64,000 nt of DNA from NCBI RefSeq assembly GCF_000259075.1, contig NZ_AJKI01000030.1:88521-152520 (forward strand), written 5' to 3'. Within the stretch, counting starts at the first letter, position 1; every line of letters begins with the position of its first letter. Below are positions 1 through 64,000 of this stretch, in pieces. A model generated the notes under the pieces. The model saw nothing but the letters and a program-made list of their open reading frames with translations. It ran no database searches and was not told the origin of the DNA. Source of the stretch: Marinilabilia salmonicolor JCM 21150 (GTDB lineage: Bacteria > Bacteroidota > Bacteroidia > Bacteroidales > Marinilabiliaceae). A program made the position numbers and the translations under genes.

Positions 1-1276
1 TAAAGCGGTCATCTATTCTATGCCCAGCCACCCAAACAATATCATCACCCGAAAGCAACAACCAAACCTTATCTTTCTCTACCCTGGAGAGCTTTTCATC
101 CACAAAAAAATCACTCAGTTTTTTAAATTTTTCCATACCCAAAGGCCGAAAGAGGTCACCTTGTTGCCAGTGCCGCACTTTCAGCGGGAAATCAATACAG
201 TCAGCATCAAGATGGATGCACCGAGGGTCGCGGGAGAATTTGAAATCTTTATTTGCTTCATATTGCTTAATGCTCATCTTCAGAGGACCGGCTACCTCAG
301 TCAGACCATTTTCAATGTAAAACATCTCCTCTTCCCCTGTTTCGCGAGGCAATAAGATTAAGTTGTAGCGATCCCTTACCAGACGGTAATTTTGTGAGAA
401 GAATTGTTTACCAGGAATTCCGTCGAAGCTTTCAATAATTTCAGAAATGGTTGCCCCCTTAAAGCCATAAGGCCGGAGGATCTCAAACAATACAACCTCC
501 CTTTGTGGATGCTCACTGATCAACCGGATAGGAATCAGCATATGTTCCCCTTCATGCGCCAAAATCTGTTGTTTCAACTCTTCCACACGATCCATGAAAA
601 CCTGCCAGACATCATCAATGTTCTTAAAATTCCTCTGCATCGTAGAAAAGAAAGAGGGATTCAACTGCTCCATTTCCGGCAGAATATTATGTCGGATATA
701 GTTTCTCTGATAGGCAGTGTCCAGGTTAGAAGAGTCTGTTCTGAAAGGTATCTCATTCCGACAACACCAGACTTCAATTTCTTCGCGGCGAAAAGCGAGC
801 AACGGTCTCAGCAATACGCCACGATATTCACGCATCCCTCTCAAACCACGAACACCAGTTCCTCTGGCAAGGTTCAAAAAGAAAGTTTCTATCATATCAT
901 CACCATGATGACCGGTGGCAAGTTGTGAAAAACCATTCTCCTCTACCAGTTCCCAAAACCATTGATACCTAAGATCACGTGCGGCCATTTCGATGGAGAT
1001 TCCTTTTTGCCGGGCTTCCTCCTGCGTATCAAAATGCTTTATGTACAACGGAACCTGCTTTTCACGGCAATACTCAGTCACAAACCGCTCATCTTCGTCC
1101 GATTCGTCTCCCCTGAGATGAAAATTACAATGGGCAGCCTCACAGGTGTACCCCAAAGTTAAAAACGCATTGAGCAAAGCCATGGAGTCGGCTCCACCAC
1201 TAAGAGCCACCAAAATACGCTGATCAGGCGTTACCTGATGTTTATCCAGTATTCTCTTAACCCCTGCAGGAATCAT
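1..1276 (-). CDS. tilS: tRNA(Ile)-lysidine synthase, 3' end cut by window edge
   Basis: Cytoplasmic ATP-dependent ligase that converts C34 of the CAU-anticodon tRNA-Ile to lysidine so that it reads AUA. The reading frame is open from position 1276 to the left edge, about 425 codons. The N-terminal PP-loop SGGADS lies at residues 26-31, followed by HLRGDESDEDE and the ATGHHGDD segment typical of TilS. The C-terminal part carries the substrate-binding domain with RPLG and WVAGHRIDDRF, so only a few residues are missing. The start codon overlaps the last 20 nt of pabB in another frame, which suggests translational coupling. Family assignment is firm; the exact stop is not visible. Confidence 0.95.
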   Translation of the reverse strand, partial: MIPAGVKRILDKHQVTPDQRILVALSGGADSMALLNAFLTLGYTCEAAHCNFHLRGDESDEDERFVTEYCREKQVPLYIKHFDTQEEARQKGISIEMAARDLRYQWFWELVEENGFSQLATGHHGDDMIETFFLNLARGTGVRGLRGMREYRGVLLRPLLAFRREEIEVWCCRNEIPFRTDSSNLDTAYQRNYIRHNILPEMEQLNPSFFSTMQRNFKNIDDVWQVFMDRVEELKQQILAHEGEHMLIPIRLISEHPQREVVLFEILRPYGFKGATISEIIESFDGIPGKQFFSQNYRLVRDRYNLILLPRETGEEEMFYIENGLTEVAGPLKMSIKQYEANKDFKFSRDPRCIHLDADCIDFPLKVRHWQQGDLFRPLGMEKFKKLSDFFVDEKLSRVEKDKVWLLLSGDDIVWVAGHRIDDRF

Positions 1277-2585
1277 ATACTTTATTTTTATTAAAAAGAG
1301 CTCTCAGTCTCTCCGCTTTGAGCAGACATTCATCATATTCCTCCCGGGCATCACACATTCCCGTTATGGCACTTCCAACCGTATAAGAAAGATGTCCAGA
1401 ATTGCAATTATACAACAAACTGCGAATAACAACATTAAAATCATAATCCAGTTCGGGGGTCACATAACCAACAGCACCCGAATAAAGGCTTCTGCTGGTC
1501 TTTTCATATCTGTCAATAAGCTGCATTGCACTAATTTTGGGTGCTCCTGTCATCGATCCCATGGGAAAGCTACATCTGACGGGATCCAGCCAGTTGACAT
1601 CCGCGTGCATCTGAGCAGAAATGGTGGAAATCATCTGATACACACCGGGAAAAGGCAGCACAGAACATAGTTCTTCAACCTTAACAGTCCCACGCGCAGC
1701 AACCCTGGAAAGATCATTTCGGACCAGATCTGCAATCATAATATTTTCCGCCCTTTCTTTATCCGAATCAGCCAGGTTTTTCATCACTCGGTAATCATCC
1801 TGATTTTCCGAACTTTTCCGGGCAGTTCCCTTCATTGGTTGCGAAATTAGCCGGGCTCCCCTTTTCCTGAGGTATCGCTCTGGCGAGGCTCCCATCAGAA
1901 AAGAGTTGTCATTTCGCATTAAAACAGCAAAAGGCATAGGTGCAATCTGAATCAGTTGAGAAAAAACCATTCCCGGGTCAAGTCCTTTCTTTTCAGCAAA
2001 AAAATCTATACAGTAATTGATTTCATAGATATCTCCTTTATGAATGTGTTGCTTCAGTTTCCCCACAATCTGCAAATATTCCTCTTTGGAAACATTTGAT
2101 TGAAAGTGGATTTCGGGAAGTTCAGCCTCAGAAATTTCAACCTGACGCAAAAGATTGAGAAATCGTTCAGCAGCTTGCAGGTCATCCCGATCAGTTTGAA
2201 AACCCAATTGCCAATTTTCATTACTTTTTCTGACTAAAAAGCGGGGTTGAAAGAAGCTAAAATGCCTAAAGCCTATGGGATCAATGTTTACAGACGAGAG
2301 TTCAGGCTCCAGTTCATTTTTCAGATCATAAGAAAAATAACCAAGTAACCAGTCATTTAATGAAGCTGCAGCCCCGGACAAATTGATCAAATCCTCATCA
2401 AAAACGGTTAAGGCATCAAAGCCTGCAAGAAATTCAAACTCATGGTATTGGTGTGCCTGCCCGTTGTAATACGGATATTTATCCGTCAACACAGCAGCAT
2501 GTTTGTATTCATTAACCATCCGGTAGAGTCGCTGTTCAAATCTCCGGGAATACTCTCCGGGAAAAAAGGAAATCCATTTGCGCAT
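1257..2585 (-). CDS. pabB: aminodeoxychorismate synthase component I (chorismate-binding enzyme)
   Basis: Converts chorismate plus ammonia to 4-amino-4-deoxychorismate for folate synthesis. About 442 aa from the ATG at 2585 (MRKWISFF). A longer in-frame start at 2660 is possible, but it would run through the terminator of the upstream peroxiredoxin gene, so the shorter start is preferred. The chorismate-binding core shows ISQPMKGT, where the Lys is characteristic of PabB rather than TrpE (which has PIAGT), then ADLVRNDLSR and MGSMTGAPK near the C-terminus. A glutamine amidotransferase partner is not next to it. Ends 20 nt inside tilS. An isochorismate or anthranilate synthase role is less likely because of the Lys motif. 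Confidence 0.88.
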   Translation of the reverse strand: MRKWISFFPGEYSRRFEQRLYRMVNEYKHAAVLTDKYPYYNGQAHQYHEFEFLAGFDALTVFDEDLINLSGAAASLNDWLLGYFSYDLKNELEPELSSVNIDPIGFRHFSFFQPRFLVRKSNENWQLGFQTDRDDLQAAERFLNLLRQVEISEAELPEIHFQSNVSKEEYLQIVGKLKQHIHKGDIYEINYCIDFFAEKKGLDPGMVFSQLIQIAPMPFAVLMRNDNSFLMGASPERYLRKRGARLISQPMKGTARKSSENQDDYRVMKNLADSDKERAENIMIADLVRNDLSRVAARGTVKVEELCSVLPFPGVYQMISTISAQMHADVNWLDPVRCSFPMGSMTGAPKISAMQLIDRYEKTSRSLYSGAVGYVTPELDYDFNVVIRSLLYNCNSGHLSYTVGSAITGMCDAREEYDECLLKAERLRALFNKNKVYDSCRG

Positions 2586-2624
2586 GACTGCAAATTTAAC
2601 CCTAAAATTCTCTATTCCAAAAGA

Positions 2625-2656
2625 CAAAAAAAGAGACCACCCAAACGGGCGGCCTC
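2625..2656 (-). terminator. Rho-independent terminator after peroxiredoxin gene
   Basis: On the minus strand a 10-bp stem (GAGGCCGCCC / GGGTGGTCTC, two G-U pairs) with a GTTT loop is followed by seven T. It lies 37 nt downstream of the peroxiredoxin stop and just upstream of the preferred pabB start. Confidence 0.8.
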
Positions 2657-2692
2657 CCAAAAAGCTATGGTATCCGAAAAATAAAATGGCAA

Positions 2693-3325
2693 TTAGTTTT
2701 TACCCAAATAACTGGCAATACCTTCCTGGGTAGCCTGAAGAGCTTCATCACCCTTATGCCAGTTTGCCGGACATACCTCACCGTTTTCTTCAAAAAACTG
2801 AAGGGCATCAACCATTCTCAACACCTCGTCAACACTGCGTCCAAGCGGCATGTCATTCACCACCTGGTGACGAACAACCCCTTCTTTGTCAATCAGGAAA
2901 AGTCCACGATATGCCTGTGGATTTCCGTTAAAAACAGCTTTACCTGTCTCATCATAATCCCACTCACCGGCCAAAACATCATAGTTTTCCGAAATAGTCA
3001 TTGAACTGTCAGCAACCAATGGGAATTTAACCCCCTTAATTCCACCATCATTTTTCTCAGTTTGCAACCATTTCCAGTGGCTAAACTGCTGATCGGTAGA
3101 GGCGCCAACAACGGCTACATTTCGTTGTTCAAACTCTGCAAGTTTCTCCTGCATGGCCACAATCTCGGTGGGACATACAAAAGTAAAATCAGCCGGATAG
3201 AAGAAAAATACAACATATTTTTTCCCTTCGTATTGCTTTAAAGAAAAGTTTTCTACAATCTCTCCACCATTGACTACAGCCGGAGCTGTGAATTCAGGTG
3301 CTTTTTTTCCTACTAATACAGACAT
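2693..3325 (-). CDS. typical 2-Cys peroxiredoxin (AhpC/TSA family)
   Basis: Thiol peroxidase that reduces hydrogen peroxide, organic peroxides and peroxynitrite in the cytoplasm. 210 aa, the usual length for the Prx1/AhpC group. The peroxidatic Cys51 sits in FTFVCPTE and the resolving Cys185 in GEVCPANW, so both catalytic cysteines are present. It is a single-gene transcript with its own promoter (3377-3406) and terminator (2625-2656). No ahpF is adjacent; electrons could come from thioredoxin, and a thioredoxin reductase gene occurs at 25893. Family assignment is very secure. Confidence 0.96.
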   Translation of the reverse strand: MSVLVGKKAPEFTAPAVVNGGEIVENFSLKQYEGKKYVVFFFYPADFTFVCPTEIVAMQEKLAEFEQRNVAVVGASTDQQFSHWKWLQTEKNDGGIKGVKFPLVADSSMTISENYDVLAGEWDYDETGKAVFNGNPQAYRGLFLIDKEGVVRHQVVNDMPLGRSVDEVLRMVDALQFFEENGEVCPANWHKGDEALQATQEGIASYLGKN

Positions 3326-3376
3326 AGTTTAAGTTTTTATAAGTTTCTAATTGTAAATCTGAATCGTTTGTATCAG

Positions 3377-3406
3377 CAAAATTACAAAAGAGAACTTTAT
3401 CTCAAA
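3377..3406 (-). promoter_or_regulatory. Bacteroidetes-type promoter of the peroxiredoxin gene
   Basis: Minus-strand TTTG (3403-3406), 18-nt spacer, then TAATTTTG (3377-3384), matching the -33 TTTG / -7 TAnnTTTG consensus of the phylum. It lies about 50 nt upstream of the start. The rest of 3326-3650 is AT-rich and holds no gene I can support. Confidence 0.65.
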
Positions 3407-3650
3407 CTATTTCAGTACCTTTTTACCTTTTTTATTGTCAATACTTCATTGATAAAAATTATAACTTAATAATCGTAAAATTGACCAACAAATTGTGAAA
3501 ATTCAATTAAACAAACAACCATCCGCTGAAGAATCCTATTTCCCAATAGGATTGCCGCTCCATTCCCGGTCCCCAAAAGGATTTATGAACGATAAAGGGG
3601 CTAATTTCCTTTTTGGCATTCAGCGTATATATGGAATATTTAAAATTTCT

Positions 3651-4166
3651 TTACCTCTTCCCCAATTCGATTACCTCCAGGTCTTTTATTTCTCCCTTAT
3701 CTATGGCAAACCGAATGGCAGTCCGGATCTGATGAAACCCGGATTTCCCGGCAGCTCCGGGATTAATATGTAAGCAGTTAAGGTTCTTATCAAACATGAC
3801 CTTCAGAATATGACTATGCCCTGAGATAAACAAATTGGGAGGATTTTTAAATATCTCTGCCTTAACCGATGGCGAATATTTACCGGGATATCCGCCAATA
3901 TGAGTCATCCAAACCTTAAGTCCTTCGCATTCAAAACGCTGATGTTCGGTAATACGGCTTCTAATGTTCCAATCATCAATGTTACCAAAAACCGCCCTGC
4001 AAGTCTTAAAAGTCTCCAGATCGGTAAGTACATTTTCATCACCAATATCTCCCGCATGCCATATCTCATCGACTTCACTAAACAATTCAAAAAAACGGGG
4101 ATCGAGGTATCCGTGTGTATCTGATATTAAACCTATTTTTATCACTTCAGAAGTTTTTTTAGCCAT
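3651..4166 (-). CDS. YfcE/MJ0936-type metallophosphoesterase
   Basis: Small calcineurin-like phosphodiesterase, 171 aa, with the complete set of dimetal ligands: ISDTHG near residue 15, HAGDIGD around 37, FGNIDD around 60, THIGG around 88 and SGHSH around 115. Proteins of this subfamily hydrolyse phosphodiesters in vitro, but the physiological substrate is generally unknown. Divergent from the OsmC gene to its right, with about 100 nt between them. Confidence is high for the fold and low for the substrate. Confidence 0.88.
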   Translation of the reverse strand: MAKKTSEVIKIGLISDTHGYLDPRFFELFSEVDEIWHAGDIGDENVLTDLETFKTCRAVFGNIDDWNIRSRITEHQRFECEGLKVWMTHIGGYPGKYSPSVKAEIFKNPPNLFISGHSHILKVMFDKNLNCLHINPGAAGKSGFHQIRTAIRFAIDKGEIKDLEVIELGKR

Positions 4167-4274
4167 ACGTTATGCAAATTAAGAAAAAATTCTTTAATTT
4201 GATTTCAGGTAACTCATTACCGAATTTAAAAAATTAAGTTTTTAGAAAATAAATAACAAACAAAAAAGTTTATT

Positions 4275-4709
4275 ATGGCAAAAGCAAAATTCTCTATCAC
4301 TGGAAAAAATGATAATCCCACAAAATTCGTCGCAAAAGCCCGTAATTTTGAAATTGTAATTGATGAACCTGAAAACCTCGGAGGAACCAATGCCGGTCCA
4401 AATCCAGTTGAATATATTCTTGCCGGTTATGCCGGATGTATCAATGTAATGGGCCACATCATCGCCAAGGAACAAGGCATTGAACTAAATGGGATGGAAA
4501 TCAGCCTTGAAGGCGACCTGGATCCGGACAAACTATTTGGAAAACCAACGGATGCAAGAGCAGGATATCAGGAAATTCGTCTTCGGGTAAAACCTGACTC
4601 TTCGGCAACTCCGGAACAATTAAAAAAATGGATTGATGAAGTAGAATCCCGTTGTCCGGTAAACGACAATCTGGCCAACACCACTCCGGTTAAAGTTGAA
4701 GTTGTATAA
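4275..4709 (+). CDS. OsmC/Ohr-family peroxide-detoxifying protein
   Basis: 144-aa OsmC-like thiol peroxidase. The two family cysteines are present, one in YAGCINVMG (about residue 55) and one in SRCPVNDNL near residue 127; they form the redox-active pair that reduces organic hydroperoxides. Cytoplasmic, no signal peptide. Expressed as a single gene, with a strong terminator immediately after it (4718-4755). With the peroxiredoxin 1 kb away it suggests oxidative-stress protection, although the two are transcribed in opposite directions. Confidence 0.88.
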   Translation: MAKAKFSITGKNDNPTKFVAKARNFEIVIDEPENLGGTNAGPNPVEYILAGYAGCINVMGHIIAKEQGIELNGMEISLEGDLDPDKLFGKPTDARAGYQEIRLRVKPDSSATPEQLKKWIDEVESRCPVNDNLANTTPVKVEVV

Positions 4710-4717
4710 AAAAACAA

Positions 4718-4755
4718 GCACACGGTAAGTTGTATTTACCGTGTGCCTATTTTTT
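4718..4755 (+). terminator. Rho-independent terminator of the OsmC gene
   Basis: Perfect 11-bp stem GCACACGGTAA / TTACCGTGTGC with a 7-nt loop, then CTATTTTTTATT. It begins 8 nt after the OsmC stop. Confidence 0.85.
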
Positions 4756-4871
4756 ATTAGCAAAAAATACAATAGTCAGTTGAAAAAATCTTAAACACAG
4801 AGAGGCATTAACGCAAAGATTTATGATCACAGCGAATACCGGCCCCCCTACCCTCTTATGAATCGTAACGA

Positions 4872-5324
4872 TTAGTTATCATCCTCAGGCCGCTTTAATT
4901 TAAACCGGATTCTCAAGACCCCGTTGTTATCAAAAGAACTCGACCCAAAAATAAACTGCCCCACTTCGGAGGTATTCTTAACATGAGCGCCGATACACGG
5001 ACAAGCATCAAATTCTCCGATGGTGACGATGCGTATTTCCTCCTCAGCATCTTCAGGCAACCTCCTGATGTTAAATTTTTTCCCTGCATCCGATTTTGAA
5101 AGCCAATGTTCTTCTACCGGCAAGTGTCGTTTCAACTGCTCATTTACATGATTTTCTACCATTTTTTCTTCATCCAAAGTCAGTGAGCGGTCAAATTTAT
5201 AATCACACTTTGATTTTTTTCTCTCCAGATGACTGCTGAACGCCCTTTCTATTCCAAATAAATTCACCATTGTCTTATTCAGAATGTGTTCGGCAGTATG
5301 CATTTGTGGATCGTAATTTTTCAT
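4872..5324 (-). CDS. AlaX-like alanyl-tRNA editing domain protein
   Basis: 150-aa stand-alone relative of the second additional domain of threonyl/alanyl-tRNA synthetases, which hydrolyses mischarged tRNA. The zinc-binding signature is complete: HTAEH near the N-terminus (HxxxH) and CIGAH near residue 112 (CxxxH). The start ATG overlaps the mnmA stop by 4 nt (ATGA), so it is the second gene of a two-gene tRNA-quality operon. The amino acid it edits (Ser or Gly on tRNA-Ala versus another pair) cannot be told from the sequence. Confidence 0.78.
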   Translation of the reverse strand: MKNYDPQMHTAEHILNKTMVNLFGIERAFSSHLERKKSKCDYKFDRSLTLDEEKMVENHVNEQLKRHLPVEEHWLSKSDAGKKFNIRRLPEDAEEEIRIVTIGEFDACPCIGAHVKNTSEVGQFIFGSSSFDNNGVLRIRFKLKRPEDDN

Positions 5325-6526
5325 GAAATCACCCCCGATCCTGTCAATTCATCGTTTTCGTACCATGCAGCAAACTGACCCGCTGTAATTCCACGCTGCG
5401 GTTCATCAAAAACGATAAACATTCCATTCTCCCGTTTTATCAACACACCTTCCTGCAATGGCTGACGATAGCGAATACGCACTTTCAGACGCCGCGATTC
5501 ACCGTCTTTCAATGCCAGATCAGGACGAATCCAGTGGACTTCCTCAGTATTTATCTTCAAAACATTCCGGTAAAGACCGGGATGCTCTTTTCCCATTCCC
5601 ACAAACACCTGATTGAATTCAACGTCGATACCGATGACAAACAATGGTTCAGCGAAACCACCAATATCCAGTCCTTTACGCTGACCAATGGTATAAAAAT
5701 GAGCCCCGTTGTGTTCGCCAATCCTTTTTCCATGTTTGGGATGAAAAGGAAAAGATGCCGACAATTCTTCCAGCAAATCACTGTTAGCATCAGGTCCGGC
5801 ATTACTCCAATCCCTTTGAAACAAATCACTCTCCGGAGGGATTAGGAAGACCCGGCCTTTCTTTGCCTCCAGCTTTTGTTGCAGAAAAACAGGCAAATCC
5901 ACTTTTCCGACAAAACAAATCCCTTGCGAGTCTTTTTTATGGGCCGTCACCAACTTCAACTCTCCCGCAACTTTTCGAACTTCTGGCTTCACCATCTCTC
6001 CAATGGGAAAAAGAGCTTTAGATAATTGTTTCTGGCTCAACTGACAAAGGAAATAGCTCTGATCTTTATTACCATCGGAACCAGCCAGTAAGCGATGTAC
6101 CTCTCCACTCTCTGTTTTGATGGTTTCTTTTCGGCAATAATGCCCGGTAGCCACATAATCAGCTCCAAGTTCAAAAGCCTTGTCCATGAAAACATCAAAC
6201 TTTATTTCTCTGTTGCACAACACATCCGGGTTGGGAGTGCGCCCTTTTTCATATTCCGAGAACATATAATCCACCACTCTGGCGCGATACTCAGTACTCA
6301 AATCCACAAAATGAAAAGGAATATTTAATTTACGGGCAACTGCCTCGGCATCAAATTTATCATCAAGCCAGGGACAATCGGATTCCAGTACTCCGGTGGT
6401 ATCGTGCCAGTTTTTCATAAAAAGACCAATTACCTCATACCCCTGTTCCTGCAGAACCCGGGCTGCCACACTGGAATCAACACCTCCCGAAAGGCCAACA
6501 ACAACACGCTTCTTTTGATTTGTCAT
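5321..6526 (-). CDS. mnmA: tRNA-specific 2-thiouridylase MnmA
   Basis: Transfers sulfur to U34 of tRNA-Lys, -Glu and -Gln. 401 aa with the PP-loop GLSGGVDSS near residues 11-19, the first catalytic Cys in NPDVLCN (about 105), the second in SQGICFVGK (about 204), and the C-terminal GQRKGLDIGG and YRQPLQEG segments of the tRNA-binding and beta-barrel domains. Slightly longer than the E. coli enzyme, as is common in Bacteroidota. It has its own promoter (6546-6579) and is co-transcribed with the AlaX-like gene through a 4-nt overlap. Confidence 0.96.
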   Translation of the reverse strand: MTNQKKRVVVGLSGGVDSSVAARVLQEQGYEVIGLFMKNWHDTTGVLESDCPWLDDKFDAEAVARKLNIPFHFVDLSTEYRARVVDYMFSEYEKGRTPNPDVLCNREIKFDVFMDKAFELGADYVATGHYCRKETIKTESGEVHRLLAGSDGNKDQSYFLCQLSQKQLSKALFPIGEMVKPEVRKVAGELKLVTAHKKDSQGICFVGKVDLPVFLQQKLEAKKGRVFLIPPESDLFQRDWSNAGPDANSDLLEELSASFPFHPKHGKRIGEHNGAHFYTIGQRKGLDIGGFAEPLFVIGIDVEFNQVFVGMGKEHPGLYRNVLKINTEEVHWIRPDLALKDGESRRLKVRIRYRQPLQEGVLIKRENGMFIVFDEPQRGITAGQFAAWYENDELTGSGVIS

Positions 6527-6545
6527 TCATCTTTGTTTTGGTCTG

Positions 6546-6579
6546 CAAATTTAATGGTTTTGTTCCGATTAACAGCAAA
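6546..6579 (-). promoter_or_regulatory. promoter of mnmA
   Basis: Minus-strand TTTG (6576-6579), 22-nt spacer, TAAATTTG (6546-6553), about 20 nt upstream of the mnmA start. This fits the -33/-7 pattern of Bacteroidota. Confidence 0.55.
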
Positions 6580-6615
6580 AACGAAAAACGGGATTCTCCA
6601 GAAGAAGAATCCCGT
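6580..6615 (-). terminator. Rho-independent terminator of the DUF89 gene
   Basis: Perfect 10-bp stem ACGGGATTCT / AGAATCCCGT (6588-6597 / 6606-6615) followed on the minus strand by a T-rich stretch, 28 nt after the DUF89 stop. Confidence 0.8.
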
Positions 6616-6642
6616 TCCAACCAATTGTCAACAAACAAAATA

Positions 6643-7491
6643 CTATTCGTTTTTTAACACAACCGCTTCGTTCTTCGAGCGTCCGGTTGCCTTTGCTATC
6701 TCATCACATTTCACCATAAACAAAAAATACAATCGTTTATGGTTCACTTGTCCGTAGAGCCCTTCAAAATTCCCCTGCCCTTTGGATATGATCACATCAG
6801 CATTATTGAAAATCTCCATAAACTCATCTGAGCAATATTCTGTCAAAGTGGATGGGGCATCGAAACCATTATCCACTACTTGTGCAACTTCATGCATTCT
6901 CACTTCTTCTGCCTCGATGATTGTCACATCATTAAGAACTGGTTTTCCCCTTACAGCAAAAAAAAGATTGGGATGATTAAGCGTTTCAATAAAAAGTTTG
7001 TCGGTAACAATTTCTCCGGCATTATCGCCAAGATAAAGTACCATCCGGGCTTGTTCAATATCCCGAAATAATTCATCGGAATGATCTATCCCCATTTTTT
7101 TATCCAATGCTTCAGAAAATGTGGCGTCCAGATCGAACTCATGTGGTGGACCAAAATCTATAATATTACCGGCAAGTGCATACCTCAAGGCTGTCTTAAG
7201 AGGATCATCGCTGCCCAAAACTTCCTTTTTCAACTGTCCATATCGCCCCAGAAGAATATTATTATAAAATTTTTTTTCTTCAAAATAAAGATCTGTTATC
7301 CCCGTCTCCTCCCTAACAAGTCTGTTTAGAAACTGTGCACTAAGGGGGGAAGGTTGATTCACTCCATTGTTTTGCAAAAAATCCTCAAAAACACCTTTTA
7401 AAACAATCTGCCTTTCCTCAGAAATTTCATATTTGTTAAATAACCGGGTAGCTTGTTTACGCAGGCAAGGCACACAATTCACATCAATCAT
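6643..7491 (-). CDS. DUF89/ARMT1-like damage-control phosphatase family protein
   Basis: 282-aa protein of the DUF89 family: an N-terminal CVPCLRKQ segment (CxxC), the metal-site motif YLGDNAGEIV near residue 155, and ISKGQGNFEGL near 240. Family members dephosphorylate damaged sugar phosphates or phosphometabolites in a metal-dependent way. The CxxC version is the prokaryotic subtype. It lies 9 nt downstream of the NifX-like gene and is probably in one operon with it; the pairing recurs in anaerobes, but a joint function is not established. The substrate is unknown. Confidence 0.8.
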   Translation of the reverse strand: MIDVNCVPCLRKQATRLFNKYEISEERQIVLKGVFEDFLQNNGVNQPSPLSAQFLNRLVREETGITDLYFEEKKFYNNILLGRYGQLKKEVLGSDDPLKTALRYALAGNIIDFGPPHEFDLDATFSEALDKKMGIDHSDELFRDIEQARMVLYLGDNAGEIVTDKLFIETLNHPNLFFAVRGKPVLNDVTIIEAEEVRMHEVAQVVDNGFDAPSTLTEYCSDEFMEIFNNADVIISKGQGNFEGLYGQVNHKRLYFLFMVKCDEIAKATGRSKNEAVVLKNE

Positions 7492-7500
7492 AAATAAATT

Positions 7501-7839
7501 TTAATGACTACATTGGTTGACACCTGCAATCAACTTATCTGCCAGAAAATCATCAACCAGTTCCAAAGGTTTTTTCGCAGGAACACCGATAACCGGTTGT
7601 ACACCAAATTGCTTAAACAAATCAACAGCCTTTTGTCCAATTCCTCCAACAAGAACCACATTTACTCCTTCGTCGCTCAACCAGCGCGGAATAATGCCTG
7701 GTTCATGAGGAGGAGGAACAACCTCTTTGGTTTGTTTAACCTCTCCATCAACAACATCAGCAATAAAAAAAAACTCACAATGCCCAAAATGAGCACTCAA
7801 AACTCCGTTAACAACGGGAACTGCAATTCTCTGCTCCAT
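7501..7839 (-). CDS. NifX/NifB C-terminal-type Fe-Mo cluster-binding domain protein
   Basis: 112-aa stand-alone domain of the dinitrogenase iron-molybdenum cofactor family, recognisable from IAVPVVNGVLSAHFGHCE at the N-terminus and VVLVGGIGQKAVDLF in the middle. Such orphan proteins occur in non-nitrogen-fixing anaerobes, usually with Mrp/NBP35 ATPases, DUF5320 and DUF134 proteins, all thought to be linked to metal-cluster handling. No nif genes are in the window, so nitrogen fixation should not be inferred. Its neighbours DUF89 and DUF5320 are on the same strand. Confidence 0.8.
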   Translation of the reverse strand: MEQRIAVPVVNGVLSAHFGHCEFFFIADVVDGEVKQTKEVVPPPHEPGIIPRWLSDEGVNVVLVGGIGQKAVDLFKQFGVQPVIGVPAKKPLELVDDFLADKLIAGVNQCSH

Positions 7840-7954
7840 ATTTTACATTTAAAAAATTAACAAAAACAACCGGCCGGATTAAACAAAACGCTATAAAACA
7901 ATCATAAACCCGGCCGGTTGATATCAATCATAAAGCAAGCACTGAAGAAATCAT

Positions 7955-8146
7955 TTAGAAGTTACCGCGGCCCTTCATCCCTCTGCCACGCCCACGACCA
8001 CTATTCCCCTGGCCGATACGGCGGCCTGCACCGCGTCTGTCCTCATCATTGGTATATCCAGCATTGTCATTTCCGCTGCAGAGGCCTTTGCCTCTTCCGG
8101 TACGGGCACCTTGTCCCATTGGTCCGGTTTTGTCTCCTCGTGGCAT
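7955..8146 (-). CDS. DUF5320-like Gly/Arg-rich small protein
   Basis: 63-aa protein beginning PRGDKTGPMGQGARTGRG and ending in GRGRGRGMKG-type repeats. The N-terminal GDxTGPxGxGxxTGRGxGxC signature is that of DUF5320, found next to NifX-like genes in anaerobes. The function is unknown; the basic, Gly-rich tail is probably disordered. One Cys is present in GLCSGN. The gene lies in the same direction as the NifX-like gene, with 115 nt between them. Confidence 0.72.
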   Translation of the reverse strand: MPRGDKTGPMGQGARTGRGKGLCSGNDNAGYTNDEDRRGAGRRIGQGNSGRGRGRGMKGRGNF

Positions 8147-8224
8147 ATAAACCTATTTTAAGTAAAAAATCCTAAACCACAAAGTGAACAAATGTTCATT
8201 TAAAAAGCAAATTTTTTTGAACTT

Positions 8225-8635
8225 TTATTTTATTGAATGCAACAACTCGGGAATAGTCAGGCGGGTAACTTTGTTCTTTTCATTCAGGGCGGTCATAACA
8301 AATAATGCTCTTGCAGAAAGAGCTTTTTCATTGGAATAGAGAGGTTCACTAAAAATCTCAACCTCCACTTCAAGCTTAACCCCTCCTGCATTTTTTACAT
8401 TTGCGACAACCTCGGCTATTGAATTTTCCTGAACCGGACAAATAAACTCCACATTCTCAACTTTAGCAGTGAACATTTTTTGACGGGTGGCGCGAGTTGC
8501 ACAAATAAAAGCCACCTCATCCATCCACTTCATCAATTCTCCGCCAAAAAGAGTTTCATTGGCATTTAACGTACCGGGAAACACCATTTTACACTGTCGG
8601 GTTTCTGCATCCCTAAAAAATTCCTGATGTGACAT
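8225..8635 (-). CDS. acyl-CoA thioesterase (hotdog fold)
   Basis: 136 aa from the ATG at 8635 (MSHQEFF). An upstream ATG at 8716 would add 27 residues with no family similarity and is rejected. The hotdog core is visible in ANETLFGGELMKWMDEVAF, the catalytic-site helix of YciA/BFIT-type thioesterases, and in KVENVEFICPV. The enzyme hydrolyses acyl-CoA thioesters; chain length is not predictable. Divergent from the DUF134 gene, with the promoters of both in about 120 nt. Confidence 0.85.
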   Translation of the reverse strand: MSHQEFFRDAETRQCKMVFPGTLNANETLFGGELMKWMDEVAFICATRATRQKMFTAKVENVEFICPVQENSIAEVVANVKNAGGVKLEVEVEIFSEPLYSNEKALSARALFVMTALNEKNKVTRLTIPELLHSIK

Positions 8636-8726
8636 AACGCTTAATTTTGCCTGCAAAAATAGAAATAAAAGTTGAGTTGCCGAACAATCGTTCACTACTG
8701 CAACAATAGGATTCAATGAAATTACC

Positions 8727-8734
8727 TATATTTG
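8727..8734 (+). promoter_or_regulatory. -7 element upstream of the DUF134 gene
   Basis: TATATTTG matches TAnnTTTG and lies 20 nt before the start codon, implying a very short leader. No clear -33 TTTG is present at the expected spacing. Confidence 0.4.
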
Positions 8735-8754
8735 CAAAATAAAATTTTCAGTAG

Positions 8755-9159
8755 ATGCCAAATCAACGACGCCAAAGAAAGATTCAATCTCCTCCCCCCA
8801 TGGATGGCTTTAAGCCTTATGGAGTGCGGATGAAAAACATGGAAAAAGTCATTTTACTTTTCGAAGAATACGAAGCCATTCGGCTGATAGATCATGAAGA
8901 CCTGAACCAGGAAGAAGCTGCCGCAAGAATGGATGTTTCAAGGCCAACATTTACCCGCATTTACAAAAAAGCCCGGCAAACAGTTGCCAAAGCACTGGTG
9001 GAAGGCAAGGCATTATTAATAGAAGGCGGAACTTACATTTCTGAAAACTATTGGGTTCGTTGCAGTAAATGCTCAAAACTGACAACCGCACCGGATCCGG
9101 TGAAGAATTGTCCTCATTGTCATTCAGATAAGATGAAAAACATTCATCAACCAGAATAA
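8755..9159 (+). CDS. DUF134 family DNA-binding protein with zinc ribbon
   Basis: 134 aa. The N-terminal part shows the DUF134 signature GFKPYG followed by a sigma-4-like helix-turn-helix (LIDHEDLNQEEAAARMDVSR, about residues 45-65). The C-terminal 35 residues carry two CxxC pairs (CSKC and CPHC), a zinc ribbon. Proteins of this family are predicted regulators found beside NifX-like and DUF5320 genes, so it may control the divergent metal-cluster group. Ends at a strong bidirectional terminator. Confidence 0.82.
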   Translation: MPNQRRQRKIQSPPPMDGFKPYGVRMKNMEKVILLFEEYEAIRLIDHEDLNQEEAAARMDVSRPTFTRIYKKARQTVAKALVEGKALLIEGGTYISENYWVRCSKCSKLTTAPDPVKNCPHCHSDKMKNIHQPE

Positions 9160-9193
9160 AAAAAACCGGCCATAAAAAAGCCGGTTTTTTTTA
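9160..9193. terminator. bidirectional terminator between DUF134 and xylE genes
   Basis: AAAAAACCGGC, short loop CATAAAAAA, GCCGGTTTTTTTT: A-rich on one side and T-rich on the other, serving both convergent genes. Confidence 0.85.
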
Positions 9194-9210
9194 TTTTATA
9201 CTTTTAAGAG

Positions 9211-10596
9211 TCATTTTTCTTTTTCCCAAATTTCTTCCATATCCTCTAATGTCCGGCCTTTGGTTTCAGGAACAAATTTCCATACAAATATCAATGACAG
9301 AACACTCATGATGCCATAAACACTGTAAGTCATTGCTCCACTGAACTCCATCATAGCAGGGTAGGTAGATGAAATCAGGTAATTTGCAGACCACTGAGCG
9401 GCAACAGCAATAGCTACAGCTTTACCCCGTATCCTATTCGGGAATATCTCAGATATCAGCACCCAGGTAATGGGGCCCCACGACATCATAAATGAAGCAG
9501 TATAAACAATCATAAACACAAGGGTACTGATGCCAATAACATCGAAATAGGCTAGGCCGGCAATGGCAAACATACCAATGGCCATACCCGAAGACCCAAC
9601 AATCAACAAAGGTTTCCTACCCCATTTGTCAACAGTAAATATAGCCACAACCGTAAAGACCACATTCACAAGCCCCATGATTACTGTTTGCATCATAGAA
9701 GCATCTTTAGCAGCACCCATGCTCTCAAAAATACGGGGGGCATAATACAAAGCAACATTGATACCCACGAACTGCTGGAAAATTGAGAGTAAAATACCAA
9801 CAACAATAACGGTCTTCCCAAAGGAGAATAATTTACCGGAATGATGTTCCACACTGTTTTTAATATCCTTCATAATGGAACGTGCCATTTCCTTACCGTT
9901 GATTCGGTTCAGAATACTAATGGCTTTTTCATCCTGATGATTCAACGCGAGGTAACGGGGCGTTTCAGGAACCAGAAAAAGTAACAAACCAAACAAACCG
10001 GCAGGAACCGTTTCTGATAAGAACATTCTTCTCCATCCTACCTCATTGATCCACTCCAATGTCTGACCATGTGCAATACCCCAGTTCACAAAATAAACCA
10101 CCAGCATTCCGAATATGATGGCAAACTGATTTAGAGACACCAGTGTACCGCGAATTTTGGCAGGGGCAACTTCCCCAATGTACATCGGGCTCACAGCAGA
10201 AGCAAGTCCCACTCCGATTCCCCCGATTACCCGGTAGAAATTAAACATTACCAATAACCCAATACTGGGTTCTCCATCCTGAAAAAACAAAAATTCGGGA
10301 TAAGCAGAACCCAACGCAGAGATGAAGAACAATATGGCAGCAAACTGAAGCGAGCGTTTCCGCCCGAATTTGGAAGCAAGAATACCAGAAATCAACCCAC
10401 CAATAATACAACCTATTAAAGCGCTGGAAGTAGTAATTCCATGCACTAACGTACTCAAGCCCTGACTGTCAATCAGAAATGCCTGCACAGACTTCTCTGC
10501 CCCTGAAATAACAGCCGTGTCATAGCCAAAAAGAAGTCCACCCAGGGTGGCTACAAGAGTAATAGCAATAACATAAAACTTATTTTGTTCTTTCAT
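9211..10596 (-). CDS. xylE: D-xylose/sugar-proton symporter, MFS sugar porter family
   Basis: 461-aa inner-membrane protein with twelve predicted membrane segments. Sugar porter signatures are present: GGLLFGYDTAVISG in TM1, GRKRS in the 2-3 loop, PETPRYL after TM6, GRKPL in the 8-9 loop and PETKGRTLE at the C-terminus. The QQFVGIN segment in TM7 belongs to the sugar-binding site. It lies 156 nt downstream of xylA, separated by a terminator, so it may have its own promoter as well as readthrough. Xylose as substrate is inferred from the neighbouring xylA and xylB; a broader monosaccharide range is possible. Confidence 0.88.
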   Translation of the reverse strand: MKEQNKFYVIAITLVATLGGLLFGYDTAVISGAEKSVQAFLIDSQGLSTLVHGITTSSALIGCIIGGLISGILASKFGRKRSLQFAAILFFISALGSAYPEFLFFQDGEPSIGLLVMFNFYRVIGGIGVGLASAVSPMYIGEVAPAKIRGTLVSLNQFAIIFGMLVVYFVNWGIAHGQTLEWINEVGWRRMFLSETVPAGLFGLLLFLVPETPRYLALNHQDEKAISILNRINGKEMARSIMKDIKNSVEHHSGKLFSFGKTVIVVGILLSIFQQFVGINVALYYAPRIFESMGAAKDASMMQTVIMGLVNVVFTVVAIFTVDKWGRKPLLIVGSSGMAIGMFAIAGLAYFDVIGISTLVFMIVYTASFMMSWGPITWVLISEIFPNRIRGKAVAIAVAAQWSANYLISSTYPAMMEFSGAMTYSVYGIMSVLSLIFVWKFVPETKGRTLEDMEEIWEKEK

Positions 10597-10687
10597 GAAA
10601 ATATCTTTTATACTTAGTTTACAAAATACACTACGAAACTACAATAATTTAAATTAACTAAACAATATTAACAATTAATCTCCCGGT

Positions 10688-10725
10688 AAAAAAGAAGCGA
10701 CAACTGAGAGTTACAGCGTCGCTTC
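10688..10725 (-). terminator. Rho-independent terminator after xylA
   Basis: Perfect 8-bp arms GAAGCGAC / GTCGCTTC (10694-10701 / 10718-10725) with an inner AACT/AGTT pairing, followed on the minus strand by a T-run. It lies 28 nt after the xylA stop and separates xylBA from xylE. Confidence 0.8.
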
Positions 10726-10752
10726 CATATTTAGAAAAACCTACGGCATAGT

Positions 10753-12078
10753 TTAGATATACAGGTTAATCAATTGTTCATAGAGTTCCTGCTTACCACT
10801 GGTCATTGCAGGCTCACCTGTTTCAAGAGCAATCTTACGCAGATCCCCAAGGGTCAATTTACCATTCTCAAATTCTGCTCCTTTACCATTGTCAAATGAA
10901 GAGTAACGAGCTGAACGCATGTTTTTGTAATCAGAGTCAGTCAGGATTTTGTCAGCTGACTTCAGAGCACGGGCAAAAACGTCCATTGCAGCAATATGAG
11001 CAATAAATAGGTCATCACGATCGGTAGAGTTACGACGCAATTTTGCATCGAAATTCACACCACCGGTGGTGAAACCACCAGTCTCAAGAATTACAAGCAT
11101 AGCTTCAATGGTCTCGTAGATATTGATGGGAAACTGATCTGTATCCCATCCGTTCTGATAGTCACCACGGTTGGCATCGATACTTCCAAGTAATCCTGCA
11201 TTAGCAGCCATCTGCAATTCATGCTGGAAGGTATGCTGAGCCAAGGTAGCATGGTTAACTTCGATATTGAGTTTAAAGTCCTTGTCCAAACCATACTGAC
11301 GCAGGAAACCAATTACAGTTTCAGAGTCAAAATCGTACTGGTGCTTAGTGGGCTCCATTGGCTTAGGCTCAATCAGGAAAGTCCCGTTAAACCCATTTTT
11401 ACGACCATAATCACGCGCCATAGTGAGCAACTGAGCCAAATGTTCTTTTTCACGCTTGGTATCGGTATTCAGTAAAGACATATAACCTTCACGTCCTCCC
11501 CAGAAAACATAATTTTCACCACCAAGAGCAACAGTAGCATCAATGGCATTTTTAATCTGAGTTCCGGCGTGGGCAAGCACATTAAAATCGGGGTTGGTAC
11601 CGGCACCGTTCATATAACGGGGGTTGCTGAACACATTGGCAGTACCCCAAAGCAACTTGATACCAGTAGCTTTTTGCTTTTCCTTAGCATAATCAATCAT
11701 GGTTTGAAGGCGCTTCTCAATATCTCCGACAGCACCATCTTCTACAACATCAATGTCGTGAAAGCACCAGAAAGGCATACCCAGCTTGGTCATAAACTCA
11801 AAAGCAGCATCCATACGGTTTTTGTTACGCTCCTCTACATCAGACGAAGCATCCCATGGAAATTTGGTTGTACCACCACCAAACGGATCGCCACCATCAC
11901 CGGTCATTGCATGCCAGTATGAAAGCGCAAAGCGAAAATGCTCCTTCATGGTTTTTCCGGCAACAACCTCATCTTCGTTATACCATTTGAAAGCCAAAGG
12001 ATTCTTTGAATCTTTACCCTCAAATTTAATTTTCCCTATCCCGGGAAAGTACTCTTGTTTTCCAATTAATACATCCAT
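10753..12078 (-). CDS. xylA: xylose isomerase
   Basis: Interconverts D-xylose and D-xylulose in the cytoplasm. 441 aa, the long class II form usual in Bacteroidota. Visible signatures include the catalytic-His region WCFHDIDV near residue 102, VFWGGREGY near 188, the metal ligand region [14 protein letters not shown] near 232, GSIDANRGD near 295 and [11 protein letters not shown] near 335. It lies 6 nt downstream of xylB, so the two form one transcript ended by the terminator at 10688-10725. Confidence 0.97.
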
Positions 12079-12084
12079 TGTTCT

Positions 12085-13569
12085 TTATTTTAAAAGTTTA
12101 TTTAATTGTTGCTTCCAGTCTTCGTAATGTTCATTCACTTTGTCCTTATCAGCATCAGGCTTAATAACCTCGAGCCGGGTGAGATTATCGAAAGCTTCCT
12201 TCGGACTATTCCAGATACCGGCACCTACCGCCGCCCCACGGGCAGCCCCCAGAGATCCATCGGTATCATACAGTTCAATAGTTGCATCGGCCAGGTTGGC
12301 AAGTGTTTGGCGGAATAGCGGACTCAGGAACATATTGGCTTTTCCGGCACGAATCACTTTGGTATTTACTCCCATATCAGCCATAATATCCATCCCATAC
12401 CTAAAGGAAAAGGCAATACCTTCCTGACCTGCTCTCAGCAGGTGTGCTTGTTTATGAATATTAAAGTTCAATCCTTTAAGCACAGCACCGGGATTAACAT
12501 CTTCCAAAACCCGTTCAGCCCCATTTCCGAATGGGAAAAACCGCAGTCCTTCAGCCCCCACAGGAGCTTGCATTGCCACCTCATTAATTTCGGGATAATC
12601 CAGTTCTTTAGCAGTATTCTGACGCAACCAGGCATTAAGAATACCGGTTCCGTTGATGCAGAGTAGGATTCCCAGGCGACGCTGATCGGCAGTATGGTTC
12701 ACATGAGCGAATGTATTCACTCTTGATTTCGGATCGGGAGCCAATCTGTCGCTAACTCCGTAAACCACTCCGGAAGTTCCTGCGGTTGCAGCTACCTCCC
12801 CTGGTTCCAGTACATTCAATGAGAATGCATTGTTAGGCTGATCACCAGCTCTATAAGCTACAGGAATACCTACAGGCAATCCCAGTTCGGAAGCTACCCT
12901 GGAAGTCAACTCTCCCTGAGGAGCAAAAGTTCCAACCTGTTCAGGTAAAAGATCCTCTGCGAATCCAAAATATTCAAGCAATTCTTTTGAAACGGCGTCT
13001 GATTGAAAATCCACAAAGATTCCTTCAGACAACCCCGACAATGTGGTCGTTTTCTTCCCTGTAAGCCGGTAGGCAATATAATCACCGGGAAGCATAATTT
13101 TATCAATGCGTTTATAAACTTCAGGTTCATTTTCCTTAACCCACTTCAATTTCGCAGCAGTAAAATTACCGGGAGAATTGAGCAAATGATTCAATGACCA
13201 TTCCTCACCAAGAGTTTTAAATGCCTCACGCCCATAATCAACAGCCCGGCTATCACACCAGATTATAGATGGCCGAACCACATTTCCGTCTTTATCAAGA
13301 GCCACGAGTCCATGCATCTGATAGGTAATACCAATGGCTTTAATTTCAGATACATCAATCTTCGCAGTATCCAAAACTTCCTTAAGTGCATTTTTAATAT
13401 TTTCCCACCAATCTTCAGGTGCCTGTTCAGCCCATTCAGCCTTTGGAACCGAAATGGCCATCTCTGTTTTTGGATAAAATGCCGAGGCGGCGCTGGTACC
13501 TTTCTCTATATCCAGAAGACTTACCTTTACTGATGAGCTTCCTATGTCAAAACCAAGTGTGTACTTCAT
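12085..13569 (-). CDS. xylB: xylulokinase
   Basis: FGGY-family kinase, 494 aa, phosphorylating D-xylulose to D-xylulose 5-phosphate. The N-terminal phosphate loop LGFDIGSSSVKVSLLD, the YQMHGLVALD region with the conserved Met-His, the D-x-Q in RAGDQPNNA and the C-terminal GAARGAAVGAG are all present. First gene of xylB-xylA. A 12-bp site also found at the start of the GntR regulator lies about 10 nt before its start codon, so repression by that regulator is likely. Confidence 0.95.
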   Translation of the reverse strand: MKYTLGFDIGSSSVKVSLLDIEKGTSAASAFYPKTEMAISVPKAEWAEQAPEDWWENIKNALKEVLDTAKIDVSEIKAIGITYQMHGLVALDKDGNVVRPSIIWCDSRAVDYGREAFKTLGEEWSLNHLLNSPGNFTAAKLKWVKENEPEVYKRIDKIMLPGDYIAYRLTGKKTTTLSGLSEGIFVDFQSDAVSKELLEYFGFAEDLLPEQVGTFAPQGELTSRVASELGLPVGIPVAYRAGDQPNNAFSLNVLEPGEVAATAGTSGVVYGVSDRLAPDPKSRVNTFAHVNHTADQRRLGILLCINGTGILNAWLRQNTAKELDYPEINEVAMQAPVGAEGLRFFPFGNGAERVLEDVNPGAVLKGLNFNIHKQAHLLRAGQEGIAFSFRYGMDIMADMGVNTKVIRAGKANMFLSPLFRQTLANLADATIELYDTDGSLGAARGAAVGAGIWNSPKEAFDNLTRLEVIKPDADKDKVNEHYEDWKQQLNKLLK

Positions 13570-13578
13570 CTTACTCTG

Positions 13579-13590
13579 TTCTGTTCTGGT
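13579..13590 (-). promoter_or_regulatory. putative GntR-regulator operator before xylB
   Basis: The plus-strand 12-mer TTCTGTTCTGGT occurs here and, identically, at 14651-14662 over the start of the regulator gene. The placement close to two start codons of the same regulon suggests an operator, though the site is not palindromic. Confidence 0.5.
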
Positions 13591-13637
13591 TAGATATTTA
13601 AAATTCTTTGTATTAGTCCGTTATTAATTTTATTTTA

Positions 13638-14651
13638 TTATAAGGATTCTCTGATTCGTAAAGTAGTTGGAATACAGAGTCGCATGGGCTCATCATTGGC
13701 CACAAACTCAGCTGCTTTCCTGCCCATTTCTGCAAAATCAGTTGACAGGACAGTGATTCCTTTGTAAATAAACTTCTTCATTGGTGTTTCATTGTAAGAA
13801 ATAAACCCAACATCCTGTCCGGGCTCCAGATTTTTCTCCCGTGTTTGTTCAAGAAACCGACCAAGAATCCGGTCACTTACACTAATATAAGCAACCCCTT
13901 TCTTAATATCAAATAAATCACTGTTTTTTAAGACATCATATTTGACATGATGTTTCTTGCAAAACTTAATAAAATAATTAGCCGATTCATATGGGTGATT
14001 GGTGTATTCGGGATAAATAAACTCAAAATGATTATATTTTTTAATCAGATGCAGTGCCTTTTCCAATTCATCAAACAGTGGCCGACCAAAGTCCTGATAA
14101 AGAATATTACTTTCAGGTGTTGAGTACAGATTCCAGTCAATGAGCAAAAGCTTATCCTGGGGAATAACGCCCAAAATGTCCTGCATAGAAGGATCATCAA
14201 ACGGCATTACCACATATTTAGCATATTTTCCAATGCTTTCCTCTATCTGTTTTTTAAATACATCAGGTTTATAGTGGTGAAAATGAACATCTGCGATGAC
14301 ATTTTTCGGCAAATTCTTAAAGAAAGAATCGTACAGCACCTCTTTGTAAGCCTTAAAGGTATCAAGAAACAAAAATACTCTTCTAATTTCTTTGGCAATA
14401 AAATACCCTTTATTCGGCACACTTTCAATCACACCCTGCTCTTTCAACAAAGAGTATGCTTTAAAAACAGTATCTCTTGAAAGGGAATATTCTTTGCAAA
14501 CCTGATTTACGGATGGCAAATGGTCACCTATGCTAAGCTTTTTTTCTGAAATTGCATTGTTTACAGACTCTACCAACTGACGAAACTTTGGAACATCCGA
14601 AGTACTGTCAATCAGGAACTTAAACTCGTATTTTTTGTTATTTTCAGCCAT
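13638..14651 (-). CDS. GntR-type transcriptional regulator with sugar-binding-protein-like effector domain
   Basis: 337 aa. Residues 20-85 form the winged helix-turn-helix (IGDHLPSVNQVCKEYSLSRD then YSLLKEQGVIESVPNKGYFI). The remaining 250 residues resemble a LacI/periplasmic-binding-protein effector domain and end in LCIPTTLRIRESL. This architecture is the common xylose/arabinose regulator type in Bacteroidota. It lies 68 nt upstream of xylB on the same strand. The shared 12-mer at its own start and before xylB suggests autoregulation and control of xylBA. The ligand is probably xylose or a derivative by context only. Confidence 0.85.
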   Translation of the reverse strand: MAENNKKYEFKFLIDSTSDVPKFRQLVESVNNAISEKKLSIGDHLPSVNQVCKEYSLSRDTVFKAYSLLKEQGVIESVPNKGYFIAKEIRRVFLFLDTFKAYKEVLYDSFFKNLPKNVIADVHFHHYKPDVFKKQIEESIGKYAKYVVMPFDDPSMQDILGVIPQDKLLLIDWNLYSTPESNILYQDFGRPLFDELEKALHLIKKYNHFEFIYPEYTNHPYESANYFIKFCKKHHVKYDVLKNSDLFDIKKGVAYISVSDRILGRFLEQTREKNLEPGQDVGFISYNETPMKKFIYKGITVLSTDFAEMGRKAAEFVANDEPMRLCIPTTLRIRESL

Positions 14652-14682
14652 TCTGTTCTGGTATGTGGACAGTGCAAATATA
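14651..14682 (-). promoter_or_regulatory. promoter and operator of the GntR regulator gene
   Basis: The minus-strand -7 element TATATTTG is at 14675-14682; the second copy of the 12-mer TTCTGTTCTGGT (plus strand) is at 14651-14662, overlapping the start codon downstream of the predicted transcription start. A bound repressor would block elongation or initiation there. Confidence 0.5.
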
Positions 14683-15449
14683 GTTTATTTATAATTACGA
14701 CCATAAAATGTTCAATAAAAAAATTCCACTCACCCAAACATCAAACGCTAAAACATTGGTTTAAAAATAATTAATTCGCATTTTTTTTTTCAACAATCAA
14801 TTTTATTCTCTATCCTGCCTTACAAATAAAAAATTAAGGTGTAAACCGACTAAAACAAGAGAGCAACAACCGGAGGTTTTTAGTTGCCTCCCCCATCTCT
14901 GCTCAATAATTAAAGCAGGTTAAGAATGTTTATTTTGAACAGGTTTGGTTAAATATCATTAATAAACCCCCTCCCGGGCCAATAAAACAAATAAAGAGAC
15001 TACATTTGCACCGGTTTTGGAAGAAATTTGTTTAAAAACAGAAACTTTTGAAACAGGTCGCTGCAATTGTCAGTCAAACTAAAATCTGCAAATCAGATAT
15101 TGATCATACAGTTGCCAAACCTGACCGGACAAAACGATAGAAGATCCAATCGTCCGGCTTTTTACTTCACGTTAATTCAACCAAAAAAGATGGGCGGTTG
15201 TGAAAGCGTGAAACTCATTACTGGGAACACGTTTCTTTTTTGGTTGTAAGCATTCCGCAAATTCTATCAAAGAAACATTTTGGGATTTTAAAGGTAACGT
15301 CAGGATTTTACTGACATACCAAGATATGTCTGATCGGTAAACGTTCAGTCATCCTGGAGTTTTATAATGTCATTTTCCAGCAAGACAAGAAATTGGGTCC
15401 ATCTTACAAAATGCATATCACCCAAAAGGTGATTTCTAATTTATCATTT
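14683..15449 (+). promoter_or_regulatory. long leader region of the DEAD-box helicase gene
   Basis: No convincing gene. A -7 element TACATTTG lies at 15001-15008, which would give a leader of about 440 nt before the helicase start. The last part holds small hairpins such as GTCAG/CTGAC (around 15300-15320) and ACATA/TATGT. Long structured leaders are typical of cold-induced RNA helicase mRNAs; control by temperature is inference. Confidence 0.4.
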
Positions 15450-17069
15450 ATGATTACATTTAAAGAAACCGGGTTGAAACCCGAAATTTTAAAATCTCTG
15501 GACGAAATGGGATTTGAAACACCAACCCCCATTCAGGCAGAGACCATACCTTACATTCTGGAATCCACCAATGACCTGGTAGCCCTGGCCCAAACAGGCA
15601 CAGGTAAAACAGCTGCTTTTGGACTGCCGGTTCTTAATAAAATAGAGACCGATAAAAAGGATATTCAAAGCATTGTTCTTTGTCCAACCAGAGAATTGTG
15701 TCTCCAGATAACCAGCGATCTCCACAAATTCAGCAGCAATTCTCCTATTACGGTTGTTCCTGTTTACGGTGGAGAACCTATCTATCGCCAGCTGGGTGCG
15801 CTCAAAAAAGGCTGCCACATGGTCGTAGGTACCCCCGGACGTGTAAATGACCTCATCAACCGGGAAAAACTGGATCTGTCCTCTGTTCGTTTTCTGATCC
15901 TGGACGAGGCGGATGAGATGTTGAAGATGGGATTCAAGGATGAGATGGATGCCATACTGGCTCAGACACCCGCCATGAAGCAAACACTGTTATTCTCAGC
16001 AACCATGCCTCCGGATATTGCCTCATTGACCGGAAGATATATGAACACCCCGCACAGAATTAGTGTTACCAGTCAAAATAAAACAGCAGAAAATATCGAC
16101 CATAAATATATGGTCACCTCACCTCCGACCCTTTATCCGGCATTGCGACGATTTGCAGATATGCATACCGACATCTACAGCATTGTATTTTGTCGCACAC
16201 GACAGGAAACAAAGGATATTGCAGACAAACTTATTGCAGACGGATACAATGCCGACTCACTGCATGGAGACCTTTCTCAGGGCCAAAGAGACCTTGTAAT
16301 GGGACGTTTTCGCAAAAAGCATCTTCAGATTCTGGTCGCAACAGACGTTGCTGCCAGAGGACTTGATGTAACTGAGTTGACCCACGTAATTCACTATCAT
16401 CTTCCCGATGACCCGGAAAACTACGTACACCGAAGCGGAAGAACCGGCCGGGCAGGCAAATCCGGTATTTCAATGGCCATCATCACACCGGGAGAGCAAA
16501 GAAAAATTAAGATGCTGGAAAAACAAGTAAAAACATCCTTCACCAAGGAAATGATTCCGCAGGGGAAAGAAGTTTTCAAGCGCCGTTTATCCACATATCT
16601 GGACAATGTGGCAGAGTTTGATGAACAGCAATTCCCGGTGGCTGAATTTGAAGATGTAATCAATGAAAAACTGGGACATCTGAGCAAGGAAGAATTACTG
16701 AATAAATTTATGTCGAAAGAATTTGGCCGGATTTATCAGGAATACAAAAATTCAACAGACCTGAATTCAACCGGTAATTCGGCCCAAAGAAAAGGACGCG
16801 GTCCCAAAAAAGCAGGAGCAGGACGAAAAAGCAACCGCCTTTCCCGATTTTCCATCAACCTGGGAGAAAAAAATAACCTTCGTCCCGATTTACTGATCAA
16901 CATTATCAACAGACATACCCCGGAGTACAAAATCCGCATTGGAAAAATTGATATTCAAAACAAACACACTGTATTTGAAGCAGACGGTAATTACGAGAAA
17001 GAATTAATCAAAGCTTTCCGGAAAGCTCGTTACAAAGGAAATAATCTTTCCGTCCAGACATTCCGTTAG
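15450..17069 (+). CDS. ATP-dependent RNA helicase, DEAD-box, with DbpA-type RNA-binding domain
   Basis: 539 aa from the ATG at 15450 (MITFKETG); an earlier in-frame ATG at 15393 adds residues unlike the family. Motifs in order: Q-motif TPTPIQAETIP, AQTGTGKT (I), PTRELC (Ia), TPGR (Ib), LDEADEML (II), SAT (III), ARGLDV (V), HRSGRTGRAG (VI). After a Lys/Arg/Gly-rich linker the last 75 residues form a DbpA/CsdA-like RNA-binding domain (LRPDLLINIINRHTP ... YKGNNLSVQTF). Roles in ribosome assembly or cold adaptation are usual for this architecture. Followed by a terminator at 17093. Confidence 0.93.
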   Translation: MITFKETGLKPEILKSLDEMGFETPTPIQAETIPYILESTNDLVALAQTGTGKTAAFGLPVLNKIETDKKDIQSIVLCPTRELCLQITSDLHKFSSNSPITVVPVYGGEPIYRQLGALKKGCHMVVGTPGRVNDLINREKLDLSSVRFLILDEADEMLKMGFKDEMDAILAQTPAMKQTLLFSATMPPDIASLTGRYMNTPHRISVTSQNKTAENIDHKYMVTSPPTLYPALRRFADMHTDIYSIVFCRTRQETKDIADKLIADGYNADSLHGDLSQGQRDLVMGRFRKKHLQILVATDVAARGLDVTELTHVIHYHLPDDPENYVHRSGRTGRAGKSGISMAIITPGEQRKIKMLEKQVKTSFTKEMIPQGKEVFKRRLSTYLDNVAEFDEQQFPVAEFEDVINEKLGHLSKEELLNKFMSKEFGRIYQEYKNSTDLNSTGNSAQRKGRGPKKAGAGRKSNRLSRFSINLGEKNNLRPDLLINIINRHTPEYKIRIGKIDIQNKHTVFEADGNYEKELIKAFRKARYKGNNLSVQTFR

Positions 17070-17092
17070 GAACAAGAAAACAAACATTTACA

Positions 17093-17129
17093 AAACCGTG
17101 GTATTTTATGATATCACGGTTTTTTTTTC
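17093..17129 (+). terminator. Rho-independent terminator of the helicase gene
   Basis: AAAACCGTG, loop, CACGGTTTTTTTTT; begins 24 nt after the stop. Confidence 0.85.
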
Positions 17130-17130
17130 A

Positions 17131-17208
17131 AAAAAAAGAGGGGCGTCCACAAATGCTATGTGAACGCCCCTCAATTAACCAAACCTAACCCTAAACTATG
17201 AGAAAACT
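17131..17208 (-). ncRNA. candidate small RNA, module 1
   Basis: On the minus strand TTGACA (17238-17243), a 17-nt spacer and TATATT (17215-17220) precede about 40 nt of G/T-rich sequence containing CATAGTTTAGGGTTAGG, then a perfect 9-bp hairpin GAGGGGCGT / ACGCCCCTC (17138-17172) and a run of at least seven T. This is the layout of a short autonomous transcript of about 78 nt. It resembles module 2, 200 nt away. The reverse orientation reads AACCTAACCCTAAACTATGAG, like a Bacteroidota gene start, but that frame stops after five codons. Confidence 0.4.
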
Positions 17209-17314
17209 TAATTAAATATAAACAAAGCTCGTTTCTATGTCAATAGAAAAGATGTTAAATACAAAACCTTGCTTATTTGTTTTCCTATAATAAGTAAACA
17301 AACAAACAGGAAAA

Positions 17315-17409
17315 AAGATTAAAAGAGCAGGAAAAAATTTCCTGCTCTTTTTCACTTAACCTAATTAACCTAACCTTACCTAAACCTATGAAAAACCCCT
17401 TTGTTTTTC
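17315..17409 (-). ncRNA. candidate small RNA, module 2
   Basis: A canonical minus-strand promoter, TTTG (17445-17448), 21-nt spacer, TATATTTG (17416-17423), lies downstream of the DUF3078 stop. About 60 nt of G/T-rich sequence with CATAGGTTTAGGTAAGGTTAGG follows, ending in a 13-bp perfect hairpin AAAGAGCAGGAAA / TTTCCTGCTCTTT (17322-17350) and T-rich sequence. The predicted transcript is about 95 nt. It shares the G/T-rich repeat plus terminator design with module 1. No protein of meaningful length is encoded on either strand. Confidence 0.5.
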
Positions 17410-17415
17410 AGGTTG

Positions 17416-17448
17416 CAAATATAAGTTGAAAATAGATTCACAGGCAAA
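17416..17448 (-). promoter_or_regulatory. promoter of candidate small RNA module 2
   Basis: TTTG-21 nt-TATATTTG, the best match to the Bacteroidota housekeeping consensus in this region, oriented away from the DUF3078 gene end. Confidence 0.6.
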
Positions 17449-17490
17449 CCTGCTAAGTTAAACTTAGTTAAAGAGATCTGAGACACAAAA

Positions 17491-19011
17491 TCAAAACTTA
17501 TAATTAAATGATATACTGAGATTTTCCCTGAACTGGACATAATCCGATTCGTTGCTGTAATATCTGAGATATGTAGCAATACGGGTACTCAAAAAGACAT
17601 TGATCTGCATATCAAGGATAAGCTCCCATTCTGCCTGAATCTGGTTGTCATCTCTCATATATTCGTAGAAAAAATCCATCTTGGACCGAAGGTTAAAATC
17701 TTTCGCAATGGTCCGACTGAAACTATTAACAATGGAAGCTCCTCCCATATTATCAACTTTCTTATCCTCAGGAATTTTATATCTGGTCTGATCAAACTTT
17801 ACTGTATCTGTTACAATGGTCATTTTGGAAGTAAAAGGCAGAATCATGAGGGTAAAATTCTTCTCCTTGTAATCCATACCAAGTGCCATTGTTAGATAAC
17901 CGGGGGCCATAAAACCAGACACAGGATTCTCCTTTTCCGTATCACTACTCTCATAACCATTAAAAAACTGCGTCTTAAAGTTTAAAAGACCACTGTAAAA
18001 CCATTTTTTACCGGCACTCAAACCATACTTAGAGTTCAGTTCTATCAAATCGTCATTAAACCGTGATTTTTTATCCTCTGTATTCAATATTCCCAACTTG
18101 TGAATGATGTAACTTTCCCACTCCACATTGTTTTTCTTGTATCTGGCCTGTAACCGGAGGTCACTCAATAAAGCAATTGAATTCTCACCACCTTTCACCC
18201 AATTTTCCTGAAATGCCTGCGAAACCTGAATATTTTCTGTTCCGCCATACACCCATGTACGTTGGATTGCCTTTTTCTTTTCTAATTTCTTATTGGTTTC
18301 CGGTGATTCCCATTGCAACAAACTGCTTATACTCTCATTGGCAGACCGGTGACTGATATATCCTTCTCCATAATAAAACCTTGGTGGATCGGGTATCTCA
18401 CTCCATAATTCATCCGCATATTCAGGCTTTTCATACAACGCCCTCGTCATCAGTGCATCCGCAGGTGACCAATCAAAAGAATCTTTCAGAGTATCGGCCC
18501 TGGCAGGATGCCTGAGAAAATTTTGATATTCAGAAACAGAGAGTTTTAAATGAACCGAAGTATCGTACTCAAATGGTCTATCCTCTCTCCCCTTATACTT
18601 TAAACTCATTGCATAGGGATTGTACACGGAAGATTTCTGCCAATGGGGAGATAAACTCCATGGATTATGAAACCCTCTAAAAAGGACTCTAGAAAATAAT
18701 CTATTGCGATCCCATTGGCGCAACACCTGATTTCGGATAAACTGGTTCAAATAATTTTGGCTTTTGATTTTAATTCTCCCTATCGAAAACCATCTTTTTT
18801 CTGCATACAAGGAGTCCAATTTCATCAGGCGTTGTAAAACTGCAGTATTGTCCTGATCCTCTAAAGAATCAGGAGTAATCATTATCCGCGATTTCTGATG
18901 ATCCGGAATTACCAGGTCCACCTTCACCGAATCCACGGAAAGAACCTGACTGAAACTATCGGAAGCAAAACCGATAAAAAGAAAAAGAAGAAAAAAGACC
19001 CGTTCTAACAT
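17491..19011 (-). CDS. DUF3078 outer-membrane-associated protein
   Basis: 506 aa from the ATG at 19011, chosen because it places a signal peptide (MLERVFFLLFLFIGFASDSFSQ) at the N-terminus; an ATG at 19071 would precede it by 20 residues. The C-terminal half matches DUF3078 (WVKGGENSIALLSDL, NSKYGLSAGKKWFYSG, APGYLTMALGMDYK) and ends with beta-rich segments and a terminal Phe typical of outer-membrane barrels. It appears to be exported to the outer membrane; function is unknown. It is a single gene, divergent from the MATE gene. Confidence 0.83.
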   Translation of the reverse strand: MLERVFFLLFLFIGFASDSFSQVLSVDSVKVDLVIPDHQKSRIMITPDSLEDQDNTAVLQRLMKLDSLYAEKRWFSIGRIKIKSQNYLNQFIRNQVLRQWDRNRLFSRVLFRGFHNPWSLSPHWQKSSVYNPYAMSLKYKGREDRPFEYDTSVHLKLSVSEYQNFLRHPARADTLKDSFDWSPADALMTRALYEKPEYADELWSEIPDPPRFYYGEGYISHRSANESISSLLQWESPETNKKLEKKKAIQRTWVYGGTENIQVSQAFQENWVKGGENSIALLSDLRLQARYKKNNVEWESYIIHKLGILNTEDKKSRFNDDLIELNSKYGLSAGKKWFYSGLLNFKTQFFNGYESSDTEKENPVSGFMAPGYLTMALGMDYKEKNFTLMILPFTSKMTIVTDTVKFDQTRYKIPEDKKVDNMGGASIVNSFSRTIAKDFNLRSKMDFFYEYMRDDNQIQAEWELILDMQINVFLSTRIATYLRYYSNESDYVQFRENLSISFNYKF

Positions 19012-19167
19012 ATTGTTCAAAATTCTGGCTGTAAAAATAATGGTTTTTAACGGAACATAAAGATTAGACATCCATGAATAACATTATGCATAAAGCGGGC
19101 CAGGAGATGTTATTGCTAATAAAACGAAGCTATCTGAATATTTATTTTCCAGAATTAAGAACTATTG

Positions 19168-19175
19168 TAGCTTTG
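19168..19175 (+). promoter_or_regulatory. -7 element of the MATE gene
   Basis: TAGCTTTG matches TAnnTTTG, 23 nt before the start codon. No clear -33 element. Confidence 0.4.
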
Positions 19176-19198
19176 CAAAGAGCATAACTCTAAATTAA

Positions 19199-20542
19199 AT
19201 GAAAGACTTGACCAACGGTCCTGAAGGGCGTGTCATATTGCGGTTTGCTATCCCCATGGTGATTGGCAATATCTTCCAGCAACTCTACAATGTGATAGAT
19301 TCCATCATCGTAGGGAAAGTGCTTGGAGAGCAAGCCCTGGCAGCTGTTGGAGCATCTTTCCCAATTTTCTACACCCTTATAGCATTTGTAATTGGTATAG
19401 GCAGCGGAGCCACCGTGGTAATCAGTCAATACTTTGGGGCAAAAAAGTTTGAAGAAGTCCGGAAGGCAATAGGGACGATATACATCTTTATTTTTATCGC
19501 ATCCCTTTTACTCAGTACCTTTGGCATTCTGTACAGTAAAGAAATATTCACTCTCCTGAAAGTAGGAGAAGATGTGATGCCGGAAGCCATCAGTTACTTC
19601 ACCATATACATCTCAGGTCTGGTTGTATTTTTCGGATTCAACAGCACGGCTTCCATCCTCAGAGGATTAGGAGACAGCAAAACGCCCCTGCTTTTTTTCT
19701 CTATTTCCACATTGGCCAACATCGGATTGGATTTGTTGTTTATTCTGGTTTTCAAATGGGGTATCGAAGGGGCCGCCATTGCAACCGTAGTAGCACAAGG
19801 TGGTGCGTTTATCACCGCCATTCTGGTATTAAATAACCGGGATCACCTGATTCATTTCGGTTGGAAAACACTGGTATTTGACAGGTTCATATTCAGGCAG
19901 AGTGCACGCATCGGGCTCCCTACAGGATTTCAACAAGCCTTTGTAGCACTGGGCATGATGGCCCTGATCCGGATTATTAACAATTTTGACACCCCTGTTC
20001 TTGCAGCATACACTGCTGCCAGCCGTATTGATGCGCTGGCAGCCATGCCTGCCATGAATCTGGCCTCTGCCCTGGCAGCATTTGTGGGTCAAAACCTAGG
20101 TGCAGGCCGCATCGACCGAATAAAAAAAGGTTTGCGTGCAACCCTGTTTATGACCTGGGCAATTAGTTTTTTTGTTATGGCAGTGGTTATATTTCAGGGA
20201 GAGGCCTTGATGTCCTTATTTTCAAACAATCCAGAGGTCATTAAACACGGACACAACTATTTGATCATCATCAGCTCCTTTTACCCTGTATTCTCCACCA
20301 TGTTCACTATGCATGGAACGCTGAGAGGAGCAGGTGATACGCTAATACCAATGTTTATTACCTTAATATCTCTCTGGATAGTACGAATACCTCTGGCAGC
20401 AGTTTTGTCGGATAAATTTGGCCCATCAGGAATATGGTGGGCTATTCCATTCGGATGGATGATTGGTCTGGCGGGAACATTCTTCTGGTATCTTTCAGGA
20501 AAATGGAAAAACAAGGGAGTTACAAAGAAAAAATCATTCTGA
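19199..20542 (+). CDS. MATE family multidrug/cation efflux transporter
   Basis: 447-aa inner-membrane antiporter with twelve hydrophobic segments in two similar halves. Recognisable MATE features include RFAIPMVIGNIFQQLYNVID at the N-terminus, GSGATVVISQYFGA after TM2, and the second-half counterpart ASALAAFVGQNLGAGR. The sequence is closest to the NorM/DinF-like subgroup common in anaerobes. Its 3' end overlaps the 3' end of the convergent CarH-like regulator by 9 nt, so read-through from one could affect the other. Substrates cannot be predicted. Confidence 0.92.
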   Translation: MKDLTNGPEGRVILRFAIPMVIGNIFQQLYNVIDSIIVGKVLGEQALAAVGASFPIFYTLIAFVIGIGSGATVVISQYFGAKKFEEVRKAIGTIYIFIFIASLLLSTFGILYSKEIFTLLKVGEDVMPEAISYFTIYISGLVVFFGFNSTASILRGLGDSKTPLLFFSISTLANIGLDLLFILVFKWGIEGAAIATVVAQGGAFITAILVLNNRDHLIHFGWKTLVFDRFIFRQSARIGLPTGFQQAFVALGMMALIRIINNFDTPVLAAYTAASRIDALAAMPAMNLASALAAFVGQNLGAGRIDRIKKGLRATLFMTWAISFFVMAVVIFQGEALMSLFSNNPEVIKHGHNYLIIISSFYPVFSTMFTMHGTLRGAGDTLIPMFITLISLWIVRIPLAAVLSDKFGPSGIWWAIPFGWMIGLAGTFFWYLSGKWKNKGVTKKKSF

Positions 20543-21427
20543 ATATTTAAGTAATCTGATGCTTTCTTTAAATGTACGGATGGAGGAAACAACTGTGAAA
20601 TCTGAGGGGAGTTTTGGCTGTAATTCTCTAATCTGCAACCCATTTACCATAAACGGAATATCAGGAAAAACATCTCTCAGGTTTTGAAACATCTTCTCCA
20701 TTTCCTCCTTTTCACGGGCAGAGACAAAAGATACAAAGAAGGCATCTGCAGGACGGGCCTGGTTAACAACTTTCAGATCTCCCAGGGGCACTGACTGACC
20801 AAGATATACCACGTCCAGTCCCTCTTTGCGAGCCATCAGATTGTAAAAAAGAAGACCAATTTCATGGAGTTCTCCCTCGGGCAGAAAGAAAGTTATTCTC
20901 GGACCATTCACAGAAATATTCTGCATCTCATTATCAATAGCTACAATGAGTTTCTGACGTATCAGATTTGAAATAAAATGTTCCTGAGAGGGATTAATGG
21001 TACCTGCCTGCCAAAGGACACCAATCCTGTCCAGGAAAGGAAACAGAACCTTTTCCAGGGTATCTTCAAATCCATATTTTATGATGGTTCCGGAAAGGAC
21101 ATTGAGAAATTTCCGCTCATCCAGTTCAAGCATGGAAACCATTAGGCTTTCAATCTGGACCCCACTATTCCGGGCATCCACACATAAATCCAGAACCCGA
21201 TCCCTGAGTTGATAATCATCCAGCTCCGCAATTTTGGAAATTTTAAACCCATTTTGATTCAGAATGGAGATATTCAGAAGTTTTTTTAAATCCGCATCTG
21301 AATAGTAACGAATATTGGTTGCTGTCCTCTTAGGCTCAACAAGGCCGTATCTTCGCTCCCAAATACGAATGGTATGCGCTTTAATTCCGGAGATTTTCTC
21401 CAGATCTTTTATGGAATAAACAGCCAT
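20534..21427 (-). CDS. MerR-family regulator with B12-binding domain (CarH-like)
   Basis: 297 aa. Residues 1-70 are a MerR winged helix (YSIKDLEKISGIKAHTIRIW, RYYSDADLKKLL). The middle holds the light-sensor helical bundle with W-x9-E-H (WQAGTINPSQEH), the signature that contacts adenosylcobalamin in CarH. The C-terminal Rossmann part has ELHEIG, equivalent to the cobalamin ligand motif D/ExHxxG. All B12 contacts therefore appear intact, so a green-light or B12-responsive repressor is plausible. In other bacteria such regulators control carotenoid or photolyase genes; none lies next to it here. Confidence 0.85.
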   Translation of the reverse strand: MAVYSIKDLEKISGIKAHTIRIWERRYGLVEPKRTATNIRYYSDADLKKLLNISILNQNGFKISKIAELDDYQLRDRVLDLCVDARNSGVQIESLMVSMLELDERKFLNVLSGTIIKYGFEDTLEKVLFPFLDRIGVLWQAGTINPSQEHFISNLIRQKLIVAIDNEMQNISVNGPRITFFLPEGELHEIGLLFYNLMARKEGLDVVYLGQSVPLGDLKVVNQARPADAFFVSFVSAREKEEMEKMFQNLRDVFPDIPFMVNGLQIRELQPKLPSDFTVVSSIRTFKESIRLLKYSE

Positions 21428-21632
21428 AATGGATTGGTATAAACTAATTTAAACAGGACCCGCATTATCATCAGTCGCTCTACCACCGGATTGCTCTTTC
21501 GTTCTTAAACAAAAGTGCAATATCATGCCATATAAGGCCACAGCACTGATAACCGACAATTTTGTAGGTGTAACGACTGAAAAAAGACATTTGTTCATTT
21601 GAACAGCAAAAATAAAGAACAAAACTCAAAAA

Positions 21633-21680
21633 TAAAAAACGGGACCTAAGGTGGAAAATCAAAGGTCCACCAAAGGCCCC
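21633..21680 (-). terminator. Rho-independent terminator of the FAS1 lipoprotein gene
   Basis: Minus-strand hairpin with arms GGGGCCTTTGGTGG and CCACCTTAGGTCCC followed by a T-rich tail; it sits 36 nt after the stop. Confidence 0.7.
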
Positions 21681-21715
21681 GCCGTCAAAGGGAAGCTTAG
21701 CTCCAATTGTTCATA

Positions 21716-23068
21716 TTATGGTACAATTACCTTGTCAATTACATGGACAATACCGTTGGTGGACTGCACATCTGCCAGCACAACGTTAATATCACCATCT
21801 ATTACCACGCCGTTGTCTATATTAATCTCAAGATTTTTGGCATCGTTGAGGGTTGCCACAGAACCATTAGACAAATCAGTGGAAGCTACATTTCCACTAA
21901 CAACATGAGCAAGTAATACATCTGTAAGCGTCGCTACATCTATATCTTCAATGCCTGAAACACCCAGGGCAGTAAACAAATCTTCAAAAGCAGCATTCAC
22001 CGGAGCAAATACGGTAAAAGGACCTGCCCCATTCAACGTTTCAACCAATTCAGCTTTGACAACAGCCTCTACCAGAATGGAAAAATCAGGATTATCGAGA
22101 ACCACATCTACCACAGTAGGCGGAAGAACCACTTCATCAATGGCATGAATAATTCCATTGGTAGCCACTACATCAGTAGCCACAACATTACTCGAACCGT
22201 TAAGCGTTACACCCTCACCCACACCTATCTGCAAACTTACATTTCTATCCTGAGCAGGACTCAGTGTTGGTACATAACCTGATGCCACATCCGCAGCAGG
22301 TACAAAAGCATCCACCACATGGTAAAGCAGTATTGGAGACAGATCATCAGCAGTCAGATCATCGAGGGTAACTCCAAGATCGGAGAGCAACTGATCGAAA
22401 GCTGAATTAACCGGCGCAAATACTGTGTAGAGAGCGCTTTCGTCCGCCAAAGCGTCCGCCAAACCAGCTTTGGTTACAGCGGCAGCCAGGGAGGCAAAAT
22501 CAGCATTTGCAACAGCGTGCCCTGTTATCGAAAGAGGTAAAACCACCTTGTCTATCACATGAATAACACCATTGTCAGCCATCACATCTGTCTGCACAAT
22601 CTCTGCGCGACCATTGAGCATCAAGCCTTCTTTATTCACGTAAAGCGACAAGTTATACCCTTCGGCAGGACCAGCAGACAAAGTGCTGTAATAGCCGGTT
22701 GTAACAGCTGAAGCCGGAGCTTCACCGTTTAAAACGTGATAAAGCAATACAGAAGAAAGGGTTTCATTTGGAATATCGTCCAACCCGGAAACACCCAACT
22801 CATTCAACAACGCAACAAAGGCATCATTGGTAGGAGCAAATACAGTAAAAGAAGCATCTTCAGCGGCCAATGCATCATCCAACCCTGTTTTAACCAATGC
22901 ATCCACAAGAATCGAAAAATCATCATTGCCCGAAGCTACATCAACAATTGTGTTACTTTCCACAGGTTCCACAATCATTTCATTTTCGTCATCATCCTCG
23001 CTGCATGAAGCAAATACAAAAACACCCAGCAGCAAAATTGCCATCATTTTAAAACTTAACTTTTTCAT
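21716..23068 (-). CDS. lipoprotein with three fasciclin (FAS1) domains
   Basis: 450 aa. A lipoprotein signal peptide ends at the lipobox FASCS (Cys about residue 22), then an acidic linker and three tandem FAS1 domains of about 135 residues each. Each has the YTVFAPTN-like H1 motif (FTVFAPTNDAF, YTVFAPVNSAF, FTVFAPVNAAF) and the closing VIHVID or IIHAIDEVV H2 motif. FAS1 domains mediate adhesion to surfaces or polysaccharides. Very likely anchored in the outer membrane and exposed. The three repeats are alike but not identical, consistent with old internal duplication. Confidence 0.93.
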   Translation of the reverse strand: MKKLSFKMMAILLLGVFVFASCSEDDDENEMIVEPVESNTIVDVASGNDDFSILVDALVKTGLDDALAAEDASFTVFAPTNDAFVALLNELGVSGLDDIPNETLSSVLLYHVLNGEAPASAVTTGYYSTLSAGPAEGYNLSLYVNKEGLMLNGRAEIVQTDVMADNGVIHVIDKVVLPLSITGHAVANADFASLAAAVTKAGLADALADESALYTVFAPVNSAFDQLLSDLGVTLDDLTADDLSPILLYHVVDAFVPAADVASGYVPTLSPAQDRNVSLQIGVGEGVTLNGSSNVVATDVVATNGIIHAIDEVVLPPTVVDVVLDNPDFSILVEAVVKAELVETLNGAGPFTVFAPVNAAFEDLFTALGVSGIEDIDVATLTDVLLAHVVSGNVASTDLSNGSVATLNDAKNLEINIDNGVVIDGDINVVLADVQSTNGIVHVIDKVIVP

Positions 23069-23752
23069 GACCTTTGATTTTAATTTAGATTTATTTAAAA
23101 TAGTTAATCTGGTAGTTAAACGGAGAAGATTATTTTTTGTTCATTGTTTTTTGTTGTTTCTTAAACATTTTGTTGTTTTTCACTCCCACCTCTTACTAAC
23201 CAACTGTTTTTATGCTCTTTATGAATTGAAAATAATTTTGAATTTTCTCAATATTGTAGTGAAATAAATTTCTGGAGAGAGACAACTTTCCAATGTCATC
23301 TATAGTATGGTTTGGTTGTAGTTTAGAATACGTTCTTTTGATAAGATATTACTCTGCCTTGCTACCAATGACAGATTAGATACGGCAGATTAATTGACAG
23401 GCAAAGCAGCGTAGCTGAGCGCCGATCCGCCGTTAGAGACAAAAATGGCAGATCAGCTTTTGCTATGCCGCTGTTCATTAAAAGAACCCTCCACAGCTAT
23501 CCAAAACGAACCTTTCCTGAGGGATTCTAAGTATTGACCTTCTCAACATGTCATAAATGCATTATTCCTCAACTTTTCTTTGGAGCAGTCACCCACAATG
23601 ATGGAGCTTTAAAATTCATTGCGAACAAAGAGAGACAATCCCATTTCAAAAAAACAGGTTCTCAGGACTCCAGTGATAATTTATGAACACCTTATATTAG
23701 AATGCTTCGGGAATATTATCTAACTTTGAAGCTGATTAAAAGACAAAATTCC
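23069..23752. other. intergenic region without a supported gene
   Basis: About 680 nt between the FAS1 gene and yicC. I see no gene. A less AT-rich stretch near 23400-23480 holds an imperfect hairpin (GATCCGCC / GGCAGATC) that could be part of an RNA or a remnant. TAACTTTG at 23721-23728 is a likely -7 element for yicC. Confidence 0.4.
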
Positions 23753-24625
23753 ATGATAAAATCGATGACAGGTTTCGGGAAGTCAGTATGTGAACTTCCA
23801 GCCAAACGAATAACCATTGAAATAAAATCCCTAAACAGCAAACAACTGGACATCAACACCCGGATTCCAAATCTCTACAGGGAAAAGGAACTGATAATGC
23901 GCAACATCATCAGCCAAACTTTGCAGCGAGGAAAGGTGGATGTCACTTTTTACGTAGAATCAATGGTTCCTGACAAAATACCTCAGGTAAATGAAGAAGT
24001 AATCAGTGCATACCACAGCCAGTTAAAAGGAGTCGCAGAAAAATTAAATATTGGAGATTCTACCGACTACCTGCGCATCATAATGCCACTGCCCGATACC
24101 ATGAAAACCATGCCTGCAGAACTGGATGAAGAAGAGTGGAAAGCAGTCTCGTCTGCATTGGTTGAGGCCATTGAACAATTGGATAATTTCCGCACGCAGG
24201 AGGGTGATTCCATGCAAATGGATGTACGCGAACGCTGCACCAACATTGCCGCTTTACTGGAACAGGTTGCGCCCTTTGAGACACAAAGGACCGAAAAAAT
24301 CAAAAACAGAATCAAAGAAAATCTGTCAGATTTTTCCAGTAACGGCACTGATGAAAATCGTTTTGAACAAGAATTAATTTATTATCTGGAAAAACTTGAC
24401 ATCTCAGAAGAGAAAGTCAGACTAAAAAACCACATCAATTACTTTAATGAAACCATGGAAGAGAATGGTCCGGTAGGGAAAAAACTGGGCTTTATCACCC
24501 AGGAAATGGGACGTGAAATAAACACGCTGGGATCCAAAGCAAACGACTCAGACATTCAGCATATCGTTGTGAAAATGAAAGATGATTTGGAAAAAATTAA
24601 AGAGCAAATTCTCAACATCCTTTAG
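23753..24625 (+). CDS. yicC: YicC family endoribonuclease
   Basis: 290 aa from the ATG at 23753 (MIKSMTGFGKS), the invariant YicC N-terminus; an upstream ATG at 23702 precedes the promoter-like TAACTTTG and is rejected. The C-terminal DUF1732 part with IGRE-like GREINTLGSKAND is present. YicC proteins are endoribonucleases implicated in sRNA turnover in E. coli. It lies 2 nt upstream of gmk, the usual order in Bacteroidota, and forms yicC-gmk-nadD. Confidence 0.93.
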   Translation: MIKSMTGFGKSVCELPAKRITIEIKSLNSKQLDINTRIPNLYREKELIMRNIISQTLQRGKVDVTFYVESMVPDKIPQVNEEVISAYHSQLKGVAEKLNIGDSTDYLRIIMPLPDTMKTMPAELDEEEWKAVSSALVEAIEQLDNFRTQEGDSMQMDVRERCTNIAALLEQVAPFETQRTEKIKNRIKENLSDFSSNGTDENRFEQELIYYLEKLDISEEKVRLKNHINYFNETMEENGPVGKKLGFITQEMGREINTLGSKANDSDIQHIVVKMKDDLEKIKEQILNIL

Positions 24626-24627
24626 TT

Positions 24628-25197
24628 ATGACCAATAATAGACTCATCATATTTTCAGCTCCTTCAGGCTCTGGAAAAACAACCATTGTCAGGAGTCTGA
24701 TGCAACAAATTCCGGAACTGGCTTTTTCTATTTCTGCTACCAGCCGGCAGCCCCGCGGCAAAGAAAAGGACGGTGTTGATTATTATTTTCTGAACTGTGA
24801 GACCTTTAGAAGAAAAATCAACAGAGGTGAATTTCTGGAATGGGAAGAAGTTTACGAAGGAACTTACTACGGAACGCTAAAGAGTGAGGTACAGCGGATT
24901 TCTTCCGAAGGAAAAGTTGCAGTATTTGATGTGGATGTGGTTGGGGCAACCAACATCAAAAAACAATTTGGTGATGGAGCCATGGCCATCTTTATAAAGG
25001 CTCCAACTCTGGAAGCCCTGGAAGAACGACTTCGAAACAGAAATACCGATTCTGAAGAGACCATCAACAAACGTCTGGATAAAGCAGAAAAAGAGTTAGG
25101 ATATGCAAGGTTTTTCGATAAAATCATTATTAACGACAACCTTGACATTGCTCTGAAGGAAGCACTGCAAATAGTAAGGCAATTCATCACTCAATAA
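24628..25197 (+). CDS. gmk: guanylate kinase
   Basis: 189 aa, normal length. Phosphorylates GMP to GDP with ATP. P-loop SAPSGSGKTTIV at residues 9-20, GMP-binding residues in ATSRQPRGKEKDGVDYYF, EWEEVYEGTYYGT, and the lid region with RLRNRNTDSEETINKRL. Two bases separate it from yicC and 11 from nadD, so the three are one transcript. Confidence 0.97.
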   Translation: MTNNRLIIFSAPSGSGKTTIVRSLMQQIPELAFSISATSRQPRGKEKDGVDYYFLNCETFRRKINRGEFLEWEEVYEGTYYGTLKSEVQRISSEGKVAVFDVDVVGATNIKKQFGDGAMAIFIKAPTLEALEERLRNRNTDSEETINKRLDKAEKELGYARFFDKIIINDNLDIALKEALQIVRQFITQ

Positions 25198-25208
25198 ATT
25201 ACTCCATT

Positions 25209-25793
25209 ATGCAGGAAACAGGGTTACTATTTGGTTCGTTTAACCCAATACATATCGGTCACCTGGCGTTGGCCAATTACCTGCTCGAATATACGTCGCT
25301 CGATGAGATTCAGTTCATTGTCAGTCCACAGAATCCCTTCAAGGAACAATCGGATCTGGCGGATGGACAACACCGGCTGCAAATGGTAAGAATGGCTATT
25401 TCCCGGGAAAAAAGATTTACTGCATCAGATATTGAGTTTGACATGCCTCTTCCATCCTACACATCAAAAACCCTGGAACTTCTGAAGAAGGCAAACCCCG
25501 ACCAGCAATTCACCCTGATTATCGGAAGCGATAATCTTTTGGTTTTTCCACGCTGGCATGAAGCAAACAAAATATTAGAAGAATTCCATATTCTTGTTTA
25601 TCCAAGACCTGGATTCCCCGCGGAAGATGCAGAAAAAGACATTCTCAATAAAGTAACACTGGTAGATGCCCCTCTTCTGGACATCTCATCAACACTGATA
25701 CGAAAAGCTTTCTTTGAAAATAAAAAACTACCTTACCTGGTGACTCACGATGTCTATGACTACATAAACAAAAATAAACTTTACCAAAAGTAA
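25209..25793 (+). CDS. nadD: nicotinate-nucleotide adenylyltransferase
   Basis: 194 aa. Catalyses NaMN + ATP to NaAD in NAD synthesis. Nucleotidyltransferase motif GSFNPIHIGH at residues 9-18, LIIGSDNLLVFPRWH for substrate binding, and the second ATP motif ISSTLIR near residue 160. Last gene of the yicC-gmk-nadD unit and ends at a bidirectional terminator. Confidence 0.96.
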   Translation: MQETGLLFGSFNPIHIGHLALANYLLEYTSLDEIQFIVSPQNPFKEQSDLADGQHRLQMVRMAISREKRFTASDIEFDMPLPSYTSKTLELLKKANPDQQFTLIIGSDNLLVFPRWHEANKILEEFHILVYPRPGFPAEDAEKDILNKVTLVDAPLLDISSTLIRKAFFENKKLPYLVTHDVYDYINKNKLYQK

Positions 25794-25831
25794 CCATTTT
25801 CCTTCCTAAACAATAACATCAACAGTCAACA

Positions 25832-25870
25832 CACAAAAAAGCCGCATCGACAATCAATGCGGCTTTCAGT
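25832..25870. terminator. bidirectional terminator between nadD and trxB
   Basis: AAAAAAGCCGCAT, loop CGACAATCA, ATGCGGCTTT: usable by both convergent transcripts. Confidence 0.75.
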
Positions 25871-25892
25871 ATTATATATCACAAAACCTGTA

Positions 25893-26906
25893 TTACTGAT
25901 TCTCAGCCAGCCAGCGTTCAGTATCCATTGCTGCCATGCAACCTGTTCCTGCTGCTGTAACCGCCTGTCGGTAAACAGTATCCTGCACATCTCCACAGGC
26001 AAATACTCCAGGCACATTGGTTTTTGTAGTACCCGGTACAGTCTGGATATACCCCACCTGATCGGTTTCCAGATAATCCCTGAAAATATCTGAATTGGGC
26101 TTATGGCCAATAGCAAGGAAGAACCCGTCAATCTTAATCAGAACTTCCTCCTCCTCCGGGCTACCTTTTTTCTTCACCAAAACAGCCCCCTCAACGACAC
26201 CATCACCAAAGAGTCCTTTAGTCTGATGTTCCCAAAGAATTTCGATATTTGGCGTATCAAAAACTCTCTTCTGCATCACTTTAGAAGCACGAAGTTCATC
26301 CCGACGAACAATCAGATATACTTTACTGGCAAGCCCGGCCAGATAAATGGCCTCCTCTGCAGCAGTATCGCCACCTCCAACAACAGCAACATCTTTTCCA
26401 CGATAGAAAAACCCATCACAGGTGGCACAAGCAGAAACACCTGAACCTGAATATTTCTCTTCATCCTCAATACCGAGATATTTGGCAGTAGCACCGGTAG
26501 CAATAATCAGGGAATCAGTTTCGATAATCTTTTTATCATCGATGGTAACCTTGAAGGGACGCTCAGAAAGATCAGCCTTTGTTGCCATTCCGAAACGAAT
26601 ATCCGTACCAAACCGTTCAGCTTGATTTTTCAAATCTTCCATCATTTCCGGGCCGGTAATTCCCTGTGGGTATCCGGGGAAATTTTCAACCTCAGTGGTT
26701 GTGGTAAGCTGTCCTCCGGGCTGAAGGCCTTCATACATCATCGGTTTTAAGTTGGCCCTTGCTGCATAAATGGCAGCCGTATAGCCTGCAGGTCCTGATC
26801 CTATAATCAGGACTCTTGTTTTTTCCACATCAGTTATCTCTTTATCCTGACTTTGCCCCTCTGAAGAGTCGGCATCCAGGTTGTCCATTTTTCCAAATAA
26901 TGCCAT
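25893..26906 (-). CDS. trxB: thioredoxin reductase
   Basis: 337-aa NADPH-dependent flavoenzyme that reduces thioredoxin. FAD-binding VLIIGSGPAGYTAA, the redox-active CATC in SACATCDGFF, the NADPH motif VVGGGDTAAEEA, and the C-terminal GVFACGDVQD are all present. The N-terminus carries about 28 extra polar residues (MALFGKMDNLDADSSEG...) before the FAD motif, longer than most TrxB. An internal start is possible, but no better Met exists close to the FAD motif than Met7. Monocistronic. Confidence 0.95.
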   Translation of the reverse strand: MALFGKMDNLDADSSEGQSQDKEITDVEKTRVLIIGSGPAGYTAAIYAARANLKPMMYEGLQPGGQLTTTTEVENFPGYPQGITGPEMMEDLKNQAERFGTDIRFGMATKADLSERPFKVTIDDKKIIETDSLIIATGATAKYLGIEDEEKYSGSGVSACATCDGFFYRGKDVAVVGGGDTAAEEAIYLAGLASKVYLIVRRDELRASKVMQKRVFDTPNIEILWEHQTKGLFGDGVVEGAVLVKKKGSPEEEEVLIKIDGFFLAIGHKPNSDIFRDYLETDQVGYIQTVPGTTKTNVPGVFACGDVQDTVYRQAVTAAGTGCMAAMDTERWLAENQ

Positions 26907-27063
26907 AATTATTGAATGTTTATTTATAAAATTCCACTAACGCATCTATATTTCTACATATTTCAAAAAGAATACCAAAAACCGATTTCCGGAAGTTTGT
27001 CAAGAAAACCAACAAATTCTGACAAGAAGTCAAACCGGAGTGACAATTGTGCAGACCGAAGTG

Positions 27064-28005
27064 TCATCCCCCATTATCAAAAACCAATGAATCGGGTGAA
27101 ACATTATATCCTGTCACCAAACCAAGACCTCCGCTTACATTATTATATATCCTGATAGGATCGATAATAGGCAAATCATAGCCATATTCGGCGACTACCC
27201 TGCTCCGGTAATAATCGTAGAAACCCCGGGTATGCGACAACAACAAAAAGAATATTTTTCTGGAAGCCCCGTTCTGTTCAGGCTCTGAAGCATATTCCAC
27301 CGGAAGATCTATTTTAAGATTATAATGCTCACCATTAAATAAGGTATCGGAAAAACAACCATCAAAATCAATTTCACCAATAAGACTTCCTTCTTTCCCC
27401 TGCACAAAAAAGACAGGATCATTTTTGTCATAATTAATCTTTTCCTGTTCACAGTCCATGCCACCTTCTTCTATCCTGCATGTTTGCTCAAAAACAATCA
27501 ACTGATAATAATTCTTTTCTGCAGGCGGATCTGAAATAGAAAGCGTACAATTAAGCACCCACTTCTCACCATTCTTACTATCATTTCTCAACACAGTACT
27601 TGTATCAGACAACAAAAATGGAACAGCATCCGGAATAACCGTTTTTCCTGAAACTCTCTCTCCGCTTCCATCAGCAGCCTCAATCATAATAGAATCTCCG
27701 GGTTCAAAATTCACTTCCGGTCTGTTAGCCCAAGCCCTATCGAAAGGAAAAATAAAATCATCTACAATCCTATTATTCTGATAAATGGTCACACTTCCGT
27801 TGTAAACCCTTTCAAAATCGTCCACAGAAAGATGGCTCACACTTTTACTCAAATGCACCTGCATAACAGAATCGGGCGCGATAAAAGAGTATAAAACCAG
27901 GCGACCTCCCCGTTCTTCCATCTCTAGTTCAATCTCCTTTTCACACGAAAAAGAGAGCAATGCCATCAATAACAGTATAAGCCAATTCTTAAACACAATT
28001 ATCAA
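27064..28005 (-). CDS. DUF4249 lipoprotein
   Basis: 313 aa. The signal peptide ends at a lipobox (LLSFSCEKE), so it is a lipoprotein, probably in the outer membrane. The body matches DUF4249 by GGRLVLYSFIAPDS near the start, YNGSVTIYQNN, and the C-terminal segment FLLLSHTRGFYDYYRS. Such proteins are usually the partner encoded beside an STN-containing TonB receptor; their role is unknown but is thought to be ligand capture for the receptor. Start overlaps the receptor stop by 4 nt. The C-terminal DNGG end is natural. Confidence 0.88.
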   Translation of the reverse strand: MIIVFKNWLILLLMALLSFSCEKEIELEMEERGGRLVLYSFIAPDSVMQVHLSKSVSHLSVDDFERVYNGSVTIYQNNRIVDDFIFPFDRAWANRPEVNFEPGDSIMIEAADGSGERVSGKTVIPDAVPFLLSDTSTVLRNDSKNGEKWVLNCTLSISDPPAEKNYYQLIVFEQTCRIEEGGMDCEQEKINYDKNDPVFFVQGKEGSLIGEIDFDGCFSDTLFNGEHYNLKIDLPVEYASEPEQNGASRKIFFLLLSHTRGFYDYYRSRVVAEYGYDLPIIDPIRIYNNVSGGLGLVTGYNVSPDSLVFDNGG

Positions 28006-30668
28006 AACTTAAATGAATACCTTACATATGGAATAGGGAACGGGAAAAGGCTCAACTGTTTTAGTTGTCGCATTGCACTTCCCTCCGGATTGTTTTCACT
28101 TTCGCTAAAATATAACAAAAATGGATTTTGACGCCCATATGCATTAATAACACCAAAACTCCAGGTCCGTTCACCTCTTTTTTTCTTTTTAGTAAAATTA
28201 ACACCCAGATCTAACCTGTGGAAAGAGGGCATACGATAATTATTCAATGATCCAACACTCTCAGAATAACCAAATTCAGAAGGTTTCGTCCAGTTTAAAG
28301 CAGGAGCATAATATTTTTCTTCAGGCAAAGTAACAGGATTTCCGGAACCAAACATCCAGGTCAAACTACCGGTAACACGATTGTTGAAACGATAATTCAT
28401 AAACAAACTGGCATCATGTCTTCTGTCAAATCTTGCAGGAAATGACTTGCCGCTATTCAGCTCAGGAAAATGAACCATTGTACGAGCATAGGTATATCCA
28501 AGCCATCCGGTAAGATCTCCTTTATTTTTTTGCAACAGCAATTCACCTCCATATGATTCACCGCTTCCGGTCGTAAGTTTATCTTCCCAGGTGGTACTGT
28601 AATCGAAAAACCCGGTACTCTCTTTATAGGCAAGGATATTCTTGTACGTCTTGGCGTAAGCTTCCAGTGAGAGAATAAAACGCCTCTTTTGACCAAGATG
28701 GAAATCTACACCCAAAGTTGCCTGATCAGAATGCATAGGCTTAATCCGATCACTTACCGGCAACCACAAATCAGTAGGCAAAGAATAACCGGCAGTACCA
28801 ACCATATGCACAAATTGTGACATTCGGGAGACAGTACCTTTAATATCTGCGGAATTGGTAAGCACATACCGCAAAGACAATCTGGGTTCCACGGACCAGT
28901 AGGGTTCTCCCTCACCAAGAAAAAGAGCTGAATGAATACCCGCATTGACAAAAAACCGGTTGTCTAGCGAAAATTCATTTTCCAGATACCCCCGGTACTC
29001 CTGACCTGAAACAAGGACATCACTTACGGACTTCTCTTCTGTTGTCCCTGAAGCACCGGATTCCTTAACCAAATCAACACCCGGATTAAAACGATGAACA
29101 ACCCCGCTGGCACCAAATCTCAGGATATAATTAGAACGGTAAAAGTTTTCAAAATCAGCCTTAAGGGTGAAATCCTGTATTCCACTAAGGTATCTTTGCT
29201 CATATGTATTCAGCACTTCCTGCGCCTCATCACTTTGTTTGAGCCCTATGAAAAAACGGTAATTGGAATAAGTAGCCGTAACATTTGAAAACAATTTGGG
29301 TGTCACTACGTAATTCCAACGCAAAGCACCGGTAAAGTTACCCCACCCGGCATTACTCTCATCATTAATGGTAATATTGTCTGTTAGCTGATTATCACCA
29401 ACCCTGACATCAAAATCCCTGTAATTGTAAAGTGTATAGAGTTTATCCCGCCCCCAATAGGAGCTAAGGAATATTTTACTCCGTTCTGAAACTTCATGAC
29501 TAATTTTCCCGTTCAAATCAAAAAAGTAATAATTTGTTTTATCATCAGCACCTAATTGATATAGAGCAGCTAAAGCGTCTACATAAGTCCTGCGGAATGA
29601 AAGTGCAAAAGTTGTTTTATCATTAAAAACAGGTCCATCAAGCGAGACACCTGAAGAAAGTAACCCTAAAGAAACACTTCCACCAACCTTTTCTTTCCTT
29701 CCCTCTTTCATACGCACATCAACAACCGATGAAAGACGCCCTCCATATCGGGCAGGGAATCCGTCTTTGGTAACCGAAACCTGATTTACGGCATCCGTAT
29801 TAAAAATGGAAAAGAACCCCAACAAATGACCCACATTATAAACCGGCACATCATCCAGCAGGACCATGTTTTGGTCAGGTCCCCCACCCCTGACAAACAG
29901 TCCGGTAAAACCTTCAGAGCCACTTTGAATTCCCGGAAGCATCTGAATTCCACGCATCAGATCAGACTCTCCGAACAGAGCCGGTGCATCGACAATCCGA
30001 TCCATGGATACCCGGGCTGCACCGAAGCTCCCTCCTCTCAACATATTCGGCATTCGCGAGCCTAGTATAGAAACCTCCGGCAATTCTATATTAGGTTTCA
30101 ATAAAAAATAAATCACGGTATCGGAAGTGAGCTCAAAATGCTTTTTTTCAGCATTATAGCCCACATAAGAAGAATACAAATCTACCGGCCCTCCCTGAAG
30201 AGTCAGACTGAAAAAACCATAATAATTGGTGGCAGTTCCCTCATATCGGTTCTCACTAAAGACATTAGCCCCAATCAAACGCTCTCCCGATCGGGCATCA
30301 CTCACATATCCCAGTATGGTAAACGATTGTTCCGAAAGTTTTAGTGGGCGCACAATTAATTTATTCCTCCGTTCAACAAAGTCAAAGGGACAATCACGAA
30401 AAATATCATGAAGAAAACCAACCAGTGTGTTTCGGGACGAAGAAAGAAAAACATTCTCCTTTAAGCAAAGCCTGGAACTGTAACTGATTATAGTTCCACT
30501 CTTCTCCTGAAGATGTTCAATCAATTCAACGGAGGAACCTCTGGTTTTATCCACCACAAACACCTCTGATTCAGCAGTCTGAGCGACGCACAAAACAATG
30601 GTCATTGCCCACAGGACAACGACCATCACATATTTAATTATATTTTTGATTCCAGGCATCAATCTCAA
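28002..30668 (-). CDS. TonB-dependent outer-membrane receptor with STN and carboxypeptidase-like domains
   Basis: 888 aa. A signal peptide ends near residue 30. Next come an STN signalling domain (about 35-115: VELIEHLQEKSGTIISYSS), a CarboxypepD_reg-like beta-sandwich (about 118-200: GYVSDARSGERLIGANVF), the plug (about 225-330: GGSFGAARVSMDRI) and a 22-strand-type barrel ending in YVRYSFKF. The STN domain is the one that talks to FecR-type anti-sigma factors, in line with the upstream FecR and sigma genes. The substrate is unknown; no SusD gene is present, and the DUF4249 lipoprotein is its partner. Confidence 0.93.
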   Translation of the reverse strand: MRLMPGIKNIIKYVMVVVLWAMTIVLCVAQTAESEVFVVDKTRGSSVELIEHLQEKSGTIISYSSRLCLKENVFLSSSRNTLVGFLHDIFRDCPFDFVERRNKLIVRPLKLSEQSFTILGYVSDARSGERLIGANVFSENRYEGTATNYYGFFSLTLQGGPVDLYSSYVGYNAEKKHFELTSDTVIYFLLKPNIELPEVSILGSRMPNMLRGGSFGAARVSMDRIVDAPALFGESDLMRGIQMLPGIQSGSEGFTGLFVRGGGPDQNMVLLDDVPVYNVGHLLGFFSIFNTDAVNQVSVTKDGFPARYGGRLSSVVDVRMKEGRKEKVGGSVSLGLLSSGVSLDGPVFNDKTTFALSFRRTYVDALAALYQLGADDKTNYYFFDLNGKISHEVSERSKIFLSSYWGRDKLYTLYNYRDFDVRVGDNQLTDNITINDESNAGWGNFTGALRWNYVVTPKLFSNVTATYSNYRFFIGLKQSDEAQEVLNTYEQRYLSGIQDFTLKADFENFYRSNYILRFGASGVVHRFNPGVDLVKESGASGTTEEKSVSDVLVSGQEYRGYLENEFSLDNRFFVNAGIHSALFLGEGEPYWSVEPRLSLRYVLTNSADIKGTVSRMSQFVHMVGTAGYSLPTDLWLPVSDRIKPMHSDQATLGVDFHLGQKRRFILSLEAYAKTYKNILAYKESTGFFDYSTTWEDKLTTGSGESYGGELLLQKNKGDLTGWLGYTYARTMVHFPELNSGKSFPARFDRRHDASLFMNYRFNNRVTGSLTWMFGSGNPVTLPEEKYYAPALNWTKPSEFGYSESVGSLNNYRMPSFHRLDLGVNFTKKKKRGERTWSFGVINAYGRQNPFLLYFSESENNPEGSAMRQLKQLSLFPFPIPYVRYSFKF

Positions 30669-30701
30669 GAGTGTATTCAGTCGTTGAATAAACTCCCGAA
30701 A

Positions 30702-31676
30702 TTACTCAGAGATTATCAAAACTCCTCCATTTAAGATAAATTTTTTATCAAAATGAATTGCAAGTTCGTCTAAAACCTCTTTAATATTCTGATTCCGAAA
30801 GGATGTTGTAACCAACACATCGCTTTGCGTATTGATTTTTACATCATTAATTTCCTTGTAATGATTTTTGAGAATTTTGGCAATTTTATCCAGGGGACAC
30901 TGTGAAAACTTTAATTCTCCGGTTTTCCAGGCAAGGAAGTTATCATCCTTTATGGGAGCAACCATCAATTCACGATTCTGAACCACTGCGGAATTCCCTG
31001 CAAGTACTTTTTTAGTGTGTCTGCGATATTGAATGGCCACGGAACCTTCGGTAACATTCAGTTCCATTTTATCCAGCCCCTCACCTGTCTGCAAATGAAA
31101 AGCAGTTCCAAGTACCTCAACATCCACGCCTTCGGGTGATTTCACCAAAAACGGGTTTCCGGTATCATGAGTAACCTCAAAAAAACCTTCTCCGTCGAGC
31201 GAAACAGTCCGTTTTCCATCTTCAAAGTTCTTCAGATATTTTAGCGATGAATAGTTGTTCAGATAAACGATACTGTTATCCGGCAACCTTAAGGAATCAA
31301 TCTGTTCTCCTGTCTGAAAAGCACTCCAGCGTCCAAATCCGGGTACATTCCAGTAAACATACACTGCACTGCTCACTGCAAGCATCACAATAACAGCTGC
31401 AGCAATACGTGAAAACGCAGTGAAAATTCCTATTTCCCGTTTCTTTCCGGGGAAGTTAATCCGCTCACGAATAGCATTCCAGTCCCTGGATAACAGGTCT
31501 CCTGACAACATGCTCTGATAATCTGCATCCCAAACTTGTTTGAAATCTTCCAAATACTGCTTGTTTTCTGCTGACTCTGACCGCCAATCTTCAATTTGAC
31601 GAATCTCAGCAGATGTGCAATCTCCGGAGAAATATCTGACAAGTAAGTCAGCATTTATGGGTCTTAATGTTTCCAT
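30702..31676 (-). CDS. FecR-type anti-sigma factor
   Basis: 324 aa from the ATG at 31676 (METLRPIN); the upstream ATG at 31694 adds six residues. The cytoplasmic N-terminal part (residues 1-85) should bind the sigma factor; a single membrane helix lies near residues 90-110 (IAAAVIVMLAVSSAVYVYW). The periplasmic FecR domain (SLRLPDNSIVYLN, SLDGEGFFEVTHD) and C-terminal DUF4974 (KFSQCPLDKIAKILKNHY) follow. It passes the signal from the STN domain of the receptor to the ECF sigma factor. Lies 33 nt upstream of the receptor. Confidence 0.92.
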   Translation of the reverse strand: METLRPINADLLVRYFSGDCTSAEIRQIEDWRSESAENKQYLEDFKQVWDADYQSMLSGDLLSRDWNAIRERINFPGKKREIGIFTAFSRIAAAVIVMLAVSSAVYVYWNVPGFGRWSAFQTGEQIDSLRLPDNSIVYLNNYSSLKYLKNFEDGKRTVSLDGEGFFEVTHDTGNPFLVKSPEGVDVEVLGTAFHLQTGEGLDKMELNVTEGSVAIQYRRHTKKVLAGNSAVVQNRELMVAPIKDDNFLAWKTGELKFSQCPLDKIAKILKNHYKEINDVKINTQSDVLVTTSFRNQNIKEVLDELAIHFDKKFILNGGVLIISE

Positions 31677-31751
31677 AAAAAAATTTTTCGGCACATCAAT
31701 GTCTTTACAAATAATAAAGATCTACTCAATGCTTCCGAACTCATGAACCTA

Positions 31752-31922
31752 TTAATGAAATTGCATAAGTCCGAATAATACCGGGTCCTCTTCTTTTATC
31801 TCTTCCGACGGGGAAACAGCCTCAATCTTTTTATTTTCCATTACTTCATTAGCTTGCTTTGCCAACTCTTCATCGGCCGGTGTGCCGATAATATCGGCAA
31901 ATAGCTGTAATAAGAATTCCAT
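31752..31922 (-). CDS. small acidic protein between sigma and FecR genes
   Basis: 56-codon frame beginning MEFLLQLFADIIGTPADEE and ending FGLMQFH. It lies in the same direction as, and between, the sigma-factor gene and fecR. No domain recognised; the N-terminal 12 residues are hydrophobic and the rest is acidic and probably helical. Its position in the operon and clean start/stop make it plausible as a real small gene, possibly a sigma/anti-sigma modulator, but this is inference. Confidence 0.45.
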   Translation of the reverse strand: MEFLLQLFADIIGTPADEELAKQANEVMENKKIEAVSPSEEIKEEDPVLFGLMQFH

Positions 31923-32015
31923 AATTCCTCTTTTTTAAGTAACTAATTAAAAAAAGCCAAGCTTCCCCATTCATCTATTAAGACAATCCGGAAACCTTTC
32001 ACACGTATCCGGTTT

Positions 32016-32657
32016 TTACTTTAAAATGATTCTAATTAAAGCATCCAGCGCAATCACACTCCCGACTAACGACAAGAACCCGTGGATCAACAGGTCTTTA
32101 CGTATTTTCTTAAGTGCCTTACTGATTTGAGTTTCAACAGTTCTTTTTGATATGGACAGTTGGTCAGCAATTTCACCATTGGCGACACCATCACGCCGGC
32201 TCATGATAAATATTTTCTGACACTGAGGTGGTAAGGCATCCACGACCTTTGCAATTCGGTTTTGCATTTCATCCACACCTGAGATCTCTTCATACGCATC
32301 CCCTTCAGATTGTTCCTCAAAAATCCTGTGATGATGCTCACGTTGCATTTTATCCCGCTTTAACACGTTTAATGCCCTGTTACGAACTGATTGATAGAGA
32401 TGTGCCTTTAGTGAAGTATGAATACTGATGCTTTCCCGTTTGTCGTAAAGACTTACAAAAACATCCTGCACCACATTTCTTGAGGAGTCGAGATCGTTTA
32501 GAAACCGAAAGGCAAAAGTAACCAACAACTGGTAGTAAGCATCAAAAAGATGGCGGAATGCTGATTCATCACCGGCAGCAATCCCCATGAGAAGTTGATT
32601 TTCAGACAACTCTCTATGTGCCAATGTATCAATATGCTGCTTTTTCCCCCGGCCCAA
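32016..32657 (-). CDS. ECF RNA polymerase sigma factor, FecI-like Bacteroidetes family
   Basis: 213 aa. Sigma-2 region with AFRHLFDAYYQLLVTFAFRFL and the DVFVSLYDKR segment, and sigma-4 with ALPPQCQKIFIMSRRDGV, SKRTVETQISKALKKIR. After sigma-4 it carries a hydrophobic tail (FLSLVGSVIALDALIRIIL) often seen in this family and possibly membrane-associated. It heads the regulated unit sigma, small protein, FecR, receptor, DUF4249. A -7 element TACTTTTG lies at 32724-32731 on the same strand. Confidence 0.92.
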   Translation of the reverse strand: MGRGKKQHIDTLAHRELSENQLLMGIAAGDESAFRHLFDAYYQLLVTFAFRFLNDLDSSRNVVQDVFVSLYDKRESISIHTSLKAHLYQSVRNRALNVLKRDKMQREHHHRIFEEQSEGDAYEEISGVDEMQNRIAKVVDALPPQCQKIFIMSRRDGVANGEIADQLSISKRTVETQISKALKKIRKDLLIHGFLSLVGSVIALDALIRIILK

Positions 32658-33048
32658 TTGTGATAAACTTTAAAATTTCGGATAGCTATTATGCCCTACT
32701 ACAGGTTTCCATTAACAATCGTACAAAAGTAACGAATTGAAGATGATTTTATCTAAAAAATATGCGAAATTTGATGTTTAACTGCTTGTCAACTTTTGTT
32801 GTTGTTAACTTCATTTAATCAGCTAAAAAAAACCGGAAAAGGTTCAACATTCTTAAACCGTTGGTTGAATATAAGCTGAATTACTACATATAGGTAGTAA
32901 AGCAGGAAATGGAGGAGTTTTATAGTGGTATCAAAGGTACAGCCAGGAGAGAACCTATATTAAAATAGCCTGAAGCGTTGGCCCCAGGCTATTTTTCTCA
33001 GCCCTTAAAACGGTTTACAATTAAGTTGTTTTGCTTATAAATCAGATG
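32658..33048. other. intergenic region: sigma promoter and a terminator
   Basis: Holds the minus-strand -7 element TACTTTTG (32724-32731) of the sigma-factor gene. A hairpin lies at 32962-32996 (AATAGCCTG / CAGGCTATT), followed by TTTTT on the plus strand and by TTTTA on the minus strand. It probably ends the outer-membrane protein transcript. No gene is seen. Confidence 0.5.
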
Positions 33049-33630
33049 TTAGAATTTATAAATAAAACCAATGGCTGTATTTAGCAGATACTCCTGTACT
33101 GAATAACCATCATTTATTCCAAATTTAAACGAAGAGGTATCATTACTGCTGCTAGTGAAGGCAAAAACAGAAGGCATAAGCATATTAAACCCCCAATTTT
33201 CATTGAATGCGTAAGTTATACCCGGACGCACTCTCAGTCCTATTGAATTAGAACTATCCATTGAAGTTCCATCGGCAAATTCCCCCCCATAAAAATTCAG
33301 AGGCAATTCCCCTTGTCCGAAAATTTTAAAATTCCCTAAATTGGCAAAGGAGTATCTTGCAAATGGAATAATTGATGTTGTTGTGTTTTTTTGTGTGCCT
33401 GCAGGATCCTCATCTTTAAGCGTGGAAAATCCAAGCCTTCCACCTATAGCCCAACTACTGTTAAGATTATAGCCAAATTCAGGCATCAAGGTTGTTCTTG
33501 ATGTCGTTAAATCATTGGATGTGTTGCTGGAAATATTAATTGTACCTCCAAGCCACATAGTTCCTTCCTGAGCAGATGCAGAAATAAACATAATCAATGT
33601 AAAAGTAATAGAAAAAACAATCCGTTTCAT
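33049..33630 (-). CDS. small outer-membrane beta-barrel protein
   Basis: 193 aa. Signal peptide MKRIVFSITFTLIMFISASAQ, then about eight amphipathic beta strands typical of an OmpW/OmpA-N-like barrel (FGYNLNSSWAIGGRLGFSTL; GLRVRPGITYAFNENWGF) and a C-terminal Phe (AIGFIYKF). The predicted location is the outer membrane. The function is unknown. Monocistronic, with a terminator about 55 nt downstream. Confidence 0.8.
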   Translation of the reverse strand: MKRIVFSITFTLIMFISASAQEGTMWLGGTINISSNTSNDLTTSRTTLMPEFGYNLNSSWAIGGRLGFSTLKDEDPAGTQKNTTTSIIPFARYSFANLGNFKIFGQGELPLNFYGGEFADGTSMDSSNSIGLRVRPGITYAFNENWGFNMLMPSVFAFTSSSNDTSSFKFGINDGYSVQEYLLNTAIGFIYKF

Positions 33631-33997
33631 AAATAATGTTTAATGATTAGTTAAAAGAAGATTAGAACTTAATTTATAGAAATTATTGTATCTAAATATA
33701 GAAAAAGGATGCATAATTCAATCCCAAAATTAAGCAACAATATTTTGTATTCATAAATAATCCGTTGCATAAGCCCCTGCCAATCAAAATTCGCCTGTTG
33801 ATAAAGCAGAGCTGACAGGCATTTTTTTAAAACTTTTCCAACCATAATAAATTTTACTCGTCTTGAAGAAAAGAATTTTTTACCCGAATGTTCTCTTGAT
33901 GGTTTTACTCCGTTTTGGAGTACCCCGTGTTGTTGATCGTTGAGGTTTGATTTACCAGGAAAGAATGTTTGTCATAACCAAACTTTAACATCAACCT
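33631..33997 (+). other. intergenic region with an orphan plus-strand terminator
   Basis: At 33792-33828, GCCTGT / ACAGGC arms are followed by ATTTTTTT on the plus strand, although no plus-strand gene lies upstream. Either a short RNA or the end of a lost gene could explain it. Otherwise AT-rich, with no gene seen. Confidence 0.35.
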
Positions 33998-34228
33998 ATG
34001 AAGAATATTTTACTCCTTTCATTATTTATTTTCTCACTTTCTTCCCCGGCCCAAAATCCCGGAATTTTACTGAATACAACAAACTGGTCAAAGGTAGATT
34101 TAAAAAGCCTTTTGTGCGAAGAATTACCTACCTGCCGTGCAATGGTAAGCACTCTGACACACCCCGGCATTGGCAAAGAATCTACCGCCACCTGCTCTAA
34201 AATGATAATCTTAAATGCCACCTCCTGA
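33998..34228 (+). CDS. short secreted protein, possibly truncated
   Basis: 76 codons. A clear signal peptide (MKNILLLSLFIFSLSSPAQ) is followed by 57 residues without recognised domain, including three Cys. The start is preceded by ACATCAACCTATG, a pattern seen before Bacteroidota genes. It could be the N-terminal stub of a longer secreted protein that has lost its body. 39 nt upstream of the lipoprotein gene and in the same direction. Confidence 0.4.
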   Translation: MKNILLLSLFIFSLSSPAQNPGILLNTTNWSKVDLKSLLCEELPTCRAMVSTLTHPGIGKESTATCSKMIILNATS

Positions 34229-34267
34229 GAGAATGGCAGTATTATATAACAATCTAAAAAAATAAAA

Positions 34268-34771
34268 ATGACTTATTCAACTAAAGTTTTAAAGGGCCTG
34301 ATTGCCGTATTGACAGTCCTTATGTTTGTACAGTGCGAGAAGGATGAAACCTCTCCAAAGCAAGACAATACCATCCAAATGAATGGAAATGATTTTACCA
34401 TATCTTCCGCCACAATGATGGGTGTGTCTATTGGCGATAGCGGACATACGGGAATAGCACTTATCAGCGCAAGTGAGACGCAAGCCAATTCAATAACCAT
34501 CGACGTGGAATCATTTACTCGTGAAACGATTGAAGGAGCTTATGCTTATCCGGAAGCTGAAGGCAAAAAACTACTTGACGATTGGTTGACAAACTATTCC
34601 GTTTTTGATGGCTCAACAATGGAATCGTCGAACCTTGAAGCCGGAGAAGTTACCATCAATCATAATGGAGACAACAATTATACCGTTGAAATGAACCTGG
34701 TAATGGTTGATGGTGTGATTTTTTCGGGTTCGTTTACAGGTGATTTTCAGGTGATGTTTAATAATCAATGA
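34268..34771 (+). CDS. putative lipoprotein, unknown function
   Basis: 167 aa with a lipoprotein signal ending at LMFVQCEKD (Cys about residue 23). The mature part is beta-rich and acidic (TIQMNGNDFTISSATMMG, SITIDVESFTRETI, GVIFSGSFTGDFQVMFN), resembling small surface lipoproteins common in Bacteroidota. No named domain recognised. Second of four plus-strand genes for exported proteins in this stretch. Confidence 0.65.
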   Translation: MTYSTKVLKGLIAVLTVLMFVQCEKDETSPKQDNTIQMNGNDFTISSATMMGVSIGDSGHTGIALISASETQANSITIDVESFTRETIEGAYAYPEAEGKKLLDDWLTNYSVFDGSTMESSNLEAGEVTINHNGDNNYTVEMNLVMVDGVIFSGSFTGDFQVMFNNQ

Positions 34772-34878
34772 TACACCCATCAGACTTCTTATTGGTGTCA
34801 AAACGAGCATAAAAAAAATTCAATAATCATGACCATTGCTTCGATTTGCTTTGGCCGAATTCAAAACAAAACCTTGAA

Positions 34879-35454
34879 ATGAAAAAAACATTACTTGTCT
34901 TTACCGTACTTAGTATTTTTATTGTCAACTGTCGTGCCCAGGAAGATATATCACAGTATTTTGATGACGACGGCATATCCGAATACAGCAAATTAGTAAA
35001 AATTGGAATTGATCTTTTTAATGGAGAATATTCTGTATTGTATGAAAAGGAGATAATTAGAAATTTGTCCGTTGAAGCATCTATGGGATTGATTTCTATT
35101 AGTCGCCAAAGTAACCTGCACAATTACGACCCTCGTTATGATCTCCCTCAATCGGGTACCGGAATCTTCTTCGCTGCCAACATCCGTCTATATTTAAGGG
35201 AATATTACGAACAATGGTACATCGGGGTTCAGCCCAAATTAAATATTATGGGGGGTAAGCTAATGACCGACATTGTCTTTTTTAACGGTGGATATCAACT
35301 TCCTCTTCAAAAAAATTTAACGCTTGATATTAATCTAGGTATGGGCGTTAGAACATACAAATACAAAGAAGAGGTTACATCTGTTATCACTATCGAAGAA
35401 GGGGATTCACACTTCTATTTTCCGGCAGCAATAAAGCTTGGATACGCATTTTAA
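34879..35454 (+). CDS. exported beta-barrel-like protein
   Basis: 191 aa from the ATG at 34879, which places a signal peptide (MKKTLLVFTVLSIFIVNCRAQ) at the N-terminus. The rest alternates short beta strands (YSVLYEKEIIRNLSVEASMG, NLTLDINLGMGVRTYKYKEE) and ends in AAIKLGYAF, an aromatic C-terminus typical of outer-membrane barrels. Lies 20 nt upstream of the next gene and is probably co-transcribed with it. Confidence 0.65.
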   Translation: MKKTLLVFTVLSIFIVNCRAQEDISQYFDDDGISEYSKLVKIGIDLFNGEYSVLYEKEIIRNLSVEASMGLISISRQSNLHNYDPRYDLPQSGTGIFFAANIRLYLREYYEQWYIGVQPKLNIMGGKLMTDIVFFNGGYQLPLQKNLTLDINLGMGVRTYKYKEEVTSVITIEEGDSHFYFPAAIKLGYAF

Positions 35455-35474
35455 TTCTCAAAAAAGCTAAGATT

Positions 35475-37100
35475 ATGAAGACAATACTGATATTTTCACT
35501 TATAATATCTGCAACATTTTGCTTATCGGCAGAAGAAATTAATTACACCGTAAAATCTACCAAAGTGGAATGGAATAAATTACCGAGGGGTAACACAGGG
35601 CTGAAGGCGATTGGATCCATCAATGATCGTGCCTACATTCTGTTTCAACCCTTTATTGCTATCCACAACGGACCCACCATAGGAGGTGGAAATTCGGGCC
35701 ATTACATAGGAATGTTTGATAAAAATGTTAATCTGGTTAAAAAAACAAAACTGGATCTTGGACCGGATGGTAAGAAGGTTGATTTTGAGGGTGCTCAAAT
35801 CATCAACAATAAAATTCTCGCTTTCTTTTCCTTTCAAAATGAAAAAAGTAAAAGTCACTACCTGTTTTCCCGCTCAGTTAACCCTGAAACACTTGAGCTG
35901 AATGATGATGCAAAAATGATTGGGGAGCTGGACTATTCAGGAATCAGTAAATACAAAAGAACTTCGGTTCAATATGAGATCTCAGAAGATGAGAGTAAAA
36001 TAATGTTTTTTTATACCGTTCTAAACAGAAAAAATGAGCCCCTGCGTTTTGCTGTTTATGTTTATGACCACAACCTTAATTCATTATGGCAGAACAGTGT
36101 GGTTCCAAATTTTAAAGAAGGTGTATTTAGCTATAAGCAATTCCGGGTTGACAACAATAGCGATGTGTATTTATTGGGAGCCCATTATGCAGATAAGAAA
36201 AACTACTTTGATTCGGGTAAGTTTAATGCTTATAATTTCTTTTCGAAGGATACCTATTTTACCGATGTTCCAAACTTCACATATCAGTTATATAAATTCT
36301 CGGATGGTGGAACTAACGAAACCTCTTCGGACATTCATCTCAATTCGAAATTTGTAAGAAGTATGAATTTCAACGTAATAAATGGGAGAACGCAGGTTAA
36401 CGGAGTCTTTTCTGACCCTGAAACCATAAGTGCAAGAGGTGCTTTTGCCTTTACGCTGGATGTTGAAAGCGGAGAAAAAACTGAAATGACCTTTGAAAAT
36501 TTCTCAGTTGACCTGATAGAAGAAGGGTTTTCTGAAAAACAGTTAAACCGCTTTAGACGCAGTTTAAAAGATAAATCGGAATACGACCCGTTTGATTATC
36601 ACGTAAGCGAAATTAAAACGCTGGATGACCGAACTAAATATTATACAGCCGAACAATTTATCACCGGCACAAAAAAAGAACAAAGTGGCAATCAGATAAC
36701 TTATACTCCTATCTATCACCACAACAACGTGTTCATTATACTTTTAAATGCAGATAATTCAATAAAAGGTATTGAAAAGATAAGCAAAAACCAATACTCT
36801 TTAAGGACTTCCAAATACAATTCCTTTATTGATTTTGAGAAAAATGGGAGCTTGTATTTTATTTACAATACCATAGAAAAGAAAGATGGGTTGTTTAAGA
36901 ATGCCGAATTAGGCGAGACCTATATCACAAAGATTGATGGTAGCGGAAAAACATCGGAAATATATAAAAGTCCTGAATCCTCTAAAACTCCTCTAATGAT
37001 GCCTGGGACAAAGGTAGAACTTCACAATCATTCAATACTGTACGGTATGATGTCAGGCAACTTCAGAAATTATATGTTCGAAATTATTGATGTTAAATAG
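35475..37100 (+). CDS. large secreted protein, unknown function
   Basis: 541 aa with a signal peptide (MKTILIFSLIISATFCLSAEE). No domain I can name. The body is rich in short beta strands separated by Asp/Asn/Gly turns, e.g. VYVYDHNLNSLWQNS, YLLGAHYADKKNYFDSGKF, GSLYFIYNTIEKKDG, suggesting a beta-propeller-like fold. There is no C-terminal sorting domain. Its 3' end overlaps the decayed HMCES gene on the other strand by 8 nt (corrected frame) to 48 nt. Confidence 0.65.
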   Translation: MKTILIFSLIISATFCLSAEEINYTVKSTKVEWNKLPRGNTGLKAIGSINDRAYILFQPFIAIHNGPTIGGGNSGHYIGMFDKNVNLVKKTKLDLGPDGKKVDFEGAQIINNKILAFFSFQNEKSKSHYLFSRSVNPETLELNDDAKMIGELDYSGISKYKRTSVQYEISEDESKIMFFYTVLNRKNEPLRFAVYVYDHNLNSLWQNSVVPNFKEGVFSYKQFRVDNNSDVYLLGAHYADKKNYFDSGKFNAYNFFSKDTYFTDVPNFTYQLYKFSDGGTNETSSDIHLNSKFVRSMNFNVINGRTQVNGVFSDPETISARGAFAFTLDVESGEKTEMTFENFSVDLIEEGFSEKQLNRFRRSLKDKSEYDPFDYHVSEIKTLDDRTKYYTAEQFITGTKKEQSGNQITYTPIYHHNNVFIILLNADNSIKGIEKISKNQYSLRTSKYNSFIDFEKNGSLYFIYNTIEKKDGLFKNAELGETYITKIDGSGKTSEIYKSPESSKTPLMMPGTKVELHNHSILYGMMSGNFRNYMFEIIDVK

Positions 37101-37505
37101 TATCTGTCCAGCTGTTCCAAAGTCCCGCAAAGGCAAAAGATTCTTCTTCCGGAAGGGTAAGCAGGTATTTTTGCTTTGATTTAGCCATTTCCATTCATAG
37201 AAACCATCGGCCAGGACCAGACACTGCTTCAACAGTGAAGGTTTGAATGATGGTTTTCGATCAAGCGTCTCCAGTCTTGCGTTAAGCGTGCTTTTGCGGA
37301 TATTGGCATCTTTGGCCCAGTAGGGAATGAGGCCCCATGAAAAACCCTGAATAACATCATTCCGGTCATTGGTTATAACCGGAGTAACCGGAAATGTAAA
37401 CGAATTGAAAACATCAGGCGTGTACCATTCAGGAGTCAGAAATCTGGCTTTAAAGCGATCTTCGAGTTGATTGAAAGTCTTGCTGTTTTTGGTTCTGAAG
37501 CACAT
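37093..37505 (-). pseudogene. SOS-response-associated peptidase/HMCES (YedK family), frameshifted and truncated
   Basis: The N-terminus starts MCFRTK with the catalytic Cys2 that crosslinks abasic sites in single-stranded DNA. FSWGLIPYWAK, NARLETLD and DGFYEW are diagnostic. After WLNQSK the frame breaks: adding one A to the five-base run at 37168-37172 restores KYLLTLPEEESFAFAGLWNSW, ending at a stop at 37093-37095. Without repair the frame continues to 37053 with unrelated residues. Even repaired it is about 137 aa, whereas intact members exceed 200, so the second half with the active-site His is missing. A decayed gene is the best reading. Confidence 0.8.
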
Positions 37506-37755
37506 GAATTTTGATTTTCAGGCAGATATACCAGAGCAATTAAAACAACAGCAGTCTGGGCCATACCCAAACCGCTATTGTCTTTATATTGTGTGCTTTT
37601 ATTTAGTGGCTGTTCATAAACTAAGCGTTTTTCGGGTGTTTGAAATAGAAAGTTCAAATTCAAGGCATGTGAAAAATCTAAACCGCAGAATACTAATGTA
37701 TTTGAGGATTTAGATTTTGAGCAACAACGCAGAAGTTGGACTTTATAGACAAACA
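37506..37755. other. intergenic region, no gene supported
   Basis: About 250 nt between the HMCES remnant and the DoxD/DoxA gene. Short open frames exist on both strands but none resembles a protein family. Confidence 0.3.
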
Positions 37756-38775
37756 CTATTTTATTTCGATTTCATGTTCCCAGAATGCACCACTAATATC
37801 AGTAATTTTTAGCATATATGTACCTATGGATAAACCGGTCAGAGCATCATCGTACAAATTCAGTGTTGCTATGGCCCCCAAAGGAACAATTAAACTATGT
37901 TTACCGGATTTTATTTCGGAAACATAATAATTGGAAATACTCTCCTCAGGCAACGAAGCCAAATCATCCTGATCATACTGCACAACCGCATCACCCTGAT
38001 CATCGAGCAACTCAATATTTATTACCCAGGAGCCATAAACATCGACACCCTCTGTTCTGAAAACATCAAAAGAAAGGGTTGAATTGTCAATCCTTCCCTC
38101 AGTAATATCAAGCTCAGGCTTTACCGACTTATTGTGAAGAGGGCCCCATAAACCACCATGAAATACCTGATTGGTCATCAAAGTCATCCCAAGGATAAAT
38201 ATGGAACCACCCAGAACAAATTTTGGGAAAATGCTTTCTTTTATGGGCAAAGTACCTGATCCAACCCAGGCAAACCACTTTTTTGCAGTAAATGCAAAAT
38301 TGTTTTTCATCATGTAATTATCCAAAGAGTAGCTTCCACTTCCTGTCAGAAACAAAACAAAACCTGTCGCTATCCCGAGAACGCCGATTTGCCATTCATC
38401 CAAACAGGTTGTTCCTATCCATCCGGAACCCAGCAAAATGCCCATTGCTAAACTAAATACTCCGACACTCATAATCCGGGTAAACAAACCAAATATGATA
38501 AACAATCCTACAATACCTTCGATAATGGTAAACAGCACCATATTGATCCAGAGTATATCAGGGTTTTCCACTAAGAATTGAATAATGGGTTTTATTCCCA
38601 GCGCATTGGGTAAAAAATGGTTGAATTTTTCGCCTATATAACCTGCAGTTTCAGGATCCAGTTTATCGACCAAAATGGTTCTTCTCCAAAAGGCTGAAAA
38701 ATAGGTCCAACCAATTACCAATCTTACTGCCAGGGACATCAGCCCGGCATCATTTTTTATGTTAATATTTGCCAT
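37756..38775 (-). CDS. DoxD-DoxA fusion (thiosulfate:quinone oxidoreductase-like)
   Basis: 339 aa. The N-terminal two thirds are a DoxX/DoxD-type membrane domain (SLAVRLVIGWTYFSAFWRR; VLFTIIEGIVGLFIIFGLFTR; GSGWIGTTCLDEWQIG) with about four to five membrane helices. The C-terminal 130 residues after a further helix form a DoxA-like extracytoplasmic beta domain (VDVYGSWVINIELLDDQGD). In Acidianus the two subunits form thiosulfate:quinone oxidoreductase; fused versions are common in Bacteroidota, where the activity is untested. Single gene. Confidence 0.82.
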   Translation of the reverse strand: MANINIKNDAGLMSLAVRLVIGWTYFSAFWRRTILVDKLDPETAGYIGEKFNHFLPNALGIKPIIQFLVENPDILWINMVLFTIIEGIVGLFIIFGLFTRIMSVGVFSLAMGILLGSGWIGTTCLDEWQIGVLGIATGFVLFLTGSGSYSLDNYMMKNNFAFTAKKWFAWVGSGTLPIKESIFPKFVLGGSIFILGMTLMTNQVFHGGLWGPLHNKSVKPELDITEGRIDNSTLSFDVFRTEGVDVYGSWVINIELLDDQGDAVVQYDQDDLASLPEESISNYYVSEIKSGKHSLIVPLGAIATLNLYDDALTGLSIGTYMLKITDISGAFWEHEIEIK

Positions 38776-38954
38776 AGTTAATCTCGTTAAAAAAAAATAG
38801 TTCTTACCTGCTGCAAAAAACTGCAGAACAGAATTTGAAGTCCAACCACAAACCGGCAGACTATCTCAAGGTAATTCCTTAAAAAAGGCTGGAATTATCT
38901 GTAATTGAACACACACCCACAAAACGGGCTGACCATCTTCTGGGCAGAAATCAA

Positions 38955-39335
38955 TTAGAAATAAACCTGAAGATTCTGATGTAGAATGTATAAAGGAATT
39001 TCAGAAACCGGTTGTCGGGTTCCTGATGGTTTCTGTGTAGTAGTATCTTTAAGAAAATAAACAGTAAACTCACCCCTATCCGTTCTCAATATAGGAAAGA
39101 AAGGATGCCTGACAGTGGGTTCAGAGATGGCTTGAATGGTCTCAGAAATCTCAACCGTCTTACAAATGGACTGAGAAATGGCTGCCTGACTCTTGTTTAA
39201 GACGTTGGTTTGAGGAACCCCTAATTCAGCCTCTATAGAATTTCGAACCTTGCAAGGTGAGAGTAAAAGCAATATTACCAGCCCCAATACGGACAGGATA
39301 AACCGAATATTTCTTATTTCTAATTGCTCTCTCAC
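38955..39335 (-). CDS. hypothetical single-pass membrane protein
   Basis: 126 aa. One hydrophobic segment near the N-terminus (FILSVLGLVILLLLSPCKV) is followed by a soluble part with FFPILRTDRGEFTVYFLKD. The Cys after the hydrophobic stretch could be a lipidation site, but the lipobox is poor. No family recognised. It lies in the same direction as the DoxD/DoxA gene and 180 nt upstream of it. Confidence 0.5.
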   Translation of the reverse strand: MREQLEIRNIRFILSVLGLVILLLLSPCKVRNSIEAELGVPQTNVLNKSQAAISQSICKTVEISETIQAISEPTVRHPFFPILRTDRGEFTVYFLKDTTTQKPSGTRQPVSEIPLYILHQNLQVYF

Positions 39336-39494
39336 TTGTTCAATTTTGCAAATTTAGAATGTAACATCTATACTTGAGAAATTGTTTGCAGAACAAAACG
39401 AGTATGACAATGATTGGTTCAATAAACGTATCTCTAAAACTTTAGCGGAGTTTAAGGGTTTTTGTTTCCTGCGAAACCCAGAATAATTGACTGA

Positions 39495-39812
39495 AAAAGT
39501 GGCCCATATTTTGTAAAAACAGAAACTGACTTGAATGGTGGTTCAAATTATACACTTACAGCAGCAAGCCAATTGTTAAGTGTGCCTTATGCTTTGCATG
39601 CAAAAACCTTCAAAATAGTTTCTGAAACCGATCCTGAATATTCTGGTAGCGAAGCAGCTAATTTCACCGCTTCCGACATTATTAATTTAAGTAATCTTTC
39701 AGGCACAAACAGTGGCGATCAGGATATTAGCGGTATTGGATCCAATACACAGGCAATACAAGATACTGCAAACCAAATACGGGGCGACATCCCAACGGTC
39801 ACTACCTATTAA
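39495..39812 (+). pseudogene. fragment of a large repeat-containing surface or fibre-like protein
   Basis: The frame from 39495 begins immediately after a stop codon with SGPYFVKTETDLNGGSNYTL and continues SQLLSVPYALHAKTF and GSEAANFTASDIINLSNLSG. These are the hallmark of long Bacteroidota surface proteins, where this block follows several hundred other residues. Both the beginning and the end of the parent are missing. It lies between core genes and the element attachment site, a position where remnants accumulate. Confidence 0.6.
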
Positions 39813-39971
39813 TGCGAAAATAAAAGACTTCAGAAGACAGTTCAGAGGGGTGGTTGATGCGAAATTCATCCTTTACAGATTGTGTGAAATTTATGCATAG
39901 ACCCAGGTTTTGCATGTGGTCCTTGATTTGGTCCGTGGCCCTTTGGAAACTTTTGTAGCCTTATATAGAAC

Positions 39972-40004
39972 AAAAAAGGCTGTCCCTTTTGGACAGCCTT
40001 TTCA
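39972..40004 (-). terminator. terminator downstream of the tRNA-Pro fragment
   Basis: AAAAGGCTGTCC / GGACAGCCTTTTTT on the minus strand, with a four-base loop. It follows the tRNA 3' end by 11 nt, the normal tRNA terminator left on the chromosome side of the insertion. Confidence 0.75.
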
Positions 40005-40014
40005 TTTTCTACAG

Positions 40015-40060
40015 TCGGGATGAGAAGATTCGAACTTCCGACCCCTCGCCCCCCAGACGC
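40015..40060 (-). repeat. attachment site: 3' fragment of a tRNA-Pro(GGG) gene
   Basis: On the minus strand the sequence reads as positions 28-73 of a tRNA: anticodon GGG with U33, then the variable loop GGGTC-type, T-arm GGAAG-TTCGAAT-CTTCT, acceptor CATCCCG and discriminator A. The 5' part (D-arm and acceptor 5' strand) is absent; upstream of it the sequence becomes AT-rich and leads straight into the integrase gene. This is the expected remnant when an element inserts into the tRNA 3' end; the intact tRNA should be at the other end of the element, outside the window. Confidence 0.75.
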
Positions 40061-40198
40061 AATTACTATATTTTCCCTTGTTTTCCTATATTTTCTTTTT
40101 AATTGTTTATCAGCCCTTTACAAATAAAAAATTTATTTTTTATTTCTTTATTTTTCCTATATTTGCATAAAACATGGCACTATAATGGCACCGAAATT

Positions 40199-41413
40199 AT
40201 GGCAAGCATCAAAATTATTTTAAAAAAAGGGAAGAAATACAAAGATGGTAAACATCCAATTGTTTTAAGAATTCTTCATCAACAAAAACAAAAAATAGCT
40301 ACCCTCGGGTTAAAAGCTAAGCCCGAAGAATGGAATGAAGATTTATCAAGATTCACCTCCAAGGTCAGGGATTTTAAAACAAAAAACCAGCTTATCGACA
40401 ATATTGAAACCAGGAGTGAACAAATACTTAATACCCTTAAAAAAGAAAATAAACTCTTTTCATTTGAACTATTTCTGACAAGACTTTGGGATAAAGAAAA
40501 AGCAATATCACTCTTTGAGTTTTATGATATAATAATTGATGAACTAGAAGCACTCCAAAAAGAAAGCACTAAAAATATTTACCAAGCTTCATACAGCGCC
40601 ATAAAAAAGTTTTGCAAAAACAGAGATGTTTCTTTTTACGAAATCAATTATGAATTCCTTAAACAATTTGAAGCTTTTCTGTTCAAAAATGGAAACACAG
40701 GTGGCGGGGTTCATCATCACATGAGAGATCTACGGTATATATTCAATGAAGCAATTCGAAGGAAACATGTGAGCCTAAGTGCATATCCCTTCTCAACACA
40801 GTTCAATAAAGATGGATACTCGCTATCGCATCTAAAGTCAAAGGCAACCCCAAGAGCTTTATCTGAAAATGACCTTCAAAAATTCAAATCCTTTGATGTG
40901 GAAAAATACCCTCATCTGTCTAAAGCATATTATTATTTTCTTTTCAGTTACTATGCCAGAGGGATGAATTTTGTTGACATAGCCCAATTAAAGAAAAATG
41001 ACATTTATGATAACCGCTTAATTTACAACCGATCGAAAACTAACAAACGCTTAAACATCAAGGAAACCGAAAACATTCAAAGAATTCTTAAACATTTTAA
41101 TGACACACCCGGAGATTATATTTTCCCTATACTTAATGAATTTCATCGGACAGAAACTCAGAAAACACATAGAATTAAAAAGATTCTAAAAAAATACAAT
41201 TCTGATTTAAAAGAGATTGCCAAAATATTACAAATAAACATAAACCTTACTTCTTATGTCGCCCGTCACACCTTTGCAACAACACTTAAAAGAAATGGCA
41301 TCAGTACTGAAATTATCAGTGAATCCCTTGGCCATAGCGAACTTTCTACAACTAAAGCCTACCTCGAAAAATTCTCAAACGAACTACTCGACAAAACAGA
41401 CGATATCCTCTGA
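40199..41413 (+). CDS. tyrosine recombinase (integrase) of the mobile element
   Basis: 404 aa from the ATG at 40199 (MASIKIILKK), the typical start of this Bacteroidetes integrase class; an upstream ATG at 40103 adds unrelated residues. Arm-binding N-terminal domain, SAM-like core-binding domain around residues 90-190, and a catalytic domain with R in YYARGMNFVDIAQL, H-x-x-R in SYVARHTFATTLKR, the conserved H in SLGHSELSTTKAYL and the catalytic Tyr in the same segment. Located 140 nt inside the tRNA-Pro attachment site, it should catalyse integration and excision. Its stop overlaps an ATG (ATGA) of the next gene. Confidence 0.93.
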   Translation: MASIKIILKKGKKYKDGKHPIVLRILHQQKQKIATLGLKAKPEEWNEDLSRFTSKVRDFKTKNQLIDNIETRSEQILNTLKKENKLFSFELFLTRLWDKEKAISLFEFYDIIIDELEALQKESTKNIYQASYSAIKKFCKNRDVSFYEINYEFLKQFEAFLFKNGNTGGGVHHHMRDLRYIFNEAIRRKHVSLSAYPFSTQFNKDGYSLSHLKSKATPRALSENDLQKFKSFDVEKYPHLSKAYYYFLFSYYARGMNFVDIAQLKKNDIYDNRLIYNRSKTNKRLNIKETENIQRILKHFNDTPGDYIFPILNEFHRTETQKTHRIKKILKKYNSDLKEIAKILQININLTSYVARHTFATTLKRNGISTEIISESLGHSELSTTKAYLEKFSNELLDKTDDIL

Positions 41414-42554
41414 TGAAACAAAAGGATCAAGTAACATCCAAGCAACCAACAAAAGAATCACAGCTCTAAACTTTCGTGAGAGTGTATATTATGCTGAGGA
41501 TAATTCTAATTTCTTTAGAAATATTCATTTGACGATTGATAATTCTTTAACTAAAGAATTATCAATAAATACAAACCTAAAAGAGCTCTTTCCATTCCTA
41601 AAGCGACGGCCAAACAATATAGACGAATTCTTAATGCAGCATCATCTCATTGCCAGTCAATTGCAAAAGAAACTAACTCCCCTTACAATTCAGGAGGAAT
41701 TAAAAACAGGCAATCATCCCAGATCCTTAGCTGAATACATTAAAAAGCTCAGAAACAGTGTGCTCTTACATACTGCATTAATAATTTCATCATGTGAAGA
41801 CTCCCTATTTTCACTAACTCAGGATAGGTTGATAAATAAAATCTACCATAATGATTTTAATTCCAGATTAATTCAGCAACATCTGGATAGCAGTTATTAC
41901 AATGCAGGATTTCATTTTGACCATCAAACAAAATTTGACAGGCTCTTTATCGAAAGAATAAAACAGTATCGTCTTAACGTAAGCAAAATTCCGTCATTAA
42001 ACAAAAGACTTAAGATTTGGCAAGAAGAGTTAAGTCGCCTGGATAAATACGAAACAAGAAAAGGCTCTGAAAAACTCTTCATTCAGGCACCTCAATACAG
42101 AATAATATTAGAAATTGAAATTGAAATATTGAAAGAGAAACTTTCAGATGTAGGTGAAATTAATTTCGATTTTGTTACTAGTTACAAATGCTTTAAACCT
42201 ATCCATGAATTATTAAAAAAGGATAACTGTATTGATATTTCATATAAAGAATTTATGGCAGTGTTTCAACAAAAAAAAGGCAAAATCAACTGGCTTAATA
42301 GTCCAACTAAATTAATCCAATTCATGGCTATTATTGAAAAAGAAACCACCATTTTTCATACAAAAAATTTCGAAGCGTTTATTCGTGAATATTTCACCTT
42401 AGAGGGGCAAAACATTAAAGGAGAATTATCCAATATTATTAATAGCAAAAAAGCCTCTTTATCGAGAGGGGAAGATGGTGCAATCTTTCACAAGAAGCTG
42501 ACGCGCATAATACACTCCACACTAAAGAGTTACCTGCGAACATCTACGATTTGA
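41413..42554 (+). CDS. element-encoded hypothetical protein, probable frameshift near start
   Basis: From 41455 an open frame of about 365 codons reads LNFRESVYYAEDNSNFFRN to SYLRTSTI. In that frame there is no ATG near the integrase end, but the ATG at 41413 overlaps the integrase stop and reads MKQKDQVTSKQPTK. One extra A in the four-base run at 41451-41454 would join the two. The protein is helical and polar; its C-terminal stretch INWLNSPTKLIQFM faintly resembles RteC of Bacteroides conjugative transposons, which is too weak for a name. Position after the integrase suggests an element-regulatory role. Confidence 0.6.
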
Positions 42555-42644
42555 AAAGTAGGGTAATTCCGACCCACTAGTTTTTTAATCCTTTCTTTTG
42601 CTTTGATTTGTTGCATCAAAACAATTAAAAAAAACAACAATACT

Positions 42645-42938
42645 ATGGAAGCAATTGAAAGGCTCGAAAGAAAAATCGACGAACTACGGACAGCATTTCT
42701 TTTCAAGAAAAGTATCCTGACCCTTAAGGAAGCCTCAGAGTACACCGGGCTGTCATTATCGTACCTGTATAAGTTGACCCACACAAACGCGATTGCCCAC
42801 TCCAAGCCAACCGGTAAAAAGATCTACTTCGAACGGGAGAAGCTTGACGCCTTTATGAAAAATGGAGCAGTAAAAACCATTTCGGAACTGGAAGAGGAAG
42901 TTTATTCTCACGTTAATAGGAATCGCAGAAAAAGGTAG
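42645..42938 (+). CDS. excisionase-like helix-turn-helix protein
   Basis: 97 aa from the ATG at 42645 (MEAIERLERKIDEL). A short coiled-coil N-terminus precedes a MerR/Xis-type winged helix: LTLKEASEYTGLSLSYLYKL, then the wing KPTGKKIYFEREKLDAFM. Such proteins are standard in Bacteroidetes mobile elements and act as directionality factors or DNA-binding regulators. Lies just upstream of the putative oriT and the mob genes. Confidence 0.85.
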   Translation: MEAIERLERKIDELRTAFLFKKSILTLKEASEYTGLSLSYLYKLTHTNAIAHSKPTGKKIYFEREKLDAFMKNGAVKTISELEEEVYSHVNRNRRKR

Positions 42939-42949
42939 CGACACGTAAG

Positions 42950-43032
42950 GAGCAAGCCATGTTGTAGCTACGGAAAACCCGTATCTCAACGCTTGCATTT
43001 TTCTACACTTCGATTGAAAAAAGTGTCTCGGT
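42950..43032. other. candidate origin of transfer (oriT)
   Basis: Between the HTH gene and mobC lie nested inverted repeats: GCAAGC (42952-42957) / GCTTGC (42991-42996) enclosing TACGG-AAAAC-CCGTA (42969-42983), followed by ACACTT (43005-43010) / AAGTGT (43021-43026). Inverted repeats immediately upstream of mobC and a relaxase are the usual arrangement of a nick region. Confidence 0.5.
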
Positions 43033-43383
43033 ATGGCTCGACCAAAAAAAGAAATTGAGGAATTAAGAATCCATCAGGTAAATATTCGCCTGACCGATAT
43101 TGAAAGAGAATATGCAGAAAAACAAGCTGAGCTTTCAGGACTAACTGTCGCTAAATGGTTGCGTCGAGCTGCGTTTTCAAAAAGACCGTTGGTTCTATCT
43201 AAAGTTACTCCAATGCATCGAGCTTACTATAAGCAATTGGTTGGAATTTCTACGAATATCAACCAAATAGCGAAAAACCTCAATCAGGGAAAATATACAA
43301 AGATATTTTCCGGTATAACAGAAGCCAACGTTCTTCTTCGTCAAATCGCTAGACTTCTAACCGATGATAGGAAAACAAATTAA
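43033..43383 (+). CDS. MobC-like relaxosome accessory protein
   Basis: 116 aa. Starts with a ribbon-helix-helix-like segment (HQVNIRLTDIEREYAEKQA) and ends with the MobC motif (VGISTNINQIAKNLNQGKY). MobC proteins bind at oriT and help the relaxase open the DNA. The 3' end overlaps the relaxase start by 20 nt, indicating translational coupling. Confidence 0.88.
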   Translation: MARPKKEIEELRIHQVNIRLTDIEREYAEKQAELSGLTVAKWLRRAAFSKRPLVLSKVTPMHRAYYKQLVGISTNINQIAKNLNQGKYTKIFSGITEANVLLRQIARLLTDDRKTN

Positions 43384-44572
43384 AGGAGCGTCCTTTCGTG
43401 GAGTGCTAAACTATATGGAGGCAAAAGTAAATGACGGGGTTGGCAAATTCATCGATTCTAATATGATGAATGATAATGCCCGGAATCTAGCAAATGAATT
43501 CGGAATTATCAGAAGCTTGAAGCCAAATATAAAAAAGGCCGTCTATCATTGCTCCCTGGCAATTGGCAAAGACGAAAAACTCACTGACGAGCAATTCAAG
43601 AAATTAGGTCAGGATTATTTAAAAGAAATGGGATTCGATAATTCTCAATATGTAATGTACAGGCATTTTGACCGTGACCATCCTCATATTCATTTAATTG
43701 CTAATCGCATTGACATGGATGGGAAAGTCGTAAGTGATGGAAGAGATTACCGACGAAGCGAAGAAACTATTCGTGAGCTGGAAAAGAAGTATAGCCTATC
43801 CCCTGTTCTGGAATCTAAATTCAGCAAAGAGTCCAGTCTTTCGAAGGGCCAAATAGAACTATATAGACGAACCGGAACAATTCCGGCCAAAAAACAAATA
43901 CAGATCGTTCTAAGAAAGTCATTAACCAAGGCAATATCTGTAGCTGAGTTTGAAAAGAACCTTGCAGAATATGGGGTTTTGGTAAAGCACCACAAGAACA
44001 ACCAGGGAAAAGTCTTTGGGGTCAGCTTTGAGTTAAATGGTCAGGCATTCAAAGGATCAGCTCTCGGAAAAGGCTATTCATGGACGAATATCAATAACCA
44101 AATCCACCTTAATCATGAAAGAAATAGAGGAAGCAGCCAGGAAATCCATAGAGGAGAGACGGCGAATCTTGACCGAACAAGTAGAAAACCTTCAGAAAAC
44201 CAACGTCGCCAATATTCAGGAATTGAAAGAGGCCTTGAGACCAATAGCGGCAAACTTTCAAAAACTAATTATGGCCCTGAGGCAGGAGTCAATGAACCTT
44301 CAGGAACAACAGATAAAAGTTACCACCGGTATTCAAATGATGGAACAGCAAAAAACTTTCCTGGACAGGAAAACATCGGATTTGAGAAAAATGAGATTCC
44401 TACTGAATATCAGGGTAATGGCATTGGCCCTGGCAATCGGATTGGTCTCGGGGATAGGAATCTTTTTAATCCTTTTTTATCGTCTAATTCCCTGAAGGAT
44501 GAGGATGAAGAACTACCAAGAAAGAAGAAAAAGAAAAAACGGAAGGGAAAGAATCCCGGAATCGGTATGTAA
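43364..44572 (+). CDS. MobA/VirD2-type relaxase
   Basis: 402 aa. The candidate nicking Tyr is in GVLNYMEAK near residue 18, and the metal-binding three-His motif is HFDRDHPHIHLIANR around residue 107. Catalytic core residues 1-250; the last 150 residues are low-complexity, Gly/Asn/Arg/Ser-rich and end in a Lys-rich tail. Cleaves oriT and pilots the strand through a conjugation channel supplied in trans, since no type IV secretion genes are in the window. A second protein is encoded out of frame inside the low-complexity tail (44115-44495). Confidence 0.92.
   Translation: MIGKQIKGASFRGVLNYMEAKVNDGVGKFIDSNMMNDNARNLANEFGIIRSLKPNIKKAVYHCSLAIGKDEKLTDEQFKKLGQDYLKEMGFDNSQYVMYRHFDRDHPHIHLIANRIDMDGKVVSDGRDYRRSEETIRELEKKYSLSPVLESKFSKESSLSKGQIELYRRTGTIPAKKQIQIVLRKSLTKAISVAEFEKNLAEYGVLVKHHKNNQGKVFGVSFELNGQAFKGSALGKGYSWTNINNQIHLNHERNRGSSQEIHRGETANLDRTSRKPSENQRRQYSGIERGLETNSGKLSKTNYGPEAGVNEPSGTTDKSYHRYSNDGTAKNFPGQENIGFEKNEIPTEYQGNGIGPGNRIGLGDRNLFNPFLSSNSLKDEDEELPRKKKKKKRKGKNPGIGM
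44115..44495 (+). CDS. overlapping gene inside relaxase: coiled-coil membrane protein (MobB-like)
   Basis: 126 aa in a different frame from the relaxase, from ATG 44115. Residues 1-90 are an uninterrupted heptad-like helix (MKEIEEAARKSIEERRRILT ... MEQQKTFLDRKTSDL) and residues 100-122 a membrane helix (VMALALAIGLVSGIGIFLIL). The relaxase frame is low-complexity over the same stretch, so the ordered product appears to be the alternative-frame protein. The layout matches ColE1-type mobB nested in mobA, where MobB is a small membrane mobilisation protein. An open overlapping frame by chance remains possible, but the structured content argues against it. Confidence 0.6.
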   Translation: MKEIEEAARKSIEERRRILTEQVENLQKTNVANIQELKEALRPIAANFQKLIMALRQESMNLQEQQIKVTTGIQMMEQQKTFLDRKTSDLRKMRFLLNIRVMALALAIGLVSGIGIFLILFYRLIP

Positions 44573-44578
44573 TAAAAA

Positions 44579-44607
44579 AGGGTGGACTCCACTCCACCCT
44601 CTTTATT
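44579..44607 (+). terminator. Rho-independent terminator of the mob operon
   Basis: Perfect 8-bp arms AGGGTGGA / TCCACCCT with a six-base loop, then CTTTATT; starts 7 nt after the relaxase stop. Confidence 0.7.
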
Positions 44608-44633
44608 AAGTAAAAACTTAATTATTAATCTTT

Positions 44634-44903
44634 ATGAAAGACAAAGATAAGTCATTTTTCATTGACTATCCACCTGTTGATGGAATAAATCTCATCAATC
44701 AGAATCAGGATTATCAGCTGCGGGTTAACAAGCATTTTTTTCCTCATACTACGACCGGAAAAAAGCAATTCTTGCTCAATGTCAAGGTAAATCAAACTTC
44801 ATTTACCCAAGTAAAAGATTTGCCAGGGTATAGGATTGAGATCGAATTGACAAATATGCATTTAATTAATTCATCATTCCACTCAACGGCTAAATTCCTG
44901 TAA
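44634..44903 (+). CDS. element-encoded hypothetical protein
   Basis: 89 aa beginning MKDKDKSFFIDYPPVDG. Beta-rich and soluble, with no recognised domain. Two bases separate its stop from the primase gene start, so it is probably translated with it. A role in element replication is suggested only by this position. Confidence 0.6.
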   Translation: MKDKDKSFFIDYPPVDGINLINQNQDYQLRVNKHFFPHTTTGKKQFLLNVKVNQTSFTQVKDLPGYRIEIELTNMHLINSSFHSTAKFL

Positions 44904-44905
44904 TC

Positions 44906-47551
44906 ATGACTAATTGGATAAATCTTAAGGAAAACTTATCGATATCGAAAGTTATTTCTGAGGAAACTGGTTTGAAAATAAGAAAAAACGGAGCAACAGT
45001 AATTTTATCATCCTGCCCCTTTTGTGGTTCCGGCAACGGGCCTAATAAAAGTTCTGCTTTTAGCATCAAGAACGATCGGATGTACAAATGTTTTGCATGT
45101 GATCAGGCAGGGGATGTAGTTAATTTCATTGCAGGACAACGCCAAGTATCTGATGGTGCTGCGATCAAATATTTATTAAATAAATATGGCGACGGGCTTA
45201 AAAAAGCATCTGAGATTCATTATTCTGAATGGGAAAAACGGTTGTATGCAATTAAGAATAACAGCAAAACTGAAGCTGTTAGCTATTTGGAGCATGAAAG
45301 GAGCATTAATGCCAACATACTCCCTAAGGGATGTTTCTATTATGATTCCATTCGGAAAGCGATTGTCTTTCCCAGTCATAATGAACAGCTTTTGAATCTC
45401 CGGTTCCTTAATCCTGAAAGAGGAAAAAGTAAAGCCATAAACCTGACTAATGGACCGCTGGTTCGTAAGAAAGATTGCCTGTATTCCGCGTGCTTCAATA
45501 AAAACGAAAAAACCGTTTTCATTACAGAAGGTGTAATAAATGCGTTGTCGTTATTTCCTTATTCTTCTATCAGCATTTTTGATTCGGGAAATAAGATTGA
45601 ATTAAATCTGCTGACACCTTTTGTTCAGAACAAGAACGTAGTCCTTGCATTTGATGATGATGACGCAGGTGAGAAAGCCTTTAGACATTACTCAGATCTG
45701 ATTAAGAACGCTAATATTTCTCTGGAAATACGAAAATTGATTCTACCAGAGAGCAATGAAAAGCGAAAAGACATAAACGATCTATTGATTGAAGGCAAGT
45801 TGGAACATTGGCTAAAACAGAATTCTAGCTATCAGCTTTTATACAGTAACAGGATCCTGAACCACATTAAAGAAACTTCAGAAGATATTGAAGAAATGTG
45901 GAATACTGAAGGATATTATAAAAAATGTGGAAAATACTATGGCCGAGACAGGAAAGGGAATAAAAGAGAATTATCCAATTTCTTAATGGACATAATTTAT
46001 CATTTCCCCGATGGCTCAAAAAACTCTCTGCGCTACGTAAAGTTTCAGTCAAATGAATCCGGTCAGTTAGAAACCAATTTCACGCTTCTTGATGCAGAAA
46101 CACTTACCTCAATACAAAAATTCAAAACTGCGATTTTTTCGATTTCAGAACTTCAATTTTTTGGAACTTCGAGAGACTTTGAGATCATAAAAAAAGGGCT
46201 TGGAAAAAAGACTCTAAAAGCTATCAGGATTGAAACTCTCGGATGGTCCCAAAAATATGGAATTTATATTTTCTCAAACGCAGTGGTGGCGGAAGATAAA
46301 ATCCATATCATCGATCAATTTGGAATTGTAACACTAAAACAAGAAAAACTCTTTTTGCCGGCATGGAGTGAAATCTATAAAGAAAAGGACGCTTATGAAG
46401 CTCAAAGAGATTTCATATACAAGGAAACAAGTATTGATTTAGATATGTTCGAAACACTTATTGAAACGGCTTTTCAAGAAAAAGGCATCATCGGCTTCTT
46501 GTTTCTTCTATCTACTGTTTTTAGTGATATTATTTTTCGTGATATTGGTTTTTTTCCTATACTATTTTTATACGGGACATCCGGAAGTGGAAAAAGCTCG
46601 TTTACGAATTTTTTATTAGGGCTTTTCGGCAAGCCACAAACTCCATTATCACTTTCTGGACCTTCAACTGAAAAGGCTGTATTAAGAAAACTAAGCCAAT
46701 ATAGTAATGCATTAATTTTTCTAAATGAATACAAATCTGATAATGCAGGAAAGAATGATGACCTGATTGTTAATATTTATGATAGGGTTAGTTATGAAAC
46801 CGCAATGTTTTCAGATGACAACAGAACAACCCAAAGAAAAATATGCTCTGGAGTCATTATTGACGGAAATTTTTTACCAGTTAAACATCCTAGAACATAC
46901 TCCAGATTAATTCAGCTTGACTTTATGGACAAGTCTTATTCTGAAGAGCAGGAAAAAGCCTATAAAAGACTAGAAGATATCCTTATCGCTGAAACCTTTA
47001 GCGGTCTGTTAACAGAGATATTAAAATTTAGAAAAATTATGGATGCACAATTCCGGCAGGTCTATTACAAAGTAGTTAATGATGTGAAGAAGGAATATGC
47101 TGAAGTTCAATTTGACAATAGAATTTTGGTAAACTATTGTGTTTTGTTATCAAGCTTAAAACTCTTAAAAAATCCTTTGAAACTGAACATGGAATATGAA
47201 AAAACAAAACAAATATTAATGAAAACTGCTAAGGTTCAGCAATCGATTCTTACCCAAACAGGGGAGACAGAACAGTTTTTTGAAGCCATAGAAACCAACC
47301 TTCACACCGGAGAATTGCATTCTAAACATTTGCTTGATCCTGCTTGCTTGCATCTACATTTCGCTACAGCTTATATGGTTTATGCTGAACACATGCAAAA
47401 AACCGGCGGGCTTGCTATCGATAAACAAGCTATGAAGAAACTGCTAATGCGGCATCCATATTTTATTGAAGATGGGGCTGCAAAAAAAATTAACGGCAAA
47501 ACTTATCGAGTGATCTCTTTTGACTTAAAAGTTCTTCCTCTAAACATATAA
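44906..47551 (+). CDS. primase-helicase with CHC2 zinc finger, Toprim and P-loop domains
   Basis: 881 aa. N-terminal CHC2-type zinc finger (CPFCGSGNG, then CFACDQAGDVVNF; residues 37-75), Toprim domain (VFITEGVINALSLF, VLAFDDDDAGEKA; about 205-260) and C-terminal helicase-like domain with Walker A GTSGSGKSSF near residue 560 and LIFLNEYKSD as Walker B. This is the architecture of phage/ICE primase-helicases that start and unwind element DNA. It supports autonomous replication or strand re-synthesis after transfer. The C-terminal 90 residues look like a winged-helix end. No Rep protein with initiator motifs is next to it. Confidence 0.88.
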   Translation: MTNWINLKENLSISKVISEETGLKIRKNGATVILSSCPFCGSGNGPNKSSAFSIKNDRMYKCFACDQAGDVVNFIAGQRQVSDGAAIKYLLNKYGDGLKKASEIHYSEWEKRLYAIKNNSKTEAVSYLEHERSINANILPKGCFYYDSIRKAIVFPSHNEQLLNLRFLNPERGKSKAINLTNGPLVRKKDCLYSACFNKNEKTVFITEGVINALSLFPYSSISIFDSGNKIELNLLTPFVQNKNVVLAFDDDDAGEKAFRHYSDLIKNANISLEIRKLILPESNEKRKDINDLLIEGKLEHWLKQNSSYQLLYSNRILNHIKETSEDIEEMWNTEGYYKKCGKYYGRDRKGNKRELSNFLMDIIYHFPDGSKNSLRYVKFQSNESGQLETNFTLLDAETLTSIQKFKTAIFSISELQFFGTSRDFEIIKKGLGKKTLKAIRIETLGWSQKYGIYIFSNAVVAEDKIHIIDQFGIVTLKQEKLFLPAWSEIYKEKDAYEAQRDFIYKETSIDLDMFETLIETAFQEKGIIGFLFLLSTVFSDIIFRDIGFFPILFLYGTSGSGKSSFTNFLLGLFGKPQTPLSLSGPSTEKAVLRKLSQYSNALIFLNEYKSDNAGKNDDLIVNIYDRVSYETAMFSDDNRTTQRKICSGVIIDGNFLPVKHPRTYSRLIQLDFMDKSYSEEQEKAYKRLEDILIAETFSGLLTEILKFRKIMDAQFRQVYYKVVNDVKKEYAEVQFDNRILVNYCVLLSSLKLLKNPLKLNMEYEKTKQILMKTAKVQQSILTQTGETEQFFEAIETNLHTGELHSKHLLDPACLHLHFATAYMVYAEHMQKTGGLAIDKQAMKKLLMRHPYFIEDGAAKKINGKTYRVISFDLKVLPLNI

Positions 47552-47937
47552 AAGAAAAGTAACTATTGTAACTCTAATTATAAGTTATAGATATTCAATT
47601 AAAAAAGGAATATTATCAGGTTACTTTTAGGTTATAAGTGGTTACATATAGTTACAATGCACAAAAAGGGATTGAAAAAGAAAAGAAGCCTTAGTAAAGA
47701 AAATTGGAATGGAATGTAACTTTTGTGACTTTTTGTAACGCAACAAAAACCACCTTAACCACTGTAAATCAACACAAAATAAAGAATGTCACAAAAGTTA
47801 CATTTGAAAATGAAGGAAAGGATTCTAATTTAAAAAATACTATTTTATTGAGTGTATTTCGATGAAGCTTTTAAAAGTTATTATCAACAGGAGAGAAGTA
47901 TTACTTCTCCACACAAAATCAATCTAAATCTAAACTT
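47552..47937. repeat. GTTAC/GTAAC repeat cluster with a 17-bp inverted repeat upstream of parA
   Basis: 386 nt without a gene. The pentamer GTTAC or its complement GTAAC begins at 47559, 47568, 47620, 47641, 47651, 47716, 47735 and 47797. Two of these sit in a perfect 17-bp inverted repeat, AATGTAACTTTTGTGAC (47713-47729) and GTCACAAAAGTTACATT (47788-47804), 58 nt apart. A smaller imperfect hairpin lies at about 47889-47911. The layout suggests a repeated protein-binding site, either an origin or the operator/centromere of the parA operon. Confidence 0.55.
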
Positions 47938-48681
47938 ATGGGAAAAATAATAGCTTTCATTAATCAGAAAGGTGGTGTTGGAAAAACCACCACCACTGCA
48001 TCTGTCGTTGCAGGAATGGCCCATTTAGGGTTGAGAACATTGGCCATAGACCTGGATGCTCAATGTAATTTAACAACTTCATTTGGCGTTACTGATTTCA
48101 GGGCAAATACCTACAATACACTAAAGGGTGAATTAGGTCTGGAACCTACAAAAATAGATGAACATCTTGCCATTCTCCCTTCATCGGTTGACTTGAGCGC
48201 TTTCGAACTGGAAATGTCTGCAGAGCCGGGGAAAGAATATCTGCTAAAGGAATTGCTTGAACCCGTTTTGGATCAATATGACTACATCCTGCTGGATTGT
48301 TCCCCTAACCTGGGACTTGTGTCGATTAATGCTCTAACGGCAGCAGACCTCTACATCATTCCGCTACTTCCCCACCACCTAAGTATTCAGGGATTAACCA
48401 AACTATTAGAAATAACTGATAAAGTAAAAAAGAGACTTAACCCAGGCCTAAAAATGGGCGGAATTGTTTTAACCCAGTACAATAACCGCAAAGTACTTCA
48501 CCGGGACATTGCACAGGTAGTGCAAGAACACTTTGGACAAAAGCTCTTTAAAACGGTTATTCGGGAAAACATCTCCCTGGCGGAAGCTCCCAGTTCCGGA
48601 ATAGACATTTTTCAGTACGCACCAAAGAGTAATGGTGCTGAAGACTACCTCAGTTTGACCAAGGAAATCATTAATCTTTAA
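47938..48681 (+). CDS. parA: ParA-family partition ATPase
   Basis: 247 aa. The deviant Walker A motif KGGVGKTTT lies near residues 11-19, with switch I in DLDAQCNLTTSF and Walker B DYILLDCSPNLG near 120. The length without an N-terminal HTH matches the small type Ib group, which is paired with a small DNA-binding protein that also acts as repressor. Its partner is the next gene, 8 nt away. In mobile elements such pairs stabilise the excised circle or position it. Confidence 0.92.
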   Translation: MGKIIAFINQKGGVGKTTTTASVVAGMAHLGLRTLAIDLDAQCNLTTSFGVTDFRANTYNTLKGELGLEPTKIDEHLAILPSSVDLSAFELEMSAEPGKEYLLKELLEPVLDQYDYILLDCSPNLGLVSINALTAADLYIIPLLPHHLSIQGLTKLLEITDKVKKRLNPGLKMGGIVLTQYNNRKVLHRDIAQVVQEHFGQKLFKTVIRENISLAEAPSSGIDIFQYAPKSNGAEDYLSLTKEIINL

Positions 48682-48689
48682 ATACCATT

Positions 48690-48980
48690 ATGATGGCAAA
48701 AAAAGACTTCAAACAAGGACTGGATTTCTTAATTCAGAACACAAAAGAAAACATTGAAAACCCAAAGGTTACTGATAAAGAAAAAACAGAGGAACCCGGT
48801 GCCCAAAAAGCGACTTATTATTTAAACTCAAAGAACCTGAATACCATAAAAGCGATTGCCTGGCATGACCGAAAGCCTATTGGTCAGGTAATTAATGAAG
48901 CTTTATCTCTCTACATTAAAAACTATCCTGACCCGGAAAAAGCAGAAAAAAGTTTCCGAAAAGAATCTGGAAAAAGTTAA
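48690..48980 (+). CDS. ParG/omega-like small DNA-binding partner of ParA
   Basis: 96 aa. A flexible, charged N-terminus (residues 1-45) is followed by a ribbon-helix-helix-like fold: KATYYLNSKNLNTIKAIAWH (strand and helix 1) and GQVINEALSLYIKNY (helix 2). This is the architecture of ParG-type centromere-binding proteins, whose N-terminal tail stimulates ParA ATPase. Located directly after parA; the CCATA repeat array begins 20 nt beyond its stop. Function as the centromere-binding protein is inferred from position and fold. Confidence 0.7.
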   Translation: MMAKKDFKQGLDFLIQNTKENIENPKVTDKEKTEEPGAQKATYYLNSKNLNTIKAIAWHDRKPIGQVINEALSLYIKNYPDPEKAEKSFRKESGKS

Positions 48981-48999
48981 TCCTCTTTTTATTTCAAAT

Positions 49000-49090
49000 A
49001 CCATACTTCCCATAAGTACCATATCTGCCATAATTGCCATATATACCATAACGGCCATAAAAACCATAAGTGCCATACATACCATAATTA
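49000..49090. repeat. ten tandem 9-bp repeats of CCATA plus a 4-bp spacer
   Basis: CCATA recurs exactly every 9 bp from 49001 to 49086, ten perfect copies, each followed by four variable bases; an eleventh, CAATA at 49091, is degenerate. The core is conserved while the spacers vary, as expected of a protein-binding array rather than slippage. It starts 20 nt after the ParG-like gene. ParG of TP228 binds short boxes spaced by 4 bp, so this is a candidate centromere. Confidence 0.75.
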
Positions 49091-49104
49091 CAATACCTAA
49101 CTGA

Positions 49105-49628
49105 CCTTTTTTTTAACTACTTTACATTAATAAGGCTCTACTTCTTACTGTAAACCTGTAAACCAACATTCTTTATAACTATTTTTCAAATCATTAAAGG
49201 TTTACAATTAGTTTACAGTGGTTTACAGGCATTTTACAAACCACTGACTTCTTGCAACTTAATGATTTACATTGATTTTTCTTTATCAGTAGTTTTTTTG
49301 CTGTTCCTTTAGAAAAGCTGAAAACCTTATGCCTGAATTATGAATCTCCCCCTCCCTTAAAACGGCCACATTGTAATCAAAAAAAGCAAGTCATTAATAT
49401 TTATTTCCATTCATTAGTAAAAAATTTAATTATTAAGGTCTAATGGAACTAGCATGCAGGAATTTATACATATTCCCTTGTGGCAATCGTTGCCATGCTC
49501 GTTTCATCATAAAGCATTTTTCGGTACATTTACAAATAGTTTAAACCAAATTGCAATTAAACAACCAATTTGGCATTCCGGCTAATCATTTTATTAAACC
49601 TTTATTTACCCAAAACACGTCAGGAAAA
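49105..49628. repeat. TTTACA/TGTAAA repeat region, possible origin
   Basis: TTTACA (or TGTAAA) occurs at 49121, 49149, 49157, 49201, 49212, 49222, 49233 and 49266. CTGTAAAC is duplicated in tandem at 49148-49163, and GTTTACA repeats at 10-11 bp steps (49200, 49211, 49221). A 9-bp inverted repeat CAGTGGTTT / AAACCACTG (49216-49224 / 49238-49246) overlaps them. Iteron-like spacing near one helical turn suits an origin or a repressor region. No gene is seen between 49105 and 49628. Confidence 0.5.
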
Positions 49629-50855
49629 ATGAAACCCTTTGCTATTAACTTCAATCAAATCCTTGCATTATTCAACCCTGCAATACATTCCGAAACAAAT
49701 GCTTTTATCCTGTTTTCTCACAAAAAACAATTCTTTTCCCTTTATATAGATAAAACATCAGGGCCATTGAAATGTATGCACATCCCAACACGAAAAGAAT
49801 ATGCACCATGGCAGGTTTTTTATCTCCTGTCAGACACCCTTTTAATTGACAAATACTTAAAGAATAACGGACTAAAAAAAATCCCAGCCCTTAAGGAACT
49901 GACTTCGATTACCGAAGTTAAATCACAGAATGAAATTTTTCTCCTTTCATTAGGATTAAACAGCGCTTCGGAACAAAATATTAAAAACCTGTCCAAAGAA
50001 AACCAGCATATTTTAGATATCACTAGAAAAGCTGAAAAACTTACCGGCTTCGATATCCCTGTTTTCATTAACAATCGCAATTCACTTTCATTTGTATTAG
50101 ATGCTCCCGGAGGCTCGCTTAGCAATTCTTTTCAAGTATGTGATTTTTCTATAAGTGGCTCTTATGCCCGCTTTTCAAACACCGGGGGTGGCTGTTGGTA
50201 TCCAAGTTCATACACAGCTCAAAAATTGTTTCTTTTATCTTTTTCCCCCATTTCCTTCTTACAATATTTATCTGAAAAACCTATCTCCGATAAAAACACA
50301 TTTCTTTTTTCACCGGAATTCTCCCAATCAAATTTCTATGAATTCTTTTTCGAAATGGTAAATGCAGAAGAGATTCGAAAGATGCTGTTGCTACATTCAA
50401 CCGATCTTGCCGAATCAATTAATTGTGTCCGTTTTGTTCTTTACTGTTTCAACTACTACACAAATATTACAACATCTTTTAATCTCACATCCAATCATCT
50501 GGAGCTAACCTTTGTCTATGATAAAAAGGAAGAATACTCTTTAATCTTTTCTGAGTTTTTTGATGCTGTAAGAGCAAATATCAGTAATTATTTGTCCCTG
50601 TTACCTGAAACCCAAATTGACAGAGATTTTTTAAGGATCTTTCGACCTTTTGAGCAATTTGACAACTTCTTCCGATACCCGGATCTGGAAAAAGAACCAA
50701 TTAACCCAAAAGATGATGTCTATTTTTGCATCCCTCTTAAAGAAGAAATTGTATTGGCTCTATTGACTGAACTCCCGAAATTGTTTAACTCACTTTTTAA
50801 TGACCCGAACCATTCCTTTGAAATTGAACTAACAGAGTCCAAACAATCAGAATAG
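49629..50855 (+). CDS. large element protein of unknown function
   Basis: 408 aa from the ATG at 49629 (MKPFAINFNQIL); the frame is open further upstream to a TTG at 49551. No domain recognised. Phe- and Ser-rich, with a conserved-looking centre (GGCWYPSS, residues around 190) and an acidic C-terminus. Alternating helices and strands suggest a globular cytoplasmic protein. It follows the iteron-like region and is convergent with the DUF1896-like gene. Its role is unknown; an initiator or transfer-related function would fit the position but is not shown by any motif. Confidence 0.6.
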   Translation: MKPFAINFNQILALFNPAIHSETNAFILFSHKKQFFSLYIDKTSGPLKCMHIPTRKEYAPWQVFYLLSDTLLIDKYLKNNGLKKIPALKELTSITEVKSQNEIFLLSLGLNSASEQNIKNLSKENQHILDITRKAEKLTGFDIPVFINNRNSLSFVLDAPGGSLSNSFQVCDFSISGSYARFSNTGGGCWYPSSYTAQKLFLLSFSPISFLQYLSEKPISDKNTFLFSPEFSQSNFYEFFFEMVNAEEIRKMLLLHSTDLAESINCVRFVLYCFNYYTNITTSFNLTSNHLELTFVYDKKEEYSLIFSEFFDAVRANISNYLSLLPETQIDRDFLRIFRPFEQFDNFFRYPDLEKEPINPKDDVYFCIPLKEEIVLALLTELPKLFNSLFNDPNHSFEIELTESKQSE

Positions 50856-50917
50856 CATTGATACCACCAGTAACCAAGTGGGATCAATGCATTATTCCTT
50901 TTAAACCATCTGCAGGT

Positions 50918-51382
50918 TTAATATTCCTTTTGCAAAAGCTTCAGCTCTTGAAATCTCGCAGTCAGGATCTCAATTATTTCATCGTCCATATCATCAGAAT
51001 AGGCAAATTCCTCACCGGAAGGATATTTTTTAAACACATCTTCGCACAAAAAGAAAAAAGACAAAAACAAAAAGGTTTTCATTGAAGTGTCCTGATAATA
51101 TTCGTAAATATCAGGAAAGTTCTCTTCAAAAATTGAGAAAAAATGGTGGTAAGGAGAAAATTTGTATTGTTTTAAAAACTCTTCTTTAGTCATCATTTCT
51201 GCATAACCATCTGCTATTTCAGAATCAATTAATGATTGCCAATAATGCATCGCTTGACCGGAATAGCTTTCAAGCCAATCATAGTATTCTTCGCGGGTAA
51301 GGAAGCTACACACAAAGTTGGGATGGTTCTCCAGGAAAAATTCATGGAAAGATTTTTTGAAAAAGTTGTGTGATTCAGCCAT
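50918..51382 (-). CDS. DUF1896-like protein
   Basis: 154 aa. The segment KFSPYHHFFSIFEENFPDIY followed by CEDVFKKYPSGEEFAYSDDMD resembles DUF1896, a small protein family found in Bacteroidetes conjugative and mobilisable elements. The usual N-terminus (a leucine-rich helix before HPxx) is recognisable in FFLENHPNFV. Function unknown. It is the only minus-strand gene in the element backbone and separates it from the restriction cargo. Confidence 0.55.
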   Translation of the reverse strand: MAESHNFFKKSFHEFFLENHPNFVCSFLTREEYYDWLESYSGQAMHYWQSLIDSEIADGYAEMMTKEEFLKQYKFSPYHHFFSIFEENFPDIYEYYQDTSMKTFLFLSFFFLCEDVFKKYPSGEEFAYSDDMDDEIIEILTARFQELKLLQKEY

Positions 51383-51555
51383 AATAAGGAGTTTAAGAGT
51401 TAGTAAAACGTGTTAAATATTCGGCGATTTGTTTTAATTCTTTTGTTCCCCTAAAAGTAACTTTTTTGTTCTCAAAAAACGATTATCTGAAAATGTTTCC
51501 TTCCTTTTCTTTCTTTTACTTTATCGGAATTGTTAATTTTAAAAGATTTTTGAAG

Positions 51556-51586
51556 CCTCTAAAGCTTTTGTCAAAAGTTTTAGAGG
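51556..51586. promoter_or_regulatory. inverted repeat upstream of hsdM
   Basis: CCTCTAAA-G-CTTTT-GTC-AAAAG-T-TTTAGAGG, arms of 8 plus 5 bp with one mismatch, 40 nt before the hsdM start. No T-run follows on the plus strand, so an operator is more likely than a terminator. Confidence 0.45.
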
Positions 51587-51626
51587 ACTTATATGGTTTA
51601 TTTTAATGCAATTGTAACCAAATATA

Positions 51627-53189
51627 ATGGCGAAAAAGAAAGCGAATAGCAACCAGAAAGGATTTGAAGAGACATTATGGGATTCGGCCAACCGATTAAG
51701 AGGAACCGTAGAGTCAAGCGAGTACAAACATGTGGTGCTAAGCTTGATTTTCCTGAAATTTGTAAGTGACAAATTTCAGGAGCGGCGACAGCAACTCCTT
51801 GATGAAGGCAAGGAGAAGTATCTTGAGATGAAAGAGTTCTACAACATGAAGAACATCTTTTTCTTGCCGGAAACATCGCGTTGGAGCTTTATTATGGATC
51901 ACTCCAAACAGGAAGACATTGCCCTTAAAATTGACACTGCTCTTAGCACCATTGAAAAGACCAATCCATCACTTAAAGGAGCCCTTCCCGATAATTACTT
52001 TTCGCGTCTCGGATTAGATGGCAGTAAGCTTTCGTCATTGCTTGATACCATCAACAATATAGATACCGTTGCCGACAAAGAAAACGATGTTGTGGGGCGT
52101 GTTTATGAATATTTCCTCGGAAAGTTTGCAGCTGCAGAAGGCAAAGGCGGTGGCGAGTTTTACACACCGAAGTGCATTGTAAACTTGTTGGCAGAGATGC
52201 TGGAACCCTACAAAGGCAAAATCTATGACCCCTGCTGTGGCTCAGGTGGTATGTTCGTTCAATCCATTAAGTTTGTGCAAAGCCACCACGGCAGTCAAAA
52301 AGACATTTCCATATACGGACAGGAGTACACCGGAACCACTTACAAACTGGCCAAGATGAACCTGGCCATACGTGGTATATCGGCCAATCTTGGAGAAGTG
52401 CCTGCAGATACCTTTTTTAAAGATCAGCACCCCGATTTGAAAGCTGATTTCATCCTGGCTAATCCCCCATTTAACCAAAAGGAGTGGCGAGGTTCTGATG
52501 AGTTGACCGATGATCCCCGCTGGGCCGGCTACAATGTGCCACCCACCGGAAACGCCAACTATGGCTGGATTTTGCACATGCTTTCCAAGCTATCGGATAC
52601 CGGAACCGCCGGTTTTGTGCTGGCCAACGGTTCCATGAGTTCCAACACAAGCGGTGAAGGTGAAATACGCCGTAAGCTGGTAGAAAACGATTTGGTGGAA
52701 TGCATGATCGCACTCCCCGGACAGCTGTTCTACACCACACAAATTCCTGTTTGCCTTTGGTTTCTAACAAAGCACAAAAAGAGCAACGGATATAACGACC
52801 GTCAGGGAAAGACGCTTTTTATCGATGCCCGCAACATGGGTACTATGATTGACCGGGTTCACAAAGAATTAACCTCTGAAGATATTGCCACCATAACCCG
52901 CACATTCCATGCGTGGCGCGAAGGGAAAGATGCCCTGGATGGCAAACCATTGGAATATGAAGACCAACCCGGCTTTTGTAAATCGGCTTCCCTTGAAGAG
53001 ATTGCCAAAAATGACTTTGTGCTCACTCCCGGCCGTTACGTGGGAGCCGCTGAAGTGGAAGACGATGGTATTCTCTTTGAAGAAAAGATGGCAGAATTGA
53101 CTACCACCCTTTATCAACAAATGAAGGAGTCGGCCAACCTGGATGCTGAAATTCGTAAAAACATGGAGGTGCTGGGTTATGGGGAGTGA
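51627..53189 (+). CDS. hsdM: type I restriction-modification methyltransferase subunit
   Basis: 520 aa. N-terminal HsdM_N helical domain (FEETLWDSANRLRGTVESSE), the AdoMet motif I region GEFYTPKCIVNLL ... DPCCGSGGMF near residue 195, and the catalytic NPPF motif in DFILANPPFNQ near 277, marking an N6-adenine methyltransferase. It works with HsdS to methylate the recognition site. Its stop lies 11 nt inside hsdS. It heads the RM cargo, with an inverted repeat 40 nt upstream. Confidence 0.96.
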   Translation: MAKKKANSNQKGFEETLWDSANRLRGTVESSEYKHVVLSLIFLKFVSDKFQERRQQLLDEGKEKYLEMKEFYNMKNIFFLPETSRWSFIMDHSKQEDIALKIDTALSTIEKTNPSLKGALPDNYFSRLGLDGSKLSSLLDTINNIDTVADKENDVVGRVYEYFLGKFAAAEGKGGGEFYTPKCIVNLLAEMLEPYKGKIYDPCCGSGGMFVQSIKFVQSHHGSQKDISIYGQEYTGTTYKLAKMNLAIRGISANLGEVPADTFFKDQHPDLKADFILANPPFNQKEWRGSDELTDDPRWAGYNVPPTGNANYGWILHMLSKLSDTGTAGFVLANGSMSSNTSGEGEIRRKLVENDLVECMIALPGQLFYTTQIPVCLWFLTKHKKSNGYNDRQGKTLFIDARNMGTMIDRVHKELTSEDIATITRTFHAWREGKDALDGKPLEYEDQPGFCKSASLEEIAKNDFVLTPGRYVGAAEVEDDGILFEEKMAELTTTLYQQMKESANLDAEIRKNMEVLGYGE

Positions 53190-54585
53190 ATGGAAAGAGA
53201 TATCCTTACAGACTTTTATTAATTTCAATCCAAAAGAATCGATACCTAAAGGAATGCTTAAGAAGAAAGTGTCGATGGATGCATTAATCCCATTTAATAA
53301 GAAAATACCTTCATATTCTAATGAAAGATATTATGGCGGGGCGAAGTTTAGAAATGGTGATGTCATTATGGCCAGAATTACTCCAAGTTTGGAAAATGGG
53401 AAAACCGCTTTAGTTAATATTTTCGAAAAGGATGAAACTGGATTTGGATCAACTGAATTTATTGTCCTGAGAGCAAAGGAAGGTGTTTCGAACAAAGATT
53501 TTATTTTTTATTTGTCTACTTATAGATTGTTTCGAAATATAGCAATTCACTCTATGACTGGCAGTTCCGGGAGACAGCGAGTACAACTTGATGTTTTGAA
53601 GAGGTCAATATTTAAACTCCCTCCACTCCCAGAGCAAAAAGTCATCGCCCACATCCTTGGAACTCTCGACGAAAAGATAGAGCTCAACCGGCGCATGAAT
53701 GCAACACTTGAGCAGATGGCGCAGGCTATGTTCAAAAGCTGGTTTGTAGATTTCGACCCGGTCATAGACAAAGCCCTTGCTGCAGGCAACTCCATCCCGG
53801 AGCCATTGCAAAACCGCGCAGAAAAACGGAAAGCACTTGGGGATAAGCGCAAACCGCTGCCCGAAGATATTCAAAAGCTTTTTCCGGATGCGTTTGAGTT
53901 TAGTGAGGAGCTGGATAAGTGGGTGCCGAAGGGGTGGGAAGTTAAGCCTGTTGACAAAATGATTCAAATTAACCCTAGAGTAACTCTAAGAAAAGAAACT
54001 ATTGCACCCTTTGTTGATATGAAGGCACTTCCCACATCAGGTTATTCTGTTTCTAATGTGATATCAAAGGAATATAAAGGAGGTGCTAAATTTGAAAAGG
54101 ATGATGTATTGTTAGCGAGAATTACACCATGTCTAGAAAATGGGAAGGCTGGTGTTGTTGACTTTCTAAACGAGGGAGAGGTTGGATTTGGTTCAACAGA
54201 ATTTATTATATTGAGAGGGAAAGAAGCAGTAAAAACTCCCTTTATTGCTTGCCTGATAAGAGATTCTAAATTTCGGAAACATGCAACTCAAAGCATGGTT
54301 GGTTCCTCAGGAAGACAGAGAGTTCAGAATGCCTGTTTTTCAAGCTACTATTTAGCAACTCCAGATGATGTCCTTTTAAATAATTTCGATCGACTGATTT
54401 CATCTAACTTTAAAACAATCACTCAAAATAAAGAGGAAATAAATACTATAACTAATTTAAGGGATACCCTCTTACCAAAGTTAATATCCGGTGAAATCCG
54501 TATTCCTGAAGCACATTATATTTTGAGGACAGAAGCGAATCTGAACATGGCAGCTGAAGAAGCAATTACTTTCACACGCAAATAA
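53179..54585 (+). CDS. hsdS: type I restriction specificity subunit
   Basis: 468 aa from the ATG at 53179, which overlaps the end of hsdM; an earlier ATG at 53143 would run in hsdM. Two target-recognition domains (about residues 1-150 and 250-400) alternate with conserved helices (LPEQKVIAHILGTLDEKIEL). Both TRDs share the same block: GGAKF, ARITPSLENGK or ARITPCLENGK, GFGSTEFI and GSSGRQRVQ. This suggests two related half-sites and perhaps a pseudo-symmetrical target. Phase-variation inverted repeats are not visible in the window. Confidence 0.93.
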   Translation: MGSEWKEISLQTFINFNPKESIPKGMLKKKVSMDALIPFNKKIPSYSNERYYGGAKFRNGDVIMARITPSLENGKTALVNIFEKDETGFGSTEFIVLRAKEGVSNKDFIFYLSTYRLFRNIAIHSMTGSSGRQRVQLDVLKRSIFKLPPLPEQKVIAHILGTLDEKIELNRRMNATLEQMAQAMFKSWFVDFDPVIDKALAAGNSIPEPLQNRAEKRKALGDKRKPLPEDIQKLFPDAFEFSEELDKWVPKGWEVKPVDKMIQINPRVTLRKETIAPFVDMKALPTSGYSVSNVISKEYKGGAKFEKDDVLLARITPCLENGKAGVVDFLNEGEVGFGSTEFIILRGKEAVKTPFIACLIRDSKFRKHATQSMVGSSGRQRVQNACFSSYYLATPDDVLLNNFDRLISSNFKTITQNKEEINTITNLRDTLLPKLISGEIRIPEAHYILRTEANLNMAAEEAITFTRK

Positions 54586-54615
54586 TCGAATAAATATAAA
54601 CTCTCCCTTAATCGA

Positions 54616-56758
54616 ATGAATAACAGCACAATACTTAGAACCTCAGCTATCTTATTTGCAGAAGACTCTGAAAACATTAATCCAGTTATCATTAAGCGAA
54701 AAATGATTGAGGGAATCTTTTTGGAGCTTGATAATAGAAAACTGAAAATTTTTGAGATTGTAGATTTTCTCAAATCGATGTTGGATTTGGCGTTTACTGA
54801 AGAGGAAATTGTTGGGATTATAAATGAATCTTCAGAAGGATTTTTTGACATTATACCAAGTACCGAGCACTCAAAATCAATTGTCCAATTAACCAGTGAT
54901 AGATTTAAAAAGTTACAAAAGAAGGTTGAGGAATTATCATTCGATGATATTATTGAGCTATTTGGTCAAGATATTTATGAGGGAAGCATTGAAAAGGGAG
55001 ATATAAGAGACGTAGTCTATAGGTATATTTATTACCTAATAAATACTAATCACAGAACCTTATCAAAAATCATCTCAGGTAAAAAGATTGATGGTGAAAT
55101 TAGTCTAATAGAAGCAAAATTCAAATCAAGCGAAAGCGACCTGATAAATCAATTCATTAATTGGGATAATAAGGCTAAGGATAAATCACTTTACATGTTG
55201 ATTTCATATAGCATTGAATATTGTTTAATTGTTAATAATGCAGATAGTGAGAGCTTTGCAGAATCAATAAAGGATAAGGTTTTTTTCTTAGATACGAATA
55301 TTCTTTTTCGGGCCTTAGGAATAAATGGCGAAACCCGCGAAAAAAGAATAATTTCTTTTTTGGAGAAATGTAGGGATAATGGTCAAGAATTTGCTATTTC
55401 GAAATACACATTAACCGAATTCAATGATACAATAAACTATCACCTCAAGCGCATTAACGAGCTGCCATATGCCAAAATAAATCCTGAAATATTTGAATAT
55501 TTTAATTTGAACAGCTCTATTGCTAAATCCTTTTATACATGGAAAGCTGGAAGAAGTATGGAGGCCCTGATTATTTCAAAATGCACGTTGATGGCTTATT
55601 GAAAAAATTTAGAAAGCAATTCAATATTACTATTCAATCCGAGAATATCCATGGAATAAATACTGAAGATTATAATTCCTCGATTACCGAAATGATTTCC
55701 GATATTGAAACCTTTAAACAAAATGGTCAATTTGAATCCCATGAAATAGATGCAAAAAACGTATTCTTCATTTCTTCATTACGAGCTGGAGTAGATTATT
55801 CTCTATCTGAAACGAAATACTATTTTATCTCCACTGATCAAAAATTAAGAAGCTGGGATTATTCAAAAAGCGATAATCAGCCTATTGTATTACTACCCTC
55901 TCATTGGATGTCTTTATTATTAAGATATGTTTCGAGAACTGACAGTGATTATAAAGCGTTTACAAGCTTTCTTAATTTAAAGATAGTTAATGATAATAAG
56001 GGACTTGAGCATTTAGACCAAATTTTGACTGGAATATCCAACGTCACAGAAGACTTTGAGGCTCAATCAATTATTGCTGAAAGTATATTCGAGCAAAAAT
56101 TTGATAAAATATTAAATGGATTACCGGATGAAAAACAAATTGAAGAGGTTGAGGCATTTGCTGAAAAGGAGATTGATCTTCATTTAAAAAGACAGAAAGA
56201 GGTTAATAAACAATTAGAGACTGACTATAAAAGAAAAATATCAGAAATTGAGTTAGAAGTTGAAAATAAAGCAACTAGGGAAGCAATAAATAATAAACTT
56301 GAAAGTTTTACTCAAATAAAAAATGAGAAACTATTAAGACTTCGAGAAAAGAAGCATTAAAACAAACAGAATATATCAGAAAGTTTAAACTTTCTGAAAA
56401 AGCCAGTTCACTTTCTAAAATAATTCAAAGTTGCTTTATAGCCGGATTACTGATATATATCTGTTTTCTTATATACTTGATCAACACCTATGCTTTTTTT
56501 CAAAAATACTGGGGATTAATTAGTATTGTGTTTCTTGTTGCTAATTATTTTACAATATTTCTTTTGGGAAAAACTTTGGATCCAGTCAACTACTTTAAAG
56601 ATTTAAATAAGATTATTTTAAACCGAAAATTTAAAAAAGCAGATTTCAACCCTTTAATTTATGGAAAGTTAAAAAAAGATATTGCGGATTTAAACACTCA
56701 AATTGAGCAAATTGATCAAGAGATCGATGATTTAGAAATGCAAAAGACAGGCAGTTGA
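54616..56758 (+). pseudogene. PIN-domain/coiled-coil/membrane gene, interrupted by two frameshifts
   Basis: Three consecutive open segments join into one protein of about 710 aa. Segment 1 (54616-55550) has a helical N-terminus and the PIN start DKVFFLDTNILFRAL with TLTEFND. Segment 2 continues YGGPDYFKMHVDGLL, holds the second PIN half (YYFISTDQKLRSW) and a long coiled coil. Segment 3 has two membrane helices (CFIAGLLIYICFLIYLI; LISIVFLVANYFTIFLLG) and ends at 56758. The breaks at 55551-55556 and 56347-56350 are each repaired by one extra A. Located between hsdS and abiEi. A membrane-anchored PIN nuclease is the inferred product. Confidence 0.7.
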
Positions 56759-56844
56759 AAATGTACTCTATCTTTATGACTGAACCCAACCGGATAGAAA
56801 GGCCAGTTATTGATATTTTACATTTAAATTACTCCCCCCACATC

Positions 56845-56893
56845 AAAATGTCCAGTTTATTAATTAAAAAACTGGACATTTTTTATATATTTG
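56845..56893 (+). promoter_or_regulatory. operator/promoter of the AbiE-hsdR unit
   Basis: A perfect 14-bp inverted repeat, AAAATGTCCAGTTT (56845-56858) / AAACTGGACATTTT (56869-56882), sits immediately before the -7 element TATATTTG (56886-56893) and 16 nt before the antitoxin start. AbiEi antitoxins are known to repress their own operon by binding inverted repeats. The same hairpin followed by T-rich sequence could also terminate the upstream transcript. Confidence 0.65.
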
Positions 56894-56908
56894 TGTAGCT
56901 GTAAACTC

Positions 56909-57634
56909 ATGAAAGTTACTGAAAACATATCATCTACAATAAAAAGACTCCCCAGGGGTTATGTGTTCACCTATGCTGATTTTACCCCGGAGGTGAGTAA
57001 GAAGGAAGCGGTTATAAAAGCGCTTAACCGTATGGTGCAGACAGGAAAGCTAAAAAAACTTTCTAAAGGCAAGTATTACAAGCCCGAGGAATCAGCCTTT
57101 GGCACATTACCTCCGGATCAATTCCAGATAGTAAAAGATCTGTTGGAGAAAAACGGAAAAATAACAGGTTATCTAACGGGATATAGCATCTATAACCAAC
57201 TGGGGCTGACGACGCAGATAAGCAATGTTATTCAGATTGGAAGAAACGAAACACGCCCTGCTTTTTCAAGAGGCATGTATAAAATCAGCTTTATCAAACA
57301 AAAGAATACCATTACCAAAGAAAATATCCCCCAGTTACAGCTTTTGGATGCTATTAGATTTATTAAAACCATTCCGGACACCACTATTGACAATTCCTGC
57401 ATTATATTAAAAGGGCACTTTAAGAAGCTCCCTTTCGATAAGCAACAAAATTTAATTCGTTTGGCCTTACTATATCCACCATCCACCAGGGCTTTATTAG
57501 GTGCCATATTGGAAGAGATAAATAGCAAAATTGAATTAAAAACCCTGAAGAATTCATTAAACCCAATTACAAAGTATAAGTTAAATATTTCGCCCAAGAC
57601 CTTATCAACCCTTAAAAACTGGAATATTTTATGA
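56909..57634 (+). CDS. AbiEi-type antitoxin (DUF6088-like), transcriptional repressor
   Basis: 241 aa from the ATG at 56909. N-terminal winged helix (LPRGYVFTYADFT, ALNRMVQTGKLKKLSKGKYY) recognisable as the AbiEi DNA-binding domain; the C-terminal part carries the antitoxin domain. Belongs to the type IV AbiE toxin-antitoxin group of Bacteroidota. The stop overlaps the toxin start by 4 nt. Expected to neutralise the toxin's effect and to repress the promoter with the 14-bp inverted repeat. Confidence 0.85.
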   Translation: MKVTENISSTIKRLPRGYVFTYADFTPEVSKKEAVIKALNRMVQTGKLKKLSKGKYYKPEESAFGTLPPDQFQIVKDLLEKNGKITGYLTGYSIYNQLGLTTQISNVIQIGRNETRPAFSRGMYKISFIKQKNTITKENIPQLQLLDAIRFIKTIPDTTIDNSCIILKGHFKKLPFDKQQNLIRLALLYPPSTRALLGAILEEINSKIELKTLKNSLNPITKYKLNISPKTLSTLKNWNIL

Positions 57635-58575
57635 CCTTACACAACGATCCCAAAGCTTTTGACCAGGTCATTCGTTTAGCTTCAGAAAAGTTAAATATCA
57701 ATCCTGTCTTTATTGAAAAAGACTATTGGATAACCTTATTATTGAAACGCTTATCCGAAAGCAAGTATGCTCACCAGGTGGTTTTTAAAGGCGGAACCTC
57801 TTTGTCAAAGGGCCATCATTTAATTAGTCGTTTTTCTGAAGATGTAGATTTAGCGGTTATTAGTGAGGACGGCCAATCTGCCAACAAAATCAAAACATTA
57901 ATCAGGACGGTTGAAAAAGAGTTAACTCAAGGTCTCAAAGAACAATACATAGATGGCCAAACAAGTAAAGGTTCCCGTTTTAGAAAGTCTCTTTTTAAAT
58001 ACAACACAAACCTGAAAGGGAATACTTCAAACCGGGTAATAATTGAAATAAATTCATTCGCAAATCCTTTCCCTTATGCCCAGCATGCCATTCATGCATT
58101 TATTGCTGATTATTTCAGAGAATCCGGAAATGAACGATTTATCGGGGAGTACGGAATGGACTCCTTTGAAGTAAATGTTTTAGATAAAAAACAAACCGTC
58201 ATTGAAAAACTGGTATCGCTTATCCGTTTTTCGTTTAGTGACATCCCCATAGATGGCATTAGATCAAAAATCAGGCACTTTTACGATCTCCATCATCTTT
58301 TACAGGATGAAGAATGTAACGGATTCATAATGTCTGAAGCTTTTCAAGATGAATTTAACAAGCTGTTGGAGCATGACAAACTACAATTTGATGATCCTAC
58401 CGGATGGAAAGAAAAAGCATTAACGGATTCAATATTAATGAGTGATTTTGATGGCGTATGGAAGCAAGTTAAGCAACAGTATAATTCAGAGTTAGGCAAA
58501 TTAGCATTTAGAGCCATCCCGGAAGAGCAAGAGGTGTACGATTCATTTAAAACCATACTGAAAAAGTTATCATGA
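57631..58575 (+). CDS. AbiEii-type nucleotidyltransferase toxin
   Basis: 314 aa. Nucleotidyltransferase motif GGTSLSKGHHLISRFSED followed by VDL, i.e. G-S/T-x10-D-x-D, near residue 50, and a lysine-containing KGG. AbiEii toxins act by nucleotidylating targets, and characterised relatives modify tRNA 3' ends. The start overlaps abiEi (ATGA) and the stop overlaps hsdR (ATGA), so the three are read as one unit. All catalytic residues appear intact. Confidence 0.88.
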   Translation: MTLHNDPKAFDQVIRLASEKLNINPVFIEKDYWITLLLKRLSESKYAHQVVFKGGTSLSKGHHLISRFSEDVDLAVISEDGQSANKIKTLIRTVEKELTQGLKEQYIDGQTSKGSRFRKSLFKYNTNLKGNTSNRVIIEINSFANPFPYAQHAIHAFIADYFRESGNERFIGEYGMDSFEVNVLDKKQTVIEKLVSLIRFSFSDIPIDGIRSKIRHFYDLHHLLQDEECNGFIMSEAFQDEFNKLLEHDKLQFDDPTGWKEKALTDSILMSDFDGVWKQVKQQYNSELGKLAFRAIPEEQEVYDSFKTILKKLS

Positions 58576-61500
58576 AGTTTACCGAAGCCAAATTGGAACA
58601 AGTCTTTATAGATCTACTTCAGGAAGAAGGTTTTCAATATATTTCAGGAGATCAAATCGATCGTTCTGAAGAAGATGTTCTTATCAAAGAGGATATTCGC
58701 GCCTTTCTTAAAAAACAGTACTCAAAAGATGGCATTACTGATTCAGAAATTGATGGCATCATTCGTGAACTGGAAAAACTGCCGGCTTCAGATCTTTATG
58801 AAACCAATAAAACGGTTATGCGGAAAGTGTCTGACGGGTTCCTCCTAAAACGGGAAGATCACAAACTGAAAGATCTTTACATTCGCCTTATTGACTTTGA
58901 AGGGTTAACAAAAGAAGATGCTGTCAGCCAGACTTCAGAGTTATCAGTAGCTGCCGATGGAAAAGAGAAATACCAGATTCATGCCGATCAGAATATCTAC
59001 AAATTCGTCAATCAATTTGAAATACAAGGTTATGAAAAGAGAATTCCGGATGGGATTCTTTTTATTAACGGTTTGCCTTTTGTGGTATTTGAACTGAAAA
59101 GCGCCATCAGGGAAAACACCAATATTCATGATGCTTATATTCAACTAACCACCAGGTACAAAAGAGATATTCCGGAGTTATTCAAATACAATGCTTTTTG
59201 CATTATCAGTGACGGTGTAAACACCAAAGCGGGATCCTTCTTTGCTCCTTACGACTATTTTTATGCCTGGCGGTCGGCTCCCGACAGGCAAATGCTCAAC
59301 AAAGATGGCTTTGACGGCATGAAATCGCTCATCAGCGGAATGCTGAATAAGAATGATTTGCGTAACATCATTCGCCATTTTATTTATGTCCCGGATGTTT
59401 CTAAAAAGGAAGAAAAAATATTGTGCCGGTATCCGCAATATTACGGAGCTTTAAAACTGTTTTCCAATATCAAACAGCACCAGCGCCCGGATGGTGACGG
59501 AAAAGGAGGAACCTATTTCGGAGCAACGGGGTGTGGAAAAAGTTATACCATGCTTTTCCTTACCCGTCTGCTGATGAAAAGCAAATTCTTTACCTCTCCC
59601 ACCATTGTTTTAATAACTGATCGTACTGATTTGGATGATCAGCTAAGCGGACAATTTACCAATGCAAAAGCCTTTATAGGTGACAATGTGGTGGAAAGTG
59701 TTGAGAGCCGCGCGGATCTGAGACAAAAACTGCAAGGGCGAAATAGCGGAGGTGTGTTCCTTACTACTATCCACAAGTTTACCGAAGATACAGAGCTTTT
59801 AACCGACCGGAATAACGTAATCTGTATTTCCGATGAAGCGCATCGCAGTCAGACCAATCTGGATCAGAAGGTACGTATTACAGAAAACGGTGTAAGCAAG
59901 AGATATGGTTTCGCCAAATATCTGCACGACTCCCTCCCCAATGCTACCTATGTCGGCTTTACCGGAACTCCGGTGGATGCCACACTTGATGTTTTCGGAG
60001 AAGTGGTGGATGCCTATACCATGACCGAATCGGTAAATGATGAAATTACTGTTCGCATTGTGTACGAAGGCCGGGCTGCTAAAGTGATACTCGACAACCG
60101 GAAACTGCAGGAAATTGAGAATTATTATTCCCGTTGTGCTGAGGAAGGTGCCAATGAACATCAAATTGAGGAGAGTAAAAAGGCTACCACCAATATGAAT
60201 GCTATTCTGGGTGATCCGGATCGACTGAAAGCAGTAGCTGAGGATTTTGTGACTCACTATGAAAAGAGAGTTGAAGAAGGTGCTACGGTGAAAGGGAAGG
60301 CCATGTTTGTTTGCAGCAGTCGCCCAATTGCCTGGAAACTGTATCAGAATATCATTGATCTCAGGCCGGAATGGAGTGAAGTGAAGGCATGTGAAGAGGG
60401 AAGTGATCTTAGTGAGCAGGAACAAAAAGAAATCATGTCCATGCCCCGCGTTAAAATGATCATGACCCGGGGTAAAGACGATCCGGCCGAACTATACGAG
60501 ATGCTAGGAACAAAAGAACATAGGAAAGAGCTCGACCGTCAGTTTAAAAACCCCAAGTCCAATTTTAAGATCGCCATTGTTGTGGATATGTGGCTCACCG
60601 GATTTGATGTTCCGTTTCTGGACACTATGTACATTGACAAGCCCATTCAGCGGCATAATCTTATTCAGACCATTTCACGCGTTAACCGGAAATACGAAGG
60701 AAAAGAAAAAGGACTGGTAGTAGATTACATTGGTATAAAACGCCAAATGAACCTGGCACTTGCACACTACAATAAAAAAGACAGTCAGAACTTTGAAGAT
60801 ATTCAGCAATCGGTTACTGTCGCCAGAGACCACCTGGATTTACTGGATAAGATATTCCATAAGTTCGATGCTTCAAAATATTTCGGCGGTACTCCTTTGG
60901 AACAACTCAATACGCTTAACATGGCTGCTGAATTTGTTCAAATGACCCAGGAACTGGAAAAGCGTTTTATGTATCTCGTAAAACGCCTGAAAGCAGCTTA
61001 TGATATTTGTTCCGGAAGTGAAGCATTTTTTCAGCCGGAAAGGGATAAAATACACTTTTACCTCGCCGTGCGTTCGGTTGTTTTCAAATTAACCAAAGGC
61101 GAAGCTCCGGATATATCACAAATGAATGCCAAAGTCCGTCAAATGATTCAGGATGCCATCGAAAGCCAGGGTGTGGAAGAGATATTTAAACTGGGCGATG
61201 ATCATGAAAAGGAAGTAGATATTTTTGATGAAGATTACCTGAACAAAATAGACAAAATAAAGCTCCCGCATACTAAAATAAAGCTTCTCCAAAAATTGTT
61301 GGCCAAAGCCATCGATGAGTACAAGAAAATCAATAAAATTAAGGGAATCGACTTTTCAAAAAAGATGCAAACTCTTATTGAGCGTTACAATGAGAGACGG
61401 GAAGCCGACACGTTAAGGGGTGAAGTTCTGGAGGATTTCACCGATGAAATAATCGACCTATATCATGCACTCAAGAAGGAAAAAGAATCCTTTGGTGACC

Positions 61501-61793
61501 TGGGAATTGACTTCGAAGAAAAAGCTTTTTACGACATCCTAAAAGCCCTGACTGTCAAATACGATTTTGCCTATCCGGAGGAAAAACTAATTCTTTTAGC
61601 TGCCGAGGTAAAGGAAGTGGTTGACGACAAAGCCAAATATACCGATTGGAGCAAAAGAGACGACATAAAAGCCGAGCTAAAAGCCGATTTAATCATGCTC
61701 CTGGCCGAAAATGATTACCCTCCGGTTGACCGGGACGAGGTGTATAAAGAGATTTTCGAGCAGGCTGAGAATTTTAAAAAGTGGCAGAAGTGA
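58572..61793 (+). CDS. hsdR: type I restriction endonuclease subunit R
   Basis: 1073 aa. The PD-(D/E)xK nuclease lies at about residues 155-175 (IPDGILFING, VFELKSA). The superfamily 2 translocase has Walker A GATGCGKSYT near 318, DEAH in CISDEAHRSQ near 418, the TGTP motif III near 460 and motif VI in QTISRVNRKYEG near 705. The C-terminal helical region docks on HsdM. EcoR124-like. It requires HsdM and HsdS encoded 3-7 kb upstream. The start overlaps the AbiEii stop by 4 nt, tying its expression to the antitoxin-controlled promoter. Confidence 0.96.
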   Translation: MKFTEAKLEQVFIDLLQEEGFQYISGDQIDRSEEDVLIKEDIRAFLKKQYSKDGITDSEIDGIIRELEKLPASDLYETNKTVMRKVSDGFLLKREDHKLKDLYIRLIDFEGLTKEDAVSQTSELSVAADGKEKYQIHADQNIYKFVNQFEIQGYEKRIPDGILFINGLPFVVFELKSAIRENTNIHDAYIQLTTRYKRDIPELFKYNAFCIISDGVNTKAGSFFAPYDYFYAWRSAPDRQMLNKDGFDGMKSLISGMLNKNDLRNIIRHFIYVPDVSKKEEKILCRYPQYYGALKLFSNIKQHQRPDGDGKGGTYFGATGCGKSYTMLFLTRLLMKSKFFTSPTIVLITDRTDLDDQLSGQFTNAKAFIGDNVVESVESRADLRQKLQGRNSGGVFLTTIHKFTEDTELLTDRNNVICISDEAHRSQTNLDQKVRITENGVSKRYGFAKYLHDSLPNATYVGFTGTPVDATLDVFGEVVDAYTMTESVNDEITVRIVYEGRAAKVILDNRKLQEIENYYSRCAEEGANEHQIEESKKATTNMNAILGDPDRLKAVAEDFVTHYEKRVEEGATVKGKAMFVCSSRPIAWKLYQNIIDLRPEWSEVKACEEGSDLSEQEQKEIMSMPRVKMIMTRGKDDPAELYEMLGTKEHRKELDRQFKNPKSNFKIAIVVDMWLTGFDVPFLDTMYIDKPIQRHNLIQTISRVNRKYEGKEKGLVVDYIGIKRQMNLALAHYNKKDSQNFEDIQQSVTVARDHLDLLDKIFHKFDASKYFGGTPLEQLNTLNMAAEFVQMTQELEKRFMYLVKRLKAAYDICSGSEAFFQPERDKIHFYLAVRSVVFKLTKGEAPDISQMNAKVRQMIQDAIESQGVEEIFKLGDDHEKEVDIFDEDYLNKIDKIKLPHTKIKLLQKLLAKAIDEYKKINKIKGIDFSKKMQTLIERYNERREADTLRGEVLEDFTDEIIDLYHALKKEKESFGDLGIDFEEKAFYDILKALTVKYDFAYPEEKLILLAAEVKEVVDDKAKYTDWSKRDDIKAELKADLIMLLAENDYPPVDRDEVYKEIFEQAENFKKWQK

Positions 61794-61875
61794 AGGCTTC
61801 CGAATGCAAAAAATAGATGAGAATTTTATTCCCTATGAAGAAACGATGTGGAGATGAAATTTCTTAAATTGTAGT

Positions 61876-62559
61876 TCATGCCTTTCTCACTTCTTGTTTT
61901 AACATCAATTCTTTGTCATACCCTATTTGCCAAAAATACATATCCAGGATTTTCATTATTGGATAGTACTGATTTGTTTTTGTAAGTATCAGTTTTTGAG
62001 CGTCCTTTATTTCAGTTTTATTTTCCTCAACAAAATCAAACAACTCATTCAATGAAGCGTCATCAAACACTTTGTTTTGTATCTTTATTTCTTTTAGGCC
62101 ATCAATAAAATACCTGTCGAAAGCCGGAATGCAACCTAAAGTCCCTAGCAGTATCTTACTCAACAATGTATCTGTCGGTGAAATTGATTTTGGATTCTCT
62201 TCTCCTTTTGTGAAATATATATTTCTGTAATGGTCAGCCAATTTTATTTTTAAATTCAGTATATCAGGGACATTGCCTCTAACAACATCATTTTTTGAGT
62301 TGCACTTTAATTTCTGGCTTTCATGTGAAAACAAAATATCAACCGCACCTCTATGGATTAAATGATTTTTCTGTAATAAGCCACTCGAGCCCCTATACAT
62401 TCCCCAACTTGCTAAATAAAAAGCCAATTCTAATGAATGAATTTCGGATTGCTGAGACGCGGAAAACGCTAGATGACAATTATCCCATGATGTAAATCTG
62501 TGAAACTCGTCTGTCAATATTCCGATTAAGTATTTTTCAATTGTTGGTATTATTTTCAT
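61876..62559 (-). CDS. hypothetical protein in defence island
   Basis: 227 aa. No domain I can name. Notable segments: LELAFYLASWGMYRGSSGLL near residues 45-65 and YFIDGLKEIKIQNKVFDDAS around 140. Predicted soluble and mostly helical. Convergent with hsdR (82 nt) and transcribed with the Mrr-like gene. It could be a restriction-associated or abortive-infection factor by guilt of association only. Confidence 0.6.
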   Translation of the reverse strand: MKIIPTIEKYLIGILTDEFHRFTSWDNCHLAFSASQQSEIHSLELAFYLASWGMYRGSSGLLQKNHLIHRGAVDILFSHESQKLKCNSKNDVVRGNVPDILNLKIKLADHYRNIYFTKGEENPKSISPTDTLLSKILLGTLGCIPAFDRYFIDGLKEIKIQNKVFDDASLNELFDFVEENKTEIKDAQKLILTKTNQYYPIMKILDMYFWQIGYDKELMLKQEVRKA

Positions 62560-62587
62560 TTTTCAAGTATTTTTGATAATGCAGTAA

Positions 62588-62690
62588 GATAATCTTCGAT
62601 GGCCTATACAAGGTGCAGGATATTTTTGCTTTGGCGAAACATCTATATCAGCTTGAAAAGCATGTGAAGAAAAATGTTTAATATCTGTGA
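62588..62690 (+). other. possible coding remnant
   Basis: A short plus-strand frame between stops reads IIFDGLYKVQDIFALAKHLY then QLEKHVKKNV and a stop. It looks protein-like, but no family is recognised and it has no start. It could be the C-terminal end of a gene lost in an earlier rearrangement of the island. Confidence 0.25.
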
Positions 62691-62730
62691 GTACCATTGC
62701 TGGCGTATAATCTTTGATGTGCAGTAGTTA

Positions 62731-63624
62731 TTATTCTCCATCAAAGAAGTCTCCATCAATTTCTTTTATTTCGTATGTCTCTTTTATCTGTATTCCAATA
62801 TTATACTGATGCATTAGATCAACCAGCTTAATGCCATTTATGAGGATTATTACGTGATGTGCATCATGTGCTTTCTGAATTGCTCCTTTATCAAAATCAG
62901 AGGTCGTTACAAAAACACCTTTAGTAGTGTCTCCGCTCATTGCTCCGATAAAGTTTCGAATATCTTTTTCTCGAACTTTATTTTCTCCATATCTTTTTGC
63001 CTGGATATAAATTTTATCCAATCCTAATTTATCCTCGTTTATTATCCCATCAATTCCGCCATCATTTGATTTTGATGTTTCAACAAAATCCCCATATCCC
63101 ATCCGTTTGAGAAGAATCAGAATAACCTTTTCAAAATAATAAGGATCAATTTGCCTTAACTTGTCTAATAAATCTGATTTGACTTGAGTCTCAATCTCAT
63201 TAAACCCTTTATCGATCAAATCCTGGGGAGTCGAATTTTTTATCTCTGTATCATCAGTAATTCCTTTCTTTTTCTCATCATCATAGAAATTCAAAAATCC
63301 ATTAGCGTTCTCAATGTCTTTTAAATGAAGTTTGTCATCTAAAGATTTCTTTCCTTTATCGGTTATCTGTACCATCCCTCTTTTAGGATAGAAAATGTAA
63401 CCTCCTTTTTTAAGGTATGACTTTCCCCAAGCAATTCTATTCATTATCAGAACATCGCCACTTTTGGTTTTTTGATCTAGTAAATCCTTTGGCAAGTCGC
63501 TATAATATTTTTCGACTACTTTGTTTAACAATTCTCGATGATGAATTATTTCACCGTTACTCAAAATGTCAAGTATCGGATTAAATGTTTCATGAAATTT
63601 TGGTAATTCATTTTTCATATTCAA
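62731..63624 (-). CDS. Mrr-like restriction endonuclease
   Basis: 297 aa. N-terminal Mrr winged-helix domain (residues 1-95: GEIIHHRELLNKVVEKY, GKSYLKKGGYIFYPKRG), an acidic linker, and the catalytic Mrr domain (ERMGYGDFVETS-like RMGYGDFVETS, GGIDGIINED, IYIQAKRY; the D...QxK active site near residues 200-225). Such enzymes cut methylated or otherwise modified DNA. It could complement the type I system by attacking foreign methylated DNA; its target is unknown. Confidence 0.9.
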   Translation of the reverse strand: MNMKNELPKFHETFNPILDILSNGEIIHHRELLNKVVEKYYSDLPKDLLDQKTKSGDVLIMNRIAWGKSYLKKGGYIFYPKRGMVQITDKGKKSLDDKLHLKDIENANGFLNFYDDEKKKGITDDTEIKNSTPQDLIDKGFNEIETQVKSDLLDKLRQIDPYYFEKVILILLKRMGYGDFVETSKSNDGGIDGIINEDKLGLDKIYIQAKRYGENKVREKDIRNFIGAMSGDTTKGVFVTTSDFDKGAIQKAHDAHHVIILINGIKLVDLMHQYNIGIQIKETYEIKEIDGDFFDGE

Positions 63625-63805
63625 TCAGTATTTTGTAATGTAAAGTTCCTTATTAGAGCGACTATACGGTAAGCATGTGGAAGAAAGGCAAGGGTTTTGA
63701 AATACTTACTCATAAAATTTAGCAAGGGATTGATTAAACACAAAGATGCTCCTTAAACCTCTGTTGCCACCATTTTTTACCATACATCATCGGCCATTAT
63801 AATCA
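63625..63805. other. intergenic region, no feature
   Basis: AT-rich spacer between the Mrr-like gene and a partial gene at the edge. I see no promoter of the consensus type and no repeat. Confidence 0.3.
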
Positions 63806-64000
63806 TTACTTATTCAAATATTTATAAACTTCTGGATACTTATTTTTCTTTTGCTTTAATAGTCCTGCTACATAATTCATTGCATTTTCAGCACATTCCA
63901 ACGATTCTTCAGTTTCAGAATTGTCAGGGAAATATCCGTAAGCCCTCGGCCTCCCACGTAATGTAAAAGTAAGAAATTTTCCCAGCCCGGGGGTACCGGC
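63806..64000 (-). CDS. partial gene at right edge, unknown function
   Basis: An open minus-strand frame of 64 codons runs in from the right edge and ends at 63806. It reads LTFTLRGRPRAYGYFPDNSE ... NAMNYVAGLLKQKKNKYPEV and ends KYLNK. Low-complexity helical C-terminus; no family recognised. Start and most of the protein lie outside the window. Confidence 0.4.
   Translation of the reverse strand, partial: AGTPGLGKFLTFTLRGRPRAYGYFPDNSETEESLECAENAMNYVAGLLKQKKNKYPEVYKYLNK

Follow-up and report, generated by a model that had tools for sequence, protein, structure and literature searches.

A gene pair encoding a ParA-family ATPase and a small protein, likely of the ribbon–helix–helix (RHH) type, is followed in the DNA analysed here (the window, by which we mean the whole stretch of 64 kb) by an array of ten perfect CCATA boxes with an exact period of 9 bp, which array we regard as probably the centromere—a parS-like site—of a ParA/RHH partition system. 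Dimers of the 96-aa protein would bind one to each 9-bp cell and, jointly, would recruit and stimulate the ParA. To judge from the sequence, the system is likely type Ib-like, with a new 9-bp cell and a site that lies downstream of the operon.

The host element, the gene pair, and the array

The pair and the array are carried by an element integrated at a tRNA-Pro gene, which may be an integrative and mobilizable element and whose visible part contains an integrase, a 47-bp tRNA-Pro repeat, and a relaxase, in the order recombinase, relaxase, primase-like gene, par pair with array, and cargo:

40013..40059, no strand: 47-bp duplicate of the 3' portion of tRNA-Pro(GGG), adjoining the integrase gene; likely the left attachment-site repeat
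40103..41413, plus: tyrosine recombinase (Arm-DNA-bind_5, SAM-like, Phage_integrase)
43364..44572, plus: MobA/VirD2-type relaxase (Pfam Relaxase 1.1e-36; NCBIfam Bacteroid_MobB below cut-off)
44906..47551, plus: primase-like protein (DnaG zinc ribbon, Toprim, DUF927)
47938..48681, plus: ParA-family Walker ATPase, 247 aa (Pfam AAA_31 7.6e-51; PDB 8ray 6.4e-51)
48690..48980, plus: RHH-type partner, 96 aa (95 from the second ATG), likely the array binder (weak profile matches, model, conservation)
49001..49086, plus: CCATA array, ten perfect boxes, 9-bp period, likely a parS-like centromere (letters; lattice kept in relatives)
49089..49097, plus: degenerate eleventh cell TACAATACC, in register with the array (CAATA at 49091)
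49149..49271, no strand: second conserved repeat cluster, TGTAAAC/GTTTACA, recurring in relatives
51627..63624, no strand: cargo region with restriction, AbiEii, and Mrr genes
51627..53189: hsdM of a type I restriction-modification system
53143..54585: specificity subunit of the type I system
56891..58575: DUF6088 and AbiEii pair
58572..61793: hsdR of the type I system
62731..63624, minus: Mrr-type nuclease

The intact tRNA-Pro(GGG) gene is on another contig, and the contig analysed stops at the window's end, the right end of the element being located beyond the sequence in view. A second relaxase-primase-parA-RHH-array copy (L033/L068), with a shorter array of the same boxes, was observed on contig C2 of the same genome (G000), and competition between the two elements for partition proteins, or shared use of these, is conceivable.

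In the ATPase the AAA_31 domain spans residues 3–173, and the alignments with the best ParA chains of the PDB begin at residue 1 or 5 and end at 245; the protein is thus a short ParA-family ATPase without an N-terminal DNA-binding domain, as in type Ib systems. The partner gene follows after 8 nt. The preliminary description had spoken of a ParA/ParG-like pair, in which characterization the ParA-family ATPase held and the RHH type is likely, with weak profile matches; the window protein itself matches no Pfam family, ParG (PF09274) included, and among 18 relatives PF09274 matched two. The seven PDB chains ranked highest by a profile built from 18 RHH relatives were E73, 56B, omega (2bnw and 1irq, two distinct sequences), ParG 1p94 (E 0.083), the CopG-family 9kkd, and ORF56—we take E73, 56B, and ORF56 to be RHH proteins—with E values of 0.011–0.11, singly weak, in overlapping stretches within profile positions 27–86; a profile of another 28 sequences retrieved E73 alone at 0.027, followed by unrelated chains. 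The AlphaFold2 monomer model (mean pLDDT 78.9) has helices at residues 47–60 and 64–77 plus a further C-terminal helix, no beta strand, and a low-confidence linker at 23–31 (pLDDT below 50); the best Foldseek matches of that model were StnY, CdbA, ORF56, Arc, and CopG, none of them at 0.001 or better. The partner is therefore likely, though not proven, to be an RHH-type protein; and a small downstream RHH gene with a flexible N-terminal tail, weak as the profile evidence is, agrees with type Ib. That this protein is the one that binds the array we infer from the neighbourhood, the fold, and the parallel in the sister systems considered below.

The N-terminus of the RHH protein (48693–48740) has a conserved start, MAKKxFxxGxDxLIQ. 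Chromosomal ParB carries an N-terminal GLGRGLDxLL motif, to which the former bears a resemblance, and by that analogy the conserved start could be a ParA-contact motif.

The CCATA boxes start at 49001, 49010, and so on to 49082, with the period of 9 bp maintained without exception and all ten boxes in the direct orientation. As had been described at the outset, the first box begins 20 nt after the RHH gene, whose stop ends at 48980. The pattern CCATA-N4-CCATA-N4-CCATA occurs eight times in the window, every time within the array, which is also its sole site in the 4.98-Mb genome; and since none of 100 dinucleotide shuffles of the window contained three CCATA in register, we reject a chance origin. 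The initial view of a 5+4 pattern with variable 4-bp spacers had to be revised: the base preceding CCATA is a purine in nine of the ten boxes and the next base outward a T in eight, so that the unit comes nearer to 8 constrained bases of 9. No further cluster of at least three lattice boxes was found in the 64-kb window, cargo included, and the 450 bp before parA contain no CCATA or TATGG box, so that a centromere-based autoregulation was not seen there. We likewise rejected an RNA structure or a terminator at the window array, where no terminator was found and the RNA folded no better than did shuffled sequences (z +1.15).

Downstream of the array, at 49149–49271, TGTAAAC occurs twice, 8 bp apart, and is followed by GTTTACA every 10–11 bp. 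This cluster was also observed in L033, L021, L022, and L023, and in part in L027, and may be a candidate origin, a set of integrase arm sites, or another operator. By eye, GTTACA-like repeats in steps of about 10–11 bp were noted before parA as well (47590–47830).

The 9-bp lattice in related loci

Within the bacterial family, 12 of 71 genomes contain relatives of the RHH protein, and in wider samples the figures are 4 of 393 genomes order-wide, 12 of 295 class-wide, and 29 of 395 phylum-wide, the window's own genome being counted in each instance; the matches outside the family were mostly weak. A protein search with the RHH profile reported 3951 relatives, with 120 of these listed. Single-protein queries found no relative in IMG/VR and none in annotated phages. 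For the comparison we assembled 16 loci, namely 15 of the bacterial family (the window, L020, included) and L010; the lattice counts omit the window and its near-copy L032 and thus refer to 14 loci. The contig of L010 (JAAZCS010000047.1) is labelled Treponema, and its ParA groups inside the Bacteroidota clade on the tree, which placement likely reflects a binning error or a transfer.

Of the 16 loci, 15 have a parA gene next to that of the RHH protein. The exception is L034 (L131; contig C396 of G047), where the RHH gene and lattice boxes occur with no parA in 9 kb, and where mobilisation-like genes were seen by eye in the neighbourhood; the cells of that stretch thus have no adjacently encoded ParA to serve. 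G047, however, carries a complete par pair on another contig (L075), whose ParA the L034 element might use in trans. In L028 a stop falls within the RHH frame.

Within 150 bp behind the RHH gene the 14 loci contain 57 CCATA or TATGG boxes, and 37 of 43 neighbouring boxes lie on one 9-bp lattice, in both orientations and with a fixed offset, in which count a TATGG box is taken as displaced by one base. In the 11 loci whose RHH protein is less than 60% identical the figure is 32 of 38, and the lattice persists in relatives down to 28–35% identity. The best other periods in these 11 loci were 6, which coincides with every other multiple of 9 (22 of 38), and 12 (12 of 38); a period of 7 placed 6 of 38 on the lattice. 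In the same divergent loci CCATA/TATGG is both the most frequent 5-mer pair and the one with the most lattice neighbours. Moreover, among 52 pairs of boxes on opposite strands and no more than 100 bp apart, 40 share one fixed offset; and the gap cells match at least 3 of 5 bases in 31 of 33 instances, whereas displacement by −2, −1, +1, and +2 gives 10, 3, 1, and 9 of 33, respectively. Over 53 boxes the relatives' unit tends to W-R-CCATA-Y. In the 13 loci that could be compared on both sides (L034 being dropped, as its stretch has no parA), the sequence that follows the RHH stop is 11 times richer in boxes (54 in 1950 bp, or 2.77 per 100 bp) than that preceding parA (9 in 3660 bp, or 0.25 per 100 bp).

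In 15 of the 16 loci three or more neighbouring cells each match at 4 or more of 5 bases; upon exclusion of the window and its near-copy the count is 13 of 14, and 8 of 14 have runs of at least four such cells. The array thus accompanies the RHH gene through its relatives. Concerning the opposite case, that of elements keeping the gene pair and lacking the array, one locus was found, L027; the other loci with the pair keep the lattice. Two loci, L028 and L034, contain extra clusters 94–205 bp behind the RHH stop, with the nearest gene start at 646 bp in L028 and none seen in L034, which clusters we counted as part of the primary region and not among the ten secondary clusters described below.

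The binomial probability for the divergent loci, 4e-25, overstates the case, as do such p-values here in general, because the loci are related and share ancestry. Descent alone, though, does not explain the pattern, for occupancy and orientation vary by locus while the register stays. We rejected the bare direct triple as a specific mark: among the 71 family genomes 12 have it versus 13 with a reversed control pattern, so that outside the window array and the G002 copy it performs no better than the control, and the weight is placed solely on the position of the triple and on the two-strand lattice.

The lattice also bears on whether the array could be part of a protein gene. On the minus strand an open frame (48993–49113) reads Tyr-Gly-X ten times and then meets a stop, which reading might represent, for example, the remnant of a Tyr-Gly-rich C-terminal tail; the period of 9 is a multiple of 3, and a triple-pattern match in G012 resembles a codon repeat by its letters. 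Nevertheless, the frame has no start codon from its upstream stop down to the repeats, one ATG being inside the first repeat and leaving at most 28 codons; in L026, L029, and L031 stops break the best such frame while the lattice stays; and in relatives the boxes flip strand on the same lattice. On those grounds we rejected the Tyr-Gly-X protein, consider a coding origin barely credible, and judge from the letters that the frame would be a by-product of the 9-bp period. The absence of a protein-coding role, already put forward from the window alone, accordingly finds confirmation in relatives that keep the lattice and break the frame.

Clusters before other genes

The same boxes were found elsewhere. 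In a scan of longer stretches (192,540 bases) for clusters of at least three cells we obtained 16, versus none in 20 shuffles of the same DNA; nine of these are arrays behind RHH genes and seven lie elsewhere. A family-wide search for mixed triples added three, in G448 (L116), G002 (L120), and G053 (L122), to give ten secondary clusters:

L009, 6337-6368
L010, 7456-7487 and 8712-8743
L068, 12930-12970
L074, 6648-6724
L075, 7985-8034
L076, 5183-5223
L116, 1483-1532
L120, 1501-1541
L122, 1064-1086 (G053), inside an ORF

Each of the ten combines both orientations, which for the last three follows from the design of the search, and nine are intergenic; the one in G053, being inside an ORF, may be due to chance. 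The nine intergenic clusters lie 1, 18, 43, 49, 53, 58, 66, 135, and 313 bp from the nearest ORF start, so that eight of the ten fall within 160 bp of one, against 10.2% of random places (binomial p 1e-7, computed for 8 of 9, with the 160-bp limit chosen once the distances were known). Three precede restriction or candidate-defence genes: an hsdM in L075, in L068 the gene of a SMEK-domain protein of 1413 aa that matches the PADLOC model Aga_REase-PNTD1-PNTD2, and in L009 a gene with a weak match (2.6e-8) to the candidate defence family PDC-M48B. The gene behind the L074 cluster encodes a WG-repeat/TonB_C protein, to which a gene in L116 is similar by eye, and behind the L010 and L120 clusters there are small ORFs whose sequences also appear similar by eye. 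In the 13–14 kb stretches around L116 and L120 no par genes were found. Among the 71 genomes the mixed triple occurs in eight, versus two for the reversed control, and its distribution—6 of 12 RHH-bearing genomes and 2 of 59 others (Fisher 1.5e-4)—includes some primary arrays, so that the observations are not independent.

By analogy, the RHH protein is probably also a repressor or an activator of the genes behind these clusters, and the term centromere alone may be too narrow in that the same boxes cluster before other genes. This consideration raises the question of whether the RHH protein might be a regulator only, with the cells controlling neighbouring promoters and the ParA having some other role in partition or none. 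The location of the secondary clusters near ORF starts is in accord with such an operator function, as are the primary array of L070, situated 73 bp ahead of hsdM, and the presence in L034 of the RHH gene and boxes without parA. Other primary arrays, however, are more distant from the next gene start, at 321–545 bp in L009, L012, and L068, 165 bp in L073, and 195 bp in L076, and the window array is 465 bp from the next listed ORF; the position behind the RHH gene is independent of the cargo that follows; and parA, as stated above, accompanies all but one of the RHH genes. We therefore consider an exclusively regulatory function unlikely and retain the centromere as the preferred reading. A combination of the two, in which one segregation protein would use the 9-bp code twice—the direct array as a centromere, and the mixed clusters before swapped-in defence genes—is a possibility that we advance tentatively.

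Sister systems, known systems, and the proposed mechanism

Related ParA/RHH systems were found to have other boxes. Two Flavobacteriia plasmids (L016 and L017) and the genome locus L078 carry AGTAA boxes with a 9-bp period before parA: seven boxes in L016 (2932–3022; 0 of 200 shuffles), where the grid extends into the start of parA, an array at 2909–2954 in L017 (p 0.04), and one in L078 (p 0.025). In the Bacteroidales loci L019 and L079, TAGTA boxes with an 8-bp period lie upstream of parA (0 of 200 shuffles); the RHH protein of L019, from a Bacteroides relative, is annotated as ParG. TAGTARRR is a string from enterococcal plasmids, and an open-access literature search for it gave no paper. 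In a de novo scan of ten loci no significant array emerged in L010 (downstream p 0.175), L011 (0.23), L015, or L018. Of 23 more distant ParA/RHH loci (46 regions), two had a periodic box at p of 0.01 or less, namely L088 (GTTAT, 7 bp, p 0.003) and L113 (ATACA, 9 bp, before parA, p 0.01), while inspection of the distant loci L036 and L037 revealed no periodic box. In L113 the ATACA boxes were seen again by eye within the RHH gene. Related systems thus vary in the sequence of the box, in its register (8 or 9 bp), and in where the boxes lie.

When mapped onto a ParA tree with 23 rows, the box labels require four changes, the minimum for five labels, although L015 and L018 were set as AGTAA and the element of L027 (L072) as CCATA without a significant array in any of them; two changes are needed for the CCATA rows taken alone, and two long-branch rows are unsurely placed. 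This agreement, with labels that were assigned partly by clade, argues against another binder (an integrase, an excisionase, or a host factor), as does the association of the mixed triple with RHH-bearing genomes, non-independent as those observations are. Such a binder would find a counterpart in the integrase and in the second repeat cluster of the element. A transcription terminator or replication iterons belong to the same group of alternatives. In L024, L028, and L031 the boxes also form, by eye, inverted repeats with following T runs, which structures could be terminators there; the window array, however, gave no sign of one. Taken as a group, we find these explanations improbable, and we proceed with the centromere reading.

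Centromere sites are allowed upstream or downstream of the operon, and type Ib sites are placed upstream (PMC5016525); consequently, the first impression that a downstream array is unusual stands with respect to the latter and fails as a general rule. Our system shares with type Ib a short-repeat array next to the operon and departs from that type in the downstream position of the array. The closest likeness is to delta/omega and the parS of pSM19035, where a small RHH binder beside a ParA recognizes contiguous short non-palindromic cells in direct or inverted order, with several arrays, also over promoters (PMC9499535). There the cells are of 7 bp (WATCACW), compared with the 9-bp W-R-CCATA-Y found here, and the arrays overlap the copS, delta, and omega promoters, whereas here the main array lies behind the RHH gene and the other clusters precede different genes in relatives; furthermore, the mixed order within one register is found in the relatives only, the window array being all direct. 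ParF/ParG with parH of TP228 resembles our pair in having a ParA-type ATPase with an RHH protein and short boxes with AT-rich spacers (PMC7308502), and differs in its tetramer boxes and in an operator upstream of parFG, as opposed to a 9-bp register in a downstream array with no such array upstream. In R388, the main array of direct repeats for StbA, which serves stability, is at stbDRs, and the motif recurs two or three times within other promoters of the plasmid (PMC3098194); the 9-bp motif is, for its part, spaced by 2 bp (period 11) around the promoter of its own operon, and the ParA-like StbB is dispensable for stability. StbA of R388 and omega are thus precedents for a centromere binder with extra promoter sites (PMC3098194, PMC9499535).

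In the proposed mechanism, each dimer of the RHH protein would occupy one 9-bp cell and might polymerise along adjacent cells, as does omega. Boxes in either orientation at a fixed offset point to a binder with a two-fold axis and a repeat of 9 bp, and a dyad-symmetric protein polymerising on DNA would select precisely such a grid. A site downstream of the pair has a precedent in parC2 of the par2 locus of pB171, the repeats of which locus differ from the CCATA cells. The order in par2 is parC1-parA-parB-parC2 (PMC4270457), with centromere repeats on both sides, and that locus accordingly also possesses an upstream array, whereas the window has none before parA.

One dimer of omega binds each 7-bp cell, in direct or inverted order, weakly to a cell alone and tightly to paired cells, and at least four contiguous repeats, to which it binds in either orientation, are needed to stimulate the ParA (PMC9499535). 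The ten uninterrupted cells of the window satisfy an omega-like need for four; in five relatives (L010, L023, L025, L028, and L030) the runs comprise three cells at 4 of 5 bases, under that threshold, and would satisfy it only if weaker cells count. The array-bound partner would then recruit and stimulate the ParA, and the resulting complex might segregate the excised or replicating element; the cells before other genes would act as operators, through which the RHH protein might control some of the cargo promoters.

Among the open-access papers listed we found no description of an RHH centromere in Bacteroidota. For ParA/RHH systems of this phylum, the sequence rule—9-bp cells on either strand at a fixed offset—serves to predict a centromere and perhaps a regulon as well, while the variation in box sequence, register, and position constitutes a natural experiment on the reading of DNA by RHH dimers. 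Should these cells prove to be present in cargo promoters, the defence genes of a mobile element would be tuned by a partition protein, and, were that true, the inheritance of the element and the expression of its defence cargo would be wired to one switch.
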